Origin: Spirosoma fluviale
Lineage (GTDB): Bacteria > Bacteroidota > Bacteroidia > Cytophagales > Spirosomataceae
Length of the DNA stretch: 64,000 bases
NCBI RefSeq assembly: GCF_900230225.1
Contig: NZ_OCNH01000001.1
Span: 434,001-498,000, forward strand
Reading direction: 5' to 3'
Shown here in pieces: positions 1 to 64,000 of this stretch (its first letter is position 1; every line of letters begins with the position of its first letter). Below the pieces are notes generated by a model. The model saw only the letters and a list, made by a program, of their open reading frames with translations. It made no database searches and was not told the DNA's origin. Position numbers and translations under genes: made by a program.

Positions 1-3000
1 GGCTGTGATGAACAGCGTTTGCGCGGAGGGAACGTCAACCACTGAATAGCCTACAACCGTACCTACATTCACACTTACCGTGGCACCCGCCGTGGCACTA
101 AAGTTCACCGTATAAGTGGTTAAGCCCACACAGCTCACGCTGGTAACGGCGATTGTAGGCAACGGATTAATCGTCACGGTCGCCGAGGTGGTACTGACAC
201 AACCGCTGGCGTTGGCTACGGTCACCGAGTAAGTGGTGGTCGTGGCAGGGCTCACCAGCAGAATGCCTGTGGAGTTGACCGTGCCGTTGGAGAAGGTGTA
301 GCTGGTGCCACCCGTGGCCGTCAGGGTAGCCCCTTGGCCGGGGCAGATGGTGGCGGGCGTCAGGGTGGCCAGCGGTAGGGGGTTAACCGTCACCGTGCCC
401 GTTGCCGTGGCTGAACAACCGGCCCCGCTGGCCACCGTCACGGCATAGGTGGTGGTGGTGGTGGGACTCACCACGAGAGTGCCCGAGGTGTTGACCGTAC
501 CATTGGAGAAGGTATACGAGGTACCACCCGTGGCCGTCAGGGTAGCCCCTTGACCGGGGCAGATAGTAGCCGATGTCAGGGTGGCCGTCAGGTTATTGAC
601 AAGGGTTACCGTCGCTGAGGTAGTACTGACACAGCCGCTGGCGTTAGCCACGGTCACCGAGTAGGTCGTCGTTGTGGCAGGGCTCACCAGCAGAATGCCT
701 GTGGAGTTGACCGTGCCGTTGGAGAAGGTGTAGCTGGTGCCACCCGTGGCTGTCAGGGTAGCCCCTTGACCGGGGCAGATGGTGGCGGGCGTCAGGGTGG
801 CCACCGGTAAGGGGTTGACCGTGACGGTGCCCGTCGCCGTGGCTGAACAACCGGTCCCACTGGCCACCGTCACCGAGTAGGTGGTGGTCGTGGTGGGACT
901 CACCAGCAGAATGCCTGTGGTATTGACCGTGCCGTTGGCGAAGGTGTAGCTGCTGCCACCCGTGGCTGTCAGGGTAGCTGCTTGACCGGGGCAGATGGTA
1001 GCTGATGTCAGGGTGGCCGTCAGGTTATTGACAAGGGTTACCGTCGCTGAGGTGGTACTGACACAACCGCTGGCGTTGGCCACCGTCACCGAGTAGGTCG
1101 TCGTTGTGGCAGGGCTCACCAGCAGAATGCCCGAGGTGTTGACCGTGCCGTTGGAGAAGGTATATGAGGTACCCCCCGTGGCTGTCAGGGTAGCCCCTTG
1201 ACCGGGGCAGATGGTGGCGGGCGTCAGAGTGGCCACCGGTAAGGGATTGACCGTGACGGTGCCCGTCGCCGTGGCTGAGCAACCCGCCGATGACGTGCCC
1301 GTTACCGAGTAGGGACCCGCCACACTTACTGAGATCGAAGCGGTTGTCGCTCCATTGCTCCATCCATAGGTGTCCGATCCACTGGCCGTCAACCTACCGG
1401 TCTGGCCCTGGCAGATCGTTGCCCAAGCCGGGGTTATTTGCAGGGTAGGCACTGGATGGATCACCAGCACCCGACTTAGGGTGGCCGACTGGCAACTCCC
1501 CAATCCATCGGGATCGGCACTGGTGATCGTCAGGGTCACGCTGCCCGTCTGGGAATCGGCTACCGATGGTTGGTAGCTCACCGTCTGAGCGCCATTGATG
1601 AGGCTCTGGCTAAACACGCCACTGCCACTGCTGGTCAGACTGGCCGATGTAGCCCCGCTTACGGCTACCGTCAGGCTGGCCGCACTACCCGCACAAATCT
1701 GTGGATTAGCCGGTAGCAGTGTCAGACTGGCTGGTGTCTGACAGCTACAGTTCACCCCGATGGACTGAACCGCCGAGCAACTGCTGCCCTGCGTACGGAC
1801 CACAACCGTCGCCGTGGTCGAGGTGGCTGCGCTGAGCGTGAAGCTGCTGGTGGTGGTGAAGGCCCCGCCGTTGAGGCTGTATTCCAGCGTACCCTGACCG
1901 CCGTTGGTGGCCTCGACCGTCAGGCGGATGGTATTGCCCACGCAGGTGCCCTGCAGGATCTGGTCGATCTGGGGTTGACCCGTGACCGTTACGGTCGCTG
2001 AGGTGGCACTGACACAACCGCTGGCGTTAGCCACGGTTACGGAATAGGTGGTGGTGGTGGTGGGGCTGGCCGACATGTGGTCCGTATTGGTTCCCGTACT
2101 CCAGAGGTAGGTTGTTCCTCCTGTGGCCGTGAGGGTCACCATCTGTCCCTGACAGATGGTGGCGCTGAGGGGGGTGATGCTGGCCAGCGGCAGGAGGTTA
2201 AGCGTTACGGTCGCGGTTGTGGTTGCTGAGCAGCCGACGGCGGAGGTGCCCGTTACCGAGTAAACTCCCGCCGTATTGACCGAGATACTGGCCGTAGTAG
2301 TGCCATTGCTCCACCGATAGGTGCTGGCCCCACTGGCCGTTAGGGTGCTGGTTTGCCCCGTGCAGACAGTGGCTGATGTAGCCGATACCGATGGTAGGGG
2401 GTTAACTGTGACCGTCGCTGAGGTGGTACTGACACAGCCGCTGGCGTTGGTCACGGTCACCGAGTAGGTGGTGGTGGTGGCAGGGCTCACCAGCAGAATG
2501 CCCGAGGTGTTGACCGTGCCGTTGGAGAAGGTGTAGCTGCTGCCACCCGTAGCTGTCAGGGTAGCCCCTTGACCGGAGCAAATGGTGGCCGATGTCAGGG
2601 TGGCCACCGGTAAGGGATTGACCGTGACGGTGCCCGTCGCCGTGGCTGAGCAACCCGCCCCGCTGGCCACCGTCACCGAGTAGGTGGTGGTCGTGGTGGG
2701 ACTCACCACGAGAGTGCCTGTGGTGTTGACCATACCGTTGGAGAAGGTGTAGCTGGTGCCACCCGTAGCTGTCAGGGTAGCCCCTTGGCCGGGGCAGATA
2801 GTGGCCGATGTCAGGGTGGCGGTCAGGTTATTGACAAGGGTTACCGTCGCTGAGGTAGTACTGACACAACCGCTGACGTTGGCCACCGTCACGGAGTAGG
2901 TCGTCGTTGTGGCAGGGCTCACCAGCAGAATGCCCGAGGTGTTGACCGTACCGTTGGAGAAGGTGTAGCTGGTGCCCCCCGTGGCCGTCAGGGTAGCCCC

Positions 3001-6000
3001 TTGACCGGGGCAAATGGTGGCGGGCGTCAGGGTGGCCAGCGGTAGGGGGTTAACCGTCACCGTGCCCGTTGCCGTGGCTGAACAACCGGCCCCGCTGGCC
3101 ACCGTCACCGAGTAGGTGGTGGTCGTGGTGGGACTCACCACGAGAGTGCCTGTGGTGTTGGTTAGCCCACCGGTGAAGGTGTAGCTGGTGCCACCCGTGG
3201 CCGTCAGGGTAGCTGCTTGACCGGGGCAAATGGTAGCTGATGTTAGGGTGGCCGTCAGGTTATTGACAAGGGTTACCGTTGCGGAGGTGGTGCTGACACA
3301 GCCGCTGGCGTTAGCTACGGTCACCGAGTAGGTCGTCGTTGTGGCAGGGCTCACCAGCAGAATGCCTGTGGAGTTGACCGTGCCGTTGGAGAAGGTGTAG
3401 CTGGTGCCACCCGTAGCTGTCAGGGTAGCCCCTTGGCCGGGGCAAATGGTAGCGGACGTCAGGGTTGCCACCGGTAAGGGATTGACCATGACGGTGCCCG
3501 TCGCCGTGGCTGAACAACCCGCCCCGCTGGCCACCGTCACGGCGTAGGTGGTGGTCGTGGCAGGGCTCACCACGAGAGTGCCTGTGGTGTTGGTTAGCCC
3601 ACCGGTGAAGGTGTAGCTGGTGCCACCCGTGGCCGTCAGGGTAGCCCCTTGACCGGGGCAAATGGTGGCGGGTGTCAGAGTGGCCACCGGTAAGGGATTG
3701 ACCGTGACGGTGCCCGTCGCCGTGGCTGAGCAACCCGCCCCACTGGCCACCGTCACCGAGTAGGTCGTCGTTGTGGCAGGGCTCACCAGCAGAATGCCCG
3801 AGGTGTTGACCGTGCCGTTGGAGAAGGTGTAGCTGGTGCCCCCCGTGGCCGTTAGGGTAGCCCCTTGGCCGGGGCAGATGGTGGCGGGCGTCAGGGTGGC
3901 CACCGGTAAGGGATTGACCGTGACGGTGCCCGTCGCCGTGGCTGAGCAACCCGCCCCACTGGCCACCGTCACGGCATAGGTGGTAGTCGTGGTGGGACTC
4001 ACCAGCAGAGTGCCTGTGGTGTTGGTTAGCCCACCGGTGAAGGTGTAGCTGGTGCCCCCCGTGGCCGTCAGGGTAGCCCCTTGACCGGGACAAATGGTGG
4101 CGGGCGTCAGGGTGGCCACGGGCAGGGGGTTGACCGTGACGGTGCCCGTCGCCGTGGCTGAACAACCCGCCCCACTGGCCACCGTCACCGAGTAGGTGGT
4201 GGTCGTGATGGGACTCACCACGAGAGTGCCTGTGGTGTTGGTTAGCCCACCGGTGAAGGTGTAGCTGGTGCCACCCGTGGCTGTCAGGGTAGCCCCTTGA
4301 CCGGCGCAAATGGTAGCTGATGTTAGAGTGGCCGTCAGGTTATTGACAAGGGTTACCGTCGCTGAGGTGGTACTGACACAACCGCTGGTGTTAGCCACGG
4401 TCACCGAGTAGGTGGTGGTTGTGGCAGGGCTCACCAGCAGAATGCCCGAGGTGTTGACCGTGCCGTTGGAGAAGGTATATGAGGTGCCCCCCGTGGCCGT
4501 TAGGGTAGCCCCTTGGCCGGGGCAGATGGTGGCGGGCGTCAGGGTGGCCACCGGTAAGGGATTGACCGTGACGGTGCCCGTTGCCGTGGCTGAACAACCC
4601 GCCCCACTGGTCACCGTCACCGAGTAGGTGGTGGTCGTGGCAGGGCTCACCAGCAGAATGCCTGTGGAGTTGACCGTGCCGTTAGAGAAGGTGTAGCTGC
4701 TGCCACCCGTGGCCGTTAGGGTAGCCCCTTGACCGGGGCAAATGGTGGCGGGTGTCAGGGTGGCCGTCAGGTTATTGACAAGGGTTACCGTCGCTGAGGT
4801 AGTACTGACACAACCGCTGGCGTTGGCCACCGTCACGGCGTAGGTCGTCGTTGTGGCAGGGCTCACCAGCAGAATGCCCGAGGAGTTGACCGTACCGTTG
4901 GAGAAGGTGTAGCTGCTGCCACCTGTAGCCGTTAGGGTAGCCCCTTGACGGGGGCAGATGGTGGCGGGCGTCAGAGTGGCCAGCGGTAGGGGGTTAACCG
5001 TCACCGTGCCCGTCGCCGTGGCTGAGCAACCGGCCCCACTGGCCACCGTCACGGCGTAGGTGGTGGTCGTGGCAGGGCTCACCAGCAGAGTGCCTGTGGT
5101 GTTGGTTAGCCCACCGGTGAAGGTGTAGCTGGTGCCCCCCGTGGCCGTCAGGGTAGCCCCTTGGCCGGGGCAGATAGTAGCCGATGTCAGGGTGGCCACG
5201 GGCAGGGGGTTGACCGTGACGGTGCCCGTTGCCGTGGCTGAACAACCCGCCCCGCTGGCCACCGTCACCGAGTAGGTGGTGGTCGTGGTGGGACTCACCA
5301 CGAGAGTGCCTGTGGTGTTGGTTAGCCCACCGGTGAAGGTGTAGCTGCTGCCACCCGTGGCTGTCAGGGTAGCCGCTTGACCGGGGCAAATGGTAGCTGA
5401 TGTCAGGGTGGCCGTCAGGTTATTGACAAGGGTTACCGTCGCTGAGGTGGTACTGACACAGCCGCTGGCGTTGGCCACCGTCACCGAGTAGGTCGTCGTT
5501 GTGGCAGGGCTCACCAGCAGAATGCCCGAGGTGTTGACCGTGCCGTTGGAGAAGGTGTAGCTGCTGCCACCTGTAGCTGTCAGGGTAGCCCCTTGACCGG
5601 CGCAAATGGTGGCGGGTGTCAGAGTGGCCACCGGTAAGGGATTGACCGTGACGGTGCCCGTTGCCGTGGCTGAACAACCCGCCCCGCTGGCCACCGTCAC
5701 CGAGTAGGTGGTGGTCGTGGTGGGACTCACCACGAGTGTGCCTGTGGTGTTGACCGTGCCGTTGGAGAAGGTGTAGCTGGTGCCCCCCGTGGCCGTCAGG
5801 GTAGCCCCTTGACCGGGACAAATGGTGGCGGGTGTCAGAGTGGCCACAGGTAAGGGATTGACCGTGACGGTGCCCGTTGCCGTGGCTGAGCAACCCGCCC
5901 CACTGGCCACCGTCACGGCGTAGGTGGTAGTCGTGGTGGGACTCACCACGAGAGTGCCTGTGGTGTTGGTTAGCCCACCGGTGAAGGTGTAGCTGGTGCC

Positions 6001-7890
6001 ACCCGTGGCCGTCAGGGTAGCCCCTTGGCCGGGGCAGATGGTGGCGGGTGTCAGAGTGGCCACCGGTAAGGGATTGACCGTGACGGTGCCCGTTGCCGTG
6101 GCTGAACAACCCGCCCCACTGGCCACCGTCACGGCGTAGGTGGTGGTCGTGGTGGGACTCACCACGAGTGTGCCTGTGGTGTTGACCATACCGTTGGAGA
6201 AGGTGTAGCTGGTGCCACCCGTGGCTGTTAGGGTAGCCCCTTGACCGGCGCAAATGGTAGCTGATGTCAGGGTGGCCGTCAGGTTATTGACAAGGGTTAC
6301 CGTTGCTGAGGTGGTACTGACACAACCGCTGGCGTTGGCTACGGTCACCGAGTAGGTGGTGGTTGTGGCAGGGCTCACCAGCAGAATGCCTGTGGAGTTG
6401 ACCGTGCCGTTAGAGAAGGTGTAGCTGCTGCCACCCGTGGCTGTCAGGGTAGCCCCTTGGCTGGGGCAGATGGTGGCTGATGTCAGGGTGGCCACGGGCA
6501 GGGGGTTGACCGTGACGGTGCCCGTCGCCGTGGCTGAGCAACCCGCCCCACTGGCTACGGTCACGGCGTAGGTGGTGGTCGTGGTGGGACTCACCAGCAG
6601 AGTGCCTGTGGTGTTGACCATACCGTTGGTGAAGGTGTAGCTGGTGCCACCCGTGGCCGTCAGGGTAGCCGCTTGGCCGAGACAAATGGTGGCGGGTGTC
6701 AGGGTTGCAACAGGCGCAGTGTTCATTACAAAGGTAGTTGGGCAACATAATACAAGAGGACAATCTGTTGCATCTGTCGCCGTGTAACGATACGCACCTG
6801 CTCCACTAACAATATACGTGCTGTTGGTTGCACCATTGATATTGGTAAAGCCCGTTCCGTTGTCTACCTGCCATTGTACACTTGTTAGTCCAGATTGAGC
6901 TAAAAGTGTGTAGGTATCACCAGGGCACAGACTATAGCTGGTAGTCTTGCAGCAAATGACGCTGGATACCGTCACGACCGAGTCTTTAAAACAATTGTCA
7001 GATCCATTAAACAGCCGGATGGTATAGGTACCACCTGAGTTAGGTATGGCCGTTTGTACATCTTGCGGAAGACTACCAATGGTCGTTGCCGATGCGTAAG
7101 CCGCACCTGTATAAATTGATCCCTCAGAAACACCGTATTTATTCGTATTGCTTGCCGCTGTCAGTGTAATCTTCCCGTTATTTTGAGTAGTACCACCCAG
7201 GCAAGTTGGTGCGGTTTGGGTAAGGGTAAACGAAGGCTTCGAATTAACCGTTATAGCAATTTCCTGTACAGGGCGACAGGTTGCACCTAAATCGGGGTTC
7301 AGGATGGCATATACATAGTAGGTAATTGGGGCTGATGTCGTATTCGGGAAATCAGCCGCGTTGAAGGTGTACGTAGCCGTGTAGGGGCTGCTGCCCATTG
7401 GGGTGACGGTGGCAATGCCATTGCCCGCATAAATAGCGGATGCTTCGGTTGCCGTTGGGTTACTGCCTGCCATCTGATCGGCAGTGAATTTTACAAAACG
7501 GATGCCGTTGGTAGCACTATTATCCGTATTGACTGTAATGTTTGCTCCTGTCGTACCTGCACAAAGCGTTTGAGAACCACTCGGGTTGTTGAGGGTAGGG
7601 CAGGGGTTGTCGGTCAGGTCAGGTTGCGAGGTGGCGACCGTATTGGCACTATTTAAATAATATGTACCCAGGGTGGTTCCTGCGGTGGTAGAAGTGGTTG
7701 TGGTGGCCAAAGCTTGTACCATCGTAGCCAGCATACTCAACAGCAGCACAAGGAATGCCCCCGTTCTCCCACCTGGGCGCGTGCTGGGTCTGGTAAGCAG
7801 CCAACCGGGATTGAGCATCAACCACCGGGCAAGCGAGCCCTTACGTGGAAACACCCTGGTGTTCGTTGAGGAAGTGGAGAGGTATGACAT
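1..7890 (-). CDS. Giant secreted repeat protein (Ig-like adhesin), C-terminus outside window
   Basis: One minus-strand frame appears to stay open from ATG at 7890 to base 1 (2,630 codons); I translated sample stretches along it rather than every codon. The N-terminus has a long basic lead and a hydrophobic signal core at about residues 44-62. Residues ~65-390 are non-repetitive and Cys-containing. From about base 6,700 down to base 180 the protein is built of 72-residue units (216 bp) with the signature TICPGQGATLTATGG, then YTFSNGTVN or YTFTGGLTN, then SPTTTTTYSVTV. The unit is Thr/Ser/Val-rich and looks like a Bacteroidota Ig-like/PKD-like beta-sandwich. About 25 units are close copies; about five around 1,380-2,400 are divergent. 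Such proteins are usually exported by the type IX system through a C-terminal sorting domain, which cannot be seen here. Probable role: surface adhesion or gliding. A downstream start at Met25 is possible. Confidence 0.85.
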   Translation of the reverse strand, partial: MSYLSTSSTNTRVFPRKGSLARWLMLNPGWLLTRPSTRPGGRTGAFLVLLLSMLATMVQALATTTTSTTAGTTLGTYYLNSANTVATSQPDLTDNPCPTLNNPSGSQTLCAGTTGANITVNTDNSATNGIRFVKFTADQMAGSNPTATEASAIYAGNGIATVTPMGSSPYTATYTFNAADFPNTTSAPITYYVYAILNPDLGATCRPVQEIAITVNSKPSFTLTQTAPTCLGGTTQNNGKITLTAASNTNKYGVSEGSIYTGAAYASATTIGSLPQDVQTAIPNSGGTYTIRLFNGSDNCFKDSVVTVSSVICCKTTSYSLCPGDTYTLLAQSGLTSVQWQVDNGTGFTNINGATNSTYIVSGAGAYRYTATDATDCPLVLCCPTTFVMNTAPVATLTPATICLGQAATLTATGGTSYTFTNGMVNTTGTLLVSPTTTTTYAVTVASGAGCSATATGTVTVNPLPVATLTSATICPSQGATLTATGGSSYTFSNGTVNSTGILLVSPATTTTYSVTVANASGCVSTTSATVTLVNNLTATLTSATICAGQGATLTATGGTSYTFSNGMVNTTGTLVVSPTTTTTYAVTVASGAGCSATATGTVTVNPLPVATLTPATICPGQGATLTATGGTSYTFTGGLTNTTGTLVVSPTTTTTYAVTVASGAGCSATATGTVTVNPLPVATLTPATICPGQGATLTATGGTSYTFSNGTVNTTGTLVVSPTTTTTYSVTVASGAGCSATATGTVTVNPLPVATLTPATICAGQGATLTATGGSSYTFSNGTVNTSGILLVSPATTTTYSVTVANASGCVSTTSATVTLVNNLTATLTSATICPGQAATLTATGGSSYTFTGGLTNTTGTLVVSPTTTTTYSVTVASGAGCSATATGTVTVNPLPVATLTSATICPGQGATLTATGGTSYTFTGGLTNTTGTLLVSPATTTTYAVTVASGAGCSATATGTVTVNPLPLATLTPATICPRQGATLTATGGSSYTFSNGTVNSSGILLVSPATTTTYAVTVANASGCVSTTSATVTLVNNLTATLTPATICPGQGATLTATGGSSYTFSNGTVNSTGILLVSPATTTTYSVTVTSGAGCSATATGTVTVNPLPVATLTPATICPGQGATLTATGGTSYTFSNGTVNTSGILLVSPATTTTYSVTVANTSGCVSTTSATVTLVNNLTATLTSATICAGQGATLTATGGTSYTFTGGLTNTTGTLVVSPITTTTYSVTVASGAGCSATATGTVTVNPLPVATLTPATICPGQGATLTATGGTSYTFTGGLTNTTGTLLVSPTTTTTYAVTVASGAGCSATATGTVTVNPLPVATLTPATICPGQGATLTATGGTSYTFSNGTVNTSGILLVSPATTTTYSVTVASGAGCSATATGTVTVNPLPVATLTPATICPGQGATLTATGGTSYTFTGGLTNTTGTLVVSPATTTTYAVTVASGAGCSATATGTVMVNPLPVATLTSATICPGQGATLTATGGTSYTFSNGTVNSTGILLVSPATTTTYSVTVANASGCVSTTSATVTLVNNLTATLTSATICPGQAATLTATGGTSYTFTGGLTNTTGTLVVSPTTTTTYSVTVASGAGCSATATGTVTVNPLPLATLTPATICPGQGATLTATGGTSYTFSNGTVNTSGILLVSPATTTTYSVTVANVSGCVSTTSATVTLVNNLTATLTSATICPGQGATLTATGGTSYTFSNGMVNTTGTLVVSPTTTTTYSVTVASGAGCSATATGTVTVNPLPVATLTSATICSGQGATLTATGGSSYTFSNGTVNTSGILLVSPATTTTYSVTVTNASGCVSTTSATVTVNPLPSVSATSATVCTGQTSTLTASGASTYRWSNGTTTASISVNTAGVYSVTGTSAVGCSATTTATVTLNLLPLASITPLSATICQGQMVTLTATGGTTYLWSTGTNTDHMSASPTTTTTYSVTVANASGCVSATSATVTVTGQPQIDQILQGTCVGNTIRLTVEATNGGQGTLEYSLNGGAFTTTSSFTLSAATSTTATVVVRTQGSSCSAVQSIGVNCSCQTPASLTLLPANPQICAGSAASLTVAVSGATSASLTSSGSGVFSQSLINGAQTVSYQPSVADSQTGSVTLTITSADPDGLGSCQSATLSRVLVIHPVPTLQITPAWATICQGQTGRLTASGSDTYGWSNGATTASISVSVAGPYSVTGTSSAGCSATATGTVTVNPLPVATLTPATICPGQGATLTATGGTSYTFSNGTVNTSGILLVSPATTTTYSVTVANASGCVSTTSATVTLVNNLTATLTSATICPGQAATLTATGGSSYTFANGTVNTTGILLVSPTTTTTYSVTVASGTGCSATATGTVTVNPLPVATLTPATICPGQGATLTATGGTSYTFSNGTVNSTGILLVSPATTTTYSVTVANASGCVSTTSATVTLVNNLTATLTSATICPGQGATLTATGGTSYTFSNGTVNTSGTLVVSPTTTTTYAVTVASGAGCSATATGTVTVNPLPLATLTPATICPGQGATLTATGGTSYTFSNGTVNSTGILLVSPATTTTYSVTVANASGCVSTTSATVTINPLPTIAVTSVSCVGLTTYTVNFSATAGATVSVNVGTVVGYSVVDVPSAQTLFITA
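180..1260 (-). repeat. Second block of 216-bp units (five copies)
   Basis: The same 216-base unit recurs near 340, 556, 772, 988 and 1204. It is separated from the main array by about five divergent Ig-like units between roughly 1,260 and 2,460, which have different linker sequences and spacing. Confidence 0.85.
2460..6690 (-). repeat. Main tandem array of 216-bp units (about 20 copies)
   Basis: The segment encoding TICPGQ recurs with a strict 216-base spacing: near 2573, 2789, 3005, 3221, 3437, 3653, 3869, 4085, 4301, 4517, 4733, 4949, 5165, 5381, 5597, 5813, 6029, 6245, 6461 and 6677. Two versions of the second half alternate irregularly: type A encodes ANASGCVSTTSATVTLVNN and type B encodes SGAGCSATATGTVTVNPLP. 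Every spacing is a multiple of three, so copy-number change keeps the frame. Confidence 0.9.
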
Positions 7891-8515
7891 ATTTTTTTTC
7901 GTATTGTGAATGGAAAAAGACTGCTTTGGGGGAGTTAGAAATTGGCAGGGATGGAGTACCTGTACCCTTCGGCTACTGATTACTGGCCGGGTCTCGCTCG
8001 CGGTTACGTGCTGAAGTCAGAGCTGAGAAGTCTAAAATATGACCAGCGTTGCCGGTATAGATGGCTAATTGTCGCCGGTAAAACGAGTAAGGAATAGCTC
8101 TGCCAGCCCCCCTTCGGATAGCGGCCGGGTACTAAATGACGAAGCCTGACTATAGTTGATCGACCACCAGGCGAAGCCAGTTGCGTCAACCAAAAAATAA
8201 TCAGGGTGAGATAAATAAAACAAGTATGCATGGTTCACCTATGAAAGCAATTTCATCTTGTTTTCACAGGCAAAATATGTGCTATAAACCTTGGCCTCTT
8301 CTCGAATAGGTGATAATTCGGCCTTTTTGGGGTTACTTTATCCGAAAGAATGTATAAATGTTTCGCGTAGATTGAGAATTGACACAGATTGATAATCGTG
8401 CCAATTTTGTATCAGGACAGTCGCTCATGGGGTTGGAAAAGCCTTCCTGTAACTTAATTATATCCGGGAGGATGATACTATTCGGCGTGTAGGCGATGGA
8501 GAACTATACAGGCTT
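7891..8515. other. Intergenic region, no gene seen
   Basis: This is 625 bases between two minus-strand genes. It must carry the promoter of the giant repeat protein, whose start is at 7890. I see no convincing coding frame, RNA gene or strong hairpin. A 75-codon minus frame at 8004-8231 has no recognisable features and is probably chance. Confidence 0.5.
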
Positions 8516-9292
8516 TCAGGAGTTGCCCGTAGCAAGGAATTTATCGAAGAGCTGCTTTCCCTTTTCAGCTATCTTTTGGTTGGCATTAGCGGGTGTCAGA
8601 TCGGGAATAGCTGAGCCGGGAAAGAGAAAATACAGGACATTGCCCCCGATGCCAACGTTGCGGAGTTTGGTACACTCGCCCTGGGCATTGCGGGAAAGGC
8701 AAACCGGGTGGCCAATTTTTTCATGCAGTTCAATAGACCCTTCGCCCAGTTTGCACTTCGGACCTTTGTCGGCAATAAGGGCAAAGACCAGCTTATCGTT
8801 AAAAACCACGGCGGCAAGATCGCCCGTTTTAACGCCAAATGCCGTATCGAATCCGCCCAGCGGAATAACGATGAACGGTACTTTATCGGAGTCGACACTG
8901 GGGTGGCCGCTAACGTTGAAGCGGAAAGACGTTTCGGGCTGGTCCGTGAGTCCCGGTGTTTTTTTGGAGAGGGGAGAGCCATCGGCATCGAGGCCCATTT
9001 TGGCATCGAAGAAAACGACACCATTTGGAAATTTCAGCAGGGCGGTATTTCGGTTCTGATCGCTTTTACAGCCAAATTTCAGTTTCACGCCATCGCAGAA
9101 ATCCTTCGTGTCGCACTCCCGAAACCGATCCCGAAACTTTTGCCCTGCCGCGCTGGCGGTATTCCAGGCCACCCGCTTGAGCAGTTGAGCCGACGCAGCG
9201 GGCGGCACGAACTGCCCCTGACTCACCGGTGCCTTGTAGTGGCTCACTAGCACGGGGGATAATAAGACGATAAGCAGAGATAGCTGTTTCAT
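8516..9292 (-). CDS. Secreted chitosanase-like protein (GH75 family candidate)
   Basis: The 258-residue protein starts with a signal peptide (hydrophobic residues 4-16). The centre carries the pattern I associate with glycoside hydrolase family 75 chitosanases, which cleave beta-1,4 bonds in partly deacetylated chitosan: FFDAKMGLDADG (residues ~95-105), PETSFRF, SDKVPFIVIP, then GVKTGDLAAVVF and LIADKGPKCKLGEGSIE. Asp175 and Glu188 are 13 residues apart, the spacing reported for the catalytic pair of the Fusarium solani enzyme; Glu184 is an alternative. Several Cys (60, 66, 75, 180, 198, 207) suggest disulphides and export. It stands alone between intergenic regions. The family call comes from pattern memory, not from an alignment. 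Confidence 0.6.
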   Translation of the reverse strand: MKQLSLLIVLLSPVLVSHYKAPVSQGQFVPPAASAQLLKRVAWNTASAAGQKFRDRFRECDTKDFCDGVKLKFGCKSDQNRNTALLKFPNGVVFFDAKMGLDADGSPLSKKTPGLTDQPETSFRFNVSGHPSVDSDKVPFIVIPLGGFDTAFGVKTGDLAAVVFNDKLVFALIADKGPKCKLGEGSIELHEKIGHPVCLSRNAQGECTKLRNVGIGGNVLYFLFPGSAIPDLTPANANQKIAEKGKQLFDKFLATGNS

Positions 9293-9394
9293 GCCTCGTT
9301 TGGTTTAGGCTTGCCTGTACTAAAATAGGTTGTAAAAGGCTGGTTAGTAAGATGGTTTGGAGCTAAACTGACGTAAAGTGTCTGATAAGCCAAT

Positions 9395-9440
9395 AAAAGC
9401 AGGTCCATTAGAATAAAATTGCTCTAATGGACCTGCTTTT
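9395..9440. terminator. Rho-independent-type hairpin, probably bidirectional
   Basis: Two 17-base arms (9395-9411 and 9424-9440) pair perfectly across a 12-base loop, with A-runs on one side and T-runs on the other. It lies between the end of the gene at 9478 and the start of the chitosanase-like gene at 9292, both on the minus strand, so it should end the two-gene protease operon. Confidence 0.75.
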
Positions 9441-9477
9441 AAGCACACTCCCAAGGGTTGATGAATCGAAACCGGTT

Positions 9478-11727
9478 TTAACGCTTGGTCGCCAAATTAT
9501 ATAATGGGATATCAACTGTTAGTGAAATTCCGAAACGCCAGGCTCGGGCTGTTTTCTCTTCGACTTGGCCAGCATTATCTTTCAGTGTAATCTTGCGAAT
9601 TTCCGGACCATACTGCGCTCCAATGCTTAAGGCTAAAGGTGATTTAGGCAAGCCCCAAATAAAATAGGCACCGGGTGCTACAAAATTAGCCCACGTCACT
9701 TCTGGCAATTTTGCGCCCTCATCTTGTAATCTAAATGCAAAAATGCCCCCAATATCAAGAACTGGCATAAATACGCTGAACGAGCTCTGTCTTACGTGAG
9801 TTGAAACAGAGATGCCAACCGGAGCCGTAAAACCATAAGCCATCTTTGTTTGCTTATCTAAATTACTATCTGTACTACGCAGCGTTTCGGCCGCAATAAA
9901 CCCTCCTCCATACCCATTGATAGCTGCATTAAAACTATGTGTACGCTTGGTTCGATAGCTGGTGAGCGGTTGAGCAGTTGTTTCCAGTATTGCAACAAGT
10001 TGATCCCGATTTTCGGCCGTCAAGAGACGGGCGAATAGAGTAATGTATTCAACGACGCGGTCTTTCTGATCTTCTCCAGGCTTACGTTTAGCATCGATGT
10101 ACTTAGCAACTAGATCAACGGCTGTAAAAGCAGCCATTTCGTATCGTTTTTCAACAATAAAACGACCAATAGGTAAGAGGTTTTCAGCTAATGGAATCCA
10201 TTGCGTGCGCCAGGGTGCCAGGTCGGGGGCTGTGTTTGGTAAAACGGTTTCGACTAGATCAAGGCTGGAAATGGCCAGACTAAATGAACTCTTTACAGCC
10301 TTCTCGTACTGGCTATACTCATCAGGTGTTGACGCGTTGCCACTTAGTGGTAATTTTTTGACAGCCTCCTGCCATTGAGAGGCTTTGTTAAGGAAGCTAC
10401 TAATAGGATCGCTTAGTTGGAGTAAATTTCCTGATTGGCTAATCAAAGCCACATATAGATCAGGATTTTTACCTGCTAGTTTTATCGTATTGGCCTGGAG
10501 TGTTTTTTTGTGAACCTCAGTGAATAAACCTAAAAATAGTTTGACGGTCCTTAAATCTGGCTTCTCTGGTTTAGGATAACCACCGTTGCTATCGCGGATG
10601 CTGCGTGAAAAGAGTGCCGCCATTGTCAGATATGACCGAGATTGTCGTTGGACACTCGTATCTGGAAAAACCTTTATGGCAGCAAGATCTGGCAGGGCTT
10701 CAATAACTTCGTATGCTTTTCGATTGTGGTGCAATTGATCCCATATTTCAGCTCCGGCTAATAAAGGTGCTCTCACATCTGCACGTACATAATCTGTTTT
10801 TAAAAACAATACCGTGTTTTCTGAAGCATTGCTTAAGTCACGACGAAATTGTTCACGGAGTAAATCGAGAAAAAGAGCATACTGTTCAGGGTTAAGATGA
10901 ACAATCAGCTGCCGGGTTTCGGGAAGCAATAAATGGAATGGATCATAGTGAGTGGTATTGCTCAGGAAGTCCTTCATTTTCGATACGTAGGCTACGTTGA
11001 GTTCCTCTTTGAATCGACGAGCCATAAAAGTTGCAAGCGCATCAAGTGCAACTGTTGGATCAGTTAAACTGCCAAAAAATCCCAGCCCGTTTAATTCGCC
11101 AACGCTAGCCTTTGCTGTACTTTTATTGATCTTTTCTGTAATTTCTTTCCATTTTAAATCTGATAAATAGGGGTTTGCAGATAAGTTTTCTATACTAAGA
11201 CTTTTATAGGTTTCTATTATTTTTTTAATTAAACCAGCCTGCTCCTCTATTTCGTTTGGCTTACCTCGTAGTTGATTTAATTTGCTGGCATATTGCAGTA
11301 AAGAAGGAAAGTCTGATTCTGTAGTAGCTGCTTTTCCGGCATTAGGATCGCCTGCTGGCCCTTGAGGTGGAAATGACGATGAAGAAAAAACTTCAGCATT
11401 GTCGGGGGTAATGGTTAGTTTCCAAGGAAGCTGCGGAAGGTTTTGTCCATTCAATTTTTCATTGGCACTTTCGATTAGCCCACTGGCGTTCAAATCTGTT
11501 TCTACAAATGAGGCTTTATTGCCGTCCTTGCCACTCAACTCGCCCCTGAACTTAGCGCCTTCTGAAAGATTCTTAAAAAGAATGCGGATTGTTGGCCCAG
11601 TCGGTGGTGAATCTATATCGATGGTGCGAGCCGACCAGTCAACAACCCAATGGGGCATCGTCCCTTGAGCGATAGCCATTGGCTCCCAAAGAAACCCCAA
11701 TCCGATAACCAGTAATAAGTGTTTCAT
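9478..11727 (-). CDS. Large secreted protein of unknown function, partner of the membrane protease
   Basis: The 749-residue protein has a signal peptide (residues 1-20, ending AIAQG). Residues ~25-110 look like a beta-rich domain. Residues ~140-600 are mostly helical with many Leu/Lys/Glu. The last ~130 residues are beta-rich with aromatic-alternating strands, such as GISVSTHVRQSSFSVFMPV and RFGISLTVDIPLYNL, and could form a membrane-associated beta-structure or small barrel. Its ATG overlaps the stop codon of the upstream protease gene by four bases, so the two are very probably translated together. I recognise no family. An envelope location is likely from the signal peptide; substrate, regulator or scaffold of the protease are all possible. 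Confidence 0.75.
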   Translation of the reverse strand: MKHLLLVIGLGFLWEPMAIAQGTMPHWVVDWSARTIDIDSPPTGPTIRILFKNLSEGAKFRGELSGKDGNKASFVETDLNASGLIESANEKLNGQNLPQLPWKLTITPDNAEVFSSSSFPPQGPAGDPNAGKAATTESDFPSLLQYASKLNQLRGKPNEIEEQAGLIKKIIETYKSLSIENLSANPYLSDLKWKEITEKINKSTAKASVGELNGLGFFGSLTDPTVALDALATFMARRFKEELNVAYVSKMKDFLSNTTHYDPFHLLLPETRQLIVHLNPEQYALFLDLLREQFRRDLSNASENTVLFLKTDYVRADVRAPLLAGAEIWDQLHHNRKAYEVIEALPDLAAIKVFPDTSVQRQSRSYLTMAALFSRSIRDSNGGYPKPEKPDLRTVKLFLGLFTEVHKKTLQANTIKLAGKNPDLYVALISQSGNLLQLSDPISSFLNKASQWQEAVKKLPLSGNASTPDEYSQYEKAVKSSFSLAISSLDLVETVLPNTAPDLAPWRTQWIPLAENLLPIGRFIVEKRYEMAAFTAVDLVAKYIDAKRKPGEDQKDRVVEYITLFARLLTAENRDQLVAILETTAQPLTSYRTKRTHSFNAAINGYGGGFIAAETLRSTDSNLDKQTKMAYGFTAPVGISVSTHVRQSSFSVFMPVLDIGGIFAFRLQDEGAKLPEVTWANFVAPGAYFIWGLPKSPLALSIGAQYGPEIRKITLKDNAGQVEEKTARAWRFGISLTVDIPLYNLATKR

Positions 11728-13289
11728 GCAATAGGTAAATTAGGTTGATCAATTTCGTAGTCGGACAAAACTCCGCGAAGAAGGGTATCGAAAGGAATCG
11801 CAAACGTGTACTCGGGACTACCTCCCATAACCATTCCTAAGGGGACTCGCGTGGTTGCATCATATAGAATCGCACCTGAATCGCCGTGGTCTGAAAATTT
11901 TTCAAGTTTCATCCCGTCCGTAAAACGCGCGGCAACAAGGAGCTTTCTTAGTGGCTGGACTCCATCTTTAAATTGAAAAGGTACTGAGTCACTTTGGTCA
12001 TTGACGATAAATCCGCTTTGTAAGCCCGAGACTTGTCCTATCATTGTTACCGGAGTGCGGAACTCATCGGCAGCCGTCACCGCCCGAGGTAGGCTTGAGA
12101 AAGGAGTCGACTGGGTAGGTAAGGCAACTTGTAATTTTACTAAGGCAACATCCAGATTTTCCGTTAGCAACCCAAAGCTCCACCTACCGACAAACTGCCA
12201 CTTATTATTCTGGTCAGACAATCCAGCCCGGACATGAACAGGTCCGCCATTGAAGGCACCTCCATCATTCCGGTAAGCACCGCCTGTTTGCACGTGTTGA
12301 CATGTCAGCAAGTATCGCTCAGTAGTTCTCTTTTTACGCAATATGCAGCAAACAGTGCCGAGCTTATGTTCTTCACCTGTTACGGCATCGCCACTGCCAA
12401 TATGTAATTGAGGAATTTGAGCATTGAGGATAAATCGCAGTTGAACGGTTAATTTTTGCCCACTGCCAGGTAACTCCACCGGAATCGTTGCTGGAAATCC
12501 TGCGGAATTATTGTCTTTTAAGTGTACCCATAGGCAGGGTTGTATGGACTTGTCAGGATTAACAATTCGCCCAGGCATTGTATAAAGAACGTTAGCTTTA
12601 CCAAGAAGTGCCGTATTCTGATCAAGAGCCATACCGGCTAACTGTCGTTCGGTAAATTGCAAACGTTGAGCTATGGCGTCGGCGGTTTCGCCCTGGAAGG
12701 TTTGTGGGTCGGCAAGTTTTCGTTTAACATTAGAACTATACAAAAGCAAATCCAGGATGTCATGCCAGAATTTTGAACCAAGACTAATAAATAATCCAGT
12801 GCATATAAAACCAATACTATGACGAAAGAGAAAAAGCGAGCCACGTACTAGTTGCTCTTCAATTGGAAGATCTTGAACCCGCTTCCAGATGTCATCATAG
12901 GAGATGAGTCCAGTTTTAGGAGCACTTCGTATGATTAAAAATAGATCAGCCCCTGAAGCAATAGCTATTATGATACTGCAAATAACTGTTAACGTGATTA
13001 ACCCACTTTCTCTGTTCTTTTCATTAATGCGTCTTTGCCGATCATCTTCTATATCAATTTCAGGAATACTTAAATTTTTCAGTTTAAGAACATCGCCTAT
13101 ATATCTACGCCATTGTGACACATTTGAGTAGGCAATAGGATCACGTCGCTGATCGGGAAACCATATCTGAAGGTATAACTTTAATATATTAGTAAACCTT
13201 TCGCTAATCATGCTGAGCACAAACAGCGTTACGACAATAATAACCCAGACATTATTAACTGGATCGGTAGGAGTAACTTGTAGATACAT
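11724..13289 (-). CDS. Membrane-anchored trypsin-like serine protease
   Basis: The 521-residue protein has hydrophobic segments at about residues 13-28, 96-120 and 150-172, then a C-terminal chymotrypsin-fold domain. The triad is readable: His332 in LLTCQHV, Asp380 in LDVALVKL and Ser471 in SDHGDSGAIL, in the usual His-Asp-Ser order. There is no PDZ domain, so it is not a DegP/HtrA protein. The N-terminal half (residues 30-95, 175-230) is charged and helical. The protein overlaps the downstream 749-residue gene by ATGA, forming a two-gene operon. Its topology puts the protease domain on one side of the inner membrane; I cannot tell which. It lies about 540 bases from the divergent type I restriction locus, but no shared function is shown. 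Confidence 0.75.
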   Translation of the reverse strand: MYLQVTPTDPVNNVWVIIVVTLFVLSMISERFTNILKLYLQIWFPDQRRDPIAYSNVSQWRRYIGDVLKLKNLSIPEIDIEDDRQRRINEKNRESGLITLTVICSIIIAIASGADLFLIIRSAPKTGLISYDDIWKRVQDLPIEEQLVRGSLFLFRHSIGFICTGLFISLGSKFWHDILDLLLYSSNVKRKLADPQTFQGETADAIAQRLQFTERQLAGMALDQNTALLGKANVLYTMPGRIVNPDKSIQPCLWVHLKDNNSAGFPATIPVELPGSGQKLTVQLRFILNAQIPQLHIGSGDAVTGEEHKLGTVCCILRKKRTTERYLLTCQHVQTGGAYRNDGGAFNGGPVHVRAGLSDQNNKWQFVGRWSFGLLTENLDVALVKLQVALPTQSTPFSSLPRAVTAADEFRTPVTMIGQVSGLQSGFIVNDQSDSVPFQFKDGVQPLRKLLVAARFTDGMKLEKFSDHGDSGAILYDATTRVPLGMVMGGSPEYTFAIPFDTLLRGVLSDYEIDQPNLPIA

Positions 13290-13568
13290 TCGTAAGTAGA
13301 AATAGTCTAAGTAGAGCGTGGGCGCTGTGTATTACAGATAAATTCTATATTGAAAGTTTTCTGTTACTCTAAACCTGACTTTGTAACAAAGTACCTTAAC
13401 GGTCTTCCTCTTTACAATGGGAAAAATACCCTTTCATAGAATAGGAAAAACAATATGGCTACGTGAACTAGATCGTAACAAAATTCATCCCTTATAGAAA
13501 AAGGCTTATGCCAGTTTAGAGTCCTTTTGATTAACGCTTGATCTACACTTGTAAATGGCCGATAGTAT

Positions 13569-13688
13569 TCACCTATCAGGGCTTTCTTTTAAAAAAGGTA
13601 TGTTGCCTAAAGCTTCCTCTTGATCCGGATGTGGAAATAAAATAAGCCCACCCTCAATGATTTTCTGGTAATAGTTGTCTTCGTCCAT
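13569..13688 (-). CDS. Possible small protein of 39 residues
   Basis: A short frame begins MDEDNYYQKIIEGGLILFPH and ends at TGA (13569-13571). It is acidic with a hydrophobic centre and lies alone in the 536-base gap between the protease operon and hsdM. Composition looks protein-like, but no ribosome-binding site or family supports it. It could be a remnant of a longer gene. The rest of 13290-13825 shows nothing I can name, except that it must hold promoters for both divergent operons. Confidence 0.3.
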   Translation of the reverse strand: MDEDNYYQKIIEGGLILFPHPDQEEALGNIPFLKESPDR

Positions 13689-13825
13689 TCTCAAAACCTA
13701 TTGGATTGCGTATGTTTGTAGATGGGCTACTGATGAAAAATCAGGGGAGGAGAAGCCGGACTAAACAGGCTTCTCCTTTCTCATACACACCAAAACCCCA
13801 CGAGTAACGCGTTAAACCGAACACC

Positions 13826-15295
13826 ATGTTTGAACAGACTTTTAAGAATATTGACGACATCCTGCACAAGGATGCCGGTTGCGGCAGTGAGTTGGATTAT
13901 GTGGAGCAAACCTCCTGGGTGCTGTTCCTGAAATACCTCGATGACTTAGAAAAAGATAAAGAAACGGCGGCCGAACTGAGGGGGCTCGACTACAAACCCA
14001 TCATTGCGCCCGAATATAAATGGTCGGTGTGGGCGGCTCCCAAAACTCCCCTGGGGCTGATCGACCACCAGAAAGCCCTTACCGGCGACGATCTGAAAGA
14101 CTTTGTGGATGATGAGCTCTTTCCGTACCTCAAAAAGTTTAAGGTCGATGCCGAACATGCCGACACCATCGAATACAAGATTGGCGAGATTTTCAGCGAA
14201 CTGAAAAACCGCCTGCAAAGTGGCTACAACCTCCGCGAAGTCATTAACCGCATTGACCTGCTCCGGTTCCGGACCCATGCCGAAAAGCATGAAATGAGCC
14301 ACCTCTACGAGGATAAGATCAAGAACATGGGCAATGCGGGCCGAAACGGGGGCGAGTACTATACACCCCGACCGCTCATTAAAACCATTGTGAAGGTGGT
14401 TGCGCCCGAAATTGGCCAGAAGATCTACGACGGGGCCTCCGGCTCGGCGGGCTTTCTGGTAGAAGCGTTCGAATACCTGAAAGCCGGTAAGAATGGGGCT
14501 GCCTCCAGCTTGTCGACCAAAGACCTCGATACGCTCCAGAAAAGCACGTTCTACGGCAAGGAGAAGAAATCACTGGCCTACATTATTGGCACCATGAACA
14601 TGATTCTGCATGGCGTGGAGGCTCCCAACATTATCCATACGAACACGCTGGCCGAAAACCTGTCCGACATCCAGGAGAAAGACCGGTACGACATTGTGCT
14701 GGCCAACCCGCCCTTTGGCGGTAAAGAACGGGCGGAGGTGCAGCAGAATTTCCCGATCAAAACGGGCGAAACGGCCTCGCTGTTCATGCAGCATTTTATC
14801 AAGATCATGAAAGCCGGTGGCCGGGCGGGGGTGGTCATCAAAAACACCTTTCTGTCCAATACCGACAATGCCTCGGTAAGCCTGCGCAAGCTCCTGCTCG
14901 AAAGCTGCAACCTGCACACGGTACTCGATTTGCCGGGCGGCACGTTTACCGGTGCAGGGGTGAAAACGGTAGTACTGTTTTTTGAAAAAGGGGCACCCAC
15001 GCAGAAAGTCTGGTTTTACCAGCTCAACCTCGACCGGAATCTCGGCAAAACCAACGCCCTCAACGAACGCGACCTGACCGACTTTGTCGCCCTCCAGAAA
15101 ACCAAAGCCGACTCCGAAAACTCCTGGACGGTGAACCTTGCCGACATCAACCCCGCCACCTGCGACCTCTCGGCCAAGAATCCCCACAAAAAAGAAGAGG
15201 TAGCCCTGCGCGAACCCCAGGAAATACTGGCCGAAATGCGGGCCCTGGACGAAGAAAGCGCAGACATTTTAAACGGCATCTGGGAACTGGTATGA
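13826..15295 (+). CDS. hsdM: Type I restriction-modification system, DNA methyltransferase subunit
   Basis: HsdM (489 residues) transfers a methyl group from S-adenosylmethionine to adenine N6 in the site chosen by HsdS. The N-terminal helical HsdM_N domain (residues ~1-140) is recognisable from FKNIDDILHKDAG and WVLFLKYLDDLEKD. The catalytic domain has a motif I variant DGASGSAGFLVEAF (residues ~201-214) and the motif IV tetrapeptide NPPF (residues ~293-296). Length is normal for the family. Its stop overlaps the hsdS start by four bases (ATGA), giving a translationally coupled pair. The start chosen is the first ATG, MFEQTFKNIDDIL, which fits the family N-terminus. Confidence 0.95.
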   Translation: MFEQTFKNIDDILHKDAGCGSELDYVEQTSWVLFLKYLDDLEKDKETAAELRGLDYKPIIAPEYKWSVWAAPKTPLGLIDHQKALTGDDLKDFVDDELFPYLKKFKVDAEHADTIEYKIGEIFSELKNRLQSGYNLREVINRIDLLRFRTHAEKHEMSHLYEDKIKNMGNAGRNGGEYYTPRPLIKTIVKVVAPEIGQKIYDGASGSAGFLVEAFEYLKAGKNGAASSLSTKDLDTLQKSTFYGKEKKSLAYIIGTMNMILHGVEAPNIIHTNTLAENLSDIQEKDRYDIVLANPPFGGKERAEVQQNFPIKTGETASLFMQHFIKIMKAGGRAGVVIKNTFLSNTDNASVSLRKLLLESCNLHTVLDLPGGTFTGAGVKTVVLFFEKGAPTQKVWFYQLNLDRNLGKTNALNERDLTDFVALQKTKADSENSWTVNLADINPATCDLSAKNPHKKEEVALREPQEILAEMRALDEESADILNGIWELV

Positions 15296-16521
15296 AGACG
15301 GATTGGGAGCAAAAAAAATTAAAGGACATTGCCGAATATTCAATCGGGCTTACTTATTCGCCAAAAGACGTTAGCGATGAAGGTATTATAGTTTTGAGGT
15401 CATCAAATATTCAGGAAGGGGAATTAGATCTGTCCGACCTTGTTCGAGTTAATAAGCCAATTAAAGACAAGCTGAAAGTTAGGGAAGGTGACATTTTGAT
15501 GTGTAGTCGAAATGGTAGTAAAAGACTAGTTGGGAAAACTGCAACGATTCCAAACCTTCAAGAAGAAATGACTTTTGGTACTTTTATGACTGTAATCAGA
15601 AGCCCTCATAACCCTTTTCTTTCTTGGTTTTTTATCTCAGATGAATTTCGTAACCAAATCAATGGAGGTGAAAATCCAATGATTAATCAGGTTACAAAAT
15701 ATATGTTGGATGAAGTTGAAGTTCCCCTTCCCCCGCTCTCTGAACAACAGCGCATCGTAGCCATTTTGGATGAGGCTTTTGCGGCCATTGACAAGGCTAA
15801 AGAAAACGCGCAGAAGAACCTGCAAAACGCCCGCGAGTTGTTTGAATCGTATTTGCAGTCGGTTTTTGCCAATCCGGGTGAGGGGTGGGAGAGAGTTAAA
15901 TTGTCAGACTTAGCCACTGATATTACAGATGGTGATCATATGCCACCGCCGAAATCAGAAACCGGAGTCCCATTCATAACTATATCAAACATCAATAAGG
16001 AGTCTAATAAAATTGATTTTTCAGATACGTTTATGGTTTCACCCGAATACTATAAGAATCTGAAACCGAATAGAAAGCCCAAGAAAGGGGATGTTCTATA
16101 TACCGTAACGGGCTCTTTCGGAATTCCAGTTATTGTTGAATCTGATGTTGAGTTTTGTTTTCAACGACACATTGGTCTAATACGGCCAAAAAGCCAGACA
16201 GACTCTAAATGGTTATATTATCTAATCCTGTCTCCACAAGTGTTCAAACAAGGGAATGACGGTGCTACTGGTACTGCGCAAAGAACTGTTTCATTGAGCG
16301 TTTTACGAAATTTTGCTGTCCCTAAAGTCCCACTTGAAGAGCAACAAACCATCGTCGCCAAACTCGATTCGCTTTCTACCGAGACCAAAAAGCTCGAAGC
16401 CATCTATCAGCAGAAATTGACCGACCTCGATGAATTAAAAAAGGCCATTTTGCAAAAAGCGTTTCAGGGCGAGTTATCGACAACACTAGCGAAAACACAG
16501 GGAGTCGCCCTGTGCGATTGA
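15292..16521 (+). CDS. hsdS: Type I restriction-modification system, specificity subunit
   Basis: HsdS (409 residues) has the usual two target-recognition domains (about residues 1-140 and 200-340). Each is followed by a conserved helical spacer: PPLSEQQRIVAILDEAF near residue 146 and PLEEQQTIVAKLDSL near residue 345. The duplicated organisation predicts a bipartite recognition site. The recognition domains are more AT-rich than the flanking hsdM and hsdR, as expected for a part exchanged between strains. It overlaps hsdM by four bases. The end of the gene runs directly into a block of REP-like palindromes, so the last residues (after QGELSTTLAK) may be partly recent sequence. Confidence 0.93.
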   Translation: MKTDWEQKKLKDIAEYSIGLTYSPKDVSDEGIIVLRSSNIQEGELDLSDLVRVNKPIKDKLKVREGDILMCSRNGSKRLVGKTATIPNLQEEMTFGTFMTVIRSPHNPFLSWFFISDEFRNQINGGENPMINQVTKYMLDEVEVPLPPLSEQQRIVAILDEAFAAIDKAKENAQKNLQNARELFESYLQSVFANPGEGWERVKLSDLATDITDGDHMPPPKSETGVPFITISNINKESNKIDFSDTFMVSPEYYKNLKPNRKPKKGDVLYTVTGSFGIPVIVESDVEFCFQRHIGLIRPKSQTDSKWLYYLILSPQVFKQGNDGATGTAQRTVSLSVLRNFAVPKVPLEEQQTIVAKLDSLSTETKKLEAIYQQKLTDLDELKKAILQKAFQGELSTTLAKTQGVALCD

Positions 16522-16529
16522 TACCTCGT

Positions 16530-16845
16530 GATGCATCCATATCATAGGGCACCATATCATAGGGCGATGCCCCATGCAAATGATACCGCCCTTTCAGGGC
16601 TAGGTGCCATGAACAACGATAGCATAGGGCGGTGGCAATGGTACGAATTCATAGGGCGATGCCCCATGCTGATGATAACGCCCCTTCAGGGCTATATTTG
16701 ACCTCGGCACTTCGCCCCGACGGGGCATGATCATTAGCATGGGGCATCGCCCTATGAATTCGTACCATTGCCCTATGAATTCGGTAATCGCCATTAACGA
16801 ATTCATCATTAACACGGGGCATCGCCCTATGAATCCATGAATTAA
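16530..16845. repeat. REP-like palindrome cluster upstream of the RAYT gene
   Basis: This non-coding block repeats the motif CATAGGGCGATGCCCCATG and its reverse complement several times, together with CGCCC(T)TTCAGGG and GCCCCGACGGGGC stems. The clearest pair of arms is 16634-16676 and 16730-16772, 43 bases each with about one mismatch. Similar copies lie downstream of the transposase gene. This is the arrangement expected of REP/BIME elements mobilised by a RAYT. Confidence 0.8.
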
Positions 16846-16846
16846 T

Positions 16847-17299
16847 ATGCCCCAATCATTAACAAAAGTCTACGTCCATCTCGTATTCAGCACCAAATAC
16901 CGGGAACCCATCATCGGCGACGATATAAAAGACGAATTATACGCTTATTTGGGCGGTGTTTGTAAGGCCCTCGAATGTTACCCGGTGCGGGTTGGTGGCT
17001 ATTACGACCATATTCATATTCTGTGTACGCTCTCGAAAAAGATCGCCCTCATGAAATTGATGGAAGAGGTGAAAAAGAACTCGTCGAAGTGGATAAAGAC
17101 CAAAGGTCAGGGGTACCAAAATTTCTATTGGCAGGATGGCTATGGCGCATTTTCGGTGAATCCATCGCAGGTGGATGTTGTGGTGCGCTACATTGAAAAT
17201 CAGTACGAGCACCATCGGCAAACCTCATTCCAGGACGAGTGCCGGGGTATTTATAAAAAATATGGCATGGATTATGACGAACGCTATGTGTGGGATTGA
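16847..17299 (+). CDS. REP-associated tyrosine transposase (IS200-like, RAYT)
   Basis: The 150-residue protein belongs to the Y1 transposase family, single-strand HUH nucleases that cut DNA with one tyrosine. The HUH motif is His55-Ile-His57 in YYDHIHIL; the likely nucleophile is Tyr115 in VVRYIENQ. The N-terminal VYVHLVFSTKYREP is typical of RAYT and IS200 TnpA. The gene is flanked on both sides by REP-like palindromes rather than by clear IS ends, which favours a domesticated RAYT over a mobile IS200. It sits in the same direction between hsdS and hsdR, separating a restriction operon that is usually contiguous. No frameshift or stop interrupts it, so it may be active. Confidence 0.88.
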   Translation: MPQSLTKVYVHLVFSTKYREPIIGDDIKDELYAYLGGVCKALECYPVRVGGYYDHIHILCTLSKKIALMKLMEEVKKNSSKWIKTKGQGYQNFYWQDGYGAFSVNPSQVDVVVRYIENQYEHHRQTSFQDECRGIYKKYGMDYDERYVWD

Positions 17300-17324
17300 T
17301 GGTGGATTGTGGTGGGTGATATGA

Positions 17325-17525
17325 ATTCATAGGATATGATACCACACGAATTCATAGGGCGATGCCCCATGCTCATGATAACGCCCTTTCAGGGCTATGG
17401 CTGAGGCTTTGTCTGTTGCATAGGGCCTCGCCCTATGGTGAGGATTTTTGCCACAATGTATTTTTCGCCCTGAAAGGGCTTTATCAATATCATAGGGCGT
17501 CGCCCTATAGATCGCGTTGCCCTCT
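17325..17525. repeat. REP-like palindrome cluster downstream of the RAYT gene
   Basis: The block contains the same CATAGGGCGATGCCCCATG unit, a TAGGGC(C)TCGCCCTA stem, CGCCCTTTCAGGG with its reverse complement CCCTGAAAGGGC, and TAGGGCGTCGCCCTA just before hsdR. An in-frame extension of hsdR runs through it from 17362, but these codons encode repeat sequence and are not considered part of HsdR. Confidence 0.78.
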
Positions 17526-17529
17526 ATCC

Positions 17530-19860
17530 ATGAACGAACCCGAAACCAGGGCCGAGCTGATCGACCCCAAACTAACCGCCAGCGGCTGGGGCGTGGTGCC
17601 CGATACCAAAGTCCTCCGCGAACACATCATCACGGCCGGTAAAATCCAGACCGGGGGCGGTCGGACTAAGCAGCTCATCGCGGACTATGTGTTAGTCTAT
17701 AAAGGAGTCAAACTGGCCGTTATCGAAGCCAAGAGCAACGAGCTGGCCGTAGGGGAGGGCGTGGCCCAGGCCAAAAACTACGCCGAGCGGCTTGGTCTCG
17801 ACACGACCTATGCCGCCAACGGGATAGAGATTTACGGCATCGACATGAAAACCGGCATGGAGGGCCTTGTCGACCGGTTCCCCACACCCGATGAGCTTTG
17901 GAACAAAACCTTCGATAGTCCCAATCACTGGCGCGACCTGTTCAATGCCGTACCGTTCGAGTACGTAGGCGGTACCAAAGGTGCCCGTTATTATCAGGAG
18001 CGGGCCGTTAACAAGGTCATGGCCGCCATTGCCGACAACCAGCCGCGTATTTTACTCACGCTGGCCACCGGTACCGGCAAAACGTTCATTGGGTTTCAGA
18101 TTGCCTGGAAACTGTTCAAAACCCGCTGGAACCTCACCCGCGACGGTCGGCGTCAACCCCGCATTCTGTTCCTCGCCGACCGCAACATTCTGGCCGATCA
18201 GGCGTTCAACGCCTTTTCCGCCTTTCCCGAAGATGCGCTGGTGCGGATCAGTCCGCAGGAAATCCGGCGCAGAGGAAGTGTGCCCACCAACGGCAGTATC
18301 TTCTTTACCATCTTCCAGACGTTCATGAGCGGAACCGATGCCGATGGCAATGCCGCGCCCTACTTCGGCGCTTATCAACCCGATTACTTTGATTTCATCA
18401 TCATCGACGAGTGTCACCGGGGCGGGGCCAACGACGAAAGCACCTGGCGCGACATTCTGGAATATTTCGAACCCGCCGTTCAGTTGGGTCTGACCGCCAC
18501 CCCCAAGCGCGACGTGAATGCCGACACCTACCAGTATTTTGGTGAGCCGGTTTCCAGCTATTCGCTCAAAGACGGCATTAATGATGGCTTCCTGACCCCC
18601 TTTAAAGTCAAGCGTATTCAGACCACGCTGGATGAATACATCTATGTGTCTGACGACAAGGTGATTGAAGGGGAGGTTGAAAGCGGCAGGAAGTACAAAG
18701 AGGCCGACTTTAACCGCATTATTGAGATAAAAGAACGGGAGGTAAAACGCGTTAAACTCTACCTGACCGAAGCCGATCAGCGGGAGAAAGCCATTGTATT
18801 CTGCGCCAGCCAGGACCATGCAATCATCATTCGCGACCTCATCAACCAGCACAAGACCAGCCGCGACACAAAGTATTGCGTACGCGTCACGGCCGACGAT
18901 GGGCCCTTGGGTGAGCAGTATTTACGCGAGTTTCAGGACAACGAGAAAACCATTCCAACCATCCTGACCACCTCGCAAAAGCTGTCGACCGGCGTAGATG
19001 CCCGCAATATCCGCAACATCGTATTACTGCGGCCCGTCAATTCCATGGTCGAATTCAAACAGATCATCGGCCGGGGAACGCGGTTGTTCGATGGTAAGGA
19101 GTTTTTCACCATCTACGATTACGTGGGTGCTTACGAGCATTTTGCCGACCCTGAATGGGACGGTCCACCCGAAGAGCCGGAACCCAAACCGGAGCCAAAC
19201 CCAAAGCCGTATCCAACCCCGCCACCTTCGGGTGGCCCAAAAGACCCACCGGGCGGAGGAGCAGGGTACAAACCAAAGCTGAAAATAAAACTGCGCGACG
19301 GGAAGGAACGCGAGATTCAGCACATGATGTCGACCTCGTTCTGGAGCGCCGACGGCCGGATTATATCGTCGGAGGAGTTTTTAGAAGCCCTATTCGGTAC
19401 ACTACCCGACTTCTTCAAAGACGAGGCCGAGCTGCGGGCCATCTGGTCGAACCCCATGACCCGGAAAACCTTGTTGGCTAACCTGGCCGATGCCGGATAC
19501 GGCAAAGACGAACTTGGCGCGTTACAGCGGTTGATTCAGGCCGAAAACAGCGATCTGTTCGACGTGCTGGAATATATTTCGTTTGCCCGCAAGCCCATCA
19601 GCCGTGCCGACCGCGTGGCCGAGGCCGAAACCACGATCTTTGCGTTACTGAGCCCGCAGCAAAAGGAATTCCTCGAATTCGTGTTGGACAAATACGTTGA
19701 AGGCGGAGTTGACGAACTGGATCAGGAGAAGCTACCGAGTTTGCTTCAACTCAAATATAATTCGCTGGATGATGCCAAAGTTCGTCTGGGTTCCGTCGCC
19801 GACATCCGCGCTACCTTCATTGACTTTCAGAAGCATTTGTACCAGGAGAAAGCGGCATAG
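17530..19860 (+). CDS. hsdR: Type I restriction-modification system, restriction and translocation subunit
   Basis: HsdR (776 residues from this start) cuts DNA after ATP-driven translocation. I chose ATG 17530 because MNEPETRAELIDPKL begins the conserved N-terminus and because the upstream codons lie in REP repeats. Domains: a PD-(D/E)xK nuclease with VLVYKGVKLAVIEAKSNE (residues ~57-70); helicase motor with Walker A LATGTGKTF (~178-186), DECH (~291-294) and GLTATPKRD; second motor part with TGVDARNIRNIVLLRPV and IGRGTRLF; then a Pro-rich linker (near residues 550-580) and a C-terminal helical domain. The layout resembles EcoEI-type HsdR proteins. It follows hsdS after a 1-kb interruption by the RAYT locus, so it may need its own promoter. 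Confidence 0.93.
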   Translation: MNEPETRAELIDPKLTASGWGVVPDTKVLREHIITAGKIQTGGGRTKQLIADYVLVYKGVKLAVIEAKSNELAVGEGVAQAKNYAERLGLDTTYAANGIEIYGIDMKTGMEGLVDRFPTPDELWNKTFDSPNHWRDLFNAVPFEYVGGTKGARYYQERAVNKVMAAIADNQPRILLTLATGTGKTFIGFQIAWKLFKTRWNLTRDGRRQPRILFLADRNILADQAFNAFSAFPEDALVRISPQEIRRRGSVPTNGSIFFTIFQTFMSGTDADGNAAPYFGAYQPDYFDFIIIDECHRGGANDESTWRDILEYFEPAVQLGLTATPKRDVNADTYQYFGEPVSSYSLKDGINDGFLTPFKVKRIQTTLDEYIYVSDDKVIEGEVESGRKYKEADFNRIIEIKEREVKRVKLYLTEADQREKAIVFCASQDHAIIIRDLINQHKTSRDTKYCVRVTADDGPLGEQYLREFQDNEKTIPTILTTSQKLSTGVDARNIRNIVLLRPVNSMVEFKQIIGRGTRLFDGKEFFTIYDYVGAYEHFADPEWDGPPEEPEPKPEPNPKPYPTPPPSGGPKDPPGGGAGYKPKLKIKLRDGKEREIQHMMSTSFWSADGRIISSEEFLEALFGTLPDFFKDEAELRAIWSNPMTRKTLLANLADAGYGKDELGALQRLIQAENSDLFDVLEYISFARKPISRADRVAEAETTIFALLSPQQKEFLEFVLDKYVEGGVDELDQEKLPSLLQLKYNSLDDAKVRLGSVADIRATFIDFQKHLYQEKAA

Positions 19861-20010
19861 GCAAAAGGCTGGCTGAATCATTATAGTGAAACCATTCTTT
19901 TCGGTCAGAACACAGCAGCGGAGAAAGTGTACCCCAGGAAACAAAAGGTGTATCCCAGAATGTACCTTTTACTGGTGCTTAAAAGCGAAGTAGTTGGGGC
20001 TAGAAACACA

Positions 20011-20036
20011 AAAACCCGCTTATGAAGCGGGTTTTT
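20011..20036. terminator. Hairpin terminator downstream of tRNA-Arg
   Basis: The palindrome AAAACCCGCTTATGAAGCGG continues into GTTTTT. On the minus strand it follows the tRNA by about 24 bases and ends in a T-run; on the plus strand it could also end the hsdR transcript. Confidence 0.75.
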
Positions 20037-20059
20037 AGTCTAATTGAGAAGGTAATCAG

Positions 20060-20133
20060 TGCACTTGTAGGGATTCGAACCCCAAACCTCCTCATCCGTA
20101 GTGAGGTGCTCTATCCAATTGAGCTACAAATGC
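20060..20133 (-). tRNA. tRNA-Arg (anticodon ACG)
   Basis: Read on the minus strand, the cloverleaf is complete. The acceptor arm GCATTTG pairs with CAAGTGC (one G-T wobble), the D arm is GCTC...GAGC, the anticodon stem CCTCA/TGAGG encloses the loop CTACGGA with anticodon ACG, and the T arm contains GGTTCGAATCC. No CCA is encoded. This tRNA reads CGU/CGC/CGA after A34-to-inosine editing. No integrase gene or att-like repeat is visible next to it. Confidence 0.95.
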
Positions 20134-20199
20134 ATTGCTATAAAGCATTTCCCGTTGATTGGGAGTGCAAAAGTAGGTAGAAAAAACACGCTTGTCAAT

Positions 20200-20997
20200 C
20201 TATTTACCCGAAAAATTTGCTTTTCGCTTCATCAGGAAGGCCCCTATACCCTCAGCCGCATCTGCCGAACGCCCTAATTCGTCCTGATTGTCAGCTTCTT
20301 GTTCGAGCTGATGGGTCAGGTCGGAATAGAGCGATTCATTCAAAACTTTTTTCATGGCCCCAATGGCGCGGGTGGGGGCAGCGGCATAATAGCCCACAAC
20401 GGCATCGACCGCCGTGTCTAAATCTGCCGTAGGTACCGAGCGACTGACGAGGCCAATCTGGGCTGCTTCGGGGCCGTAAACGCGTCGGCCGGTGCTGCAC
20501 AGGTCGAAAGCCCGCTGGGGACCGATGAGCCGGGGCAGGAAGAAGGTAGAGCCCGCATCGGGCATGAGGCCGATGTTGACGAAAATCTGGCTGAAATAGG
20601 CGTCGTCGGCGCAGATAACCACATCGCAGGCCAGCGCCAGCGAACAGCCCGCTCCGGCGGCAACGCCGTTGATGCGCCCGATGACCGGCTTTGGCAGGTT
20701 GCGGATGGCCTGAATCATGGGGTGGTAAGTGGTGCGGAGCGAGTCGCCGAGCGCGAGCTGACCACCCGAGGTAGCCGCCTGCATAACGCCTTCTTTAAGA
20801 TCGGCACCGGACGAAAAGGCCTTGTCGCCCGCGCCCGTCAGGACAACCACGCGAATTTGCTCGTCGGCACCAGCGGCTTCGATGGCGGCTGTAATATCGC
20901 GGATCAGGCCGGGGCTGAGGGCATTGTATACCTGCGGGCGGTTGAGGGTTATCCGACAAACAGCACCGCTAACATCATAAAGCAGATTTTCGTACAT
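20200..20997 (-). CDS. Enoyl-CoA hydratase/isomerase family protein (PaaG-like)
   Basis: This is a crotonase-fold enzyme (265 residues from Met at 20997; an in-frame ATG six codons upstream at 21015 is less likely because MYENLLYDVSG matches the family N-terminus). The CoA-binding and oxyanion segments are visible: FSSGADLKEG (~residues 63-72) and GRINGVAAGAGCSLALACDV (~110-130). The stretch NIGLMPDAGSTFFLPRLIG resembles PaaG, the ring-epoxide isomerase of phenylacetate degradation; the position often held by catalytic Glu is Asp/Ala here, as in that subgroup. No other paa gene is in the window, so a general acyl-CoA role is also possible. Confidence 0.85.
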   Translation of the reverse strand: MYENLLYDVSGAVCRITLNRPQVYNALSPGLIRDITAAIEAAGADEQIRVVVLTGAGDKAFSSGADLKEGVMQAATSGGQLALGDSLRTTYHPMIQAIRNLPKPVIGRINGVAAGAGCSLALACDVVICADDAYFSQIFVNIGLMPDAGSTFFLPRLIGPQRAFDLCSTGRRVYGPEAAQIGLVSRSVPTADLDTAVDAVVGYYAAAPTRAIGAMKKVLNESLYSDLTHQLEQEADNQDELGRSADAAEGIGAFLMKRKANFSGK

Positions 20998-21099
20998 AAG
21001 GCAAGGGATGAACACAGAGGCACTGAGCGCACAGAGATGAACGCATGGTGGTGCTGGTTCTTCTTTGGGCTCTTTGCGCTGCGGTAAGTTACAAAAAAG

Positions 21100-21738
21100 C
21101 TAGATGAGCCAAAATACAGTGAGCAGACTGACGGTTAACCCAAGTACTACACCCGCCAGAATCTGAGCGGGGGTATGGGCGTTGAGCCGGAGCCGGGCGC
21201 TGGCCACAAAACCCGTTAGCATGACCAGTAGCAGCAACGGGAAAAACAGGTCTGTGATACTGAATTTAAGCATAAAGCTGGCCACAACGCCCACAACGCC
21301 CGCAATACCGACGCAATGAGCGCTGATTTGCCAGGAGAGGCTAATGAGGCCAACCAGCAGTATGGAAACGGCTATACTGGCAATGAGGGTACCAATTTCG
21401 GGGGCCAGACTCGATAGCCCCTGCATCTGGTAGGTAAACAAATAGGCTGTTATCGTATAAACCAGAGCCGTCAGGAAGTAAGGTAACCGCCGATCGGACA
21501 GGGTGGTCATTTTTAAATTTTTAACGTACCCCGCGCGGAACAGGTAATAGATCAGCAGCGAGGGCGTCATGAACGTACCCACAAAAATCAGGATTAGTAA
21601 GCTAAGCCGGAGGGAGACCGAAAATGCATCCAGCCCCAGCACGGCAGGTACCCGAAACAGCAGCAATGCAAACAGTAACGTCGGCATCAGCAAAGGATGA
21701 AAAACAGCCGACAGGAAGTGGGCAAAACGGGTACTCAA
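21100..21738 (-). CDS. PAP2-like multi-pass membrane protein
   Basis: The 212-residue protein has about six hydrophobic segments. Near-motifs of the PAP2 phosphatase fold appear: LSDRRLPY (position of the KxxxxxxRP motif), WQISAHCVGIAG (position of PSGH) and ARLRLNAHTPAQILAG (position of SRxxxxxHxxxD, with Gln instead of Asp). This divergent form is common in Bacteroidota. It could act on a lipid phosphate or diphosphate in the inner membrane, but the departures from the canonical residues leave activity uncertain. It is followed by the enoyl-CoA hydratase gene about 100 bases downstream. Confidence 0.65.
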   Translation of the reverse strand: MSTRFAHFLSAVFHPLLMPTLLFALLLFRVPAVLGLDAFSVSLRLSLLILIFVGTFMTPSLLIYYLFRAGYVKNLKMTTLSDRRLPYFLTALVYTITAYLFTYQMQGLSSLAPEIGTLIASIAVSILLVGLISLSWQISAHCVGIAGVVGVVASFMLKFSITDLFFPLLLLVMLTGFVASARLRLNAHTPAQILAGVVLGLTVSLLTVFWLI

Positions 21739-21739
21739 T

Positions 21740-21828
21740 GGATAATGAATAATGTAGAATGAATAATTGTGTAAAAATACGCGCCAAGCCTATTGTATTT
21801 CACATTGTACATTATCCATTATTCATTT
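21740..21828. repeat. Imperfect inverted repeat of ATTCAT-type units
   Basis: AATGGATAATGAATAATG near 21738 is mirrored by CATTATCCATTATTCATT near 21811. The sequence is AT-rich and could be a terminator for rpoN or one of the many intergenic palindromes in this genome. Confidence 0.5.
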
Positions 21829-21829
21829 T

Positions 21830-23281
21830 TTATAATTGTTTTCTCAGCCGGGCTACCGGAATGTTTAGCTGTTCGCGGTATTTGGCTACCGTTCGCCGGG
21901 CAATGTTGTAGCCCCGGTCGTTCAGGATCTTCTCCAGCTTATCATCCGACAGCGGGTGCAACTTGGGTTCGGCGTCAATCAAATCTCTTAAAATGTTTTT
22001 CACTTCCCGGCTGCTGACATCTTCGCCCGTATCGGTCGAGATCCCTTCCGAGAAGAAATATTTGAGCGGGTAGATGCCAAATTCCGTTTGAACGGCCTTG
22101 CTGTTGGCCACCCGCGATACCGTCGATACGTCCATGTCGATCAGCGTAGCGATGTCTTTCAGGATCATGGGCCGCAGCCGTGATTCATCGCCGGTCAGGA
22201 AGAAATCATACTGGTAACGCACAATGGCGTTCATAGTACGGAGCAGGGTTTGCTGCCGTTGCTTGATGGCATCGATGAACCACTTGGCCGCATCCAGTTT
22301 CTGCTTAACGAAGGTGACCGTTTCTTTCAGGTTCTTGTTCTGCTTTTTGTTGCTCTTGTCATAGGTGTCGAGCATATCGGCAAAGGAGCGGCTGATGCGC
22401 AGTTCGGGCGCATTTTTGGAGTTCAGCGACAGTTCCAGTTTGCCGTTGGTGTTGCTCAGCAGAAAATCCGGAATGAGGTACTGGATATTTCCACCTTCGC
22501 CCTCCATAGAACCCGGTTTGGGGTTCAGCCGGATAATAATGTCGATCACTTTCTTCAACGATTCGTCGCTGATGTTGAGTCGTCGCTGAATTTTATCGTA
22601 ATGTTTTTTCGAAAATTCGTCGAAGAACTCGTCGATGATCCGGATCGCCAGGATATTATAGGGGTCCGACTGGTCTTTGCGCCGGAGTTGCAGCAGCAGA
22701 CATTCGGGTAGCGAACGGGCACCAATGCCGGCCGGATCGAACGACTGGATCTTATGAAGCACAGCCTCCACTTCTTCGGCATCAGTAAATACATTCTGCG
22801 AGAACGCCAGGTCGTTGACAATGGCCTGAATCGACCGGCGGATGTAGCCATCGGCTTCAATGCTGCCAATTAGTTGATAACCAATGGTGCGCTGCTCTTC
22901 CGATAGGTTCAGGTAGCCGAATTGCTGCAGCAGCGAGTCCATAAGACTGGAGCTGGTAGCCAGGGGCATGTCCCGGTCTTCTTCCCCGTAGTTGCCGTCG
23001 CCCTGCATTTTGTACCCCGCATAATCTTCGTCCTGGATATAGCCATCAATGTCTAGGTCATCATCCCGATCCTTGAAATCGTCGGTCTCGTCGTATGAAT
23101 CGTCCTCATCTTTCTGCTCGTACTCCTCATCCATACCCTCTTCCAGAGCCGGATTGATTTCCAGTTCTTCTTCAATGCGTGTATCTAATTCAGCGGTGGG
23201 TATCTGTAACAGTTTGATAAACTGAATCTGCTGCGGAGATAGCTTTTGCTGAAGCGATTGGGAAAGACTTAACTTCTGCAT
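21830..23281 (-). CDS. rpoN: RNA polymerase sigma-54 factor
   Basis: Sigma-54 (483 residues) directs RNA polymerase to -24/-12 promoters and needs an AAA+ activator. Region I is the Gln/Leu-rich start MQKLSLSQSLQQKLSPQQIQ. An acidic region II follows (residues ~50-105, many Asp/Glu). The core-binding domain spans ~110-300. The DNA-binding region ends with the RpoN box ARRTVAKYRE near residue 460. Length and order are normal. It is apparently transcribed alone or with the PAP2-like gene downstream. No sigma-54 activator gene is seen in this window. Confidence 0.96.
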   Translation of the reverse strand: MQKLSLSQSLQQKLSPQQIQFIKLLQIPTAELDTRIEEELEINPALEEGMDEEYEQKDEDDSYDETDDFKDRDDDLDIDGYIQDEDYAGYKMQGDGNYGEEDRDMPLATSSSLMDSLLQQFGYLNLSEEQRTIGYQLIGSIEADGYIRRSIQAIVNDLAFSQNVFTDAEEVEAVLHKIQSFDPAGIGARSLPECLLLQLRRKDQSDPYNILAIRIIDEFFDEFSKKHYDKIQRRLNISDESLKKVIDIIIRLNPKPGSMEGEGGNIQYLIPDFLLSNTNGKLELSLNSKNAPELRISRSFADMLDTYDKSNKKQNKNLKETVTFVKQKLDAAKWFIDAIKQRQQTLLRTMNAIVRYQYDFFLTGDESRLRPMILKDIATLIDMDVSTVSRVANSKAVQTEFGIYPLKYFFSEGISTDTGEDVSSREVKNILRDLIDAEPKLHPLSDDKLEKILNDRGYNIARRTVAKYREQLNIPVARLRKQL

Positions 23282-23433
23282 AGGTCGTACGGGCGTCTGT
23301 AGATTAGTGGGTTACGTTGAGTAGCAAGGTATTGGTAAAAGTGCCCCTCACAATTATCAGGCCAATTTAACTAAAAAATGTTTTTCATCAGATGAATTTT
23401 CTGTAAAGTATCAACTTGCTACCTTCGCCTGTG

Positions 23434-24957
23434 ATGACAAACAAGCTTTATGACACGTCGCTAAGCCTGCTAACAGACCTTTACCAGGTCACAATGGCTT
23501 ATGGTTACTGGAAGACTAAAACATCGGAAAAGGAGGCAGTGTTTAACCTTTATTTTCGAAAAAATCCATTTAACGGGGGCTTCACCATTGCCTGTGGGCT
23601 GGCAAATGTGCTGGGCTACATCGAAAACTTTGGATTCTCCAAAAAAGACCTGCGCTACCTCCGTACCCTAAAGGGCAACGATGGAAAACCCATGTTTGAG
23701 CCCGAATTCATGGATTATCTGGCCGATCTGAAACTCACCTGCGATGTTGAGGCCATACCCGAAGGAACGGTCGTTTTTCCGAATGAACCGCTCATCCGCG
23801 TTCGTGGACCAATATTACAGTGCCAGTTGTTGGAAACACCCCTGCTGAATCTCGTTAATTTCGAGTCGCTGATTGCAACCAAAGCGGCCCGGCTTCGGCT
23901 GGTTGTGGAGCAGGACACGCTGCTGGAATTTGGCCTGCGCCGGGCACAGGGGATTGACGGCGGCATGACAGCCAGCCGGGCCGCGTACATCGGTGGGTGC
24001 GATGCAACCTCCAATGTGCTGGCCGGTAAACTCTACGATATTCCCGTTGGCGGTACGCACGCGCACAGTTGGGTGATGTCGTTTGCCGATGAACAACAGG
24101 CGTTTGATGCCTATGCCGACGTGCTGCCCAATAACGTAACGCTGCTTGTCGATACCTACGACACGTTGCAGGGGGTGCGGTACGCCATAGAAACGGGGCG
24201 GAAACTGGTGGAACGCGGGTATAAACTGGCCGCCATCCGGCTGGACTCGGGCGATTTAGCCTACCTGAGTATCGAAGCTCGTAAACTGCTGGATGCCGCC
24301 GGTTTTGAGGATACGGGCATCGTAGCCAGTAACGACCTCGACGAAACGATCATCGCCAGTCTACGGCAACAGGGCGCAAAAATTAACATCTGGGGTGTTG
24401 GGACCAAGCTCGTTACGGCTTACGATCAGCCCGCATTGGGGGGAGTGTACAAGTTAGCCGCCCTGCGTCAGGAGCCCGACGGTCAATCGAATGTCAATGT
24501 GACAGAAGAGGTCGATGTGCCCCGGACCAACAGCTGGGTGTACAAGATGAAGCTTTCTGAACAGGCTATAAAAATTTCGACGCCGGGCATTCAGCAGGTG
24601 CGCCGGTTTCGGGATGAGCGGGGCTTTGTAGCCGATATGATTTACGATACCGAAAGTATGGACGGTTCGGCCAGTGAGTCAACCACGATGATCGACCCCC
24701 TCGATTTTACCAAACGCCGACGTTTTGAGGCCGAACAGCCCTACGAAGATCTGCTGGTGCCGGTCGTGAAGTCGGGCAAACGGGTATATGACAGTCCTGA
24801 TATTCATGCGGTGCGCGAGCGGGTGCAAACCCAGTTGGCCAACCTGCATCCGGGCGTTAAACGGTTTGTCAATCCGCATACTTATCCAGTAGGTTTGGAA
24901 AAAGGGTTACACGAACTAAAAACGAAATTGATCCTGAAGCTTCGCGAAGGCAAGTAA
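23434..24957 (+). CDS. pncB: Nicotinate phosphoribosyltransferase
   Basis: The enzyme (507 residues) joins nicotinate and phosphoribosyl pyrophosphate to form nicotinate mononucleotide, the first Preiss-Handler step to NAD. The N-terminus LSLLTDLYQVTMAYGYW is diagnostic. GGTHAHSWV (~residues 205-213) holds the His that is phosphorylated in the family, and RLDSGDLAYLS and GVGTKLVT are ligand-binding segments. Start: ATG 23434 (MTNKLYDTSL) is preferred over an in-frame TTG six codons earlier. A Bacteroidota-type -7 element (TACCTTCG) ends only a few bases before this ATG, suggesting a very short leader. nadE and nadK of the same pathway lie elsewhere in the window. Confidence 0.95.
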   Translation: MTNKLYDTSLSLLTDLYQVTMAYGYWKTKTSEKEAVFNLYFRKNPFNGGFTIACGLANVLGYIENFGFSKKDLRYLRTLKGNDGKPMFEPEFMDYLADLKLTCDVEAIPEGTVVFPNEPLIRVRGPILQCQLLETPLLNLVNFESLIATKAARLRLVVEQDTLLEFGLRRAQGIDGGMTASRAAYIGGCDATSNVLAGKLYDIPVGGTHAHSWVMSFADEQQAFDAYADVLPNNVTLLVDTYDTLQGVRYAIETGRKLVERGYKLAAIRLDSGDLAYLSIEARKLLDAAGFEDTGIVASNDLDETIIASLRQQGAKINIWGVGTKLVTAYDQPALGGVYKLAALRQEPDGQSNVNVTEEVDVPRTNSWVYKMKLSEQAIKISTPGIQQVRRFRDERGFVADMIYDTESMDGSASESTTMIDPLDFTKRRRFEAEQPYEDLLVPVVKSGKRVYDSPDIHAVRERVQTQLANLHPGVKRFVNPHTYPVGLEKGLHELKTKLILKLREGK

Positions 24958-25047
24958 CGTACCCACGACGTACCCACGGGCTTCAGCCCGTGTTTGCTAT
25001 ATGTCACTGACACGGGCTGAAGCCCATGGGTACGTCGTGGGTACGTT
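24956..25047. repeat. Long intergenic inverted repeat (family 1, first copy)
   Basis: Arms 24956-24993 and 25010-25047 are 38 bases each and pair almost perfectly (one mismatch). The shared core reads ACCCACGGGCTTCAGCCCGT. A second, longer member of the same family lies at 29427-29549. It begins at the pncB stop codon and may act as a terminator or RNA-end structure. Confidence 0.8.
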
Positions 25048-25057
25048 TACTCTATCC

Positions 25058-26008
25058 ATGTATTTTATGAAGAAAGTCCTGATTCTAACCGGCCTGAGTG
25101 GTAGCGGCAAAACAACCTTTGCCCGGCAGTTCTGTACCGAAAATCCGAACTGGCTGCGGATCAATCGGGATGATTTTCGGCGGAGTCTGCTGTCTGTATC
25201 GCTTCGAGAGTATTATGAAACCTGGCCGGAGCGGGAAAAGGACCGCGTCGAAACGGTCGTCAATGAATTACAGAAAGCCGCTATTCTGGAAGGACTGACG
25301 CGGGGCTGGCATGTGCTCATCGACAATACGAGCCTCAAATTGAGTTATATCAACGAATTTCGGCAACTGCTGACGCGCCATTTCGACAAAGTGGAAATCC
25401 GGTATGAACTGCTTCGGGTGCCTATTGACGAGTGCATCCGTCGGGACCGGGACCGGCCCGATTCGGTGGGGGAGGAGGTGATCCGGAAGCAGGCCGAACA
25501 GCTTACCTCGCTGAAACGGCACTTTAAGTTTCAGACCGAAATCCTGACCCGGCCAACCGCCTTTCAGCGTAAGCAGGACGAGACCTTGCCGCGTTGTATT
25601 CTCGTGGATATTGACGGCACCGTGGCCGACAGAGGGGATCGCTCACCCTTTGCCTGGCATCGCGTGGGTCTGGACACCCCCAAATGGCCTGTTATCCGGC
25701 TGGTTCAGGCTATGCGAACGTCGGGTTATACGGTCGTTTTTTTCTCGGGTCGCGATGCGGTTTGTCGCCCGGAAACAATCGCCTGGCTGAATCAGCATTT
25801 CGACTGGCAGGAAACGGATTATTTGTTGTTCATGCGCCGGGAGCGCGACAATCGGAAAGATTCGATCGTAAAACAGGAGCTATTTGACCAACATATAGCA
25901 GGCCGGTATTACGTAGACCTCGTGGTCGATGACCGACAGCAGGTGGTCGATATGTGGCGACGAACCCTTGGGTTGACCTGCATACAGGTGGACTATGGGG
26001 ATTTCTGA
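25058..26008 (+). CDS. T4-type polynucleotide kinase/phosphatase (RNA end repair)
   Basis: The protein (316 residues from ATG 25058; Met at 25067 is also possible) has the same order as bacteriophage T4 Pnkp. The 5'-kinase domain has the P-loop GLSGSGKTTFA (~residues 12-22), INRDDFRRSLL (catalytic Asp) and a lid Arg segment DRDRPDSVGEEV. The HAD 3'-phosphatase domain has DIDGTVAD (~184-191), VVFFSGRD, RRERDNRKDSIVKQELF and VVDDRQQVVDMWRR, ending with a T4-like GDF. Such enzymes heal 2',3'-cyclic phosphate and 5'-OH ends so that a ligase can seal them. No RNA ligase gene is next to it. The upstream in-frame codons from 25001 lie in the palindrome and are excluded. Confidence 0.88.
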   Translation: MYFMKKVLILTGLSGSGKTTFARQFCTENPNWLRINRDDFRRSLLSVSLREYYETWPEREKDRVETVVNELQKAAILEGLTRGWHVLIDNTSLKLSYINEFRQLLTRHFDKVEIRYELLRVPIDECIRRDRDRPDSVGEEVIRKQAEQLTSLKRHFKFQTEILTRPTAFQRKQDETLPRCILVDIDGTVADRGDRSPFAWHRVGLDTPKWPVIRLVQAMRTSGYTVVFFSGRDAVCRPETIAWLNQHFDWQETDYLLFMRRERDNRKDSIVKQELFDQHIAGRYYVDLVVDDRQQVVDMWRRTLGLTCIQVDYGDF

Positions 26009-26313
26009 TCGAGTGAAATTGTGCAGGCCATTCCCGTGAACCAGTAGGCACCCGGCGCGGAATGGGGTCACGAAACCGATGAATCTCCGGTCTGTCTCTA
26101 CGAACCGCCCTGTTTCATCGATGAATGCCTAAATGATATTGTAAATAATTGATGATTAGCATATTAGTGTAAATATGTCGTTCTGCCGACGTTCTCCGGC
26201 TATCTGTCGATTTCGTTTTTTTATTCTTCCGGACGGGCGTTGCTTTGTCTCAGAAGTCAGGAGCAATACCGCACCCAGACGCAAAACGAAGTCACCTATA
26301 AATACTACATATT
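26009..26313. other. Intergenic region, no gene seen
   Basis: These 305 bases hold an AT-rich segment around 26130-26175 that probably contains the promoter of the small secreted protein at 26314. A 70-codon plus frame across it starts inside the gap and overlaps the next gene; it has no recognisable features. Confidence 0.4.
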
Positions 26314-26694
26314 ATGAAAACGTTAGCCACTTCCCTGTTGATTGCTGCAATACTTACTTTCTCTGCAACCGGTTTCGCTCAGGATAGCCATTCGGCTACG
26401 ACAGCCCAGAAAACCCCACTGACAATCCAACCCACCCAAAACGGGAAAGTTGATGTGGTTCTTGGGAAAACAGATGGCCACCTGTCAATTGACGTAGTGG
26501 ACAAGCAGGGACGTACGTTGTCCCACCGAGTCGTTTACAAGCAGGATTCAAATACGCGTATCCGCTTTGATTTGAGTGAACTGCCTGATGGCGTTTACGA
26601 ACTGATTGTGACAGAAGGCGCGAACCGGCAGACAAATGCCATTGTCCTCAACACGCAATGGGCCGATACGTACCGGATCATTACGTTAAGTTAA
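26314..26694 (+). CDS. Small secreted beta-rich protein
   Basis: The 126-residue protein has a clear signal peptide (residues 1-22, ending GFAQ). The mature part has alternating hydrophobic strands and the segment RIRFDLSELPDGVYELIVTEG, which resembles the final strands of the T9SS type-A sorting-domain or Ig-like folds common in Bacteroidota (Leu-x-x-Leu-Pro-Asp-Gly-x-Tyr). It is too short to be a sorted cargo with a separate catalytic domain. It may be a periplasmic or surface beta-sandwich. It is followed by a strong terminator. Confidence 0.75.
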   Translation: MKTLATSLLIAAILTFSATGFAQDSHSATTAQKTPLTIQPTQNGKVDVVLGKTDGHLSIDVVDKQGRTLSHRVVYKQDSNTRIRFDLSELPDGVYELIVTEGANRQTNAIVLNTQWADTYRIITLS

Positions 26695-26715
26695 CCCATC
26701 GCACCCACGTGTGTC

Positions 26716-26754
26716 AAGAACTCCTGTTCGATCATCGAGCAGGAGTTCTTTTTA
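26716..26754 (+). terminator. Rho-independent terminator
   Basis: AAGAACTCCTG pairs with CAGGAGTTCTT, followed by a T-run, 22 bases after the stop codon of the small secreted protein. Confidence 0.85.
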
Positions 26755-26930
26755 TAAAGGATAATTGGTATTAGTATTATTTCGCAAAAGAATACAGTAA
26801 AATAATGAGGTTGTACCAAAGACATAGCCCATAAAATATGGATAAGGAGAACCTTATTAATTTTTGCCTTATGCATTTTAATTTCGTCGTATCTTCATCT
26901 TTCGTTACAGTTGAAACAACTTCTCCCTTT

Positions 26931-29420
26931 ATGCTTCACAACCTGACTACCCGCAAAAGTCGATTGTTTCTGGTTATTCCCTGGCTTGCCGTTTCGCTCG
27001 CCGGACACGCTCAGGATGCACCAGGCTATCAAACACCCCCCAAAGCGCTGGCCGATCTGGTCACAGCTCCGCTGACACCCAATGTGAGCATGTCGGCGAA
27101 AGGCGATATGATGCTCATTCTCGAACAGGCAGCCGCTCCCGGCATCGACGAACTGGCGCAACCCGAGCTTAAACTGGCCGGTCTGCGACTCAACCCAGCC
27201 AACAACGGTCCCAGCCGAGCCCGGTATACAACGGGTCTGAAACTGAAAAAACTGACCGATAAAGACGAAAAAACAATCGCCGGTTTACCCGCCGAACCCC
27301 TGATCAGCTTCGTACAGTGGTCGCCGGATGGAACAAAGGTGGCGTTTGCCAACTCGACCGACACCCGGATTGATCTGTACATTGCCGATGTTGCCAGTCT
27401 GTCGGCCCAAAAAGTTGGCTCGCTGGCGCTCAATGCAACGTTGGGCTCACCCTATTACTGGGTGTCGGACAGCAAAAGCCTGATCGTAAAAACCGTTCCC
27501 GCCGGGCGTGGCCCAGCGATGGAGGTAAGTCGGGTTCCGTCTGGTCCAACCACCCAGGAAAACGTGAAAGGATCGCGCGGGCAGGCTCCAACCTACCAGG
27601 ACTTGCTCAAAAGTCCATCCGACGAAAAGCAGTTTGCCTTTTACACCACGTCGCAGGTAGTTCGAATGGGTCTGGATGGAACCGCCACCAATATCGGTCA
27701 GGCGGGTATTATCCGTACCGCAGAGCCATCGCCGGATGGTCAGTATGTGATGATCGAAACGGTACACACGCCGTTTTCGTACCTGGTGCCCGTGGGCCGG
27801 TTTCCATTGAAAACCGAAATTTACGCCATGGCCGGGTCTCTTGTGAAAACGTTGAACGATGGCCCGTTGCAGGAAGCCGTTCCCTACAGCCGCGATGGAG
27901 CACCCACGGGCCCGCGCGATTTCAACTGGCGGGCCGATGCCCCCGCTTCGGTCTATTATACCGTGGCGCAGGACAATGGCGACCCCAAAGTAAAAGCTGA
28001 GGTTCGGGATAAGGTTTATATGGTCGATGCGCCGTTCTCGGCTCAGCCCAAAGAAATTTACGCGGCCCAGTTCCGTTTCGAAAACTTCGATTGGGGCAAC
28101 GAGTCGACGGCGCTGGCTACCGAACGCTGGTGGCAGAATCGGAAAACCATCACCAAAATCGTTAATCCGGCCAACTGGCAAACGTCCGTTCTTTTCGACC
28201 GTTCGTACGAAGACCGGTACACCAATCCGGGTCAGCCCGATACGAAGCACAACCAGTACGGCCGCGATGTGCTGAATCTACTCCCCAGTGGTGAAATCCT
28301 GATGCTGAACGCCGTTGGGTCATCGCCCCAGGGCGACCGGCCGTATGTAAGTCTGCTGAATCTGAAGACGAAGCAAACCCGCGAACTCTGGCGGTCGGCG
28401 GCTCCCTACTTCGAGCGGCCCATTGCCGTGCTGGACGCGGCCAAACAGGTGATCCTGACCACCCGTGAAACACCCGACGAGAACCCGAACTATTACGTCC
28501 GGAATCTGAAAGCTAAAATTGCCCCTATTCAGGCAACGTATTTTCCGCATCCATACCCACAATTGAAAGGGATTCAGAAGCAGCAGCTTCGCTACAAGCG
28601 GGCCGATGGCGTTGAGCTGACGGCCACCCTTTACCTGCCCGTTGGGTACAAAAAGGAGCAGGGACCGCTGCCTACATTCCTGTGGGCGTATCCGGCCGAG
28701 TTCAAGAGTAAAGAAGCGGCCAGTCAGATAGCCGGTTCGCCTTACCAGTTCAACCGGATCAGCTACTGGGGTGGTGCCGCTTTCGTGACAATGGGTTACG
28801 CCATTCTGGATAATGCCAGCATCCCCATTGTGGGCGAGGGTGACAAAGAGCCGAATGATACCTACGTGGAGCAACTGGTGTCGAGCGCCAAAGCGGCCAT
28901 CGACGAAGGGGTTCGGCTGGGTGTGGTCGATTCGAGCCGGGTTGGCGTGGGTGGGCACTCGTACGGAGCTTTCATGACGGCCAACCTGTTATCGAACAGT
29001 AAGCTTTTCAAAGCCGGTATTGCCCGTAGTGGTGCGTACAACCGTACCTTAACGCCCTTTGGCTTCCAGAACGAGCAACGCAGCTACTGGCAGGCACCGG
29101 ACGTGTACAACAAAATGTCGCCGTTCATGAATGCCGACAAGATGAAGACGCCCCTGCTGCTGGTTCACGGCGAAGCCGATAACAATACCGGTACGTTCCC
29201 GATTCAGTCGGAGCGGTACTACAACGCGCTCAAGGGCTTCGGGGCTACCACCCGGCTCGTGTTCCTGCCGTACGAAAGTCATGGCTACACGGCCAAAGAG
29301 TCATTGCTGCACATGTTGTGGGAAATGAACGGCTGGATGGATAAATACGTCAAGAATCCCGCTCCCGCAGCCCAGGCCAACAAAGCCGGGAAAATGGGCG
29401 GAGGCAATAACGAGAAGTAA
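26931..29420 (+). CDS. S9 family serine peptidase (prolyl oligopeptidase-like, glutamyl endopeptidase type)
   Basis: The 829-residue enzyme starts at ATG 26931, which gives a normal signal peptide (hydrophobic LFLVIPWLAVSLAGHAQ); upstream in-frame codons from 26838 would place a second hydrophobic stretch before it. Residues ~60-520 are a beta-propeller. The C-terminal alpha/beta-hydrolase domain has the nucleophile Ser (~678) in GGHSYGAF, Asp (~749) in HGEADNNTG and His (~784) in YESHGY. The family cleaves peptides in the periplasm or at the surface. The position next to a TonB-dependent receptor would fit peptide processing, but they are separated by 320 bases and a terminator. Confidence 0.88.
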   Translation: MLHNLTTRKSRLFLVIPWLAVSLAGHAQDAPGYQTPPKALADLVTAPLTPNVSMSAKGDMMLILEQAAAPGIDELAQPELKLAGLRLNPANNGPSRARYTTGLKLKKLTDKDEKTIAGLPAEPLISFVQWSPDGTKVAFANSTDTRIDLYIADVASLSAQKVGSLALNATLGSPYYWVSDSKSLIVKTVPAGRGPAMEVSRVPSGPTTQENVKGSRGQAPTYQDLLKSPSDEKQFAFYTTSQVVRMGLDGTATNIGQAGIIRTAEPSPDGQYVMIETVHTPFSYLVPVGRFPLKTEIYAMAGSLVKTLNDGPLQEAVPYSRDGAPTGPRDFNWRADAPASVYYTVAQDNGDPKVKAEVRDKVYMVDAPFSAQPKEIYAAQFRFENFDWGNESTALATERWWQNRKTITKIVNPANWQTSVLFDRSYEDRYTNPGQPDTKHNQYGRDVLNLLPSGEILMLNAVGSSPQGDRPYVSLLNLKTKQTRELWRSAAPYFERPIAVLDAAKQVILTTRETPDENPNYYVRNLKAKIAPIQATYFPHPYPQLKGIQKQQLRYKRADGVELTATLYLPVGYKKEQGPLPTFLWAYPAEFKSKEAASQIAGSPYQFNRISYWGGAAFVTMGYAILDNASIPIVGEGDKEPNDTYVEQLVSSAKAAIDEGVRLGVVDSSRVGVGGHSYGAFMTANLLSNSKLFKAGIARSGAYNRTLTPFGFQNEQRSYWQAPDVYNKMSPFMNADKMKTPLLLVHGEADNNTGTFPIQSERYYNALKGFGATTRLVFLPYESHGYTAKESLLHMLWEMNGWMDKYVKNPAPAAQANKAGKMGGGNNEK

Positions 29421-29426
29421 AAACCC

Positions 29427-29549
29427 ACGTACCCACGGGCCGGGCCGCGTTCGGCTTCAGCCCGTGTTTTCGTAATAATGGGTTTAAAAACTAAAATTTT
29501 ATAAGGAAACACGGGCTGAAGCCGAACGCGGCCCGGCCCGTGGGTACGT
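29427..29549. repeat. Long intergenic inverted repeat (family 1, second copy)
   Basis: Arms 29427-29469 and 29507-29549 are 43 bases each and pair perfectly by eye. Outer and inner parts match the 24956-25047 element, with an extra GC-rich segment (CCGGGCCGCGTTCGG) inserted in each arm. The matching insertion in both arms shows that the two arms are kept identical. Confidence 0.85.
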
Positions 29550-29558
29550 TGATCAATC

Positions 29559-29585
29559 AAGCCGGGCTAACAACCCGGCTTTTTC
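29559..29585 (+). terminator. Rho-independent terminator
   Basis: AAGCCGGG pairs with CCCGGCTT over a short loop, followed by TTTT. It lies downstream of the S9 peptidase and upstream of the TonB-dependent receptor. The rest of 29586-29740 is AT-rich and probably holds the receptor's promoter. Confidence 0.8.
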
Positions 29586-29740
29586 TGTGCTTATAAATCC
29601 GTTTTAATTAGTTAAATAATAATTTTTGATGTTTTGGTCCAATTTTACAATAAACATGATAATTTGGTAATATTAAACTAACATTCAGGAAATATAGCCG
29701 TAGTCTCTTTGCGGTTAGAAAAAACGCTGTCATCAACTGT

Positions 29741-32700
29741 ATGAAAAAACATCTTCTCTCTCTTTTTTTATTGCTCCTTTTTGCTGGGTTTAACAGCAGG
29801 GAAGCAAGGGCGCAAACGACTCAGGCCTCCATTTCGGGGGTTATTTCCGATACGCAAAAACAGGGACTTCCCGGCGCTACGGTTCGGGTGCGTAACGAAT
29901 CGACCGGCTTTACGACTGGTACGGTTACCAATACCCAGGGCGAATACCAGTTTAAAGAATTACCCCTGGGCGGTCCTTATACCATCTGGGCTACGGCGGT
30001 GGGTCTGGGTGAGCAACGCCGAACCGGCTACATGGTAAACCAGGGCGACGCAATCCGGATCAGCCTGACTATGCAGGAAGCCGGTCAGGATCTGGAAGTG
30101 GTGCAGGTTGTCGCATCGGGTTTGAAAAATAAGACCGAGAACCTGGGGGCGGCAACCGCCATCACGGCCAAAACGCTCATAACCATGCCGGTCAATGGAC
30201 GAAACTTCACCTCGCTGGTCAACCTGTCGCCCCTGAGTGGTGCCAATGGTAACCTGTCGGGGCAGATCGGCTCGTCTACCAACTTCACCATCGACGGGAT
30301 GACGGCTAAAAACCCAACCTCGGCCGGTGCAACGACCAGCCGTAGCGGGGCACCCTATTCAATCTCTATCGAAGCCGTTCGGGAATTTAAGGTGATCACC
30401 AACCAGTATGATGTGGTGTACGGACGTGCCGGGGGTGGTATCGTGAGTGCCGTAACCAAATCGGGGACGAACAAACTGGCGGGCAGCGTCTTTAACTACA
30501 CCCGCGCCAACTGGCTGTCGAGCAAATACGACATTCGCGGTAATCTGCGAAACAATAAGTTCTCGACCAACCAGTTTGGGTTTTCGCTGGGTGGCCCGAT
30601 CATCAAAGACAAGCTGCATTACTTCGTGGTTTGGGATCACCAGCAGGATTCGCGCCCGCTGATCATCGCCGACGTACAAACACCCCTCGATGAGAGCCGC
30701 TTCAACGTAACCCGCGCCACCCTCGACCGATTTGTCGATATTGCCCGCAGTAAGTATGGCGTAGCCAACACGCCCCAGTACGGTACATTCGACAAGGGCC
30801 GGGGCTCCGATGCTGTCTTTGCCCGCATCGACTGGCAGATCAACCAGAACAACCTGCTTACCATTCGGGATAACTACACCAACGACCGTAACAAGCTAGG
30901 TTTGCAGGACAACACGGCCGTCAATATCTACGAGTCGTACGGCAATGACTTCAACATCGATAATAGTCTGCTGGCTACATTACGTACTACGATTACGCCG
31001 AAGATCACCAATGAACTGAAGCTTCAGCACCTCTACACCTACCAGAAAAGCGCCCCCGGCGACCAACTGCCCGGTGCAAACATTCCGCGGAACATCGTAG
31101 AAAACGTAGTGTCGACGGTAAATGGGGGAACGCTGTCGACCAATATCCAGATGGGCGGTCACCGCTTTGCGCAGGAAGGGTTTACGAATAATGTGGTGCA
31201 ACTGGTCGACAACCTGTATTACAACACCGATCGGATTCAGTACACGTTTGGCCTTGACCTGATGTACACGCACGCCCGGTCGCTCTACGGCAGTGAGGTG
31301 AATGGCCGTTTTCATTATAACATAGACGGCACAACGTCGTCGCTGGATAAGTTCAACGCCCTGCAACCCTACCGCTACTACCGCGAGGTACCGCTGGTGG
31401 CCGACCCTACCGTTGTTGGGAAAACCCTCAACGCGGGTATTTATGGTCAGCTGAGTACGCAACTGGCACCGGGGCTCGACATGACCGCCGGCCTGCGTTT
31501 CGATTACGCGCACTACCCGAAAGCTTCGCTGAATCAACTGGTACTGGATGAACTGAAACTACGGACAGACAACGTAATCAAGTCGTTCATCGTGCAACCC
31601 CGTCTGCAACTCAACTGGGACGTGAACGAGCAGCATACGGATTTTGTCCGCTTCGGGGGCGGTGTGTTTGCGTCGGACATTAACAATTATATGATTATCA
31701 ATAACCTGACCTTCGACGGGAAGCACTTTGCCACCGTCGATGTACGGGGAGCCAACGTCCCCACGCCTGACTTTGCGGCTTACCGGCAGAATCCCGCCAG
31801 TATTCCAACGCTGGCCGCTTTTCAGGTGCCAACGATCAACATGACCGGGCCGGATGCCAAAGTTCCTGTTCTTTATAAAGCCAACCTGTCATACACACAC
31901 TTCCTGACCGAGAAACTGAAAGTTGGTCTTGCGGGCTATATGTCGCTGGGTCGTAACAATTACATGTATGTCGACCGGAACATGGTAGCCGATCCGTTCT
32001 TCCGGCTGGCCAGCGAGGATAACCGGGGTGTGTTCGTCCCGCTGGCCTCCATGCCCGCCAGCGGTGTGGGCGACTGGCAGCTGGGCCGGATCAGTCAGAA
32101 GCTGGGCCGCGTGCTGGAACTGAACAGCCTGGGTCGCGTGAACCAGTTTGCCGTGGTGGCGGATGCTACCTGGCAGTATCTCCGCGATGGGGAGATTACC
32201 GCCAGTTTCACCTGGAACGACACCCGCGACAACACGTCCTACAATGGTAACGTAGCCAACACCGCTACGTTGTCTGTACCGGTAAAGGACGACCCGCGTA
32301 ACCTCAGCAAAATGACATATTCGGACAACCATTTCCGGAACAAGGTTGTGATTTACGGTACACTGCCATCGGTATTCGGCATTACCCTGGGCGTTCGTTA
32401 CTCCGGAATTGGAGGCACGCGGTACTCGCTGCTGTCAGGAGCCAACACCAACGCCGACTTCGTCGCGACCAACGATCTGGCGTTTGTTTTCGACCGCAAC
32501 AGCGACGCTGTACCGGCCAATGTACGGACGGGGCTGCAAACGTTGCTGAATAGTCCCACGGCCAGCCAAAGTCTGAAAGATTACGTAAATGCCTATTCGG
32601 GCCGGGTTGCGGAACGGAATGGCGGTATCAATGGCTTCTACGGCGTGTTCGATATCCGGCTCCTGAAGCGGTTCCGGTTCAATAAAAACCATGCGGTCGA

Positions 32701-32941
32701 ACTCTCGGGCGATATCTTCAACTTCGCTAACTTCCTGAAGCGGGACTGGGGTGTTAACAAGTCATTAGGTACGCAGGCACTGTATGCGTTGGGCGTTCCG
32801 GCCAGCGGCACCACGTCGGCCCTTCCTGGTTTCACTCAGGCCAGTCAGCGGTTCAACTATCGGGTCAACAACTCCGGCGTTGTAACCCCATCGGGCGATC
32901 CGTTCCAGGTTCAGATCGGCCTACGGTATAGCTTTCAGTAA
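29741..32941 (+). CDS. TonB-dependent receptor with carboxypeptidase-regulatory domain (Oar-like)
   Basis: The 1,066-residue outer-membrane protein has a signal peptide (residues 1-27, FLLLLFAGFNSREARAQ). An N-terminal carboxypeptidase-regulatory domain (~30-115) includes SGVISDTQKQGLPGATVRV. A plug domain (~120-240) includes NGRNFTSLVNLSP and a GGGIVSAVTKSGTN segment. The rest is a long beta-barrel ending in VQIGLRYSFQ, a typical terminal strand with C-terminal aromatic. This architecture resembles Oar-type receptors rather than SusC. No SusD gene follows, so glycan import of the classic type is not supported; peptide or other substrates are possible. Confidence 0.9.
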   Translation: MKKHLLSLFLLLLFAGFNSREARAQTTQASISGVISDTQKQGLPGATVRVRNESTGFTTGTVTNTQGEYQFKELPLGGPYTIWATAVGLGEQRRTGYMVNQGDAIRISLTMQEAGQDLEVVQVVASGLKNKTENLGAATAITAKTLITMPVNGRNFTSLVNLSPLSGANGNLSGQIGSSTNFTIDGMTAKNPTSAGATTSRSGAPYSISIEAVREFKVITNQYDVVYGRAGGGIVSAVTKSGTNKLAGSVFNYTRANWLSSKYDIRGNLRNNKFSTNQFGFSLGGPIIKDKLHYFVVWDHQQDSRPLIIADVQTPLDESRFNVTRATLDRFVDIARSKYGVANTPQYGTFDKGRGSDAVFARIDWQINQNNLLTIRDNYTNDRNKLGLQDNTAVNIYESYGNDFNIDNSLLATLRTTITPKITNELKLQHLYTYQKSAPGDQLPGANIPRNIVENVVSTVNGGTLSTNIQMGGHRFAQEGFTNNVVQLVDNLYYNTDRIQYTFGLDLMYTHARSLYGSEVNGRFHYNIDGTTSSLDKFNALQPYRYYREVPLVADPTVVGKTLNAGIYGQLSTQLAPGLDMTAGLRFDYAHYPKASLNQLVLDELKLRTDNVIKSFIVQPRLQLNWDVNEQHTDFVRFGGGVFASDINNYMIINNLTFDGKHFATVDVRGANVPTPDFAAYRQNPASIPTLAAFQVPTINMTGPDAKVPVLYKANLSYTHFLTEKLKVGLAGYMSLGRNNYMYVDRNMVADPFFRLASEDNRGVFVPLASMPASGVGDWQLGRISQKLGRVLELNSLGRVNQFAVVADATWQYLRDGEITASFTWNDTRDNTSYNGNVANTATLSVPVKDDPRNLSKMTYSDNHFRNKVVIYGTLPSVFGITLGVRYSGIGGTRYSLLSGANTNADFVATNDLAFVFDRNSDAVPANVRTGLQTLLNSPTASQSLKDYVNAYSGRVAERNGGINGFYGVFDIRLLKRFRFNKNHAVELSGDIFNFANFLKRDWGVNKSLGTQALYALGVPASGTTSALPGFTQASQRFNYRVNNSGVVTPSGDPFQVQIGLRYSFQ

Positions 32942-32957
32942 ACTAGCTTTAATCAGT

Positions 32958-33054
32958 TTTAACCGCAAAGACGCAAAGAAAAACCCGCGAAGAACGCTAA
33001 CGAAAGAACCTCCTAGCGATCTTTGCGCCTGCCCTTTGCGTCTTTGCGGTTAAA
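32958..33054. repeat. Intergenic inverted repeat (family 2)
   Basis: Arms TTTAACCGCAAAGACGCAAAG (32958-32978) and its exact reverse complement (33034-33054) enclose a 55-base spacer. The spacer itself contains a related GCGAAGAACGCTAACG segment. It lies between the TonB receptor and the glycerophosphodiesterase. Confidence 0.85.
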
Positions 33055-33075
33055 TTTTCTTTTACCGATTATACA

Positions 33076-33939
33076 ATGAAGACTCTCGCTTTAGTAGCCC
33101 TCTTGTTGGGTACCCATGTTGTTGTTGCCCAATCGAAATTCAATACGGAAGGCCACCGGGGTGCCCGCGGCCTTATGCCGGAGAACACCATCCCGGCCAT
33201 GAAAAAGGCGATGGACCTGGGCGTTCAGACGCTGGAAATGGATGTGGTTATCTCCAAAGACAAACAGGTGGTGGTTTCGCACGACAATTACATGTCGGCG
33301 GATATTGCCCTGAAGCCGGACGGAAGCCCCGTAACGGCCGACGAACAGAAGAAGATCAACCTGTACCAGTTGACCTACGCCGAGATAAAGAAGTTTGATG
33401 TGGGCAGTAAGCCGCATCCGCAGTTTGCCCAGCAGCAGAAATTCCGGGCGTATAAACCATTGCTGTCCGAACTGATCGACTCGGTCGAAACCTACGCCAA
33501 AGCCAAGGGACTGCCCATGCCGATGTACAACATCGAGATCAAATCATCGGCAACTACGGACGGTGTGTACCATCCCGAACCAACGGAATTTGTCAATCTG
33601 GTGATGGCGGTTCTGCAAAAAAAGAACCTGGGTAAGCGCCTGATCATTCAATCGTTCGATGTCCGGCCGTTGCAGTTGATTCACAAACAGCAGCCCGCTA
33701 TTTCGCTGTCGTACCTGACCATGAATCCGAAACCGCTGGACGAAAATCTGGCCTTGCTGGGCTTTAAACCCAACACCTACAGCCCTTATTACAAAACGGT
33801 AACCGCCGAAACCGTGAAAGCCTGCCATGAGCAGGGTATGGCCATTATCCCCTGGACGGTAAACACCAAAGCCGAAATCGAAAGCCTGAAACAACTGGGT
33901 GTCGACGGCATCATTTCCGACTACCCGAACCTGTTTTAA
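33076..33939 (+). CDS. Glycerophosphodiester phosphodiesterase
   Basis: The 287-residue enzyme hydrolyses glycerophosphodiesters to glycerol-3-phosphate and an alcohol. A signal peptide (residues 1-18) puts it in the periplasm. The TIM-barrel catalytic set is visible: His27-Arg28 in EGHRGARG, Glu36-Asn37 in PENT, Glu54 and Asp56 in LEMDV, and His69 in VSHD. The C-terminal part has PWTVNTKAEIESLKQLGVDGIISDYP, the usual final strand. It may form one transcription unit with the DUF1080 gene after a palindrome. Confidence 0.93.
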   Translation: MKTLALVALLLGTHVVVAQSKFNTEGHRGARGLMPENTIPAMKKAMDLGVQTLEMDVVISKDKQVVVSHDNYMSADIALKPDGSPVTADEQKKINLYQLTYAEIKKFDVGSKPHPQFAQQQKFRAYKPLLSELIDSVETYAKAKGLPMPMYNIEIKSSATTDGVYHPEPTEFVNLVMAVLQKKNLGKRLIIQSFDVRPLQLIHKQQPAISLSYLTMNPKPLDENLALLGFKPNTYSPYYKTVTAETVKACHEQGMAIIPWTVNTKAEIESLKQLGVDGIISDYPNLF

Positions 33940-33943
33940 CCTG

Positions 33944-34018
33944 TAGTACCGGGCGTCCCGCCCGGCCGTTTAGTGAGCCGGTTGATTTATTCCCGGCCGA
34001 CCGGGACGGTCGGTACTA
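33944..34018. repeat. GC-rich intergenic inverted repeat (family 3)
   Basis: Arms 33944-33968 and 33994-34018 start with TAGTACCGGGCGTCCCGCCC and end with its near reverse complement (a few mismatches). The element begins a few bases after the glycerophosphodiesterase stop codon. Confidence 0.75.
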
Positions 34019-34061
34019 CACGCTCGGTAGGAAGTAACGTCATTCAACTTTACTTCCTACT

Positions 34062-34745
34062 ATGACATACACAAGCGTCAGAAACACACTATCGGCTTTT
34101 TGTTTTATTTTACTGCTAACCGGCCAGAGCGCAACCGCCCAATCGTCGTCGGGCTGGCGAAAGCTGTTCAACGGCACTGATCTGACGGGCTGGAAACATG
34201 TGGGTAATGGGCGAATGTCCGTCGAAAACGGGATGATTCGCGGGCATGGCGGCATGGGGTTGCTCTACTGGACGGAAGAGAAATTCGGCAACTGTACCAT
34301 TCGGGTAGTGTATAAGATGCAGAAGGCGAACAGCAACTCGGGCGTGTACATACGCATACCCCTTGAGCCGCGCGAAGAGTGGATGCCGGTTCATTACGGG
34401 TACGAAGTTCAGATCGACAACCACCCCGAAACCTCCGACGAAGACGAGTACCACGTAACGGGCACCTTGTACTCCCTCACCAAACCGCTGGCGAAACCCG
34501 GCAAGCCCGGCCCTCAGTGGAACACCATGGAAATCACGCTCGATGGCCCCCGTACCCTCATTTACGTAAACGGCCTCAAGGTGACGGATTACAAGGAAGG
34601 CGCTCCGGTGCCACCGCGCAAATTCGACTTCGAGCCCTTCCGCGGACGCCGACCGGATGCCGGGTACATCGGTCTGCAAAACCACGGCGAGCATGATATC
34701 GTCTATTTTAAAGAGGTATCGGTGAAGCCGCTTGCTGAGAAATAA
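34062..34745 (+). CDS. Secreted DUF1080 protein (3-keto-disaccharide hydrolase domain)
   Basis: The 227-residue protein has a signal peptide (residues 1-27, ending ATAQ) and one DUF1080 jelly-roll domain. Typical segments are WRKLFNGTDLTGWKHVG at the start, NSGVYIRIP and a C-terminal GYIGLQNHGEHDIVYFKEVSV. Members of this family hydrolyse 3-keto-glycosides or bind glycans. It follows the glycerophosphodiesterase in the same direction. Function in this organism is inferred from the family only. Confidence 0.9.
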   Translation: MTYTSVRNTLSAFCFILLLTGQSATAQSSSGWRKLFNGTDLTGWKHVGNGRMSVENGMIRGHGGMGLLYWTEEKFGNCTIRVVYKMQKANSNSGVYIRIPLEPREEWMPVHYGYEVQIDNHPETSDEDEYHVTGTLYSLTKPLAKPGKPGPQWNTMEITLDGPRTLIYVNGLKVTDYKEGAPVPPRKFDFEPFRGRRPDAGYIGLQNHGEHDIVYFKEVSVKPLAEK

Positions 34746-34824
34746 AGGATAAAAAGGCAGGACTCATAGCGTTCTGTTCGCTACCGGCGCTTTCATCTAC
34801 ATCGATGAGTCATCAGTTTTCGTA

Positions 34825-34895
34825 AAATCGCTCGAACATGATACCGTAAATTTAAAATATGACTTTAAATTTACGGTATCATGTTCGAGCGATTT
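34825..34895. promoter_or_regulatory. Perfect 32-bp inverted repeat covering the ATPase start codon
   Basis: Arms 34825-34856 and 34864-34895 are exact reverse complements with a 7-base loop. The right arm contains the ATG (34881) and first codons of the downstream ATPase gene. If transcribed, the hairpin would bury the start codon. The element is AT-rich in its inner half and contains no clear ribosome-binding site. It could control translation or be a protein-binding site. Confidence 0.75.
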
Positions 34896-36056
34896 ATTGC
34901 AACGGAATTTGTAGAGCTTATAGCCGACCGGCCAGTTGTTGCGCTGGTAGGACCGCGTCAAGTTGGGAAAACGACCCTTGTGCGCTCCTTGACCGGTCAA
35001 TTCTCAGCCCAGTCGATTTATCTTGATCTGGAGTCAACCCAGGATCTCAATCGATTGCAGGATGCCGAGCTATACCTTTCTGAACGGCAGGATAAACTTA
35101 TCATTCTGGATGAAATCCAGCGCATGCCACAACTTTTTCCTTTGCTTCGCTCACTTATTGATCGTCACCGGGTAGCTGGCCGGTTTGTCCTTCTGGGCTC
35201 TGCTTCCCCCCAACTTTTACAACAAAGCTCCGAATCACTGGCCGGGCGTATCGCTTACCTGGAGTTGCAGCCTCTAACCTGGCCGGAGGTGCAGGCGCAG
35301 GTTTCCTATCAGAAACATTGGTTGCGGGGTGGCTACCCTGATATGCTGCTGGCAACAACTGATCGACAGGCTAATCGGCGGATGAATGATTTTATTCAAA
35401 CGTACGTGGAGCGTGAACTTCCCACTTTAGGGCTAGGGGCTTCACCAACTCGTATACGAACCTTGTTATCCATGTTGATTAGTGTTCACGCTAATTCGCT
35501 GAATGCTTCTGAATTAAGTCGATCCCTGGGGCTGAGTGTACCTACTGTTCAGAGTTATCTCGACTTTTTGGAAAATGCGTTTCTTATTCGCCGACTGGCC
35601 CCATACTTTATAAATATTGGTAAGCGACTGGTTAAAGCACCCAAGCTTTACCTACGCGATAGTGGTATGTTTCATGCGCTGGCGGCTATTGACACGGAGG
35701 AAGCGTTGACAGGTAGCCTGTATGTAGGCGCATCCTGGGAGGGTTACATTATTCAGCAGGTAATGGCTCATTTAGCCTACAACACTCAGGCTTATTACTA
35801 CCGAACCGCCGATGGTTCTGAATTGGATCTGGTATTGGTGCGGGGTGAGAAGCCTATTATTGGTATTGAAATCAAATATACCAATGCACCAACGCTGAGC
35901 CGGGGCAATTACATTGCCAGTCGAGACTTAGGCAGTATCCCGCTACTGGTCGTTACGCCGTCGGCAGAAGACTTCAAGCTGGATAAGCAGGTACAAGTAT
36001 GCAGTCTGGCAACCGTTTGGCACTATTTAGGTGCTTATGGGGTGTTAAGCCAGTGA
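34881..36056 (+). CDS. AAA ATPase with DUF4143 domain
   Basis: The 391-residue protein combines an AAA_14 ATPase domain with a C-terminal DUF4143 domain, a common and poorly understood pairing. Walker A is GPRQVGKTT (residues 24-32), Walker B is KLIILDEIQ (~71-79), and FVLLGSASPQLL is the sensor strand. A winged-helix-like stretch (ELSRSLGLSVPTVQSYLDFLE, ~200-220) precedes the DUF4143 part with LYLRDSGMFHAL and a nuclease-like RTADGSELDLVL...GIEIKYTNAP segment (Glu/Asp...Glu-x-Lys). That last pattern resembles a PD-(D/E)xK core but catalysis is not shown. It is transcribed alone. The first codons lie in a perfect inverted repeat. Confidence 0.88.
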   Translation: MFERFIATEFVELIADRPVVALVGPRQVGKTTLVRSLTGQFSAQSIYLDLESTQDLNRLQDAELYLSERQDKLIILDEIQRMPQLFPLLRSLIDRHRVAGRFVLLGSASPQLLQQSSESLAGRIAYLELQPLTWPEVQAQVSYQKHWLRGGYPDMLLATTDRQANRRMNDFIQTYVERELPTLGLGASPTRIRTLLSMLISVHANSLNASELSRSLGLSVPTVQSYLDFLENAFLIRRLAPYFINIGKRLVKAPKLYLRDSGMFHALAAIDTEEALTGSLYVGASWEGYIIQQVMAHLAYNTQAYYYRTADGSELDLVLVRGEKPIIGIEIKYTNAPTLSRGNYIASRDLGSIPLLVVTPSAEDFKLDKQVQVCSLATVWHYLGAYGVLSQ

Positions 36057-36157
36057 TAAACGGATTCGAGACCGAAGGTCTTTTATAATAAACAAATCCT
36101 ATTTTGGTATAAACCGATAGACATTGTCAAGTCGACAAATCCTTGCTATCCTAACAG

Positions 36158-36208
36158 CATCATGCTTTGCCTACTAGTGCTTTAAGTACTAGTAGGCAAA
36201 GCATGATG
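36158..36208. repeat. Perfect inverted repeat, 21-base arms
   Basis: Arms 36158-36178 (CATCATGCTTTGCCTACTAGT) and 36188-36208 are exact reverse complements with a 9-base loop. The element shares its last three bases with the next palindrome, so two stem-loops stand back to back. Confidence 0.85.
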
Positions 36209-36270
36209 CGGCATTTTACCCCAACCCCTCCCCTTGAAAACAGGGGAGGGGTTGGGGTAAAATGCCGCAT
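36206..36270. repeat. Perfect inverted repeat, 29-base arms, pyrimidine-rich
   Basis: Arms 36206-36234 and 36242-36270 are exact reverse complements around a 7-base loop; the core is CCCCAACCCCTCCCCT. It could work as a terminator for the AAA/DUF4143 gene. The remaining 36271-36551 is AT-rich, non-coding, and probably holds the promoter of the helicase operon. Confidence 0.85.
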
Positions 36271-36551
36271 AATTTATGATCACTTACTTAAGAGACATTC
36301 GGATGTTAAATGAGACAGTAGAGGTTTTTTAGAGTTGGGGTTTCCAATTGGCGGAGGTCTAAAGTTTATTAGACGTATTTTAAGTTAAAATGACTGATCC
36401 AAGGAAGTACACAAATTAAAACCTTGCCTTACCACTATTTTTAATAACATTGTGACCTTGTTGACTCGGTTTATTATTTGACATAAAAGAAAAATTCATC
36501 ATTACGTGTAAAGAGGCCAAAATTTATATCCACCTAATTTTGAAATTTAAT

Positions 36552-39500
36552 ATGGTTTTACAAGCAAGTTATCTAATTGATGAACTGCTGAAACCGGATG
36601 CCAATCACGAAGGGTTTAAGCGTCTGATTCGGGAGAGGAGCGTTTTTTCAGTTGAAGGTATTCCTGAAAAAGGGTTAAGTTCTCTTGAACCGAATCCCAC
36701 CTTTTCTATTCTACATAACTTAATATCAAGAGGTAATCCAACTCGGGCTAGTCAGTTTTTGACCGGACATATGTTAAGTGAGTTTAATATTTCATTCGAG
36801 CGCCATATAGAAAAAGGTGATGTTCGTTATAAAATAACTGAGGAAAATCTTCCTGAAATTTTTACAGGTAAGGATTCACTACCAACCGGATCTATCTGGC
36901 TTTGGTTAGTTCGAGTAGCTCAAATACAGAAAGTATTATTGTTATTATTTGCCAATCGAATCACTGACGTAGAAAGCGATGGATTATCCATATTGGCTGA
37001 TGAGTTGCTAAAACCTTATCTCCAGCTAGCTATAGAGGATATTGAACAGTGGTATCAGTGCCTCATTCTGTTACAAGAGCGAAATGACGCGTTTCCGAAA
37101 ATCTCAATTGATACATTGCCGCAAGAGGGGAAGACGTATGATATTGCTATATCGCTTGATGAACAAGATAATAGTTATTCTTCGATTAAGATAAATCTTG
37201 GTACTAAGTTGCAGGAGGGCTCACCCTCAATGCGCTTTATATCCGCTTCAAGAATTCAGTACGCTAGTTTAGGTGAGAAGAAAGAGGGTGGATTTATACC
37301 TGCTCCCGTTCGGGAGCAGGCGTTACAATATATACTACAGTCCGTTTTTCGTAAGCAGGATTTTAAACCTGGTCAGTTATCAATTCTGAATCGGGCTTTG
37401 CAGGGGCAGGATGTAGTTGGCCTTCTGCCTACCGGTGGTGGCAAGTCACTTACCTACCAGCTGTCCGCTCTATTACAGCCAGCCGTAACCATTGTAGTTG
37501 ATCCGATTAATTCACTCATGCGTGACCAGTATGAGAAGTTGTTGAGTAACCACATAGATGCGTGCGCGTACATCAATACCTATAATTCGACGGAGGAACG
37601 TGTGAATATTGAGGAGCAACTAAGTGTTGGTAATTTGCTGATAGTATTTGTATCTCCCGAACGGTTCCAAATAAAAAAATTTCGAAATCTCCTTACTCGC
37701 TGTAGGCAAAATAGCGTCTTCTTCGGTTACGCAGTTATTGATGAAGCACACTGCGTATCAGAATGGGGACATGATTTCCGTCAAACGTATTTGCGCTTAG
37801 CTGGTAATCTTAGGAATTTTTGCAGAACTAAGACAGGAGCAGATGCCACGTTTATTGCCTTGACGGCTACTGCTTCATTCGATGTACTGGCCGATATTCA
37901 ACGTGAATTAAATATAAATACAGATGCAATTCAGCAATTGCCATCTGGAGCTATTGATCGTAAAGAGTTAGAATTTAATCTAATAAAGATTGAACCGATA
38001 GGCGTAGCAGAAGCTTGGGTACGAGATAAGATAATTAGCGCCGAGAAACATCCTAAACTTCTTCAACTGTTGAGAGAGGTTCCATTGATGAAATCAATAG
38101 GAAAGTCTGATTTTTATCGACGGGATGTTAATGGTTCGTTTCCTAATGCTGGAATCATTTTCTGTCCTACAAAATCAGACACACGTGGGAATGGTGTCCT
38201 GTCTGTACGAGATGGGTTTCATGGACAAAATGGTCTTGTGAGCGGTACTGTAAGCTTATCATTTCTGGAAACAGTTACGTTCTTTAGCGAAAGTGATGAA
38301 AATCTGGCTAGTAATACTCATGTGGAGACAGAAGCAAAGAGTTCGTTTGGAAACCAAACCAAGTTTATTGAAAATCAAGCGAATTTGATGATTTCTACGA
38401 AGGCATTCGGTATGGGTATTGATAAGAGTAATGTGCGTTTTACGATTCATTATAGCCTACCATCGTCAGTTGAAAGTTTTTACCAGGAAGCAGGGCGGGC
38501 AGGGCGTGATGGAGAAAAGGCAGTCTGTACAATTCTGTACTGTCCAAGTGATGTTGACTCAAATATCGATTTTTTGAAAAATTCTTTCAAGGGAGTAAAA
38601 CGAGAACGTACTATATTTGATGAATTTATAACGGAAATACGGTATGAGAGTAAGTTTTTTATTCAGTATTTAAATTCTATTCTGAAAGAAGAGTTTGGGT
38701 ACTTATTCTCTCTATCAATTTGGAATAAAGGTCAAAATAGACGACTATATGTTAAAACTAAAGGTAATTGGAATAAAGAGAAAAAACTATTTGTTGATAG
38801 TCCAGAGCAGGTGAATTTTGGTTTTTTGAATTTAGATACTCTTACTGAGAATTACTCTGATATTAAGAATGCTACAGAAGAAGAGTGCCGTAAAGTAATG
38901 TACACAGTAAAGCGATTTCTTAGAAAATTTTGCCCCGGCGGGAATTACGGAGATTGGCTGAATCAAATTAAGAGTGAAGGCTTGGAAAGTTCATTAGCTA
39001 AAGGTGGTAGTGGTGTATTAATACTGCCATTCACTAATGATTTGGTGAAAGAAATTTCAAATAAGCTAAAGGAGGCTGGTAATGCAGAAATAAATGAGCG
39101 TATTGTAAGATCTGCATATAATTTTTGCGATTCAGAAGATAAGTTTATTGATGATTTAAAATATGAATACCAACGTGCAACGAAATTTAAGGAAAAGTTG
39201 ATAATCGAAGACTTGGAGAGTTCTTTGAAAGAATCTTTTTGGAAAATCAGATCGTTTTCTGATACACAGCGTGCGGTTTACCGACTTAGTGTTTTAGGCA
39301 TAATTGAAGATTATACAATCGACTATGCCGGGAGAGCTATTATTATTTATTTTAAGCAAAAGCCAGAAACAGACTACCGCGCTAGTTTTGAAGACTATTT
39401 GAAGCGGTATGAAGGTGAGGAAAGGGTTCGTTATTGGCTTAACCAAGTGGATGAACAACAAGGTGAAACTATTTTACGCAGGTATCTTTATACACTGACG

Positions 39501-40160
39501 CGATTTGCTTATGAAACCATAGAAGTTAAACGTCGATCAGCTATTGATTATATGAAAAAGCTGTGCGACCTCTATTTTGAAATTGGTGATGATGGTCAAA
39601 TTAGAGGACAAGCTAAGTTTCGTGAGGATATGGTTAACTATTTCATTTCTAAATATGCTAGCCAAGAGTATTTGCCGAAACATACACAGAATGGTAAACT
39701 GGAAGACTTTCAGGTAGTGAGACAGTATATCAACTATGTTAAGAGGCCTGGAGATGTTAGTGAATTAGGGGTTGGTGGTGAAATTGATAATTTGAAGCAC
39801 ATTATTGGTGGATGTGATCGTATATTAACTGAAAGTCCAGATAGTCGTACTGTACGGTTGATTCGCACTTTTGCTGTATTTGCTATCGAAACGTATAACC
39901 AAAAAATAAATTTAAATAGCATTGAAATGAGTCAGGCCCGGGGGGACTATCTTTCAAGTTTTGGCTACTTCTTGAATAATGCTTCTACATTTAAAGAATG
40001 GTCAGATAATCTGGCCTATTTTAACGATAGCCTGTTGTCTATTAACAACCAACTATCTGATATTCTGGAAGATTTGACACTAGAATTATCCTTGGGCTAT
40101 CACTTAAACTGGCTAACTAAGTTTAATGAATCATTTATTGACACCAAAACGTATGCTTAA
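36552..40160 (+). CDS. Very large RecQ-like DNA helicase with unknown N- and C-terminal domains
   Basis: The 1,202-residue protein (ATG 36552; an in-frame TTG lies four codons earlier) has a RecQ-type SF2 motor in its middle. Motif I is LLPTGGGKSLTYQL (~residue 292), motif II DEAHCVSEWGHDFRQ (~400), motif III ALTATAS, motif V STKAFGMGIDKSNVRF (~615) and motif VI YQEAGRAGRDGE (~645). The first ~270 residues and the last ~550 match nothing I recognise, and the RecQ four-Cys zinc site and HRDC domain are not visible. Ordinary RecQ is about 600-700 residues, so this is not the housekeeping enzyme. By eye the gene is clearly more AT-rich than its neighbours, which suggests transfer. It is followed after five bases by a coiled-coil membrane protein. 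A defence role is inferred from size, context and composition. Confidence 0.88.
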   Translation: MVLQASYLIDELLKPDANHEGFKRLIRERSVFSVEGIPEKGLSSLEPNPTFSILHNLISRGNPTRASQFLTGHMLSEFNISFERHIEKGDVRYKITEENLPEIFTGKDSLPTGSIWLWLVRVAQIQKVLLLLFANRITDVESDGLSILADELLKPYLQLAIEDIEQWYQCLILLQERNDAFPKISIDTLPQEGKTYDIAISLDEQDNSYSSIKINLGTKLQEGSPSMRFISASRIQYASLGEKKEGGFIPAPVREQALQYILQSVFRKQDFKPGQLSILNRALQGQDVVGLLPTGGGKSLTYQLSALLQPAVTIVVDPINSLMRDQYEKLLSNHIDACAYINTYNSTEERVNIEEQLSVGNLLIVFVSPERFQIKKFRNLLTRCRQNSVFFGYAVIDEAHCVSEWGHDFRQTYLRLAGNLRNFCRTKTGADATFIALTATASFDVLADIQRELNINTDAIQQLPSGAIDRKELEFNLIKIEPIGVAEAWVRDKIISAEKHPKLLQLLREVPLMKSIGKSDFYRRDVNGSFPNAGIIFCPTKSDTRGNGVLSVRDGFHGQNGLVSGTVSLSFLETVTFFSESDENLASNTHVETEAKSSFGNQTKFIENQANLMISTKAFGMGIDKSNVRFTIHYSLPSSVESFYQEAGRAGRDGEKAVCTILYCPSDVDSNIDFLKNSFKGVKRERTIFDEFITEIRYESKFFIQYLNSILKEEFGYLFSLSIWNKGQNRRLYVKTKGNWNKEKKLFVDSPEQVNFGFLNLDTLTENYSDIKNATEEECRKVMYTVKRFLRKFCPGGNYGDWLNQIKSEGLESSLAKGGSGVLILPFTNDLVKEISNKLKEAGNAEINERIVRSAYNFCDSEDKFIDDLKYEYQRATKFKEKLIIEDLESSLKESFWKIRSFSDTQRAVYRLSVLGIIEDYTIDYAGRAIIIYFKQKPETDYRASFEDYLKRYEGEERVRYWLNQVDEQQGETILRRYLYTLTRFAYETIEVKRRSAIDYMKKLCDLYFEIGDDGQIRGQAKFREDMVNYFISKYASQEYLPKHTQNGKLEDFQVVRQYINYVKRPGDVSELGVGGEIDNLKHIIGGCDRILTESPDSRTVRLIRTFAVFAIETYNQKINLNSIEMSQARGDYLSSFGYFLNNASTFKEWSDNLAYFNDSLLSINNQLSDILEDLTLELSLGYHLNWLTKFNESFIDTKTYA

Positions 40161-40165
40161 TTATC

Positions 40166-41197
40166 ATGAGAAAAGAATTAAATGAAGTTCTAGTTGATTT
40201 TCAGAATAAGCTAAGTGAATTAAAAACAGCATCTGACTTGATTGGTCAAGCCAAAGATGCGGCTATCTCATCATCGACATTAGCACAGCAAATGCAGATA
40301 GGATACAATCAACTTTTTAGCGATATTCAAGTTGAAGTTCATTCAATTCGAAAAATAAAGGATGTAGCAGCAGAAAATCTTGTAGAAGCAGGTATTAGGG
40401 TAGAAGAGATTGCTAACCGAAATTTTTCTAAAATTGACCAAGACCTGCGGGATGGTTTTGCTCTCATAACAGATAAAATTGCTCATTTAATAGATGAAGA
40501 GGTTCGTGCTTTAAACGATTTTAATCAAAAAGTAGATAACGTTCTTCAAAAAATTCAAGATTCTATTGCTATAAATATTGGCGGCATTAAAAATGAATTA
40601 GCTGATGGTCGTAAACAATATAGTGCCGACACTAGGTCGATGGAAAGTATTCTTTTAGGAAATTTACAAGCTAGGTTAGACGATTTAGGACAAAAAAATA
40701 ACGATTCCCTGAATTCTATAAATTCGGTTATTGAAAAAAATATCCTGAATATAAAAGAAGAGTTATCATTAGGGTTGAGGATACTGAACAATAAGTTGGA
40801 GGCATTGAGTACCATAGTACAGCAAATTCAAGATAATAATCGCCAGTTTTATGCTGATTTGGAACGGCTTTTGCTTATCACGCTAAACGATAACAAAGAA
40901 GAAATAAAGAATATTGTTAATGAAGTTCGGGAGAACCAAACGGAATTTGAACTAAGATTGCGTATCAAATTAGACGAAAATAAGGCAGAAGTAAAACAGC
41001 AGGTCGAGTATGGAAATGATCAAATTCGGAATGTTATTTATCAACAGGCTGACTTAGCCAAACAAGAACTTCAATCCTACTTTGATCAACAGTTTAATTT
41101 AAATACTAAGCATCAACAGAAAATAGAAGTAACTCTTTGGATAACAGGAGGTCTATTGGGTGCTTTGGTCAGTGCCGTATTGATAAAACTATGGTAA
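40166..41197 (+). CDS. Long coiled-coil protein with C-terminal membrane anchor
   Basis: The 343-residue protein is almost entirely predicted helix, rich in Glu, Lys, Gln, Asn and Leu/Ile in heptad-like order (for example LNDFNQKVDNVLQKIQDSI). It ends with one hydrophobic segment, LWITGGLLGALVSAVLI (~residues 322-339), and a short basic tail. No signal peptide is present, so it is probably tail-anchored with the coiled coil in the cytoplasm. It starts five bases after the helicase stop and shares its AT-rich composition, so the two form an operon. I recognise no family. It could tether the helicase or sense membrane events. Confidence 0.8.
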   Translation: MRKELNEVLVDFQNKLSELKTASDLIGQAKDAAISSSTLAQQMQIGYNQLFSDIQVEVHSIRKIKDVAAENLVEAGIRVEEIANRNFSKIDQDLRDGFALITDKIAHLIDEEVRALNDFNQKVDNVLQKIQDSIAINIGGIKNELADGRKQYSADTRSMESILLGNLQARLDDLGQKNNDSLNSINSVIEKNILNIKEELSLGLRILNNKLEALSTIVQQIQDNNRQFYADLERLLLITLNDNKEEIKNIVNEVRENQTEFELRLRIKLDENKAEVKQQVEYGNDQIRNVIYQQADLAKQELQSYFDQQFNLNTKHQQKIEVTLWITGGLLGALVSAVLIKLW

Positions 41198-41208
41198 GAA
41201 AATAGCTA

Positions 41209-41544
41209 CTAAAACAGCTCCAACATACCATACTCGTCTGAATCGTTCAGTTTTTGGAGATCATCAAGGTGCTTTTCTAACGTGTCAAAGACACCAGCCG
41301 ATGATTGATTACCCATCCTCAATAGAACAACCTTAGGCGGAAAGCCATACGTGTTGGCTAGATTGTAATAATCATCATCGTTCGTTACAATGATTCGGTT
41401 GTTAACACGTGCCCACTGCCAGATGGCAATGTCTTCGGCAGGAATCGGCAGACCTGTTCGGGTGACGTGTAAACAATCGGGGATGATAGCCGTTAATTTC
41501 CTGACTAAACGATACGACAAATTAGCGTCAAGAAGGATTTTCAT
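41209..41544 (-). CDS. DUF5615 PIN-like toxin candidate (copy 1)
   Basis: The 111-residue protein begins MKILLDANLSYRLVRKL, with the first acidic residue of the PIN-like fold in LLDANLS, and continues with ARVNNRIIVTNDDDYY, the second acidic cluster. DUF5615 proteins are small PIN-related domains, usually encoded next to DUF433 proteins and thought to be RNase toxins. Here the start codon overlaps the DUF433 stop by one base, giving the usual antitoxin-first order. It is convergent with the helicase operon, only 11 bases away. Confidence 0.85.
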   Translation of the reverse strand: MKILLDANLSYRLVRKLTAIIPDCLHVTRTGLPIPAEDIAIWQWARVNNRIIVTNDDDYYNLANTYGFPPKVVLLRMGNQSSAGVFDTLEKHLDDLQKLNDSDEYGMLELF

Positions 41545-41771
41545 CAGGCAGGAATCAAACGGGTACGACGCTCACTGTCAGCGGCAAAGGCTAGCGCTGC
41601 CCGGATGTGTTCGAGCGTGAGTTCAGGAAAATCGTCCAGAATCTCGTCATTTGTCATGCCCGAAGCGAGCCAATTTAGAATATCCTGCACGGCAATACGA
41701 GTGCCTTTGATACAGGGCTTACCGAAACGGATGCCGGGATTCAAACTGATATACTCCTGATAATTACCCAT
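41544..41771 (-). CDS. DUF433 antitoxin candidate (copy 1)
   Basis: The 75-residue protein (Met at 41771, MGNYQEYISLNPG; an ATG five codons upstream is less likely) shows the family signature FGKPCIKGTRIAVQDILNWL, then a C-terminal helix-turn-helix-like ELTLEHIRAALAFAA. DUF433 proteins are short winged-helix proteins paired with DUF5615 or other PIN toxins. It probably represses its own operon. Confidence 0.85.
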   Translation of the reverse strand: MGNYQEYISLNPGIRFGKPCIKGTRIAVQDILNWLASGMTNDEILDDFPELTLEHIRAALAFAADSERRTRLIPA

Positions 41772-41955
41772 ACACAAAGATAGCAAAACTTATTACCTCT
41801 ACAGGCGTAGGACAACCTCCCGGTTCGTCAGGCTAGTTTGTATCGAACTAAATCTATTTTAGCTCCATCTTTGTTATCCTTGCAGCAGAATACATACCAC
41901 AGCGTTATCGACTGAGTGAGTCACTCGTTCGTCTTTCGCTCTTTCACGAATAAAC

Positions 41956-44040
41956 ATGAAACTCCTTAAAGTAGCCGCTGGTGTCCTGAACCAAATCCCG
42001 CTTGCCTGGGAACACAACAAGCAAAACATCATCAATGCCATCGAAGAAGCCCAGCGGCAGAATGTCAGCCTGCTGTGCCTGCCCGAATTCTGTATCTCGG
42101 GTTATGGCTGCGAAGACGCTTTTTTTGCCCAGAACACCATCGATCAGTCCATTGCCTCATTACTGGAAATTGTTGAGCATACGAACGACATTGCCGTGGC
42201 CGTTGGCCTGCCCCTGCGCCATAATAATCGCACGTTCGACACCGCCTGTCTGATTGCCAATAAGCGAATTCTGGGTTTTACGGCCAAACAGTACATGGCC
42301 AATAACGGCGTCCATTACGAAACACGCTGGTTTCAGCCCTGGCCTCCGTACGTCCGCGACGAAATCAAAATCGGGGAGTTCATGTACCCCTTTGGTGATG
42401 TGGTCTATGACCTGTCGGGCGTTCGGATCGGGTTCGAAATTTGCGAAGATGCCTGGGTGGCGAGCCGTCCCGGACGCATTCTCTACGAGCGGGGTATCGA
42501 CATTATCCTGAATCCCACGGCCAGCCACTTTGCCTTCCTGAAATCGCAGGTGCGGGAGCGGTTCGTGGTCGATGCGTCGCGGTCGTTTGGGGTGAGTTAC
42601 GTCTATTCCAACATGCTTGGTAACGAAGCGGGCCGGATCATCTACGACGGCGACGCTATGGTAGCTTCCAACGGCGAACTGCTGGTGTCGGGGCCACGGT
42701 TGAGTTACGAAGATTACGTGATCGTCCCGGCCGTCATCGACGTGGAAGCCACCCGCCTGAACCAGACCCAAAACCGGGCAAATATTGCCCTGGCGTATCC
42801 AAATTTACGCGTGACTGATCGGTTCGACTGGCCCGATATTGCGCCCGTTATTCAGAAAGCACAACTGGAAGGCTGGGAGCGGGGTGGTTACCTGAAAGAA
42901 GAAGAATTTGCGCGGGCCGTTGCCCTCGGCCTGTTCGATTACCTGCGGAAGAGCCGCTCGCAGGGGTACGTGCTGTCGCTGAGTGGCGGGGCGGACTCGT
43001 CGGCTATTGCGGCTCTTGTTTTCCTGATGATCCGGATGGCGGTGGAGAACATCGGCATGGCCGGCGTCAAGAAAAAACTCAGCTACATCAAGGCTATCCA
43101 GGACTGTAAAACGCCCGAAGAGGTAATTGGTAAACTACTGACGGTAATGTACCAGGGTACCGAAAACTCCTCCGACGATACCTTCAACTCGGCGAAAGAA
43201 CTGGCCGATGATATTGGTGCGAAATTTCTGAATATCAATATCAACGGACTGGTTGAAACCTACACCGGCCTGATCGAAGAACAACTGGGTCGTAAACTTT
43301 CGTGGGATACGGATGATTTAGCCCTGCAAAATATTCAGGCGCGGGTGCGGGCTCCGAGTATCTGGATGCTGGCTAACATTAATAACGCCCTGCTGCTCAC
43401 CACCTCGAACCGCTCCGAAGCGGCCGTTGGCTATGCCACCATGGACGGCGACACGGCCGGTAGTATTTCGCCCATAACCGGCATCGACAAGCATTTTCTG
43501 CGTAGCTGGTTGCGCTGGCTCGAAACCGTGGGGCTGAACGTCAAAAACGCCCCCGAACCCACCGACCGCACTAGTCTGGCTATGGAACCAACTGACCCTG
43601 ATGAACTCATCAAGGTAAAAGGACTAAACGCCGTGAACAATCTGCAACCCACCGCCGAGCTCCGGCCGCAGGACAAAAAGCAGACCGACGAAGACGACCT
43701 CATGCCCTACGATGTGCTGAACTCCATCGAAGAATCGGCCATCCGCGATAAGCAGCCGCCGGTTGAGGTACTGAAAATGATGGAAGTCCGGTATGCGGGT
43801 ACGCATGATCGCGAAAAGCTCTTGCTCTGGGTCGAGCGGTTCTTCAAGCTCTGGAGCCGCAACCAGTGGAAGCGCGAACGCTATGCGCCCTCGTTTCATT
43901 TGGACGACCACAACCTCGATCCCCGCTCGTGGTGCCGCTTCCCGATCCTGTCGGGTGGTTTTGAAAAAGAGCTGGCCGAGATGCGCGACTGGGCCAACGA
44001 ACAGAAACCCAACGGGCGAAAGGGTAAAATTGGGTTTTAG
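41956..44040 (+). CDS. nadE: Glutamine-dependent NAD+ synthetase
   Basis: The 694-residue enzyme makes NAD from deamido-NAD with glutamine as the nitrogen donor. The N-terminal nitrilase-like glutaminase domain has Glu44 in LCLPEFCISGYG, a Lys in GFTAKQYM and the nucleophile Cys near residue 162 in GFEICEDAW. The C-terminal synthetase domain has the P-loop SLSGGADSSAI (~341-351), TTSNRSEAAVGY and GSISPITGIDK. Length matches the long eukaryote/Bacteroidota form. The last 90 bases (43951-44040) are repeated at 45988-46092, after the Septu-like genes, so this 3' end was involved in an insertion. The gene remains intact. Confidence 0.96.
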   Translation: MKLLKVAAGVLNQIPLAWEHNKQNIINAIEEAQRQNVSLLCLPEFCISGYGCEDAFFAQNTIDQSIASLLEIVEHTNDIAVAVGLPLRHNNRTFDTACLIANKRILGFTAKQYMANNGVHYETRWFQPWPPYVRDEIKIGEFMYPFGDVVYDLSGVRIGFEICEDAWVASRPGRILYERGIDIILNPTASHFAFLKSQVRERFVVDASRSFGVSYVYSNMLGNEAGRIIYDGDAMVASNGELLVSGPRLSYEDYVIVPAVIDVEATRLNQTQNRANIALAYPNLRVTDRFDWPDIAPVIQKAQLEGWERGGYLKEEEFARAVALGLFDYLRKSRSQGYVLSLSGGADSSAIAALVFLMIRMAVENIGMAGVKKKLSYIKAIQDCKTPEEVIGKLLTVMYQGTENSSDDTFNSAKELADDIGAKFLNININGLVETYTGLIEEQLGRKLSWDTDDLALQNIQARVRAPSIWMLANINNALLLTTSNRSEAAVGYATMDGDTAGSISPITGIDKHFLRSWLRWLETVGLNVKNAPEPTDRTSLAMEPTDPDELIKVKGLNAVNNLQPTAELRPQDKKQTDEDDLMPYDVLNSIEESAIRDKQPPVEVLKMMEVRYAGTHDREKLLLWVERFFKLWSRNQWKRERYAPSFHLDDHNLDPRSWCRFPILSGGFEKELAEMRDWANEQKPNGRKGKIGF
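43951..44040 (+). repeat. 3' end of nadE, first copy of a direct repeat
   Basis: The segment starts TCGGGTGGTTTTGAAAAAGA and ends at the nadE stop codon. It is nearly identical to 45988-46092; the second copy carries 15 extra bases and one substitution (AACGAACAG versus AACGAGCAG). Confidence 0.9.
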
Positions 44041-44089
44041 CCAAGCCCGTGTAACTTTGTGAAAGCCAGTTTGTGAAAGGCCGCTGCTT

Positions 44090-45367
44090 ATGATAACGCC
44101 CGAAGAATTTCCATATATCAAATCCTTGTACGTGAACGACTGTTACGCGTACAAGGATTTCAACATTGAGCTACACGACTACAAACCGTTTAGCCATTTG
44201 ATTTTGACGGGCAAGAATGGTTCGGGGAAGAGTACGATTTTGCGGGCGATACATCGGCAGTTTTTTCCCGAGGTAAATAAAGGGAACAAATTAGAATTTT
44301 CTGCTTCACTTCTGACCGTAGAACCTACAGGTGAAAGTATTAATGTAAAGCAGACAAGATTTCCAGCCACCCCAATACGACAGGTTGTTATTTCATTTAT
44401 TAAACAACACAACATTGCCAACCACGGGCAGGAAGCCAGATTAATGAGCCCTCGAGAGATTTTTGATTTGTACAATCAAAAATTATATTCTTATTTCTCG
44501 GCAAAACGTACTAGTGAGGTTGCCAAGGTTGAATCTCCCTCAAAAGAGACTGAGTTTACTGAAAGGTTGAATTCATGGGACTCAACTGATTTTTTCATCC
44601 GTAAATTCAAACAATATCTAGTCAATCAAAAAGTCGAACAAGCATTTAGTCAAATTGAGCACCAGATTGCACAAATTGAGCAAATTGAAAGATTTTTCAA
44701 GAAATTGGAAGAGGCTTTTCGTGAGATGTTTGACGATAAGCTAATGCAAATAGAGTTTGTGAGAAGCAATTACGAATTCTATCTCAAACTCTCAGATGGA
44801 CGTAGACTTACTTTTGACACGCTTTCTGAGGGTTTTTCAGCCCTATTAAGTATCCTCATGGACTTGTTCATGCGGGTAGACTTAATACGTAAGCAAGTCA
44901 ATGATTATAGCTACAATCCATGTGGCATTGTATTAATTGACGAGCCGGAAACGCATCTTCATTTACAATTACAGGAGCAGGTGTTGCCCTTATTAATAAG
45001 CTTGTTTCCAAATATTCAATTCATTGCGGCTACACACTCACCGGCTGTGATTGCCAGTATTAAAAACGCTACAATTTTTGATTTAACGACCAAAGAGAGC
45101 CGCATTAGTGAGGAGACGGCGGGGCGCAGTTATTCGGATTTGATGATCTCGCATTTTGGACTGAATAATGAGTATTCTAAAACAGCAGACACAATTATTA
45201 ATCAGGTCAATAGCGTCTTGAACACGCTTGGTGATAAGCCTGGCGAGATGAAGACGGCTCTGCAAAAGATTTATAATGAAAATAGCGATTACCTGTCGCC
45301 AACGTTAAAAGTAGAATTAGAGCTACTAATTGCCCAACAGGAAGCCCAACACACCGCCCACCAATGA
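44090..45367 (+). CDS. AAA ATPase of a Septu-like defence pair (PtuA-like)
   Basis: The 425-residue protein is an ABC/RecF-type ATPase. Walker A is GKNGSGKST (residues 41-49), a signature-like LSEGFSALLSIL precedes Walker B VLIDEPETHLH (~281-291), and the H-loop is AATHSPAV (~314). The middle (~130-230) is helical and probably coiled-coil. It overlaps the following HNH-type gene by four bases. An ATPase of this kind directly coupled to an HNH nuclease is the arrangement of Septu (PtuAB); retron Ec78-type systems share the pair, but no reverse transcriptase is seen here. The gene begins 49 bases after nadE and is more AT-rich than nadE. Confidence 0.82.
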   Translation: MITPEEFPYIKSLYVNDCYAYKDFNIELHDYKPFSHLILTGKNGSGKSTILRAIHRQFFPEVNKGNKLEFSASLLTVEPTGESINVKQTRFPATPIRQVVISFIKQHNIANHGQEARLMSPREIFDLYNQKLYSYFSAKRTSEVAKVESPSKETEFTERLNSWDSTDFFIRKFKQYLVNQKVEQAFSQIEHQIAQIEQIERFFKKLEEAFREMFDDKLMQIEFVRSNYEFYLKLSDGRRLTFDTLSEGFSALLSILMDLFMRVDLIRKQVNDYSYNPCGIVLIDEPETHLHLQLQEQVLPLLISLFPNIQFIAATHSPAVIASIKNATIFDLTTKESRISEETAGRSYSDLMISHFGLNNEYSKTADTIINQVNSVLNTLGDKPGEMKTALQKIYNENSDYLSPTLKVELELLIAQQEAQHTAHQ

Positions 45368-45987
45368 TTAATGTCGTTCGGGATCAACCCGCTCCGCCTT
45401 CATTAGCCAGTCAGAAGTCATATCGAAGTCCAGACGTAATTGAAGCGTTACACCAGGTCTTTAAAGGTAAATGTTACTTAACCGAAAAAGTGTTCGATAG
45501 TCCCAATGAAATGGAAGTTGATCATTTCATTACACAGACTGAACGTCCTGATCTGGTGTTTGACTGGCAGAATCTGTATGCAATAGATCAGAAAGCAAAC
45601 AAACAAAGGCCCAAGCGAACGCCAATAGGTGGTTATCTTGATCCATGTAACGCAGGCGATGATGTTGAGCAGGAAATAACCTACATCGTTGAATACGGAG
45701 GTAACTCACTATTCAAGGCCAGAGATTCTACGAATCAGAAAGCGGTTAACACCGCTGCCTTGCTGAATCATGCCCACAAAGACCTGAAGCCAGCTATCAA
45801 TAATAAGCATCATGAAGTTGTTCTCGCTGTAGCTGAGTGGCATACTGCAAAAACGCAAGGTGATATACAGACGGAGTTTGAGAAAGAACTCTTACTCAGG
45901 AAGTTATTGTCAAGAGATAGCCATTTTACGATGTTGATGCGAGCGATCTGGGCTGTTCAGTCATTACCTAATGATTTCTTTGACTGA
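45364..45987 (+). CDS. HNH-type nuclease of a Septu-like pair (PtuB-like)
   Basis: The 207-residue protein has an HNH core in residues ~37-80: KCYLTEKVF, then MEVDHFITQ (Asp53-His54), DWQNLYAI (Asn70) and KANKQRP. The strand position where many HNH proteins have Cys-x-x-Cys reads CYLT, so the second Cys is missing. The C-terminal half is helical. In Septu, PtuB cuts nucleic acid under control of the PtuA ATPase. The start overlaps the ATPase gene (ATGA). The stop codon abuts the repeated nadE 3' end directly. Confidence 0.78.
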   Translation: MINVVRDQPAPPSLASQKSYRSPDVIEALHQVFKGKCYLTEKVFDSPNEMEVDHFITQTERPDLVFDWQNLYAIDQKANKQRPKRTPIGGYLDPCNAGDDVEQEITYIVEYGGNSLFKARDSTNQKAVNTAALLNHAHKDLKPAINNKHHEVVLAVAEWHTAKTQGDIQTEFEKELLLRKLLSRDSHFTMLMRAIWAVQSLPNDFFD

Positions 45988-46092
45988 TCGGGTGGTTTTG
46001 AAAAAGAGCTGGCCGAGATGCGCGACTGGGCCGGGCCACGTCAGGCCAACGAGCAGAAACCCAACGGGCGAAAGGGTAAAATTGGGTTTTAG
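45988..46092 (+). pseudogene. Duplicated 3' end of nadE
   Basis: This 105-base fragment repeats 43951-44040 in frame up to the stop codon, with 15 additional bases (GGGCCACGTCAGGCC, five codons GPRQA) inserted after the codons for RDWA. It has no start and cannot make NadE. It is probably the remnant of the nadE end that was displaced, or brought in, when the Septu-like pair arrived. Confidence 0.85.
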
Positions 46093-46094
46093 TG

Positions 46095-46102
46095 TATATT
46101 TG
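46095..46102 (+). promoter_or_regulatory. Candidate Bacteroidota -7 promoter element
   Basis: TATATTTG fits the TAnnTTTG consensus and lies 18 bases before the DUF433 start. A matching -33 TTG at the expected distance is not obvious. Confidence 0.35.
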
Positions 46103-46120
46103 TAGAAAACGGATAGACCC

Positions 46121-46360
46121 ATGATTGATGTAAAATGGCAGGATTATATTACTGCTGATCCGGCTATTATGGTCGGAAAACCTATCATTAAAGGTACCCG
46201 CATTACGGTTGAATTGATCGTTGAGAAATTGGGATATGGTGAAACTGTAGAGGAAATCCTCAATGATTACCCTCATTTAACGCATGAGCAGATTTATGCC
46301 TGTTTGCGTTTCGCTGCACATACTGTCCATAGTAGGCGCAGCCGCAAATTAGTAGCATGA
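46121..46360 (+). CDS. DUF433 antitoxin candidate (copy 2)
   Basis: The 79-residue protein has the family core MVGKPIIKGTRITVELIVEKL followed by HLTHEQIYACLRFAAH. It overlaps the following DUF5615 gene by four bases. It is a diverged relative of the copy at 41544-41771, on the opposite strand. Likely role: DNA-binding antitoxin and autoregulator. Confidence 0.85.
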   Translation: MIDVKWQDYITADPAIMVGKPIIKGTRITVELIVEKLGYGETVEEILNDYPHLTHEQIYACLRFAAHTVHSRRSRKLVA

Positions 46361-46710
46361 TCAATCTACTGGCTGATGAAAATGTAGAAGCGAGGGTTGT
46401 TCGTCTACTACGTTCAGAAGGATATACCGTTACGTCAATTCAGGAGACACAAAGTGGTGTGGCTGATGAAACAGTGCTGGAAACAGCAGTTTCATCAGCC
46501 ACTGTTTTGTTGACGGGTGATAGTGATTTCGGGAAATTACATTTTCAGAAAGGGCATATTCATTCGGGTATTTTGTTCTATAGATTGCCGCGAACCACTA
46601 CTGAAGAAAAAGGCAATATTATCCTCAAGACAGTACGTGAGTACGGTGATAAGCTGATTGATTCGTTTACCGTTGTCACGTTGAAAAAAGTGCGTATCCG
46701 AAAATTATAA
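46357..46710 (+). CDS. DUF5615 PIN-like toxin candidate (copy 2)
   Basis: The 117-residue protein starts MINLLADENVEARVVRLL, with PIN-type acidic residues Asp7-Glu8, and has ATVLLTGDSDFGKL with the second acidic pair. Sequence similarity to copy 1 is low outside these motifs, so the two pairs are not a recent duplication. It ends two bases before the DMT transporter start. Confidence 0.85.
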   Translation: MINLLADENVEARVVRLLRSEGYTVTSIQETQSGVADETVLETAVSSATVLLTGDSDFGKLHFQKGHIHSGILFYRLPRTTTEEKGNIILKTVREYGDKLIDSFTVVTLKKVRIRKL

Positions 46711-46712
46711 TT

Positions 46713-47585
46713 GTGCGTCAACTCATTCCCGGCCTTCTTTTTGCTGCCCTTTGGGCATCGGCTTCGGTTGCTACCAAATTTGGTGTGCAGTCGGTTCATC
46801 CACTTATTCTGGCTAACGTACGGTTTTTCATTGCCGGGAGTGGCATGCTCCTGTTCGTTTATGGCATTCAGCGCACGGGAAACGCCTGGCCGAAAGGAAA
46901 AGAATGGCGGCAGCTAACGATTTTTGCGCTGCTCAACACCACCATCTATCTGGGAGCTTTTGTGCTGGCGTTAAAACAGGTCTCCGCCGGAATCGGCAGT
47001 CTGTCTACCGCAACCAACCCGTTATTCATCGCGTTGCTATCGGCGATCTGGTTGCGCCGGATGCCGCGCTGGAACGAAACGGGGGGCTTACTGCTGGGAC
47101 TTCTGGGCGTAGGCATTGCTACCTACCCGCTGTTGCAGGATAGTTACGCTACCGTAGAAGGGCTGCTTATTTTATTGGGTGGCATGGTAGCGGTGTCGGC
47201 GGCAACGGTCTATTACGCCAGTATCGAATGGAGGCTTCCCAGTCTGGTCATCAATGGCTGGCAGGTGTTGCTGGGGGGCTTTTTGCTTATCCCGTTCACC
47301 CTGCTGATGGCCTATATCGACCCGGCACCCTTCCGCGCTTCTACGTTCGATCTGCGTTTCTGGACCTCGGTATTCTGGCTTATTCTGCCCGTCTCGGTGG
47401 CGGCTTTGCAGTTGTGGTTTTACCTCGTCCGGCAAGACGCCATTCGAGCGTCGCTCTGGCTGTTTCTGTGCCCTATTTTTGGCTTCGTCAATTCATATCT
47501 GCTCATGGGTGAGCCCATTACAGTCTACACCATCATTGGCACCGCATTGGTTATTGGGGGGCTTTGGCTGGGACGAAAAAAGTAA
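46713..47585 (+). CDS. EamA/DMT family membrane transporter
   Basis: The 290-residue protein has about ten hydrophobic segments in two EamA-type halves. It includes PGLLFAALWASASVATKFGVQ at the start, AGIGSLSTATNPLFIALLSAIWLRR at the end of the first half and GEPITVYTIIGTALVIGGLWLGRKK at the C-terminus. The family exports metabolites or amino acids. The start is GTG at 46713, two bases after the DUF5615 stop; no other in-frame start fits as well. It could be co-transcribed with the toxin-antitoxin pair by accident of position. Confidence 0.9.
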   Translation: MRQLIPGLLFAALWASASVATKFGVQSVHPLILANVRFFIAGSGMLLFVYGIQRTGNAWPKGKEWRQLTIFALLNTTIYLGAFVLALKQVSAGIGSLSTATNPLFIALLSAIWLRRMPRWNETGGLLLGLLGVGIATYPLLQDSYATVEGLLILLGGMVAVSAATVYYASIEWRLPSLVINGWQVLLGGFLLIPFTLLMAYIDPAPFRASTFDLRFWTSVFWLILPVSVAALQLWFYLVRQDAIRASLWLFLCPIFGFVNSYLLMGEPITVYTIIGTALVIGGLWLGRKK

Positions 47586-47622
47586 CGCGGCCAGTCGGTG
47601 TCCCGACTCAAAGCCGCGTTTT
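47584..47622. terminator. Rho-independent terminator
   Basis: AACGCGGC pairs with GCCGCGTT around a 21-base loop that contains a smaller AGTCGG/CCGACT stem, followed by TT. It overlaps the DMT transporter stop and separates it from the convergent OmpA-family gene. Confidence 0.75.
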
Positions 47623-47667
47623 ATCATGACCCTTCCTGACTAAAGAAAACCTGGCCTTCCGGCTGTA

Positions 47668-48588
47668 TTACTGCTTCAGCACAATCATTTCAACGCGCCG
47701 GTTCTGCTGTCGGGTGGTTTCGGAGTTGTTGCTGGCAATAGGGCGGGTAGGGCCGTAGCCCCGCGTTGTAATGCGGTTGGCAGCTATTCCACTTTTCACC
47801 AGATAGGCTTTAATCACCTCCACCCGTTGTTTGGACAAAAGCAGATTTTGGTCGAAATCCCCCTGGTTATCCGTATGGCCGGACAGCTCGATTTCGGCGG
47901 TAGGCTTGCTCTGCATGAATTGCAGTATCTGTTCCAGCGCCGGTTGAGCGTCGGGCAAAAGCTCCGTTTTACTCTGTATAAACTGCAAGGCCTGTAATTG
48001 CGTCGTTTTGCCGACGGGTGCTACAACGAGCGGTGGGGTATAAACGACTTTGGCGTCGAGGGTCTTCGGCGGGGTTACCCGTTCGGTACTAGCTGCGGCC
48101 GTGTTTACCACCGGGGGCTGACTCACGGGTTTGGTGACGACGGGTGAGGGCGAAACTGGTGCCGGTTTTGCGGCCGATGCAACCGTAGTGGCTGTACTGG
48201 GGGATTGAGGAGTAACACGAAACAGTAGCGTTGGCATTCTCATCATGCGGTCCGCTTTGGCTGATGTGAATGACAGTTGTTCATCAAGGGTAATGTATCC
48301 CTGTGCCTTTGTTGTAAAGATGTATGATTGCCTGGAGTCGAGTTTGAGTTCATACTCGCCATTGGCATTTGTTGTTTGTTGAGCCCGAACGATACCGTCC
48401 TGATTTTTTGCCATAATAGTTGCGCCGGCAATTGGTTTTTTAGTCTGGGCGTCCTTAATACTTCCTTCTACAAAGGCTGTTCCCTCCGTTGGGGCTACCT
48501 GGTGCTGGGGCTGAGCAAAAACGGTTAACGAACTTAGGGTTACCAGGTACAGCCCCCCGGCTAGTATACTATATTTTATCCACTTCAT
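47668..48588 (-). CDS. OmpA-family protein with N-terminal carboxypeptidase-regulatory domain
   Basis: The 306-residue protein has a signal peptide (residues 1-25, ending VFAQ), a carboxypeptidase-regulatory Ig-like domain (~38-115) with TKKPIAGATIMAKN, a Pro/Thr/Ala/Val-rich linker (~125-185) and a C-terminal OmpA domain (~200-306). The OmpA peptidoglycan-binding core is clear: IELSGHTDNQG, LSKQRVEVIKAYLVKSGI and NRRVEMIVLKQ. It probably links the outer membrane to the cell wall. It is transcribed alone. Confidence 0.9.
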   Translation of the reverse strand: MKWIKYSILAGGLYLVTLSSLTVFAQPQHQVAPTEGTAFVEGSIKDAQTKKPIAGATIMAKNQDGIVRAQQTTNANGEYELKLDSRQSYIFTTKAQGYITLDEQLSFTSAKADRMMRMPTLLFRVTPQSPSTATTVASAAKPAPVSPSPVVTKPVSQPPVVNTAAASTERVTPPKTLDAKVVYTPPLVVAPVGKTTQLQALQFIQSKTELLPDAQPALEQILQFMQSKPTAEIELSGHTDNQGDFDQNLLLSKQRVEVIKAYLVKSGIAANRITTRGYGPTRPIASNNSETTRQQNRRVEMIVLKQ

Positions 48589-48749
48589 ACTTTACTGCTA
48601 ACGTTGAAACGTAGCCCAAAAGTACGTTTAAATACGCAAAACCAACGAATAGAGAGAGCATCAATAGTAGGGTTTGGAAGAGTGCTTTTAGTGGGTCGAA
48701 AATAGTATATAATTAGTTGATTTTCAGTATAGTTAGTAGGTAGAAAAAG

Positions 48750-49877
48750 ATGCCTGAAAATGAACGGAGAAACCCACTTTTTCGTTTATTAATTATGACA
48801 CAGAGAACCAACGTGACGATGCATTCTACGGACGCTCAGGCACCCCTTGCACCGACTTCGACGGGCAATTTGCCGCTCGACGACAGTTGGCGGAAGTCCA
48901 TTCCGGCGCAGGTGTTTCTGAACCATTTTTTTGCGATGGATTACCACGTCCATCACCAGAACGACCTCTTCGATCTCGCTAAATTTCCCGTATTTCAACA
49001 GTTTTACGGCCGCGTGACCGATGAGAGCCGCAAGGCTTTGGAGAAATTATTATTGAATAGCTGGAGCGCCGAGTACGCACTGCGCATTACGCCTGTTGTC
49101 AACGACGAGCAGTACCTGCAAAGCTCGCTGCACTGGACATTCCCACAGGCGTATTATAGTGCCTTGTTCAGTGCCAGGGCTTTTCTGGCCGTGCAGGGCA
49201 TCAACGTGAGCAATGAAGAACTAATCCGTAAGCGCATCGGCAATGCTGTTGTGCGGGGCTATTACCCGGCCTCTATCGGCTATTATGCCCTTGGCCCGAT
49301 CAATAGTTACCGTATTCAGCGGTTACCGATGGCGAAGCGATTCAGTGTGGCCGCTAAAACCGATCTGCTGTTACCGTCAAGGGCGGCTTCGGCACAGGCG
49401 GAGTTGGCCCAGTTCCTGAAAACCACCCGGGATCAGCGCGTGAAGGCCTTACGTAATGCCATTCAAAACAATCCGAAAACGGCCCTGCGTAGTCCGAAGA
49501 CGGGAGAGATTCTGCAGAAGTTCAGCGTAGAACAGTACAAGCAGTTGGCGAAGCAAATAGGGTACACCACCTACTTCGACATGCTGAGTCGGTTACGGAT
49601 TTCATCGACCAACCGAGAGATCGAGCGGTTTGTCGATTCGGAGATTGATGTGAAGCTGTTTCACCAGAGTTTAGTGAACATTGTATCGCATGTCAATTCG
49701 GTGCATGAAGCGTACATTGCCAAAGCGCTTGGCATGACGGCCTATCGGCAGTTGGTAGCCAAGTTGCCTTCGTATCTACAGGAAAGCTTTGTGCGTGAGC
49801 GCATGAATTCTGTTATTGCGCCCATGCTGGTAGAGCCGCAGGCTGGCGAAGAGTCAGGTCTTCGACTGGCGGCCTAG
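48750..49877 (+). CDS. Unknown protein of 375 residues
   Basis: I recognise no family. The protein is soluble with no signal peptide or membrane segment. Residues ~115-160 are helical with SLHWTFPQAYYSALFSARAF, loosely like a HEPN-type helix, but no RxxxxH catalytic motif is seen. Residues ~205-300 are basic and helical. An alternative start at Met16 (48795, MTQRTNVTM) is possible. It stands alone with a terminator behind it. The 161-base region upstream of the first ATG is AT-rich. Confidence 0.7.
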   Translation: MPENERRNPLFRLLIMTQRTNVTMHSTDAQAPLAPTSTGNLPLDDSWRKSIPAQVFLNHFFAMDYHVHHQNDLFDLAKFPVFQQFYGRVTDESRKALEKLLLNSWSAEYALRITPVVNDEQYLQSSLHWTFPQAYYSALFSARAFLAVQGINVSNEELIRKRIGNAVVRGYYPASIGYYALGPINSYRIQRLPMAKRFSVAAKTDLLLPSRAASAQAELAQFLKTTRDQRVKALRNAIQNNPKTALRSPKTGEILQKFSVEQYKQLAKQIGYTTYFDMLSRLRISSTNREIERFVDSEIDVKLFHQSLVNIVSHVNSVHEAYIAKALGMTAYRQLVAKLPSYLQESFVRERMNSVIAPMLVEPQAGEESGLRLAA

Positions 49878-49896
49878 TAAATAGAAGCTTAAGTGT

Positions 49897-49934
49897 AAGA
49901 GCCCGATCTGCTGTTTTGCTGGTTGGGCTCTTTT
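49897..49934 (+). terminator. Rho-independent terminator
   Basis: AAGAGCCC pairs with GGGCTCTT, with further pairing inside the loop, followed by a T-run, 20 bases after the stop of the unknown 375-residue gene. The following AT-rich 49935-50172 probably holds the ahpC promoter. Confidence 0.8.
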
Positions 49935-50172
49935 GCGTTTACCGGGAAAATTATAATTAGCATCATTTCAATGTATAAGATTATTCTTTGAAGAAGTTAA
50001 TAGGCTAGTCTCTATCTACTTTTAGCGTAGTTTGTTGAAAATCACCATAACTATTGATTTTTGATAGTTTTTATCTATAGTCAGATTGATAAAAGTCATG
50101 AGTTACTAATTTATTGAGGCTTTACTTTGCATTCAAGAAAGATCATATAATTATACAACCTCAATAAATTCC

Positions 50173-50727
50173 ATGAAAAATCATATTGTGTCCGTTGGTT
50201 CAACTTTTCCGGAATTCAAAAAACTGGCTGTTGTTTCTCTCGACAAGGACAAAGAGTTTTACGAAATTTCGTCTGAAGATCACAAGAATGCTGGTCAGTG
50301 GCTGGTGATGTTCTGGTGGCCTAAAGATTTTACCTTCGTTTGCCCAACTGAAATTGCCGAATTCAACAAGAAGTTCGAAGATTTCCAGGATCGTGACACG
50401 ATGGTTATCGGAGCCTCGACCGACAGTGAGTTCGTTCACCTGGCCTGGCGCAAAAACCACGACGATCTGCGTGGTCTTAAATTCCCAATGCTTGCCGATA
50501 CCTCCAAGTCGCTGGCCGAAGAGCTGGGTATCCTGGAAGCCAACGAAAAAGTTGCTTACCGGGTAACCTATATCGTTGATCCCCAGGGTATCATCCGTTG
50601 GGTAGCCGTTAACGATCTGTCCGTTGGCCGGAACGTGAACGAAGTGATCCGCGTATTGGACGCCCTGCAAACCGACGAGCTTTGCCCATGCAACTGGGTG
50701 AAAGGTGAAGAAACACTAACGGCCTAA
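50173..50727 (+). CDS. ahpC: Peroxiredoxin AhpC
   Basis: The 184-residue enzyme reduces hydrogen peroxide, organic peroxides and peroxynitrite. The peroxidatic Cys57 is in FTFVCPTEIAEF. The C-terminus has DELCPCNW with Cys171 and Cys173, the extra-Cys arrangement known from mycobacterial AhpC, which is recycled by AhpD rather than AhpF. An AhpD-like gene follows after a hairpin, which supports this partner. Cytoplasmic, no signal peptide. Regulation by the OxyR encoded 3.4 kb downstream is likely but no site was identified. Confidence 0.95.
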   Translation: MKNHIVSVGSTFPEFKKLAVVSLDKDKEFYEISSEDHKNAGQWLVMFWWPKDFTFVCPTEIAEFNKKFEDFQDRDTMVIGASTDSEFVHLAWRKNHDDLRGLKFPMLADTSKSLAEELGILEANEKVAYRVTYIVDPQGIIRWVAVNDLSVGRNVNEVIRVLDALQTDELCPCNWVKGEETLTA

Positions 50728-50738
50728 TCAAAGAGCGA

Positions 50739-50792
50739 AAGAGCGAAAGAGTGAACGTGTGGGCATCAAAGCCATTCTTTCACTCTTTCGCT
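50739..50792. repeat. Inverted repeat between ahpC and ahpD
   Basis: GAGCGAAAGAGTGAA pairs with TTCACTCTTTCGCTC across a loop of about 24 bases. It may attenuate or stabilise the ahpC transcript so that ahpC is made in excess of ahpD. Confidence 0.75.
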
Positions 50793-50815
50793 CATTCACT
50801 TATTCAACATTAACT

Positions 50816-51403
50816 ATGACAACTACGCAAAATGAAACCGTTGTATCGCTGCTGAATCTGGTAGGACTCAACGCCGAAGATACCCATCCTGCATTAGACG
50901 CACTGGCGCAAGCCGACCACCGGTACCTGCGCGATCTGAAAATCAACGTGGGTAACGTACTGAACAGTAGCCAAACGTTGACGAAGAAAGAAACGCTTTT
51001 GCTGGCGCTATCCGTGGCCGTTAACGAGAAATATCAGCCACTGATGGACTCACTGACGGAGGCTGCCCGCCAGGAAGGGGCAACCGACGCCGAACTGGCC
51101 GAAACGATTGCCTGTACCTCCCTGCTCAGTACGAACAACATTTTTTACCGGTTCCGGCACTTCACCAGCAAGGAGTATTATCAGCAAACACAACCGGGCA
51201 TTCGCATGAGCATCATGATGAATCCGGTACTTGGTAAAGAGTTTTTTGAACTGATGAGCCTGGTCGTGTCGGCGGTCAACGGTTGCGAACTCTGTGTGAA
51301 GTCGCATGAAGAAAGCGTGCTGAAACATGGTTCCAGCGAACCTCGTATTTTCGATGCGGTCCGGTTAGCATCGGTCATAAAAGGTCTTATCACGTTGCTG
51401 TAA
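50816..51403 (+). CDS. ahpD: AhpD-like alkyl hydroperoxidase (carboxymuconolactone decarboxylase family)
   Basis: The 195-residue protein starts at ATG 50816 (MTTTQNETVVSLL); in-frame codons from 50759 lie in the hairpin and are excluded. The all-helical AhpD fold ends with the catalytic NGCELCVKSHEE, where Cys157 and Cys160 form the redox pair and His164 assists. AhpD passes electrons to AhpC, which is encoded just upstream with the matching C-terminal cysteines. Both genes are probably one transcription unit with partial attenuation. Confidence 0.9.
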   Translation: MTTTQNETVVSLLNLVGLNAEDTHPALDALAQADHRYLRDLKINVGNVLNSSQTLTKKETLLLALSVAVNEKYQPLMDSLTEAARQEGATDAELAETIACTSLLSTNNIFYRFRHFTSKEYYQQTQPGIRMSIMMNPVLGKEFFELMSLVVSAVNGCELCVKSHEESVLKHGSSEPRIFDAVRLASVIKGLITLL

Positions 51404-51455
51404 GCACGATTTATCCGGTTAATCTGGTACGTGCATAACAAAGTTTTGTTTAATG

Positions 51456-51504
51456 AAATTAGCCTGTTATCTCTCACCTTAGAGAGAATAACAGGCTAAT
51501 TTTT
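51456..51504. terminator. Terminator-type hairpin after ahpD
   Basis: AAATTAGCCTGTTATCTCTC pairs with GAGAGAATAACAGGCTAATT (one bulged base) followed by TTT. It ends the ahpC-ahpD unit. Confidence 0.85.
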
Positions 51505-51593
51505 ATGTTTTTCGGGTCTGCCTACCGTTTGCAAGAATTGTGACGTATTTTTCAAAAATTTCTATAAAATTGTTGAAAATCCACAATCAGTAA

Positions 51594-52592
51594 ATGAAAA
51601 AGCGAATTGTAAAGATTGTTCTCGGGGTATTGGGAGCTTTTGTACTTGTTGCCGGTAGCGCGCTGGCCTACGTTAAATTTGGACTGCCCACTGTTGATCC
51701 AGCGCCCCAAATGACCATCAACGCAACGTCGGCCCAGGTTGAGCACGGCCGTTATCTGGCCAATCATGTGGCTTCCTGTATGCACTGCCACTCCTCCCGT
51801 GACTTCTCTAAACTAACCGGGCCGAATATAGCGGGTACAGAAGGGAAGGGAGGGGAGCCCTTCCTGCGTGAAATGGGCTTTCCGGGTAACTACTATGCCA
51901 GTAATCTGACACCTGACCATCTTGGCGAATGGACGGACGGGGAAGTCTATCGCGCCATCACAACCGGCGTGAGCCGAGATGGACACGCCCTGTTCCCGGT
52001 AATGCCGTATATGAGTTACGCTCAGATGGCCCCCTCGGATATCAACGATATCATTGCCTATTTACGAACGCTGAAGCCGATCAAAAACGCTGTTCCGGCA
52101 TCTGAGTCTGACTTTCCGATGAATTTCATTATCAATACTATGCCTGCTCAGCGTGAGCCCGGAACCCGACCCGATACCGCAGACCATATAGCCTATGGCA
52201 GATACATTACCACGTTTGCCGCTTGTGCGGATTGCCACACACCGGTCAATGCACAGGGCGCACCGTTGCCGGGAATGGATTTTGCCGGTGGACGCGAATT
52301 TCCATTACCAACGGGTACGGTGCGCTCCATGAATATCACTGCAGATCAGTCGGGGATCGGTAACTGGACGAAAGAAGTATTCATTGCACGGTTCAAAGCC
52401 TACGCCGATAAGAGCAAACCGCTGCCAACAGTACACGAAGGGGAATTTAACTCCGTTATGCCCTGGACCGTAGTGGCCGATATGAGCGAGCAGGATCTGG
52501 GTGCCGTTTACGAGTATCTCCGGTCACTCAAACCGGTACAGCATAAAGTAGAACGGTTTACACCTAAAGCAAAATTAGTAGCGAGCCGCTAA
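51594..52592 (+). CDS. Membrane-anchored dihaem cytochrome c
   Basis: The 332-residue protein has an N-terminal hydrophobic anchor (residues ~5-27) and two CxxCH haem sites: CMHCH (residues 62-66) and CADCH (~212-216). The two halves repeat the class I cytochrome c fold, with SDINDIIAYLRTLKPI and EQDLGAVYEYLRSLKPV as the C-terminal helices of each. Met ligands may be in VMPYMSYAQM and SVMPWTVV. It is periplasmic, anchored in the inner membrane, and similar to cytochrome subunits of dehydrogenases, but no dehydrogenase gene is adjacent. Ferrochelatase lies convergently downstream. Confidence 0.9.
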   Translation: MKKRIVKIVLGVLGAFVLVAGSALAYVKFGLPTVDPAPQMTINATSAQVEHGRYLANHVASCMHCHSSRDFSKLTGPNIAGTEGKGGEPFLREMGFPGNYYASNLTPDHLGEWTDGEVYRAITTGVSRDGHALFPVMPYMSYAQMAPSDINDIIAYLRTLKPIKNAVPASESDFPMNFIINTMPAQREPGTRPDTADHIAYGRYITTFAACADCHTPVNAQGAPLPGMDFAGGREFPLPTGTVRSMNITADQSGIGNWTKEVFIARFKAYADKSKPLPTVHEGEFNSVMPWTVVADMSEQDLGAVYEYLRSLKPVQHKVERFTPKAKLVASR

Positions 52593-52766
52593 GAAAAAAT
52601 GAACATTATTTATAGTCTATAGTTTAAGGGTATAAAATGCATATGCAGCTTGGTATTGATGAGGCACAAATCTGTTGTGTTGCTCTAAAGTACAGATACG
52701 AAATTATATGGATTTATTGCGATTAATGGCATCTTATCAACTCTAGTGCTGTATCTGCCGTAATGT

Positions 52767-52801
52767 AAAGCCCGCTCTCTCTAACCAAGAAGCGGGCTTT
52801 T
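52767..52801. terminator. Rho-independent terminator
   Basis: AAAGCCCGCT pairs with AGCGGGCTTT followed by T. It lies between the convergent cytochrome c and ferrochelatase genes; the rest of this 281-base gap shows nothing else. Confidence 0.85.
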
Positions 52802-52873
52802 GTTATGAAGTGTAATATATTGGTAAGCAGGTACAGCACAGAAAGGGATTTTTACCAAAACCTGCTTCGTGTC

Positions 52874-53935
52874 TTAAGCCGTTTTTACCAGATCAACCAG
52901 TGTTTCAATCCAGATCGGACTATCGTTCAGGCTCTCGACCAGCTGCCAGTGTTTGCCACCGGCTTCTTCGAATAGTTCTTTGTATTCAACCCCTACTTCA
53001 ATCGTTGTTTCCAGGCAGTCGGCAACAAAAGCGGGCGAAAACGCCAGAACGCTGTGCACCCCTTTGCCCGGTAAGGCTTTAATGACATCGTCGGTATAAG
53101 GCTTGATCCAGGGGTCGCTGCCCAGTCGGGATTGAAAGCAGGTGGTGTATTTACCTTCGGGGATGTTGAGCGCCTTGACCAGTAAACGCGTTGTTTCAAA
53201 GCACTGCGCCCGGTAGCAATGCTGGTTCATGGCCTGAAGAGAATCGCAGCAATCGCCAAGTTTACAAACCGTTTTAGTTACGTCGCCCTTCCGGATTTGC
53301 CTCTCGGGTAATCCGTGGTAGCTGAACAGGAAATGATCGTAATCGTACGTAGCCATGTATTTCCGACCCAGCTGCGCAAATCCCTCAATGAATTTGGGGT
53401 GCTCCAGGAACCGATTGATGAAACGGATGGCGGGGATAACCTGCCAGTTCCTGACAATATCCATCACTTTCTGGTACACCGAGCCCGTTGAGGCAGAAGC
53501 GTATTGCGGAAAGAACGGAATAACGATGATGTCCGTGAGCCCCAGTTGCTGAAACTCACTCAAACCGGCATCGATACTTGGACTTTGATAACGCATGGCT
53601 AATTTGACCACATACCGGTTGCCAAGTGCCTGTTGCAATTCCCGTTCAACAATATGCCCGTAATATTTCAGCGGTGAACCCGTTTCGGTCCATAGTTCCT
53701 TATAAACTTTGGCCGATTTTGGTGCCCGAAACGGCGCAATAATGCCATTGACGAGCAAAGAGCGGGGAACGAGGGGTATGTCGATCACCCGGCCGTCCAG
53801 CAGAAACTCGCGCAGGTATTTACGCACATCGGGTACGTTGGGACTGTCGGGTGTCCCCAGATTAACGATTAAAACGCCCGTTTTACCGTATATTTTTGGG
53901 GCGGAAACGGGTTGTTGTAAAACAGAAACGTCCAT
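52874..53935 (-). CDS. hemH: Ferrochelatase
   Basis: The 353-residue enzyme inserts iron into protoporphyrin IX, the last step of haem synthesis. Diagnostic segments are GVLIVNLGTPDSPNVPDVRKYL at the start, HFLFSYHGLPERQ with the catalytic His, FQSRLGSDPWIKPYTD, and SPAFVADCLETTIEVG with the metal-binding Glu. Length is normal for the bacterial enzyme. It is divergent from oxyR, with 180 bases between the starts. Cys residues in CKLGDCCDSLQ might carry an Fe-S cluster or be structural; uncertain. Confidence 0.95.
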   Translation of the reverse strand: MDVSVLQQPVSAPKIYGKTGVLIVNLGTPDSPNVPDVRKYLREFLLDGRVIDIPLVPRSLLVNGIIAPFRAPKSAKVYKELWTETGSPLKYYGHIVERELQQALGNRYVVKLAMRYQSPSIDAGLSEFQQLGLTDIIVIPFFPQYASASTGSVYQKVMDIVRNWQVIPAIRFINRFLEHPKFIEGFAQLGRKYMATYDYDHFLFSYHGLPERQIRKGDVTKTVCKLGDCCDSLQAMNQHCYRAQCFETTRLLVKALNIPEGKYTTCFQSRLGSDPWIKPYTDDVIKALPGKGVHSVLAFSPAFVADCLETTIEVGVEYKELFEEAGGKHWQLVESLNDSPIWIETLVDLVKTA

Positions 53936-54115
53936 GGTTGGAAAAACAAGGATGATAACGAGTAAGTTGCAGTCACTTCAGATTAAAAACTGCTGTCAAG
54001 ACGGTTGAGTCGCATTTGTGAACGGCAAAAATACGACACGGATAGGTTCATTTTGTTCGATGTGATTTAGATTTGTATCAATTTTATTTATGTTTTATAA
54101 GTTGGCAAGTCATTC

Positions 54116-55057
54116 ATGACCCTTACTCAACTGGATTATATTGTCGCCGTAGATACTTACCGGCATTTTGCAACGGCTGCCGAAGCCTGTCATGTGACGC
54201 AGCCAACGCTGAGTATGCAGATTCAAAAACTGGAAGATGAATTGGGTATCCTGGTATTCGACCGCTCGAAACAGCCCGTTGTTCCCACCGAAACCGGACA
54301 GACGGTGCTGGCCCAGGCACGGGATGTCCTGCGCGCAGCCAGGCGTATTCCCGAAATTGTGAGTGAGTCGAAAGAAGATTTCAGAGGAGATTTTCGGATT
54401 GGTATTATTCCAACGCTGGCTCCCTATTTGCTGCCTTACTTCATTGGCGAATTTGTTGGAAAGTATCCGGCCGTTTCGGTACATATTCAGGAGTTGGTAA
54501 CGGAGCATGTAGTTGAAAAGCTTCGGAATGGCCTGATCGATGTTGGACTGGTAGTAACACCACTGGAGGAAAATGGTATCACGGAAATTCCGCTGTTTCA
54601 GGAGCCTTTTGTAGCTTATGCTGCAGATTCAAATCCCCTACTCGATAAAACGGCGGTGTCGTCGTCCGATCTGCTTTCCGATGGGCTGTGGCTGCTAACC
54701 GAAGGCCACTGTTTTCGTACACAGGTCATGAACCTCTGTGGTGCCGACCGCCACTCGAACGGAAAAACGACGCTGCGTTATGAAACCGGCTCCCTCGAAA
54801 CGCTCATTAAGTTAATTGATAGACAGGACGGGTTTACGCTGCTTCCCTTCCTCGCCACGCTCGATATGGATGCTACCCGTCAGGCACGACTTCGGCCTTT
54901 CGATGCGCCCGCTCCGGTACGTGAAGTTAGTATTGTGACGCACCGCAGCTTCCTGAAACGTCAGCTTATCAATGCCCTAAAACAGGAGATCATGGCTCAC
55001 TTGCCTCCGGAAATAATCGGCGTAACAAAAGGCGGACGTGTAGCCAGTGTGCGATAA
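54116..55057 (+). CDS. oxyR: Hydrogen peroxide sensor and activator OxyR (LysR family)
   Basis: The 313-residue regulator has a LysR winged helix-turn-helix (residues 1-60, with HFATAAEACHVTQPTLSMQIQKLE) and a periplasmic-binding-protein-like sensor domain. The two redox cysteines are Cys199 and Cys208 in GHCFRTQVMNLCGA, the same spacing and numbering as E. coli OxyR. Oxidation to a disulphide would activate transcription of peroxide defence genes, probably including ahpC-ahpD. It is divergent from hemH, which OxyR controls in several bacteria; the 180-base shared region may carry its site. Confidence 0.92.
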   Translation: MTLTQLDYIVAVDTYRHFATAAEACHVTQPTLSMQIQKLEDELGILVFDRSKQPVVPTETGQTVLAQARDVLRAARRIPEIVSESKEDFRGDFRIGIIPTLAPYLLPYFIGEFVGKYPAVSVHIQELVTEHVVEKLRNGLIDVGLVVTPLEENGITEIPLFQEPFVAYAADSNPLLDKTAVSSSDLLSDGLWLLTEGHCFRTQVMNLCGADRHSNGKTTLRYETGSLETLIKLIDRQDGFTLLPFLATLDMDATRQARLRPFDAPAPVREVSIVTHRSFLKRQLINALKQEIMAHLPPEIIGVTKGGRVASVR

Positions 55058-55065
55058 GTGCCTGT

Positions 55066-55911
55066 TTAGTTGCGCATCTGCTTACCGGGTTTCAAAACTC
55101 GCTCTCGTTTGGTACGTTCCATTTGCTGGTAGGTCTGCCGAAACCCGCTCCCGTTTTTAACGGCATTGGTAAGCGTTGGTACCCCCGCGCGTCCTACTAC
55201 TGCCAGCCAGCGGGCTACTTCGGCGGCTGCGGTTTCATAGGCCAGCATGGTGTGTATATAACTGCCGCCAAAAAAATCGTGGGTCGATTCAAGGTCACTG
55301 AGTTTCAGCATTGGGTATTGCGAAAATGACTCAGTAGGAATCTCGTCGGCAAAGGGGTTGGCCTGCACCAGACTGTCTGGTTGTTCCCATATTGATGGGT
55401 TACTGAATCGATAATCGACCATCAGAGCAAGGCCTTCGTTGAACCATTGCGGAATTTCGCGTTTAACCCGCCACCAGCCTAACCGCGCAAAAAGTTCATC
55501 GTGGCAAAGTTCATGGGCTATCACATCGGCATTATTTCCTTCGGGTCCTAGTACGAGGTACGACGCGCCCCAGGGTGTGCCAACACTACACCCGGCACCT
55601 TCGCCCCCGGCGCAGTAGGTCTCGTACTCGTCCTGACTGGGGCAGTAAATTAGAGTGGCTTTCCCCTGTCGGTCTCCCCAAAATCGCTGAATCCGCTGGT
55701 AGGCCGTTTGCGTGTGTTCACGGAGCTGTATCTGCTGCTTGGCGGTGGCCGTGCGGCTGGTGTATATATGGCTGGTTTTCTCAAGCAACCGAAAATCTGC
55801 CGAATGACTAACGCGCATGCTCCAGATCGCCTGCGGGAAAAGCCACAGAAAGCTGATGGGCACCGCAATCAGCGCTAGCAAACTATATCGGAAAAATACA
55901 CGTCCACGCAT
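55066..55911 (-). CDS. Membrane-anchored zinc metallopeptidase-like protein
   Basis: The 281-residue protein has an N-terminal hydrophobic anchor (residues ~9-30). A HExxH zinc motif is present: His133-Glu134 and His137 in AHELCHDEL, followed by WFNEGLALMVDY with Glu159 as the likely third ligand, the gluzincin pattern. Cys residues (90, 100, 108, 136) may form disulphides outside the cytoplasm. The family resembles the peptidase MA-like group, but I cannot assign a substrate. It is convergent with oxyR (8 bases between the stops). Confidence 0.7.
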   Translation of the reverse strand: MRGRVFFRYSLLALIAVPISFLWLFPQAIWSMRVSHSADFRLLEKTSHIYTSRTATAKQQIQLREHTQTAYQRIQRFWGDRQGKATLIYCPSQDEYETYCAGGEGAGCSVGTPWGASYLVLGPEGNNADVIAHELCHDELFARLGWWRVKREIPQWFNEGLALMVDYRFSNPSIWEQPDSLVQANPFADEIPTESFSQYPMLKLSDLESTHDFFGGSYIHTMLAYETAAAEVARWLAVVGRAGVPTLTNAVKNGSGFRQTYQQMERTKRERVLKPGKQMRN

Positions 55912-55963
55912 GGAAAGAGTAGCAAAGCATTAAGTAAAGCAGTCGATTCATGGCTAGTCGACA

Positions 55964-56719
55964 TCATCCAGAAGTAGTGTCGGCCCTGAATCGGTACAGA
56001 TAAGGGGCCTTGTGAGCTCCACCGCTGTACTTTTTGTCGAGCCGTTCCAAAATTCCCAAACTAAGCATCTTTCGCTGAAAACTGGAACGGCGCAGAGGCT
56101 GACCCAGAATTGTTTCGTACAGGCGTTGTAGGTCGGCCATCGTGAACATGTCGGATAGGAGCGGGGCCGCCCATTGGTTGAACCCGATTAGCTTCCGGTC
56201 GAGATCGGCTCGTAACGTTTCCAGCGCTTTCTGAACAATAAGCCTATGGTCCTGAATAAGCGGAGGTAGCGCCGTAAGTTCATACCAGTCGCAGGTATCA
56301 GACAGCGAGTCGGGAATGGGGATTGCCTTGGTGAAGTCGATCAGGGCATAGTAACCCACGGACACAAATCGGCGCAGAAGCCAGTGGTCTTCGGTTGGCG
56401 TTATGCCCTTGGCTTCCATAATGGCCCGCATGGGAGCAGCATCATACCGGGCGAGATCACCAAACGTATAAAACTGTTCCAGAAAAATATCGGTCAGGCT
56501 GGTGCGCTCGGCCAGTACCCGCCGGGCCGCATCATTCAGGTTTTCGTCCTGCCGGATAAACCCACCGGGTAGAGCGAACAGGCCCGTATTCCGGTACTCC
56601 AGCAACAGAATTTTCAGTTGGCTCTGATGAAATCCAAACACAACAAAATCCAGCGCGAGGCCTGGCAGGAAGTCAACTCCGGCAAAGCTTATCTCCTCTG
56701 GAGACAACTGATGAGACAT
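55964..56719 (-). CDS. Nudix-domain transcriptional regulator (NrtR/AraR type)
   Basis: The 251-residue protein has an N-terminal Nudix domain with a box starting GGFIRQDENLNDAARRVLAE (~residues 51-70), where the last catalytic Glu of REUXEE is replaced by Arg (RVLAER). The C-terminal part (~170-250) is a winged helix with FTMADLQRLYETILG and RRSSFQRKML. This pairing is that of NrtR-family regulators, in which the Nudix domain senses a ligand such as ADP-ribose, or arabinose in the Bacteroidota AraR branch, instead of hydrolysing it. It is divergent from a carboxylesterase gene, which may be its target. Confidence 0.85.
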   Translation of the reverse strand: MSHQLSPEEISFAGVDFLPGLALDFVVFGFHQSQLKILLLEYRNTGLFALPGGFIRQDENLNDAARRVLAERTSLTDIFLEQFYTFGDLARYDAAPMRAIMEAKGITPTEDHWLLRRFVSVGYYALIDFTKAIPIPDSLSDTCDWYELTALPPLIQDHRLIVQKALETLRADLDRKLIGFNQWAAPLLSDMFTMADLQRLYETILGQPLRRSSFQRKMLSLGILERLDKKYSGGAHKAPYLYRFRADTTSG

Positions 56720-56778
56720 AAGGATTAAATTGAAACCGCAAGTAACAAAAAATTGGGTGGTCTGAGTTTAGTTTTTTA

Positions 56779-56803
56779 TTATTGTCGCAGAATGAGACAA
56801 TAA
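56779..56803. promoter_or_regulatory. Candidate operator between the Nudix regulator and the carboxylesterase
   Basis: TTATTGTC and GACAATAA form a perfect 8-base inverted repeat with 9 bases between, near the middle of the divergent intergenic region (56720-56880). Position and symmetry suit a dimeric winged-helix regulator acting on both genes. Confidence 0.5.
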
Positions 56804-56880
56804 CTGCACCATCTGATTTTTGATTATTGAAATTGGGTGATACAGGCATTAGTCCCTTTAAATAGATTAAACCATAAACC

Positions 56881-58512
56881 ATGAAAAGCCTGTTTTTTTT
56901 GATTTTATCCACTGTTTCGCTGGCTCATCTGGCTACTGCCCAGTCGGCGAAGGCTCCACAAGCCAAAACGGCCAACGGCATCGTCGAGGGAGTCGTTGAG
57001 CCGAGTGGCATCCGTTCCTTCAAAGGTGTTCCTTTTGCGCAACCGCCCGTGGGTGATTTACGCTGGAAGGAACCACAACCTGTCAAGAACTGGCAGGGTG
57101 TGCACAAAGCAGATAAGTTTGGCCCCCGCGCCATGCAACGGCCAATTTTTGGCGATATGGGGTTTCGCTCCAACGGTATGAGCGAGGATTGTCTCTATCT
57201 GAACGTGTGGACGCCTGCTAAATCGGCCAATGAGAAATTACCCGTCCTGGTGTATTTCTACGGAGGTGGCTTTGTGGCTGGTGACGGTTCTGAATCCCGC
57301 TACGATGGCGAAAGCATGGCACGTAAAGGCATCGTTGCCTTAACGGTCAACTACCGACTCGGGGTATTCGGCTTCTTTGCGCATCCCGACCTGACCAAAG
57401 AATCACCGAATCATTCGTCGGGTAATTACGGGTATCTGGACCAGGCCGCAGCGCTTAAGTGGGTAAAGGAGAACATTGCGGCTTTTGGTGGTGATCCTAA
57501 TCGGGTAACCATTGCCGGCGAATCGGCCGGGTCGATTTCGGTTAGTGCGCTCATGGTTTCGCCGTTATCGAAAGGATTGTTTGCCGGTGCGATCGGTGAA
57601 AGCGGTTCATTGCTGGGCGGGCTTCCGCCAACGTCGCTGGCCAAAGGCGAAGAGGTAGGTGCCAAATTTGCAACGGAGGCCGCTGGTGCCAACACCCTGG
57701 CTGAACTGCGGGCAATGCCAGCCGAGAAATTACTCGAAGCAACTGCCAAGCCCGGTGTTCCCTGGTTTACATCGACCATCGACGGCTACTTCTTTCCGAA
57801 GCTGCCACTGGAGATTTTTGCAGCTGGCGAACAGGCGCACGTTCCCCTGCTGGTGGGCTGGAATTCAGAAGAAATGAATTACCGGGCGGTAATGGGGCAG
57901 GAAAAACCAACGCCCGAAAACTACGCAAATGCCTTGAAGAAGCTCTACAAGGAGCAGGCCGACGAGGTGGTGAAATTATATCCGGGCTCTACGGAGGCTG
58001 AAATCCTGGAATCGGCGACGGCACTGGCCAGCGACCGCTTTCTGGCCTATAGCACCTGGAAATGGGCCGACATGCAAGCCAAAACCGGCGGTGGCAAACC
58101 CGTTTACCGGTATTACTATTCGCGGCCCCGTCCGGCCATGACGCCTGCCATGGGCAATGCGGCTCCCGGTCTTGCCGGTGGTGTGGTGAAATCGACAGAT
58201 GCGAGCGCCGTGAAAGTGGCACCCGCCAGTGGAGCAGTTCACTCGGCCGAAATCGAATATGCGATGGGTAACCTGGCTTCCAACAAGGTGTTTGCCTGGA
58301 CCCCCGATGATTACAAAGTGTCGGAGGTGATGCAGAACTTCTTCGCTAACTTCATCAAAACCGGGAATCCAAATGGATCGGGCTTACCCAAATGGCCTGC
58401 CGCCAATATGGGCAACAGTGTGCAATACATGCACATTGACGTAAATACCCGTCTGGAAACGGAGAAAAATCGGGCGCGCTACCTGTTCCTGGATCAGTCA
58501 TTTGGTAAATAG
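56881..58512 (+). CDS. Secreted type B carboxylesterase
   Basis: The 543-residue enzyme has a signal peptide (residues 1-20, ending ATAQ). The carboxylesterase/lipase family features are clear: FKGVPFAQPPVGDLRW near the start, SEDCLYLNVWTP, the oxyanion hole YFYGGGF and the nucleophile Ser (~215) in GESAGSISV. Acid (Glu in GWNSEEMN or nearby) and His (in the SAVHSAEIEYAMG segment) complete the triad. It is periplasmic or secreted. The Nudix regulator is divergent upstream with a palindromic site between. Confidence 0.92.
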   Translation: MKSLFFLILSTVSLAHLATAQSAKAPQAKTANGIVEGVVEPSGIRSFKGVPFAQPPVGDLRWKEPQPVKNWQGVHKADKFGPRAMQRPIFGDMGFRSNGMSEDCLYLNVWTPAKSANEKLPVLVYFYGGGFVAGDGSESRYDGESMARKGIVALTVNYRLGVFGFFAHPDLTKESPNHSSGNYGYLDQAAALKWVKENIAAFGGDPNRVTIAGESAGSISVSALMVSPLSKGLFAGAIGESGSLLGGLPPTSLAKGEEVGAKFATEAAGANTLAELRAMPAEKLLEATAKPGVPWFTSTIDGYFFPKLPLEIFAAGEQAHVPLLVGWNSEEMNYRAVMGQEKPTPENYANALKKLYKEQADEVVKLYPGSTEAEILESATALASDRFLAYSTWKWADMQAKTGGGKPVYRYYYSRPRPAMTPAMGNAAPGLAGGVVKSTDASAVKVAPASGAVHSAEIEYAMGNLASNKVFAWTPDDYKVSEVMQNFFANFIKTGNPNGSGLPKWPAANMGNSVQYMHIDVNTRLETEKNRARYLFLDQSFGK

Positions 58513-58597
58513 TTATTGGTTATTGAGTTATTGGTGGAGTGGGAGAAGGCAGTGTGCTTTCCTGCCACTCCACTAATAACGAATAACTATTCACCAA
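58513..58597. repeat. Inverted repeat between convergent genes
   Basis: The left side contains TTATTGGTTATTGAGTTATT and GGTGGAGTGG; the right side contains CCACTCCACT and AATAACTATTCACCAATAAC. Pairing is good but not perfect. It separates the carboxylesterase from the convergent FAD oxidoreductase and may end both transcripts. Confidence 0.65.
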
Positions 58598-58600
58598 TAA

Positions 58601-59908
58601 CTAACTAACAAACATCTCCGCCACTTGCCGACCCGTTTGCATGGCGGCATTGAGGGATGGGTAAGCTGTTTGATCGCCACACTGGTACAGACTATCGGAT
58701 AGTTTCAGTGGTTGCCGATGAGCGTCGTTGCCTGCTTGTTCAGGCGTGTAGGCGGGTAAGGCGTGGGGTAGGTGATAGGTTTTCAGGTGCCGCCATTGGT
58801 GAACCCCTTCGCCGAACCAATTCACGAGTTCGGTACGGATTTTGGCCGTCAAGGCGGCTTCATCCAGTAAAACCAGCCCCTGGGTGCTCACTGAAATCAG
58901 AGTTTGTCCGGCTGGCGCGTAGGTTGAAGCCACATCGGTCAGAATGGCCACGTTATGCACTGCCGAACTTCGGTGCGTATTTAGTAATAACAATTTTTCT
59001 TCTGGGGGGCGTTTCGTGAACTGCTGTGGCCCAACAGCGAAATACGTGCAGGTTGTATGATTGAATGCCTGCTCTGTCGGCAACGGACGCCCCGTTAACT
59101 GTGCCGCCTGAGCCGCATCGACGGCCAGCACAACCGCCTGGCCGGTGAGGGTTTCGCCCGAGTTGAGGTGAACCGTATTGCCCTCAATTCGCTTGACGGG
59201 CGTCTGCAACCGAATCTGACCGGGAGCCAGCCGACTAGCCAGTTGATTTGGTATCGCTTCTATGCCGTTGGCAGGAATAGCCGCCCCACCAATAAAAAAC
59301 ATCCGAAAGCAAAACTCGAAGAAATTGCTGGAGGTAGTGAGCACATCTTCCAGGAAAACACCTCCGAAAAACGGCCGGAAAAATCGCTCGATCATTTGCC
59401 CGGAGAATCCCATGCTGAGCAGGAAATCCAGCGTTGTGACGGGTGTCTGCCGGAAAAGCTCGTCGATGGGCAGTTCCTGCGTTCGGCGGAGAAGCTCCAT
59501 GATGCGGAGCTTGTCGGCAAAAGTACCAACCGGCGATGCCAGCGTTTTGAAAATAGACAGTGGTTCCTGAAAGGGATTCAGCAGGGTCATCCATTCGGGA
59601 GTGGGCGTCTGGTGATGAATTAAGGCACCGGACCGAAAGTACTGCAAATCCAATGCGTTGTAGTTGAGCAGCCGTTTTGTTTCCGGATAGGCCGTCAATA
59701 GAATCTGGAAACCCCGGTCGAGCCGAAAGCCGTCTACGGTATCGGTACGAACCCGACCGCCAACGCCATCGGCGGCTTCGAGCACAATTGCCTCAATGCC
59801 TGCTTGCTTAAGATAAACGGCACAGGTGAGACCGGCCATACCGGCACCAACAATCAGAACAGGCTTACCGGTGGCTCCATTACCGGAACTGGATGAATCT
59901 GGGGACAT
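58601..59908 (-). CDS. FAD-dependent oxidoreductase (amine oxidase/phytoene desaturase-like)
   Basis: The 435-residue protein starts, after a short Ser-rich lead, with the dinucleotide-binding fold VLIVGAGMAGLTCAVYLKQAG (residues ~17-37) and the second FAD contact EAADGVGGRVRTDTVDGF. Substrate-domain segments such as DRGFQILLTAYPE and a C-terminal FAD motif YQCGDQTAYPSLNAAMQTGRQVA are typical of the amine oxidase/protoporphyrinogen oxidase/carotenoid desaturase superfamily. Substrate cannot be told; no carotenoid gene is nearby. Confidence 0.88.
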   Translation of the reverse strand: MSPDSSSSGNGATGKPVLIVGAGMAGLTCAVYLKQAGIEAIVLEAADGVGGRVRTDTVDGFRLDRGFQILLTAYPETKRLLNYNALDLQYFRSGALIHHQTPTPEWMTLLNPFQEPLSIFKTLASPVGTFADKLRIMELLRRTQELPIDELFRQTPVTTLDFLLSMGFSGQMIERFFRPFFGGVFLEDVLTTSSNFFEFCFRMFFIGGAAIPANGIEAIPNQLASRLAPGQIRLQTPVKRIEGNTVHLNSGETLTGQAVVLAVDAAQAAQLTGRPLPTEQAFNHTTCTYFAVGPQQFTKRPPEEKLLLLNTHRSSAVHNVAILTDVASTYAPAGQTLISVSTQGLVLLDEAALTAKIRTELVNWFGEGVHQWRHLKTYHLPHALPAYTPEQAGNDAHRQPLKLSDSLYQCGDQTAYPSLNAAMQTGRQVAEMFVS

Positions 59909-60126
59909 ACCACGAAAGCTTTGGTGTATAAATAAAAATCAAATTTAGTCGCTCCACCTGCCAATCAACGAATTGAGTTCTATTTAGGTAGTATTATTTT
60001 AATAAAAATTGAATAATTTAAAGCTATTGTTAGTTTAAAGTGTTGATAATCAATGATGCGAAAATAAAAGTTGTTGGTTTTTCTTAGAAATATTAATTTT
60101 GCTCAACTGAATTGCGTTATTACGGT

Positions 60127-60744
60127 ATGGAGGTGTTGGTGGTAGATAACTTCGATTCATTTACGTACATGCTGGTCGATTATCTCCGACAGGCAGGGGC
60201 GGATTGTCGGGTTATCCGGAATGATGAATCCATGAGTTGTCTTACCCGCGATTCAGTCGATGCGGTGGTACTGTCGCCGGGGCCGGGTGTTCCGAAAGCA
60301 GCAAACCGGTTAATGGACATTATTGACTATTATCATCGTCGAGTACCTATGCTGGGCGTGTGTTTGGGGCATCAGGCGCTGGGTGAGTTTTTTGGCGCAA
60401 CGCTAAGCCGGGCCGGTAAGCCGATGCATGGCAAAGTATCTACCGTTCGAGTGATTGAAAAGGACTGTTTGTGGCAAGGTGTACCCGCTACATTTGACGT
60501 AACACGTTATCACTCGCTTGTTCTGACAGACCTTCCTGTCGAACTGGTATCTACGGCCGTAACGGAAGAGAATGAGTTAATGGCCATGCGGCATCGAACC
60601 TTACCACTTTGGGGGGTTCAGTTTCATCCTGAAGCCGCATTGACACAATATGGATTGACGTTAATCCAAAACTGGATTGATGCTCTCCGGTTAATACATA
60701 AAAGAAACGACTTGACTACACCTTTAACCGCGCAGTACGCATGA
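60127..60744 (+). CDS. Glutamine amidotransferase of anthranilate/aminodeoxychorismate synthase
   Basis: The 205-residue class I amidotransferase supplies ammonia for folate (PabA) or tryptophan (TrpG) synthesis. The start ATG 60127 gives MEVLVVDNFDSFTYMLVDYL, the usual N-terminus; an in-frame TTG five codons upstream is not used. The triad is Cys (~79) in GVCLGHQALG and His-x-Glu in FHPEA near residue 169. It overlaps the following alpha/beta hydrolase gene by four bases, and no synthase large subunit follows, so PabA of folate synthesis is somewhat more likely than TrpG. The AT-rich 59909-60126 is the divergent promoter region. Confidence 0.9.
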   Translation: MEVLVVDNFDSFTYMLVDYLRQAGADCRVIRNDESMSCLTRDSVDAVVLSPGPGVPKAANRLMDIIDYYHRRVPMLGVCLGHQALGEFFGATLSRAGKPMHGKVSTVRVIEKDCLWQGVPATFDVTRYHSLVLTDLPVELVSTAVTEENELMAMRHRTLPLWGVQFHPEAALTQYGLTLIQNWIDALRLIHKRNDLTTPLTAQYA

Positions 60745-61517
60745 ACTATCAGATTCGGGAAGAAGCAGGATTCCGTTATGTAGACGAAGGCCAGGGCGAA
60801 GTATTACTTCTGCTACATGGCCTGTTCGGTGCTCTCAGTAATTGGGATAGCGTCATAAACACGTTTTCAGACCGTTATCGGGTTATCATTCCGTTGCTGC
60901 CCATCTATGAAATGCCCATTCGGCAAGCTAGTCTGGAGGGATTAGTGGCTTATATCGAGAAGTTTGTCGTCCAGAAGTCTCTCTATGATATGACCCTGTT
61001 GGGAAACTCATTGGGTGGTCACCTGGCCATTTTGTATACATTTAAAAACCCGGAACAGATTCGGCGACTGGTACTGACAGGCAGCTCAGGTCTGTTTGAG
61101 AATGGTATGGGCGGCTCATTTCCAAAACGCGGCAGCTATGATTACATTGCTGAGCGGGTTGCTTACACATTCTATGACCCAAAAGTAGCGTCGAAGGAGC
61201 TGATCGACGAAGTATTTGAGATAACCAGCAGCATTCCTAAATGCATGAGCATTGTGGCCATTGCCAAGTCGGCACAACGCAACAATGTAGCGAAGGATCT
61301 GTACAAGATTCAGGTACCTACGCTGCTCGTCTGGGGGTTAAACGACACCATAACACCCGCCGAGGTAGGGCATGAATTTAATCGGCTGATTGGGGGTTCT
61401 GAATTATACTTCATTGACAAGTGCTGCCATGCACCCATGATGGAGTGCCCGGACCGCTTCAACGAATTATTGGATAACTGGCTGGCCAAACATCCAGTTA
61501 TTGAGTTAATAGCGTAG
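60741..61517 (+). CDS. Alpha/beta hydrolase
   Basis: The 258-residue protein has the hydrolase fold with oxyanion region LLLLHGLFGALSNW, nucleophile Ser in GNSLGGHLA (~residue 93), Asp in WGLNDTITPAEV and His in DKCCHAPMMECP. The start overlaps the amidotransferase stop (ATGA), so the two are translationally coupled. Substrate unknown. The coupling with a PabA/TrpG-type gene could hint at an aromatic or chorismate-derived substrate, which is inference only. Confidence 0.9.
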   Translation: MNYQIREEAGFRYVDEGQGEVLLLLHGLFGALSNWDSVINTFSDRYRVIIPLLPIYEMPIRQASLEGLVAYIEKFVVQKSLYDMTLLGNSLGGHLAILYTFKNPEQIRRLVLTGSSGLFENGMGGSFPKRGSYDYIAERVAYTFYDPKVASKELIDEVFEITSSIPKCMSIVAIAKSAQRNNVAKDLYKIQVPTLLVWGLNDTITPAEVGHEFNRLIGGSELYFIDKCCHAPMMECPDRFNELLDNWLAKHPVIELIA

Positions 61518-61635
61518 GTTTACTACATGTAGTGAGGCAGTACGTTTTATTCACTATACTAAATCTTGAAAACTATGCAGGAATTTCTGTAGTTTTCAGC
61601 GAACAGTTTCAGTTGTTAAACGACATCGATTATTT

Positions 61636-62304
61636 ATGCTGGCTGCCGAACTAATAGATCCCATGCTTCCGGCTCTGAAGCCAACCGACCTGGTCGGGCA
61701 GGCTTTAGTGTGGATGGAAGAGCACCGTGTCGGGCAACTCGTACTGACAGATCAGGGCGATTACCGGGGCATCGTAAGCGAGGAATTGCTGATGGATGTT
61801 GCCGATGACGACCGGCCATTGAGTAATGTAATGTGCCTGTTTGAGCAAATGTATGTGCTGGAAAATCAGCATCTTTTTGAAGTACTGGGACTAGCTGTCC
61901 AGCATCAGATGGAGGTAATAGCCGTGCTGGGCGAGGGGCGGGAGTTTACAGGCACCATTCAAACGAGCGAATTACTGAAAAAATTTGCACAGGATTTGGG
62001 CGTACAGGAAGCGGGCGCTATTGTGATCCTGAACATGAATGAACGGGATTACTCCATGGCCGAAATCAGTCGCCTTATCGAGTCGAATAATGTGAAAATA
62101 ATCAGTAGTTATTTTTCCAGCGCGGCCTATGGGATGCCCGATCGTTCGCGGTTGACACTCAAGCTCAATCGGCGGGATATTACCCCCGTCATATCTACTC
62201 TGGAACGGTTTGGTTATCAGATTGAAGCCGCTTTTGCCAACGCCCCCGTCGAAAGTATCGATCAGGAGCGACTCGACCTGTTGCTTCGTTACCTTAATAC
62301 ATAA
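61636..62304 (+). CDS. CBS-pair protein
   Basis: The 222-residue protein has two CBS motifs: residues ~1-60 (DLVGQALVWMEEHRVGQLVLTD) and ~70-125 (HLFEVLGLAVQHQMEVIAVLG). A C-terminal ACT-like region (~135-205) includes RDYSMAEISRLIESNNVKII and ITPVISTLERFGYQI. CBS pairs usually bind adenosyl ligands and regulate a partner. It lies directly upstream of NAD kinase in the same direction, separated by a palindrome. Confidence 0.85.
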   Translation: MLAAELIDPMLPALKPTDLVGQALVWMEEHRVGQLVLTDQGDYRGIVSEELLMDVADDDRPLSNVMCLFEQMYVLENQHLFEVLGLAVQHQMEVIAVLGEGREFTGTIQTSELLKKFAQDLGVQEAGAIVILNMNERDYSMAEISRLIESNNVKIISSYFSSAAYGMPDRSRLTLKLNRRDITPVISTLERFGYQIEAAFANAPVESIDQERLDLLLRYLNT

Positions 62305-62320
62305 AGAGTGGTATGTTCGT

Positions 62321-62386
62321 GAGTGGTAAGTTATAGGTGGTTGGTACATAAATTGTTTTTGTGTCAACTACTTATAACTTACCACT
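62321..62386. repeat. Inverted repeat between the CBS gene and nadK
   Basis: GTGGTAAGTTATAGGTGGTTG and CAACTACTTATAACTTACCAC pair with two or three mismatches around a 22-base loop. In-frame codons upstream of nadK run through its right arm and are excluded from the gene. Confidence 0.75.
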
Positions 62387-62417
62387 TATAGGCTTATCAC
62401 TTTCTCCCTACTTTTCT

Positions 62418-63293
62418 ATGAAAATCGCCATTCACGGGCGCAACTTTCCCGAATCAGCGCGGCCTTACATTCAATCGATGTTCGAAGAACTGTCTAGGCG
62501 GCAGGCCGATGTGCTGATTTCACTGGGGTACCGCGAGTATCTGGATACTATGGGCGTGGCTCATTACAGCCAGGCAACGTATACGGTCGAAGAAGGGGTC
62601 AGTGATGCTGACTTTATCTTTAGTTTGGGAGGAGATGGTACCCTGCTCGATGCTGTTACCCACGTAGGCGCTCACCAGATTCCCATTATTGGCATCAATA
62701 TTGGCCGGTTAGGCTTTTTAGCTACCGTCGCGCCGGCATCTGTCCGGCTCATGATCGATGCTATTTTCAACAATCAGTACACCATTGATGAACGGAGCCT
62801 GGTGAGTGTACGATCCAGTCAGGATATTTTTGGCAATCTACCCTTTGGACTGAATGATTTTACCATTACGCGAACGCAAACATCATCGATGATTACGGTG
62901 CATTCGTACCTCGACGGTGAATTTTTGAACTCCTACTGGGCGGATGGGCTGATTATTTCAACGCCTTCAGGGTCAACGGGCTACTCACTCAGTTGTGGCG
63001 GCCCGGTTCTGCTGCCGCAAACGGAAAGTTTTATCATAACCCCCATAAGTCCACACAATCTCAACGTTCGGCCAATGATTGTGATGGACAGTTGCCAACT
63101 GGCTTTTGAAGTAGAAAGCCGGAGTGGTAATTTTCTGGCAGCACTGGATTCCCGCTCGTTCACTGTCGACACATCGGTGCGGATTAGCGTTCAGAAAGAA
63201 ACCTTTAAAGCGCGGCTGGTCAAACTCAGCGATGATAATTTTCTGAATACACTCCGGAGTAAACTTAACTGGGGGTGGGACATCCGTAATTGA
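62418..63293 (+). CDS. nadK: NAD kinase
   Basis: The 291-residue enzyme phosphorylates NAD to NADP. ATG 62418 gives MKIAIHGRNFPESARPY, the expected start; the longer frame from 62361 begins inside a palindrome. FSLGGDGTLLDAV (~68-80) is the GGDG motif, GRLGFLATV follows, and STPSGSTGYSLSCGGP is the second diagnostic loop. Length is normal. It may be co-transcribed with the CBS gene upstream. Confidence 0.96.
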   Translation: MKIAIHGRNFPESARPYIQSMFEELSRRQADVLISLGYREYLDTMGVAHYSQATYTVEEGVSDADFIFSLGGDGTLLDAVTHVGAHQIPIIGINIGRLGFLATVAPASVRLMIDAIFNNQYTIDERSLVSVRSSQDIFGNLPFGLNDFTITRTQTSSMITVHSYLDGEFLNSYWADGLIISTPSGSTGYSLSCGGPVLLPQTESFIITPISPHNLNVRPMIVMDSCQLAFEVESRSGNFLAALDSRSFTVDTSVRISVQKETFKARLVKLSDDNFLNTLRSKLNWGWDIRN

Positions 63294-63448
63294 TAAGCAC
63301 CTTCATTGATTTCTCGTAGCAGTATACTTTTGAACGTTAGTAGCTTTTCCTTTATCATAATTTTTACGATCCAACTCCAATAAAAGTGATGGCCCTACCG
63401 TTTCGGAATTGGTTGGCTTTTGGGTCGACTGGGTTGATTCACGCATTT

Positions 63449-64000
63449 AATGAGTATGAATAACTATAAACAGCTAGTTACAGGCACTGCGGTGTTCTGT
63501 TTGCTGGCAGGCTCAGTTACAGAAAGCCTGGCACAGAGACGGCCAAATCCTCGATTTGCTCCTTATTCGTCGGTTACGTTTGGCGTAGGAACATCTACTT
63601 ATTTTGGTGATCTGGCCGGGTATCGGCAACCGTTTAGAACGTTAACTACGTTGCCACGATGGAATGTTGGCCTTGGGTACACACGTCAATTCACACCGCA
63701 TTTTGCAGCCAGGGCTATGTTTACCTGGGCGCGCATTACTGGGGACGATTACACGTTTAATAAGAATAATATTGAGAAGAATCTGGTGCAGTATGCCCGG
63801 AATCTGCATTTTCGCAATGACCTGAAGGAGTTTGCAGTTACCGGTATCTACAATTTCATTGAAGATGGCCGAAACTCGAATTCCCGCGCCCGGATCACCC
63901 CATATATCTTCGGTGGCCTGGCCCTGGTAGCGCATAGCCCGGAGGCCCGTACCCCTGCCGCACCCGATAATGGCGAATATGAAGCCCGGAAATGGGTGAA
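63449..64000 (+). CDS. DUF6089-like outer-membrane protein, C-terminus outside window
   Basis: The partial frame (184 codons) begins MSMNNYKQLVTGTAV with a signal peptide ending SLAQRR. It continues with SSVTFGVGTSTYFGDLAGY and repeated amphipathic strands such as WNVGLGYTRQFTPHFAARAMF, FAVTGIYNFIE and ITPYIFGGLALV. This is the pattern of small beta-barrel proteins of the DUF6089 group, often upstream of PorP/SprF-like or BamA-type genes in Bacteroidota. The alternative start is Met at 63455. The preceding 63294-63448 shows no gene. Confidence 0.8.

Follow-up and report, generated by a model that had tools for sequence, protein, structure and literature searches.

A conserved gene pair of a giant RecQ-like helicase and a tail-anchored coiled-coil protein in Spirosoma fluviale

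The window, a stretch of 64,000 nucleotides from Spirosoma fluviale (contig NZ_OCNH01000001.1, positions 434,001 to 498,000), contains a gene for a giant RecQ-like helicase, which is followed after only 5 bases by a gene for a coiled-coil protein (Table 1). The ATG assigned as the start of the helicase gene matches the start of a relative (L002). A sequence-only reading of the window had described the downstream product as a coiled coil of 343 residues with one terminal membrane segment, and open frames and hydropathy are in agreement with this description. The best 19-residue hydrophobic stretch of the partner has a mean Kyte-Doolittle value of 2.1 and ends 3 residues before the C-terminus, and the protein contains neither proline nor cysteine.

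Table 1. Features of the gene pair and of the inserted block (positions in the window)
Feature	Position	Strand	Remarks
Inserted block, about 7.1 kb	34762..41849		two sister genomes lack it at this site
AAA ATPase with DUF4143	34881..36056	+	PADLOC candidate PDC-S01; within the inserted block
Two near-perfect inverted repeats	36157..36273		between ATPase gene and helicase
Giant RecQ-like helicase	36552..40160	+	1202 aa (1206 aa from TTG at 36540); open-frame, profile and model evidence
RGNPT motif, N-terminal region	36729..36743	+	present in many relatives
RecQ-type motor (RecA1-RecA2)	37314..38609	+	motifs intact, profile matches, model
Probable RecQ-like winged helix	39135..39359	+	conserved TQRAVYRLSVLGIIEDYTIDY; from model and alignment
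Family-specific C-terminal helical region	39360..40157	+	
Tail-anchored coiled-coil partner	40166..41197	+	343 aa; open frame, hydropathy
Predicted membrane segment of partner	41129..41185	+	residues 322-340; Kyte-Doolittle, no dedicated predictor
DUF5615 and DUF433 pair, toxin-antitoxin-like	41209..41786	-	within the inserted block

Both genes are AT-rich against their neighbours, as had been claimed. Their GC contents are 0.379 (helicase) and 0.336 (partner), whereas 11 of 14 other measured genes have values of 0.49-0.56; the remaining three, the genes for DUF5615, PtuA, and PtuB, have values of 0.40-0.44. The pair lies within a block that is missing from two sister genomes. In one of them (G035), the flanks 34150-34761 and 41850-45177 are only 73 bases apart, and in the other (G026), positions 34744 and 41956 are separated by 183 bases. 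The block-free site in both genomes is a clean empty site, which supports mobility. A full-length match was absent from 35 other genomes of the genus. The toxin-antitoxin and Septu-like neighbours proposed from the sequence were found as the DUF5615/DUF433 pair and PtuA/PtuB downstream; outside the block, all genes other than Septu and one DUF5615 gene are metabolic or envelope genes.

The RecQ-type motor with long flanks, predicted for a protein of about 1,200 residues, was recovered, with about 260 residues before and about 520 residues after it. The motifs GGGKS, DEAHC, LTATA, TKAFGMGID, and QEAGR are intact, and Pfam profiles matched with E-values of 1.2e-20 (DEAD) and 1.5e-10 (Helicase_C). 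The cut-off for membership in the RecQ superfamily was exceeded (NCBIfam recQ_fam, 274.4 versus 219.8 bits). The structures of RecQ, RECQL1, RECQL5, BLM, and WRN matched the helicase model with Z-scores of 22-27, and the RECQL4 structure 5lst was aligned to residues 226-1028 of the model over 487 residues. The flanks had been called unknown, and for part of the C-terminal side this does not hold, because the model and a conserved motif suggest a RecQ-like winged helix. This assignment is based on model and alignment; the segment was not searched alone. For the C-terminal region, a profile search against PDB sequences yielded a best E-value of only 0.13.

Motor and probable winged helix are shared with bacterial RecQ, but the long region after the motor and the near-constant partner set the family apart. 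The scores required for housekeeping RecQ equivalogs were not reached (289.9 versus 640.2 bits and 230.8 versus 1015 bits), and an HRDC domain was not among the five Pfam matches up to E 0.1. A four-cysteine zinc domain was not evident upon inspection of the cysteines after the motor (659, 664, 779, 794, 859, 1005, and 1088). Among the best 15 of 26 matches in phage records only motor-level matches were found, and none of the 26 covered 80% of the query.

Among 88 distinct loci of the family, 73 have a tail-anchored open reading frame immediately downstream of the helicase gene, compared with 1 of 90 control genes under the same rule, which rules out chance pairing. When longer overlaps were allowed, the number rose to 75. 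In 70 of the 73 paired loci, the two genes are within 20 nt or overlap, and in 43 they overlap. The pair was found in several phyla, and thus, the expectation that it co-occurs in distant genomes was met. The 88 loci are those that have the family-specific C-terminal region; they were picked by helicase similarity (best 80 of 585). From 107 loci examined, 14 were dropped because they scored below 25 bits and 5 more as near-duplicates. The 14 comprise ordinary RecQ genes, two loci cut by contig ends, and also L152, L175, and L199. L152 has a split helicase frame with a C-terminal piece of 130.7 bits and a partner. L175 is also split, and its C-terminal piece (70.7 bits) is followed by a 163-residue open reading frame without a membrane segment. 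A tail-anchored partner is present in L199 (Thermus). A tail-anchored partner is lacking in 13 of the 88 loci. Seven of these encode a coiled coil, judged as such by eye, without a membrane segment (L160, L186, L191, L194, L197, L244, and L245). Of the remaining six, L140, L145, L172, and L239 are cut off or masked, L185 is an ordinary RecQ-like protein of 679 residues, and for L149 none was found within 250 nt.

The partners differ about six-fold in length (104-622 aa). An alignment of the first 70 residues of 85 sequences revealed heptad-like conserved positions in the first 40 residues or so. Autocorrelation of hydrophobicity in the partners showed peaks at lags 7 and 11, and in 67 of 75 membrane segments no more than one residue is charged or N/Q/H. 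A heptad-like N-terminus, a variable rod, and a plain hydrophobic segment form the pattern expected of a tether. Sequence identity between partners is only 13-21%, and a search with the window partner alone gave no match in 58 relatives, including G055, although G055 has a partner. The partners have diverged too far for common descent to be proven by sequence; that they are related is inferred from their position, their architecture, and the pattern at the N-terminus. A model of the helicase C-terminus fused to the partner contained no interface, and the pLDDT of the partner was about 43-73. With this model, Foldseek found no match at 1e-3, and the best VIA-align Z-score of 7.9 does not rise above the noise level given for helical models.

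The N-terminal part of the helicase is exchangeable within the family. Modules found in relatives are a PD-(D/E)XK nuclease, a methyltransferase-like domain, a HAD-phosphoribosyltransferase with DprA, and a kinase. The nuclease domain was recognised in at least 63 of 88 loci, and a DUF559 match reached 7.5e-10. This number is a lower bound because the 25 loci without a nuclease match include short or unlocated N-termini (L139, L143, L145, L181, L185, and L234). In most long relatives the nuclease comes after the RGNPT motif; in the alignment it is missing from the window protein, which belongs to a clade of seven rows without the nuclease. A degenerate nuclease in the window N-terminus was rejected, as there is no match to a nuclease profile and the flanks of that domain adjoin in the alignment. 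A third gene common to the clade was also rejected, as the upstream genes of L128, L129, L132, L137, L226, and L228 differ when compared by eye; an exception is an Eco57I-type gene some kilobases upstream of both L128 and L129. In one clade member (L228), the N-terminus matches RNase_T weakly (E 0.07), so that not every member can safely be taken to lack an effector. In the relatives from E. coli and Klebsiella, a DprA gene lies upstream, and the N-terminus of the helicase contains a HAD module that matches phosphoribosyltransferase weakly; this match is clearer in L172 (9.4e-7), which has a DprA-like end upstream.

Because the 88 loci were chosen by helicase similarity, prevalence was drawn from genome samples. 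Members of the family were counted in 22-23 of the 395 genomes sampled from the phylum, the window's own genome among them, and in one of 398 for the phylum of the Alcanivorax relative, this one being the centre itself. The pair is present in 7 of 5,426 E. coli genomes, and two of these copies are broken by insertion sequences. For 11 loci the neighbours have names, and in 8 of these loci restriction or other defence genes are near; the proposed defence-island setting applies to most, but not all, of these relatives. Near L025 and L247, no defence genes beyond DprA were found, and near L137 only a PLD-domain gene and no restriction or defence gene. Elsewhere, the neighbours include genes for DarT, a macro-domain protein, and a McrC-type protein (L226), Eco57I-type genes (L128 and L129), HsdM (L132), a type I R subunit, helicase-related and DUF1998 genes, and a CARF gene. 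The locus of E. coli ET846 is chromosomal; it is flanked by a type I restriction system on one side and by Mza on the other, and an integrase gene lies at a distance of about 12 kb. A neighbour scan (85 versus 7) counts model families and not proteins, so that the enrichment is unquantified.

The pair has no name in PADLOC 2023, NCBIfam June 2026, or Pfam, and as had been supposed, no named system matches: the helicase is generic RecQ or below curated cut-offs, and the partner has no assigned family in these three libraries. A literature search, with subscription papers and most preprints outside its scope, found no description of a RecQ protein paired with a tail-anchored coiled coil. The best PADLOC matches of the helicase are DpdF models, and a RecQ-like motor is shared with Dpd, but DpdF matches the motor only (168.4 bits versus a cut-off of 550), and other Dpd genes were not among the matches listed for the partner and the products of seven neighbouring genes, the PADLOC lists for PtuA and PtuB being limited to 25 entries. 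Zorya (ZorABCD) combines a helicase with a membrane component that has a long coiled coil. The ZorA3 model was weakly matched by 4 of 6 partners tested, in the case of the window partner at profile positions 299-507 of 692 (E 0.0016), which is coiled coil only. ZorA is a MotA/ExbB/TolQ-type protein according to PADLOC, whereas the window partner has a single C-terminal hydrophobic segment and does not meet the criterion for that membrane domain. The Hachiman helicase is of another type than the RecQ-type window protein. No HamA-type gene was among the matches listed for nine proteins (Pfam, PADLOC, NCBIfam). In Hachiman (HamAB), a helicase watches over the DNA and is coupled to nuclease activity, which resembles the family in outline, but the nuclease is on a separate protein and the accessible part of the source describes no membrane component (PMC12278908). 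PsyrTA, RqlHI, and DprA-PRTase also have a RecQ-type motor, and as far as the available text goes, RqlHI (PMC4670107) and DprA-PRTase (PMC9122126) use phosphoribosyltransferase or DprA-type parts, which the enterobacterial relatives have as an adjacent DprA and a weak phosphoribosyltransferase module. However, the phosphoribosyltransferase of RqlHI is at the helicase C-terminus (PMC4670107), while that of the family, where present, is N-terminal, and the accessible parts of PMC4670107 and PMC9122126 do not mention a coiled-coil partner with a tail anchor.

A defence role of the pair is likely, yet it is inferred, as there is no phage assay. We hypothesize that the pair is a mobile anti-invader module in which a membrane-tethered helicase acts on invading DNA and the coiled coil is the tether; tethering and DNA as the target are inferred, and we give this reading about an even chance at best. 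The giant protein would be an active RecQ-type DNA translocase, as far as can be judged from intact motifs, and its additional N- and C-terminal parts may recognise foreign DNA or load onto it. The conserved heptad-like helix of the partner could hold the helicase or oligomerise, the rod of variable length could be a spacer, and the C-terminal segment would fix the complex to the inner membrane, at which DNA of phages or plasmids enters or is replicated. In most relatives, the nuclease within the helicase would cut the unwound DNA. In the window clade it is absent, probably lost, and unwinding must then either stall the replication of the invader or supply other cellular nucleases with DNA; this mode of action is likewise inferred.

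The action of the window clade without a nuclease would also be explained by abortive infection, with the helicase as a sensor and the partner as an effector that damages the membrane once phage DNA is engaged. The partner is the single near-constant component beside the helicase, and all seven nuclease-less rows have kept the membrane segment. However, the plain hydrophobic segments, the range of lengths, and the 7 of 88 loci without a membrane segment fit a tether better than a pore, and abortive infection appears unlikely, albeit not negligible. The DprA and phosphoribosyltransferase parts of the enterobacterial relatives and L172 could instead point to a toxin system like PsyrTA/RqlHI, in which a genotoxic helicase is restrained by its partner until infection. 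Against this, no phosphoribosyltransferase domain was found on the window helicase (Pfam up to E 0.1) and no DprA-like gene in the window (tblastn with the L025 DprA, 1e-4), and the same DprA matched only 5 of the loci examined, 4 of them adjoining the helicase; we consider such a system improbable. Several copies of the family are on plasmids, and in E. coli ET300 the plasmid carries phage tail and replication genes, as would be expected if the pair served not defence but repair or replication as a membrane-anchored helicase that maintains plasmid or phage DNA. Points against this are the chromosomal copy in E. coli ET846, the DarT, macro-domain, and McrC-type neighbours of L226, and the swapping of N-terminal modules, which is usual in immune proteins, and this reading is given little credence.

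Taken together, the membrane-tethered helicase remains our working hypothesis. For the family as a whole, it is conceivable, though we would not quite call it an even bet, that it represents a widespread and so far undescribed class of RecQ immune systems that are tethered to the membrane and survey DNA there, at the site of entry of invading DNA, with exchangeable N-terminal effectors, or none, on a constant core of RecQ-type motor, family C-terminus, and tail-anchored coiled-coil rod. Research on immunity built around helicases (Hachiman, Zorya, Druantia, Dpd) is moving fast, and membrane-anchored RecQ machines are unnamed among the systems in the libraries and literature searched. If the hypothesis is true, the family would combine parts of the PsyrTA, DprA-PRTase, and nuclease types on a single scaffold, and its natural variants without nuclease or without membrane segment would be useful for dissecting the role of each part. 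With two genes and 4.6 kb the system is small, and its transfer to a laboratory strain would be easy. It would also give access to the question of the cellular site at which the DNA of invaders is sensed.

The adjacent RecQ-type helicase and partner genes described in the sequence-only reading were both found as intact reading frames, five bases apart, and the motor motifs are complete. An alternative TTG start at 36540 would make the helicase four residues longer. The protein matched the DEAD and Helicase_C domains and passed the generic RecQ family cut-off, and it fell well short of the curated thresholds set for housekeeping RecQ and DpdF. The atypical composition claimed for the pair was also borne out, with GC3 values of 0.32 (helicase) and 0.27 (partner) versus 0.47-0.69 in 12 of 14 other genes measured; the Septu genes, which belong to these 14, had values of 0.40-0.43.

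Features of the inserted block and its surroundings, in window positions
Feature	Position	Strand	Remarks
Inserted block	about 34762-41849		from alignment with the sister genomes G035 and G026
DUF4143 AAA ATPase	34881-36056		PADLOC candidate PDC-S01; in the inserted block, ~0.5 kb upstream of the helicase
Two near-perfect inverted repeats (hairpins)	36157-36273		arms of 26 and 32 nt, 96-97%
RecQ-type helicase	36552-40160	+	1,202 residues; adjoins the partner gene
Partner protein	40166-41197	+	343 residues
Septu PtuA/PtuB pair	44041-45986		beside the NAD synthase gene

Comparison with two sister genomes (G035 and G026) revealed that the distance from the upstream hydrolase gene to the downstream NAD synthase gene is about 190 bases in these genomes, compared with 7.2 kb in the window. 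The inserted block contains the DUF4143 ATPase, the two hairpins, the pair, and DUF5615/DUF433 genes, and the genes upstream of it have metabolic or envelope functions. The two inverted repeats meet at a common boundary shortly before the helicase; they may represent the end of a mobile element or a structured RNA. The Septu genes, which are missing in G026 and at least partly present in G035, are a second insertion, separate from the helicase block. Beyond Septu, the final stretch of the NAD synthase gene seems to occur again (about 43940-44040 and 45988-46092; 75% over 105 bases via G035, overlapping by about 90 bases in G026), in the manner of an integrating element's direct repeats. DUF5615 genes lie at 41209-41544 and, past Septu in sequence common to G026, at 46357-46710. 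At the other end of the window, the minus strand of 1-7890 carries an open frame of more than 2,600 residues, mostly 58-65% GC versus 50% for the window, perhaps a large repetitive surface protein.

Full-length relatives of the helicase came from one genome within the order, from Salinibacter, Haliscomenobacter and Rhodothermus plasmids, from two viral-collection contigs and from the GTDB genome scan, with longer ones on Klebsiella plasmids; none of the 35 other genomes of the genus had a full-length match. In a sample of 395 genomes from the phylum, a profile of the family's C-terminal region matched 22 at 1e-10 and a broader profile 23; both counts include the genome of the window, and nearly all matching genomes have a single place. 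The examined loci, chosen by similarity to the helicase (from the genome scan, the best 80 of 585), numbered 107, of which 93 reached at least 25 bits and 88 were distinct. The check suggested for the pair, whether it recurs in distant genomes, came out positive: an open reading frame ending in a membrane segment directly follows the helicase in 73 of the 88 distinct loci, whereas under the same rule such a frame followed only 1 of 90 control genes (at least 300 residues, from control stretches of 18 genomes holding the family). Two further loci (L154 and L231) gained a tail-anchored frame when longer overlaps were allowed, raising the count to 75. In seven loci the downstream coiled coil lacks a membrane segment, another four are truncated or masked, L185 encodes an ordinary RecQ-like protein, and at L149 no partner was found within 250 nt downstream. 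According to record titles, members with tail-anchored partners occur in phyla that include Bacteroidota, Bacillota, Actinomycetota, Pseudomonadota, Acidobacteriota and Cloacimonadota; many of these records are metagenome assemblies, and single phylum assignments may be wrong. Among 5,426 complete E. coli genomes, 7 carry the family locus, which insertion sequences interrupt in two of them; the RefSeq names there are "RecQ family ATP-dependent DNA helicase" for the helicase and "hypothetical protein" for the partner.

In the family alignment, an N-terminal RGxPT region is followed by the motor and the C-terminal region. An AlphaFold2 model of residues 11-1206, based on a 40-row alignment, had a mean pLDDT of 85.0 and a pTM of 0.86. 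The whole model was used for structure comparison, and the N-terminal region and the C-terminal helices were not separate queries. The top-ranked structure was RECQL5 5lb3 (Z 26.8, rmsd 7.1, 394 aligned in a second-look alignment), closely followed by RecQ 1oyw (Z 25.7, rmsd 3.1, 389 aligned). For RECQL4 5lst the aligned length was 487 residues (Z 22.4, rmsd 3.3); this alignment of the model, together with a conserved YRLSxLGxIxDYTID motif, suggests a winged helix.

The N-terminal part is variable. A DUF559-like PD-(D/E)XK domain (best Pfam E-value 7.5e-10) was recognised there in 63 of the 88 distinct loci and is absent from the window helicase. In a quick maximum likelihood tree of 84 members, the latter falls into a fully supported group (SH-aLRT) of seven rows, none of which has the nuclease. 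Because this group is nested among nuclease-bearing rows, the tree suggests a loss of the nuclease, with the reservation that the root is arbitrary. A methyltransferase-like module was assigned to 19 of the 84 rows by our own motif; its Pfam matches stayed below the curated cut-off (best 8.1e-5). Further modules are HAD plus phosphoribosyltransferase, zinc ribbons and one protein kinase; at L191:24-4811 a kinase domain and a topoisomerase-type zinc ribbon are fused N-terminally to the helicase. Enterobacterial relatives have DprA beside the helicase; at L172, the final part of a DprA-like gene lies upstream of the helicase.

The window partner contains no proline and no cysteine, and the single membrane segment given in the sequence-only reading corresponds to one hydrophobic segment at its C-terminus. 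For this protein, NCBIfam gave no match and no curated Pfam cut-off was passed; the few weak matches in Pfam and PADLOC were coiled-coil-like in appearance. As a sole query it found nothing in 58 relatives, including G055, though a partner is present in that genome, and five other partners are only 13-21% identical to it. The case for kinship of the partners rests less on sequence than on where the genes lie and how the proteins are built. A heptad-like hydrophobic pattern occupies the first 40 or so residues (85 sequences, some near copies; conservation was measured over the first 70 residues only), and hydrophobicity is periodic at 7 and 11 residues. Partner lengths range from 104 to 622 residues (median 218), and the longest (L139:12719-14587, 622 aa) retains the C-terminal hydrophobic segment. 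In several of the partners that lack a membrane segment (L186, L191, L194, L197, L244 (L126) and L245 (L127)), the C-terminus is a short basic tail containing F, G and R/K. At most one charged or N/Q/H residue was found in 67 of 75 membrane segments. With a conserved head, a rod whose length varies freely and an unremarkable membrane tail, the sequences fit a tether, in which the partner, as inferred from sequence, would be a spacer between helicase and membrane. Membrane tethering is the best single reading of the mechanism, held only tentatively. When the L137 helicase C-terminus and its partner were modelled as one chain, the partner had low confidence and no usable interface resulted.

Defence-gene surroundings had been noted for the pair and were found elsewhere as well, with restriction or defence genes near 8 of the 11 loci with named neighbours (L025, L246 and L247 are near copies of a single locus). 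In the window's own clade, DarT, macro-domain and McrC-type genes lie within a few kilobases at L226, Eco57I-type genes near L128 and L129, and an HsdM gene near L132; at L137 only a PLD-domain gene was present among the neighbours. Annotated plasmids carry, within about 8 kb, a type I restriction R subunit, helicase-related and DUF1998 genes, and a CARF gene; the Klebsiella plasmid neighbours are mostly transposases. In E. coli ET846, the DprA, helicase and partner genes are flanked by a type I restriction operon and a Mza system, and an integrase gene lies about 12 kb away. The ET300 plasmid that bears the locus also has phage tail and replication genes, and DprA is the only defence gene named nearby. 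At 1e-15, 130 flanking proteins (of 156) matched 85 PADLOC model families, compared with 7 for 128 control proteins (of 182); BrxC, ZacA, ZacB, CARF-HEPN, reverse transcriptases and type IIG are among the matches listed for the flanks. As a single protein can match many models, these counts show the direction only. On a viral-collection contig, the pair is preceded by a gene judged by eye to be reverse-transcriptase-like (L027:3050-4369; 439 aa).

Among the helicases listed for DefenseFinder systems, we take only DpdF and PsyrT to be RecQ-like. Both are included in the accessible part of the list in PMC12278908. As far as the available text of the sources goes, RqlHI (PMC4670107) and DprA-PRTase (PMC9122126) have parts in common with the enterobacterial relatives, but not with the window copy, and the pair is not described in the accessible portions of PMC13092281, PMC10853773, PMC12458937 and PMC12839542. 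One validated candidate in the accessible text of PMC9519451 joins a domain for DNA binding or cleavage to a coiled coil that is putatively anchored in the membrane, a precedent for membrane-bound DNA defence. In summary, the association of helicase and partner is real and under-described. In the absence of an assay, a defence role is, in our estimate, likely, and the pair would represent a helicase-based defence with parts overlapping PsyrTA-like systems.
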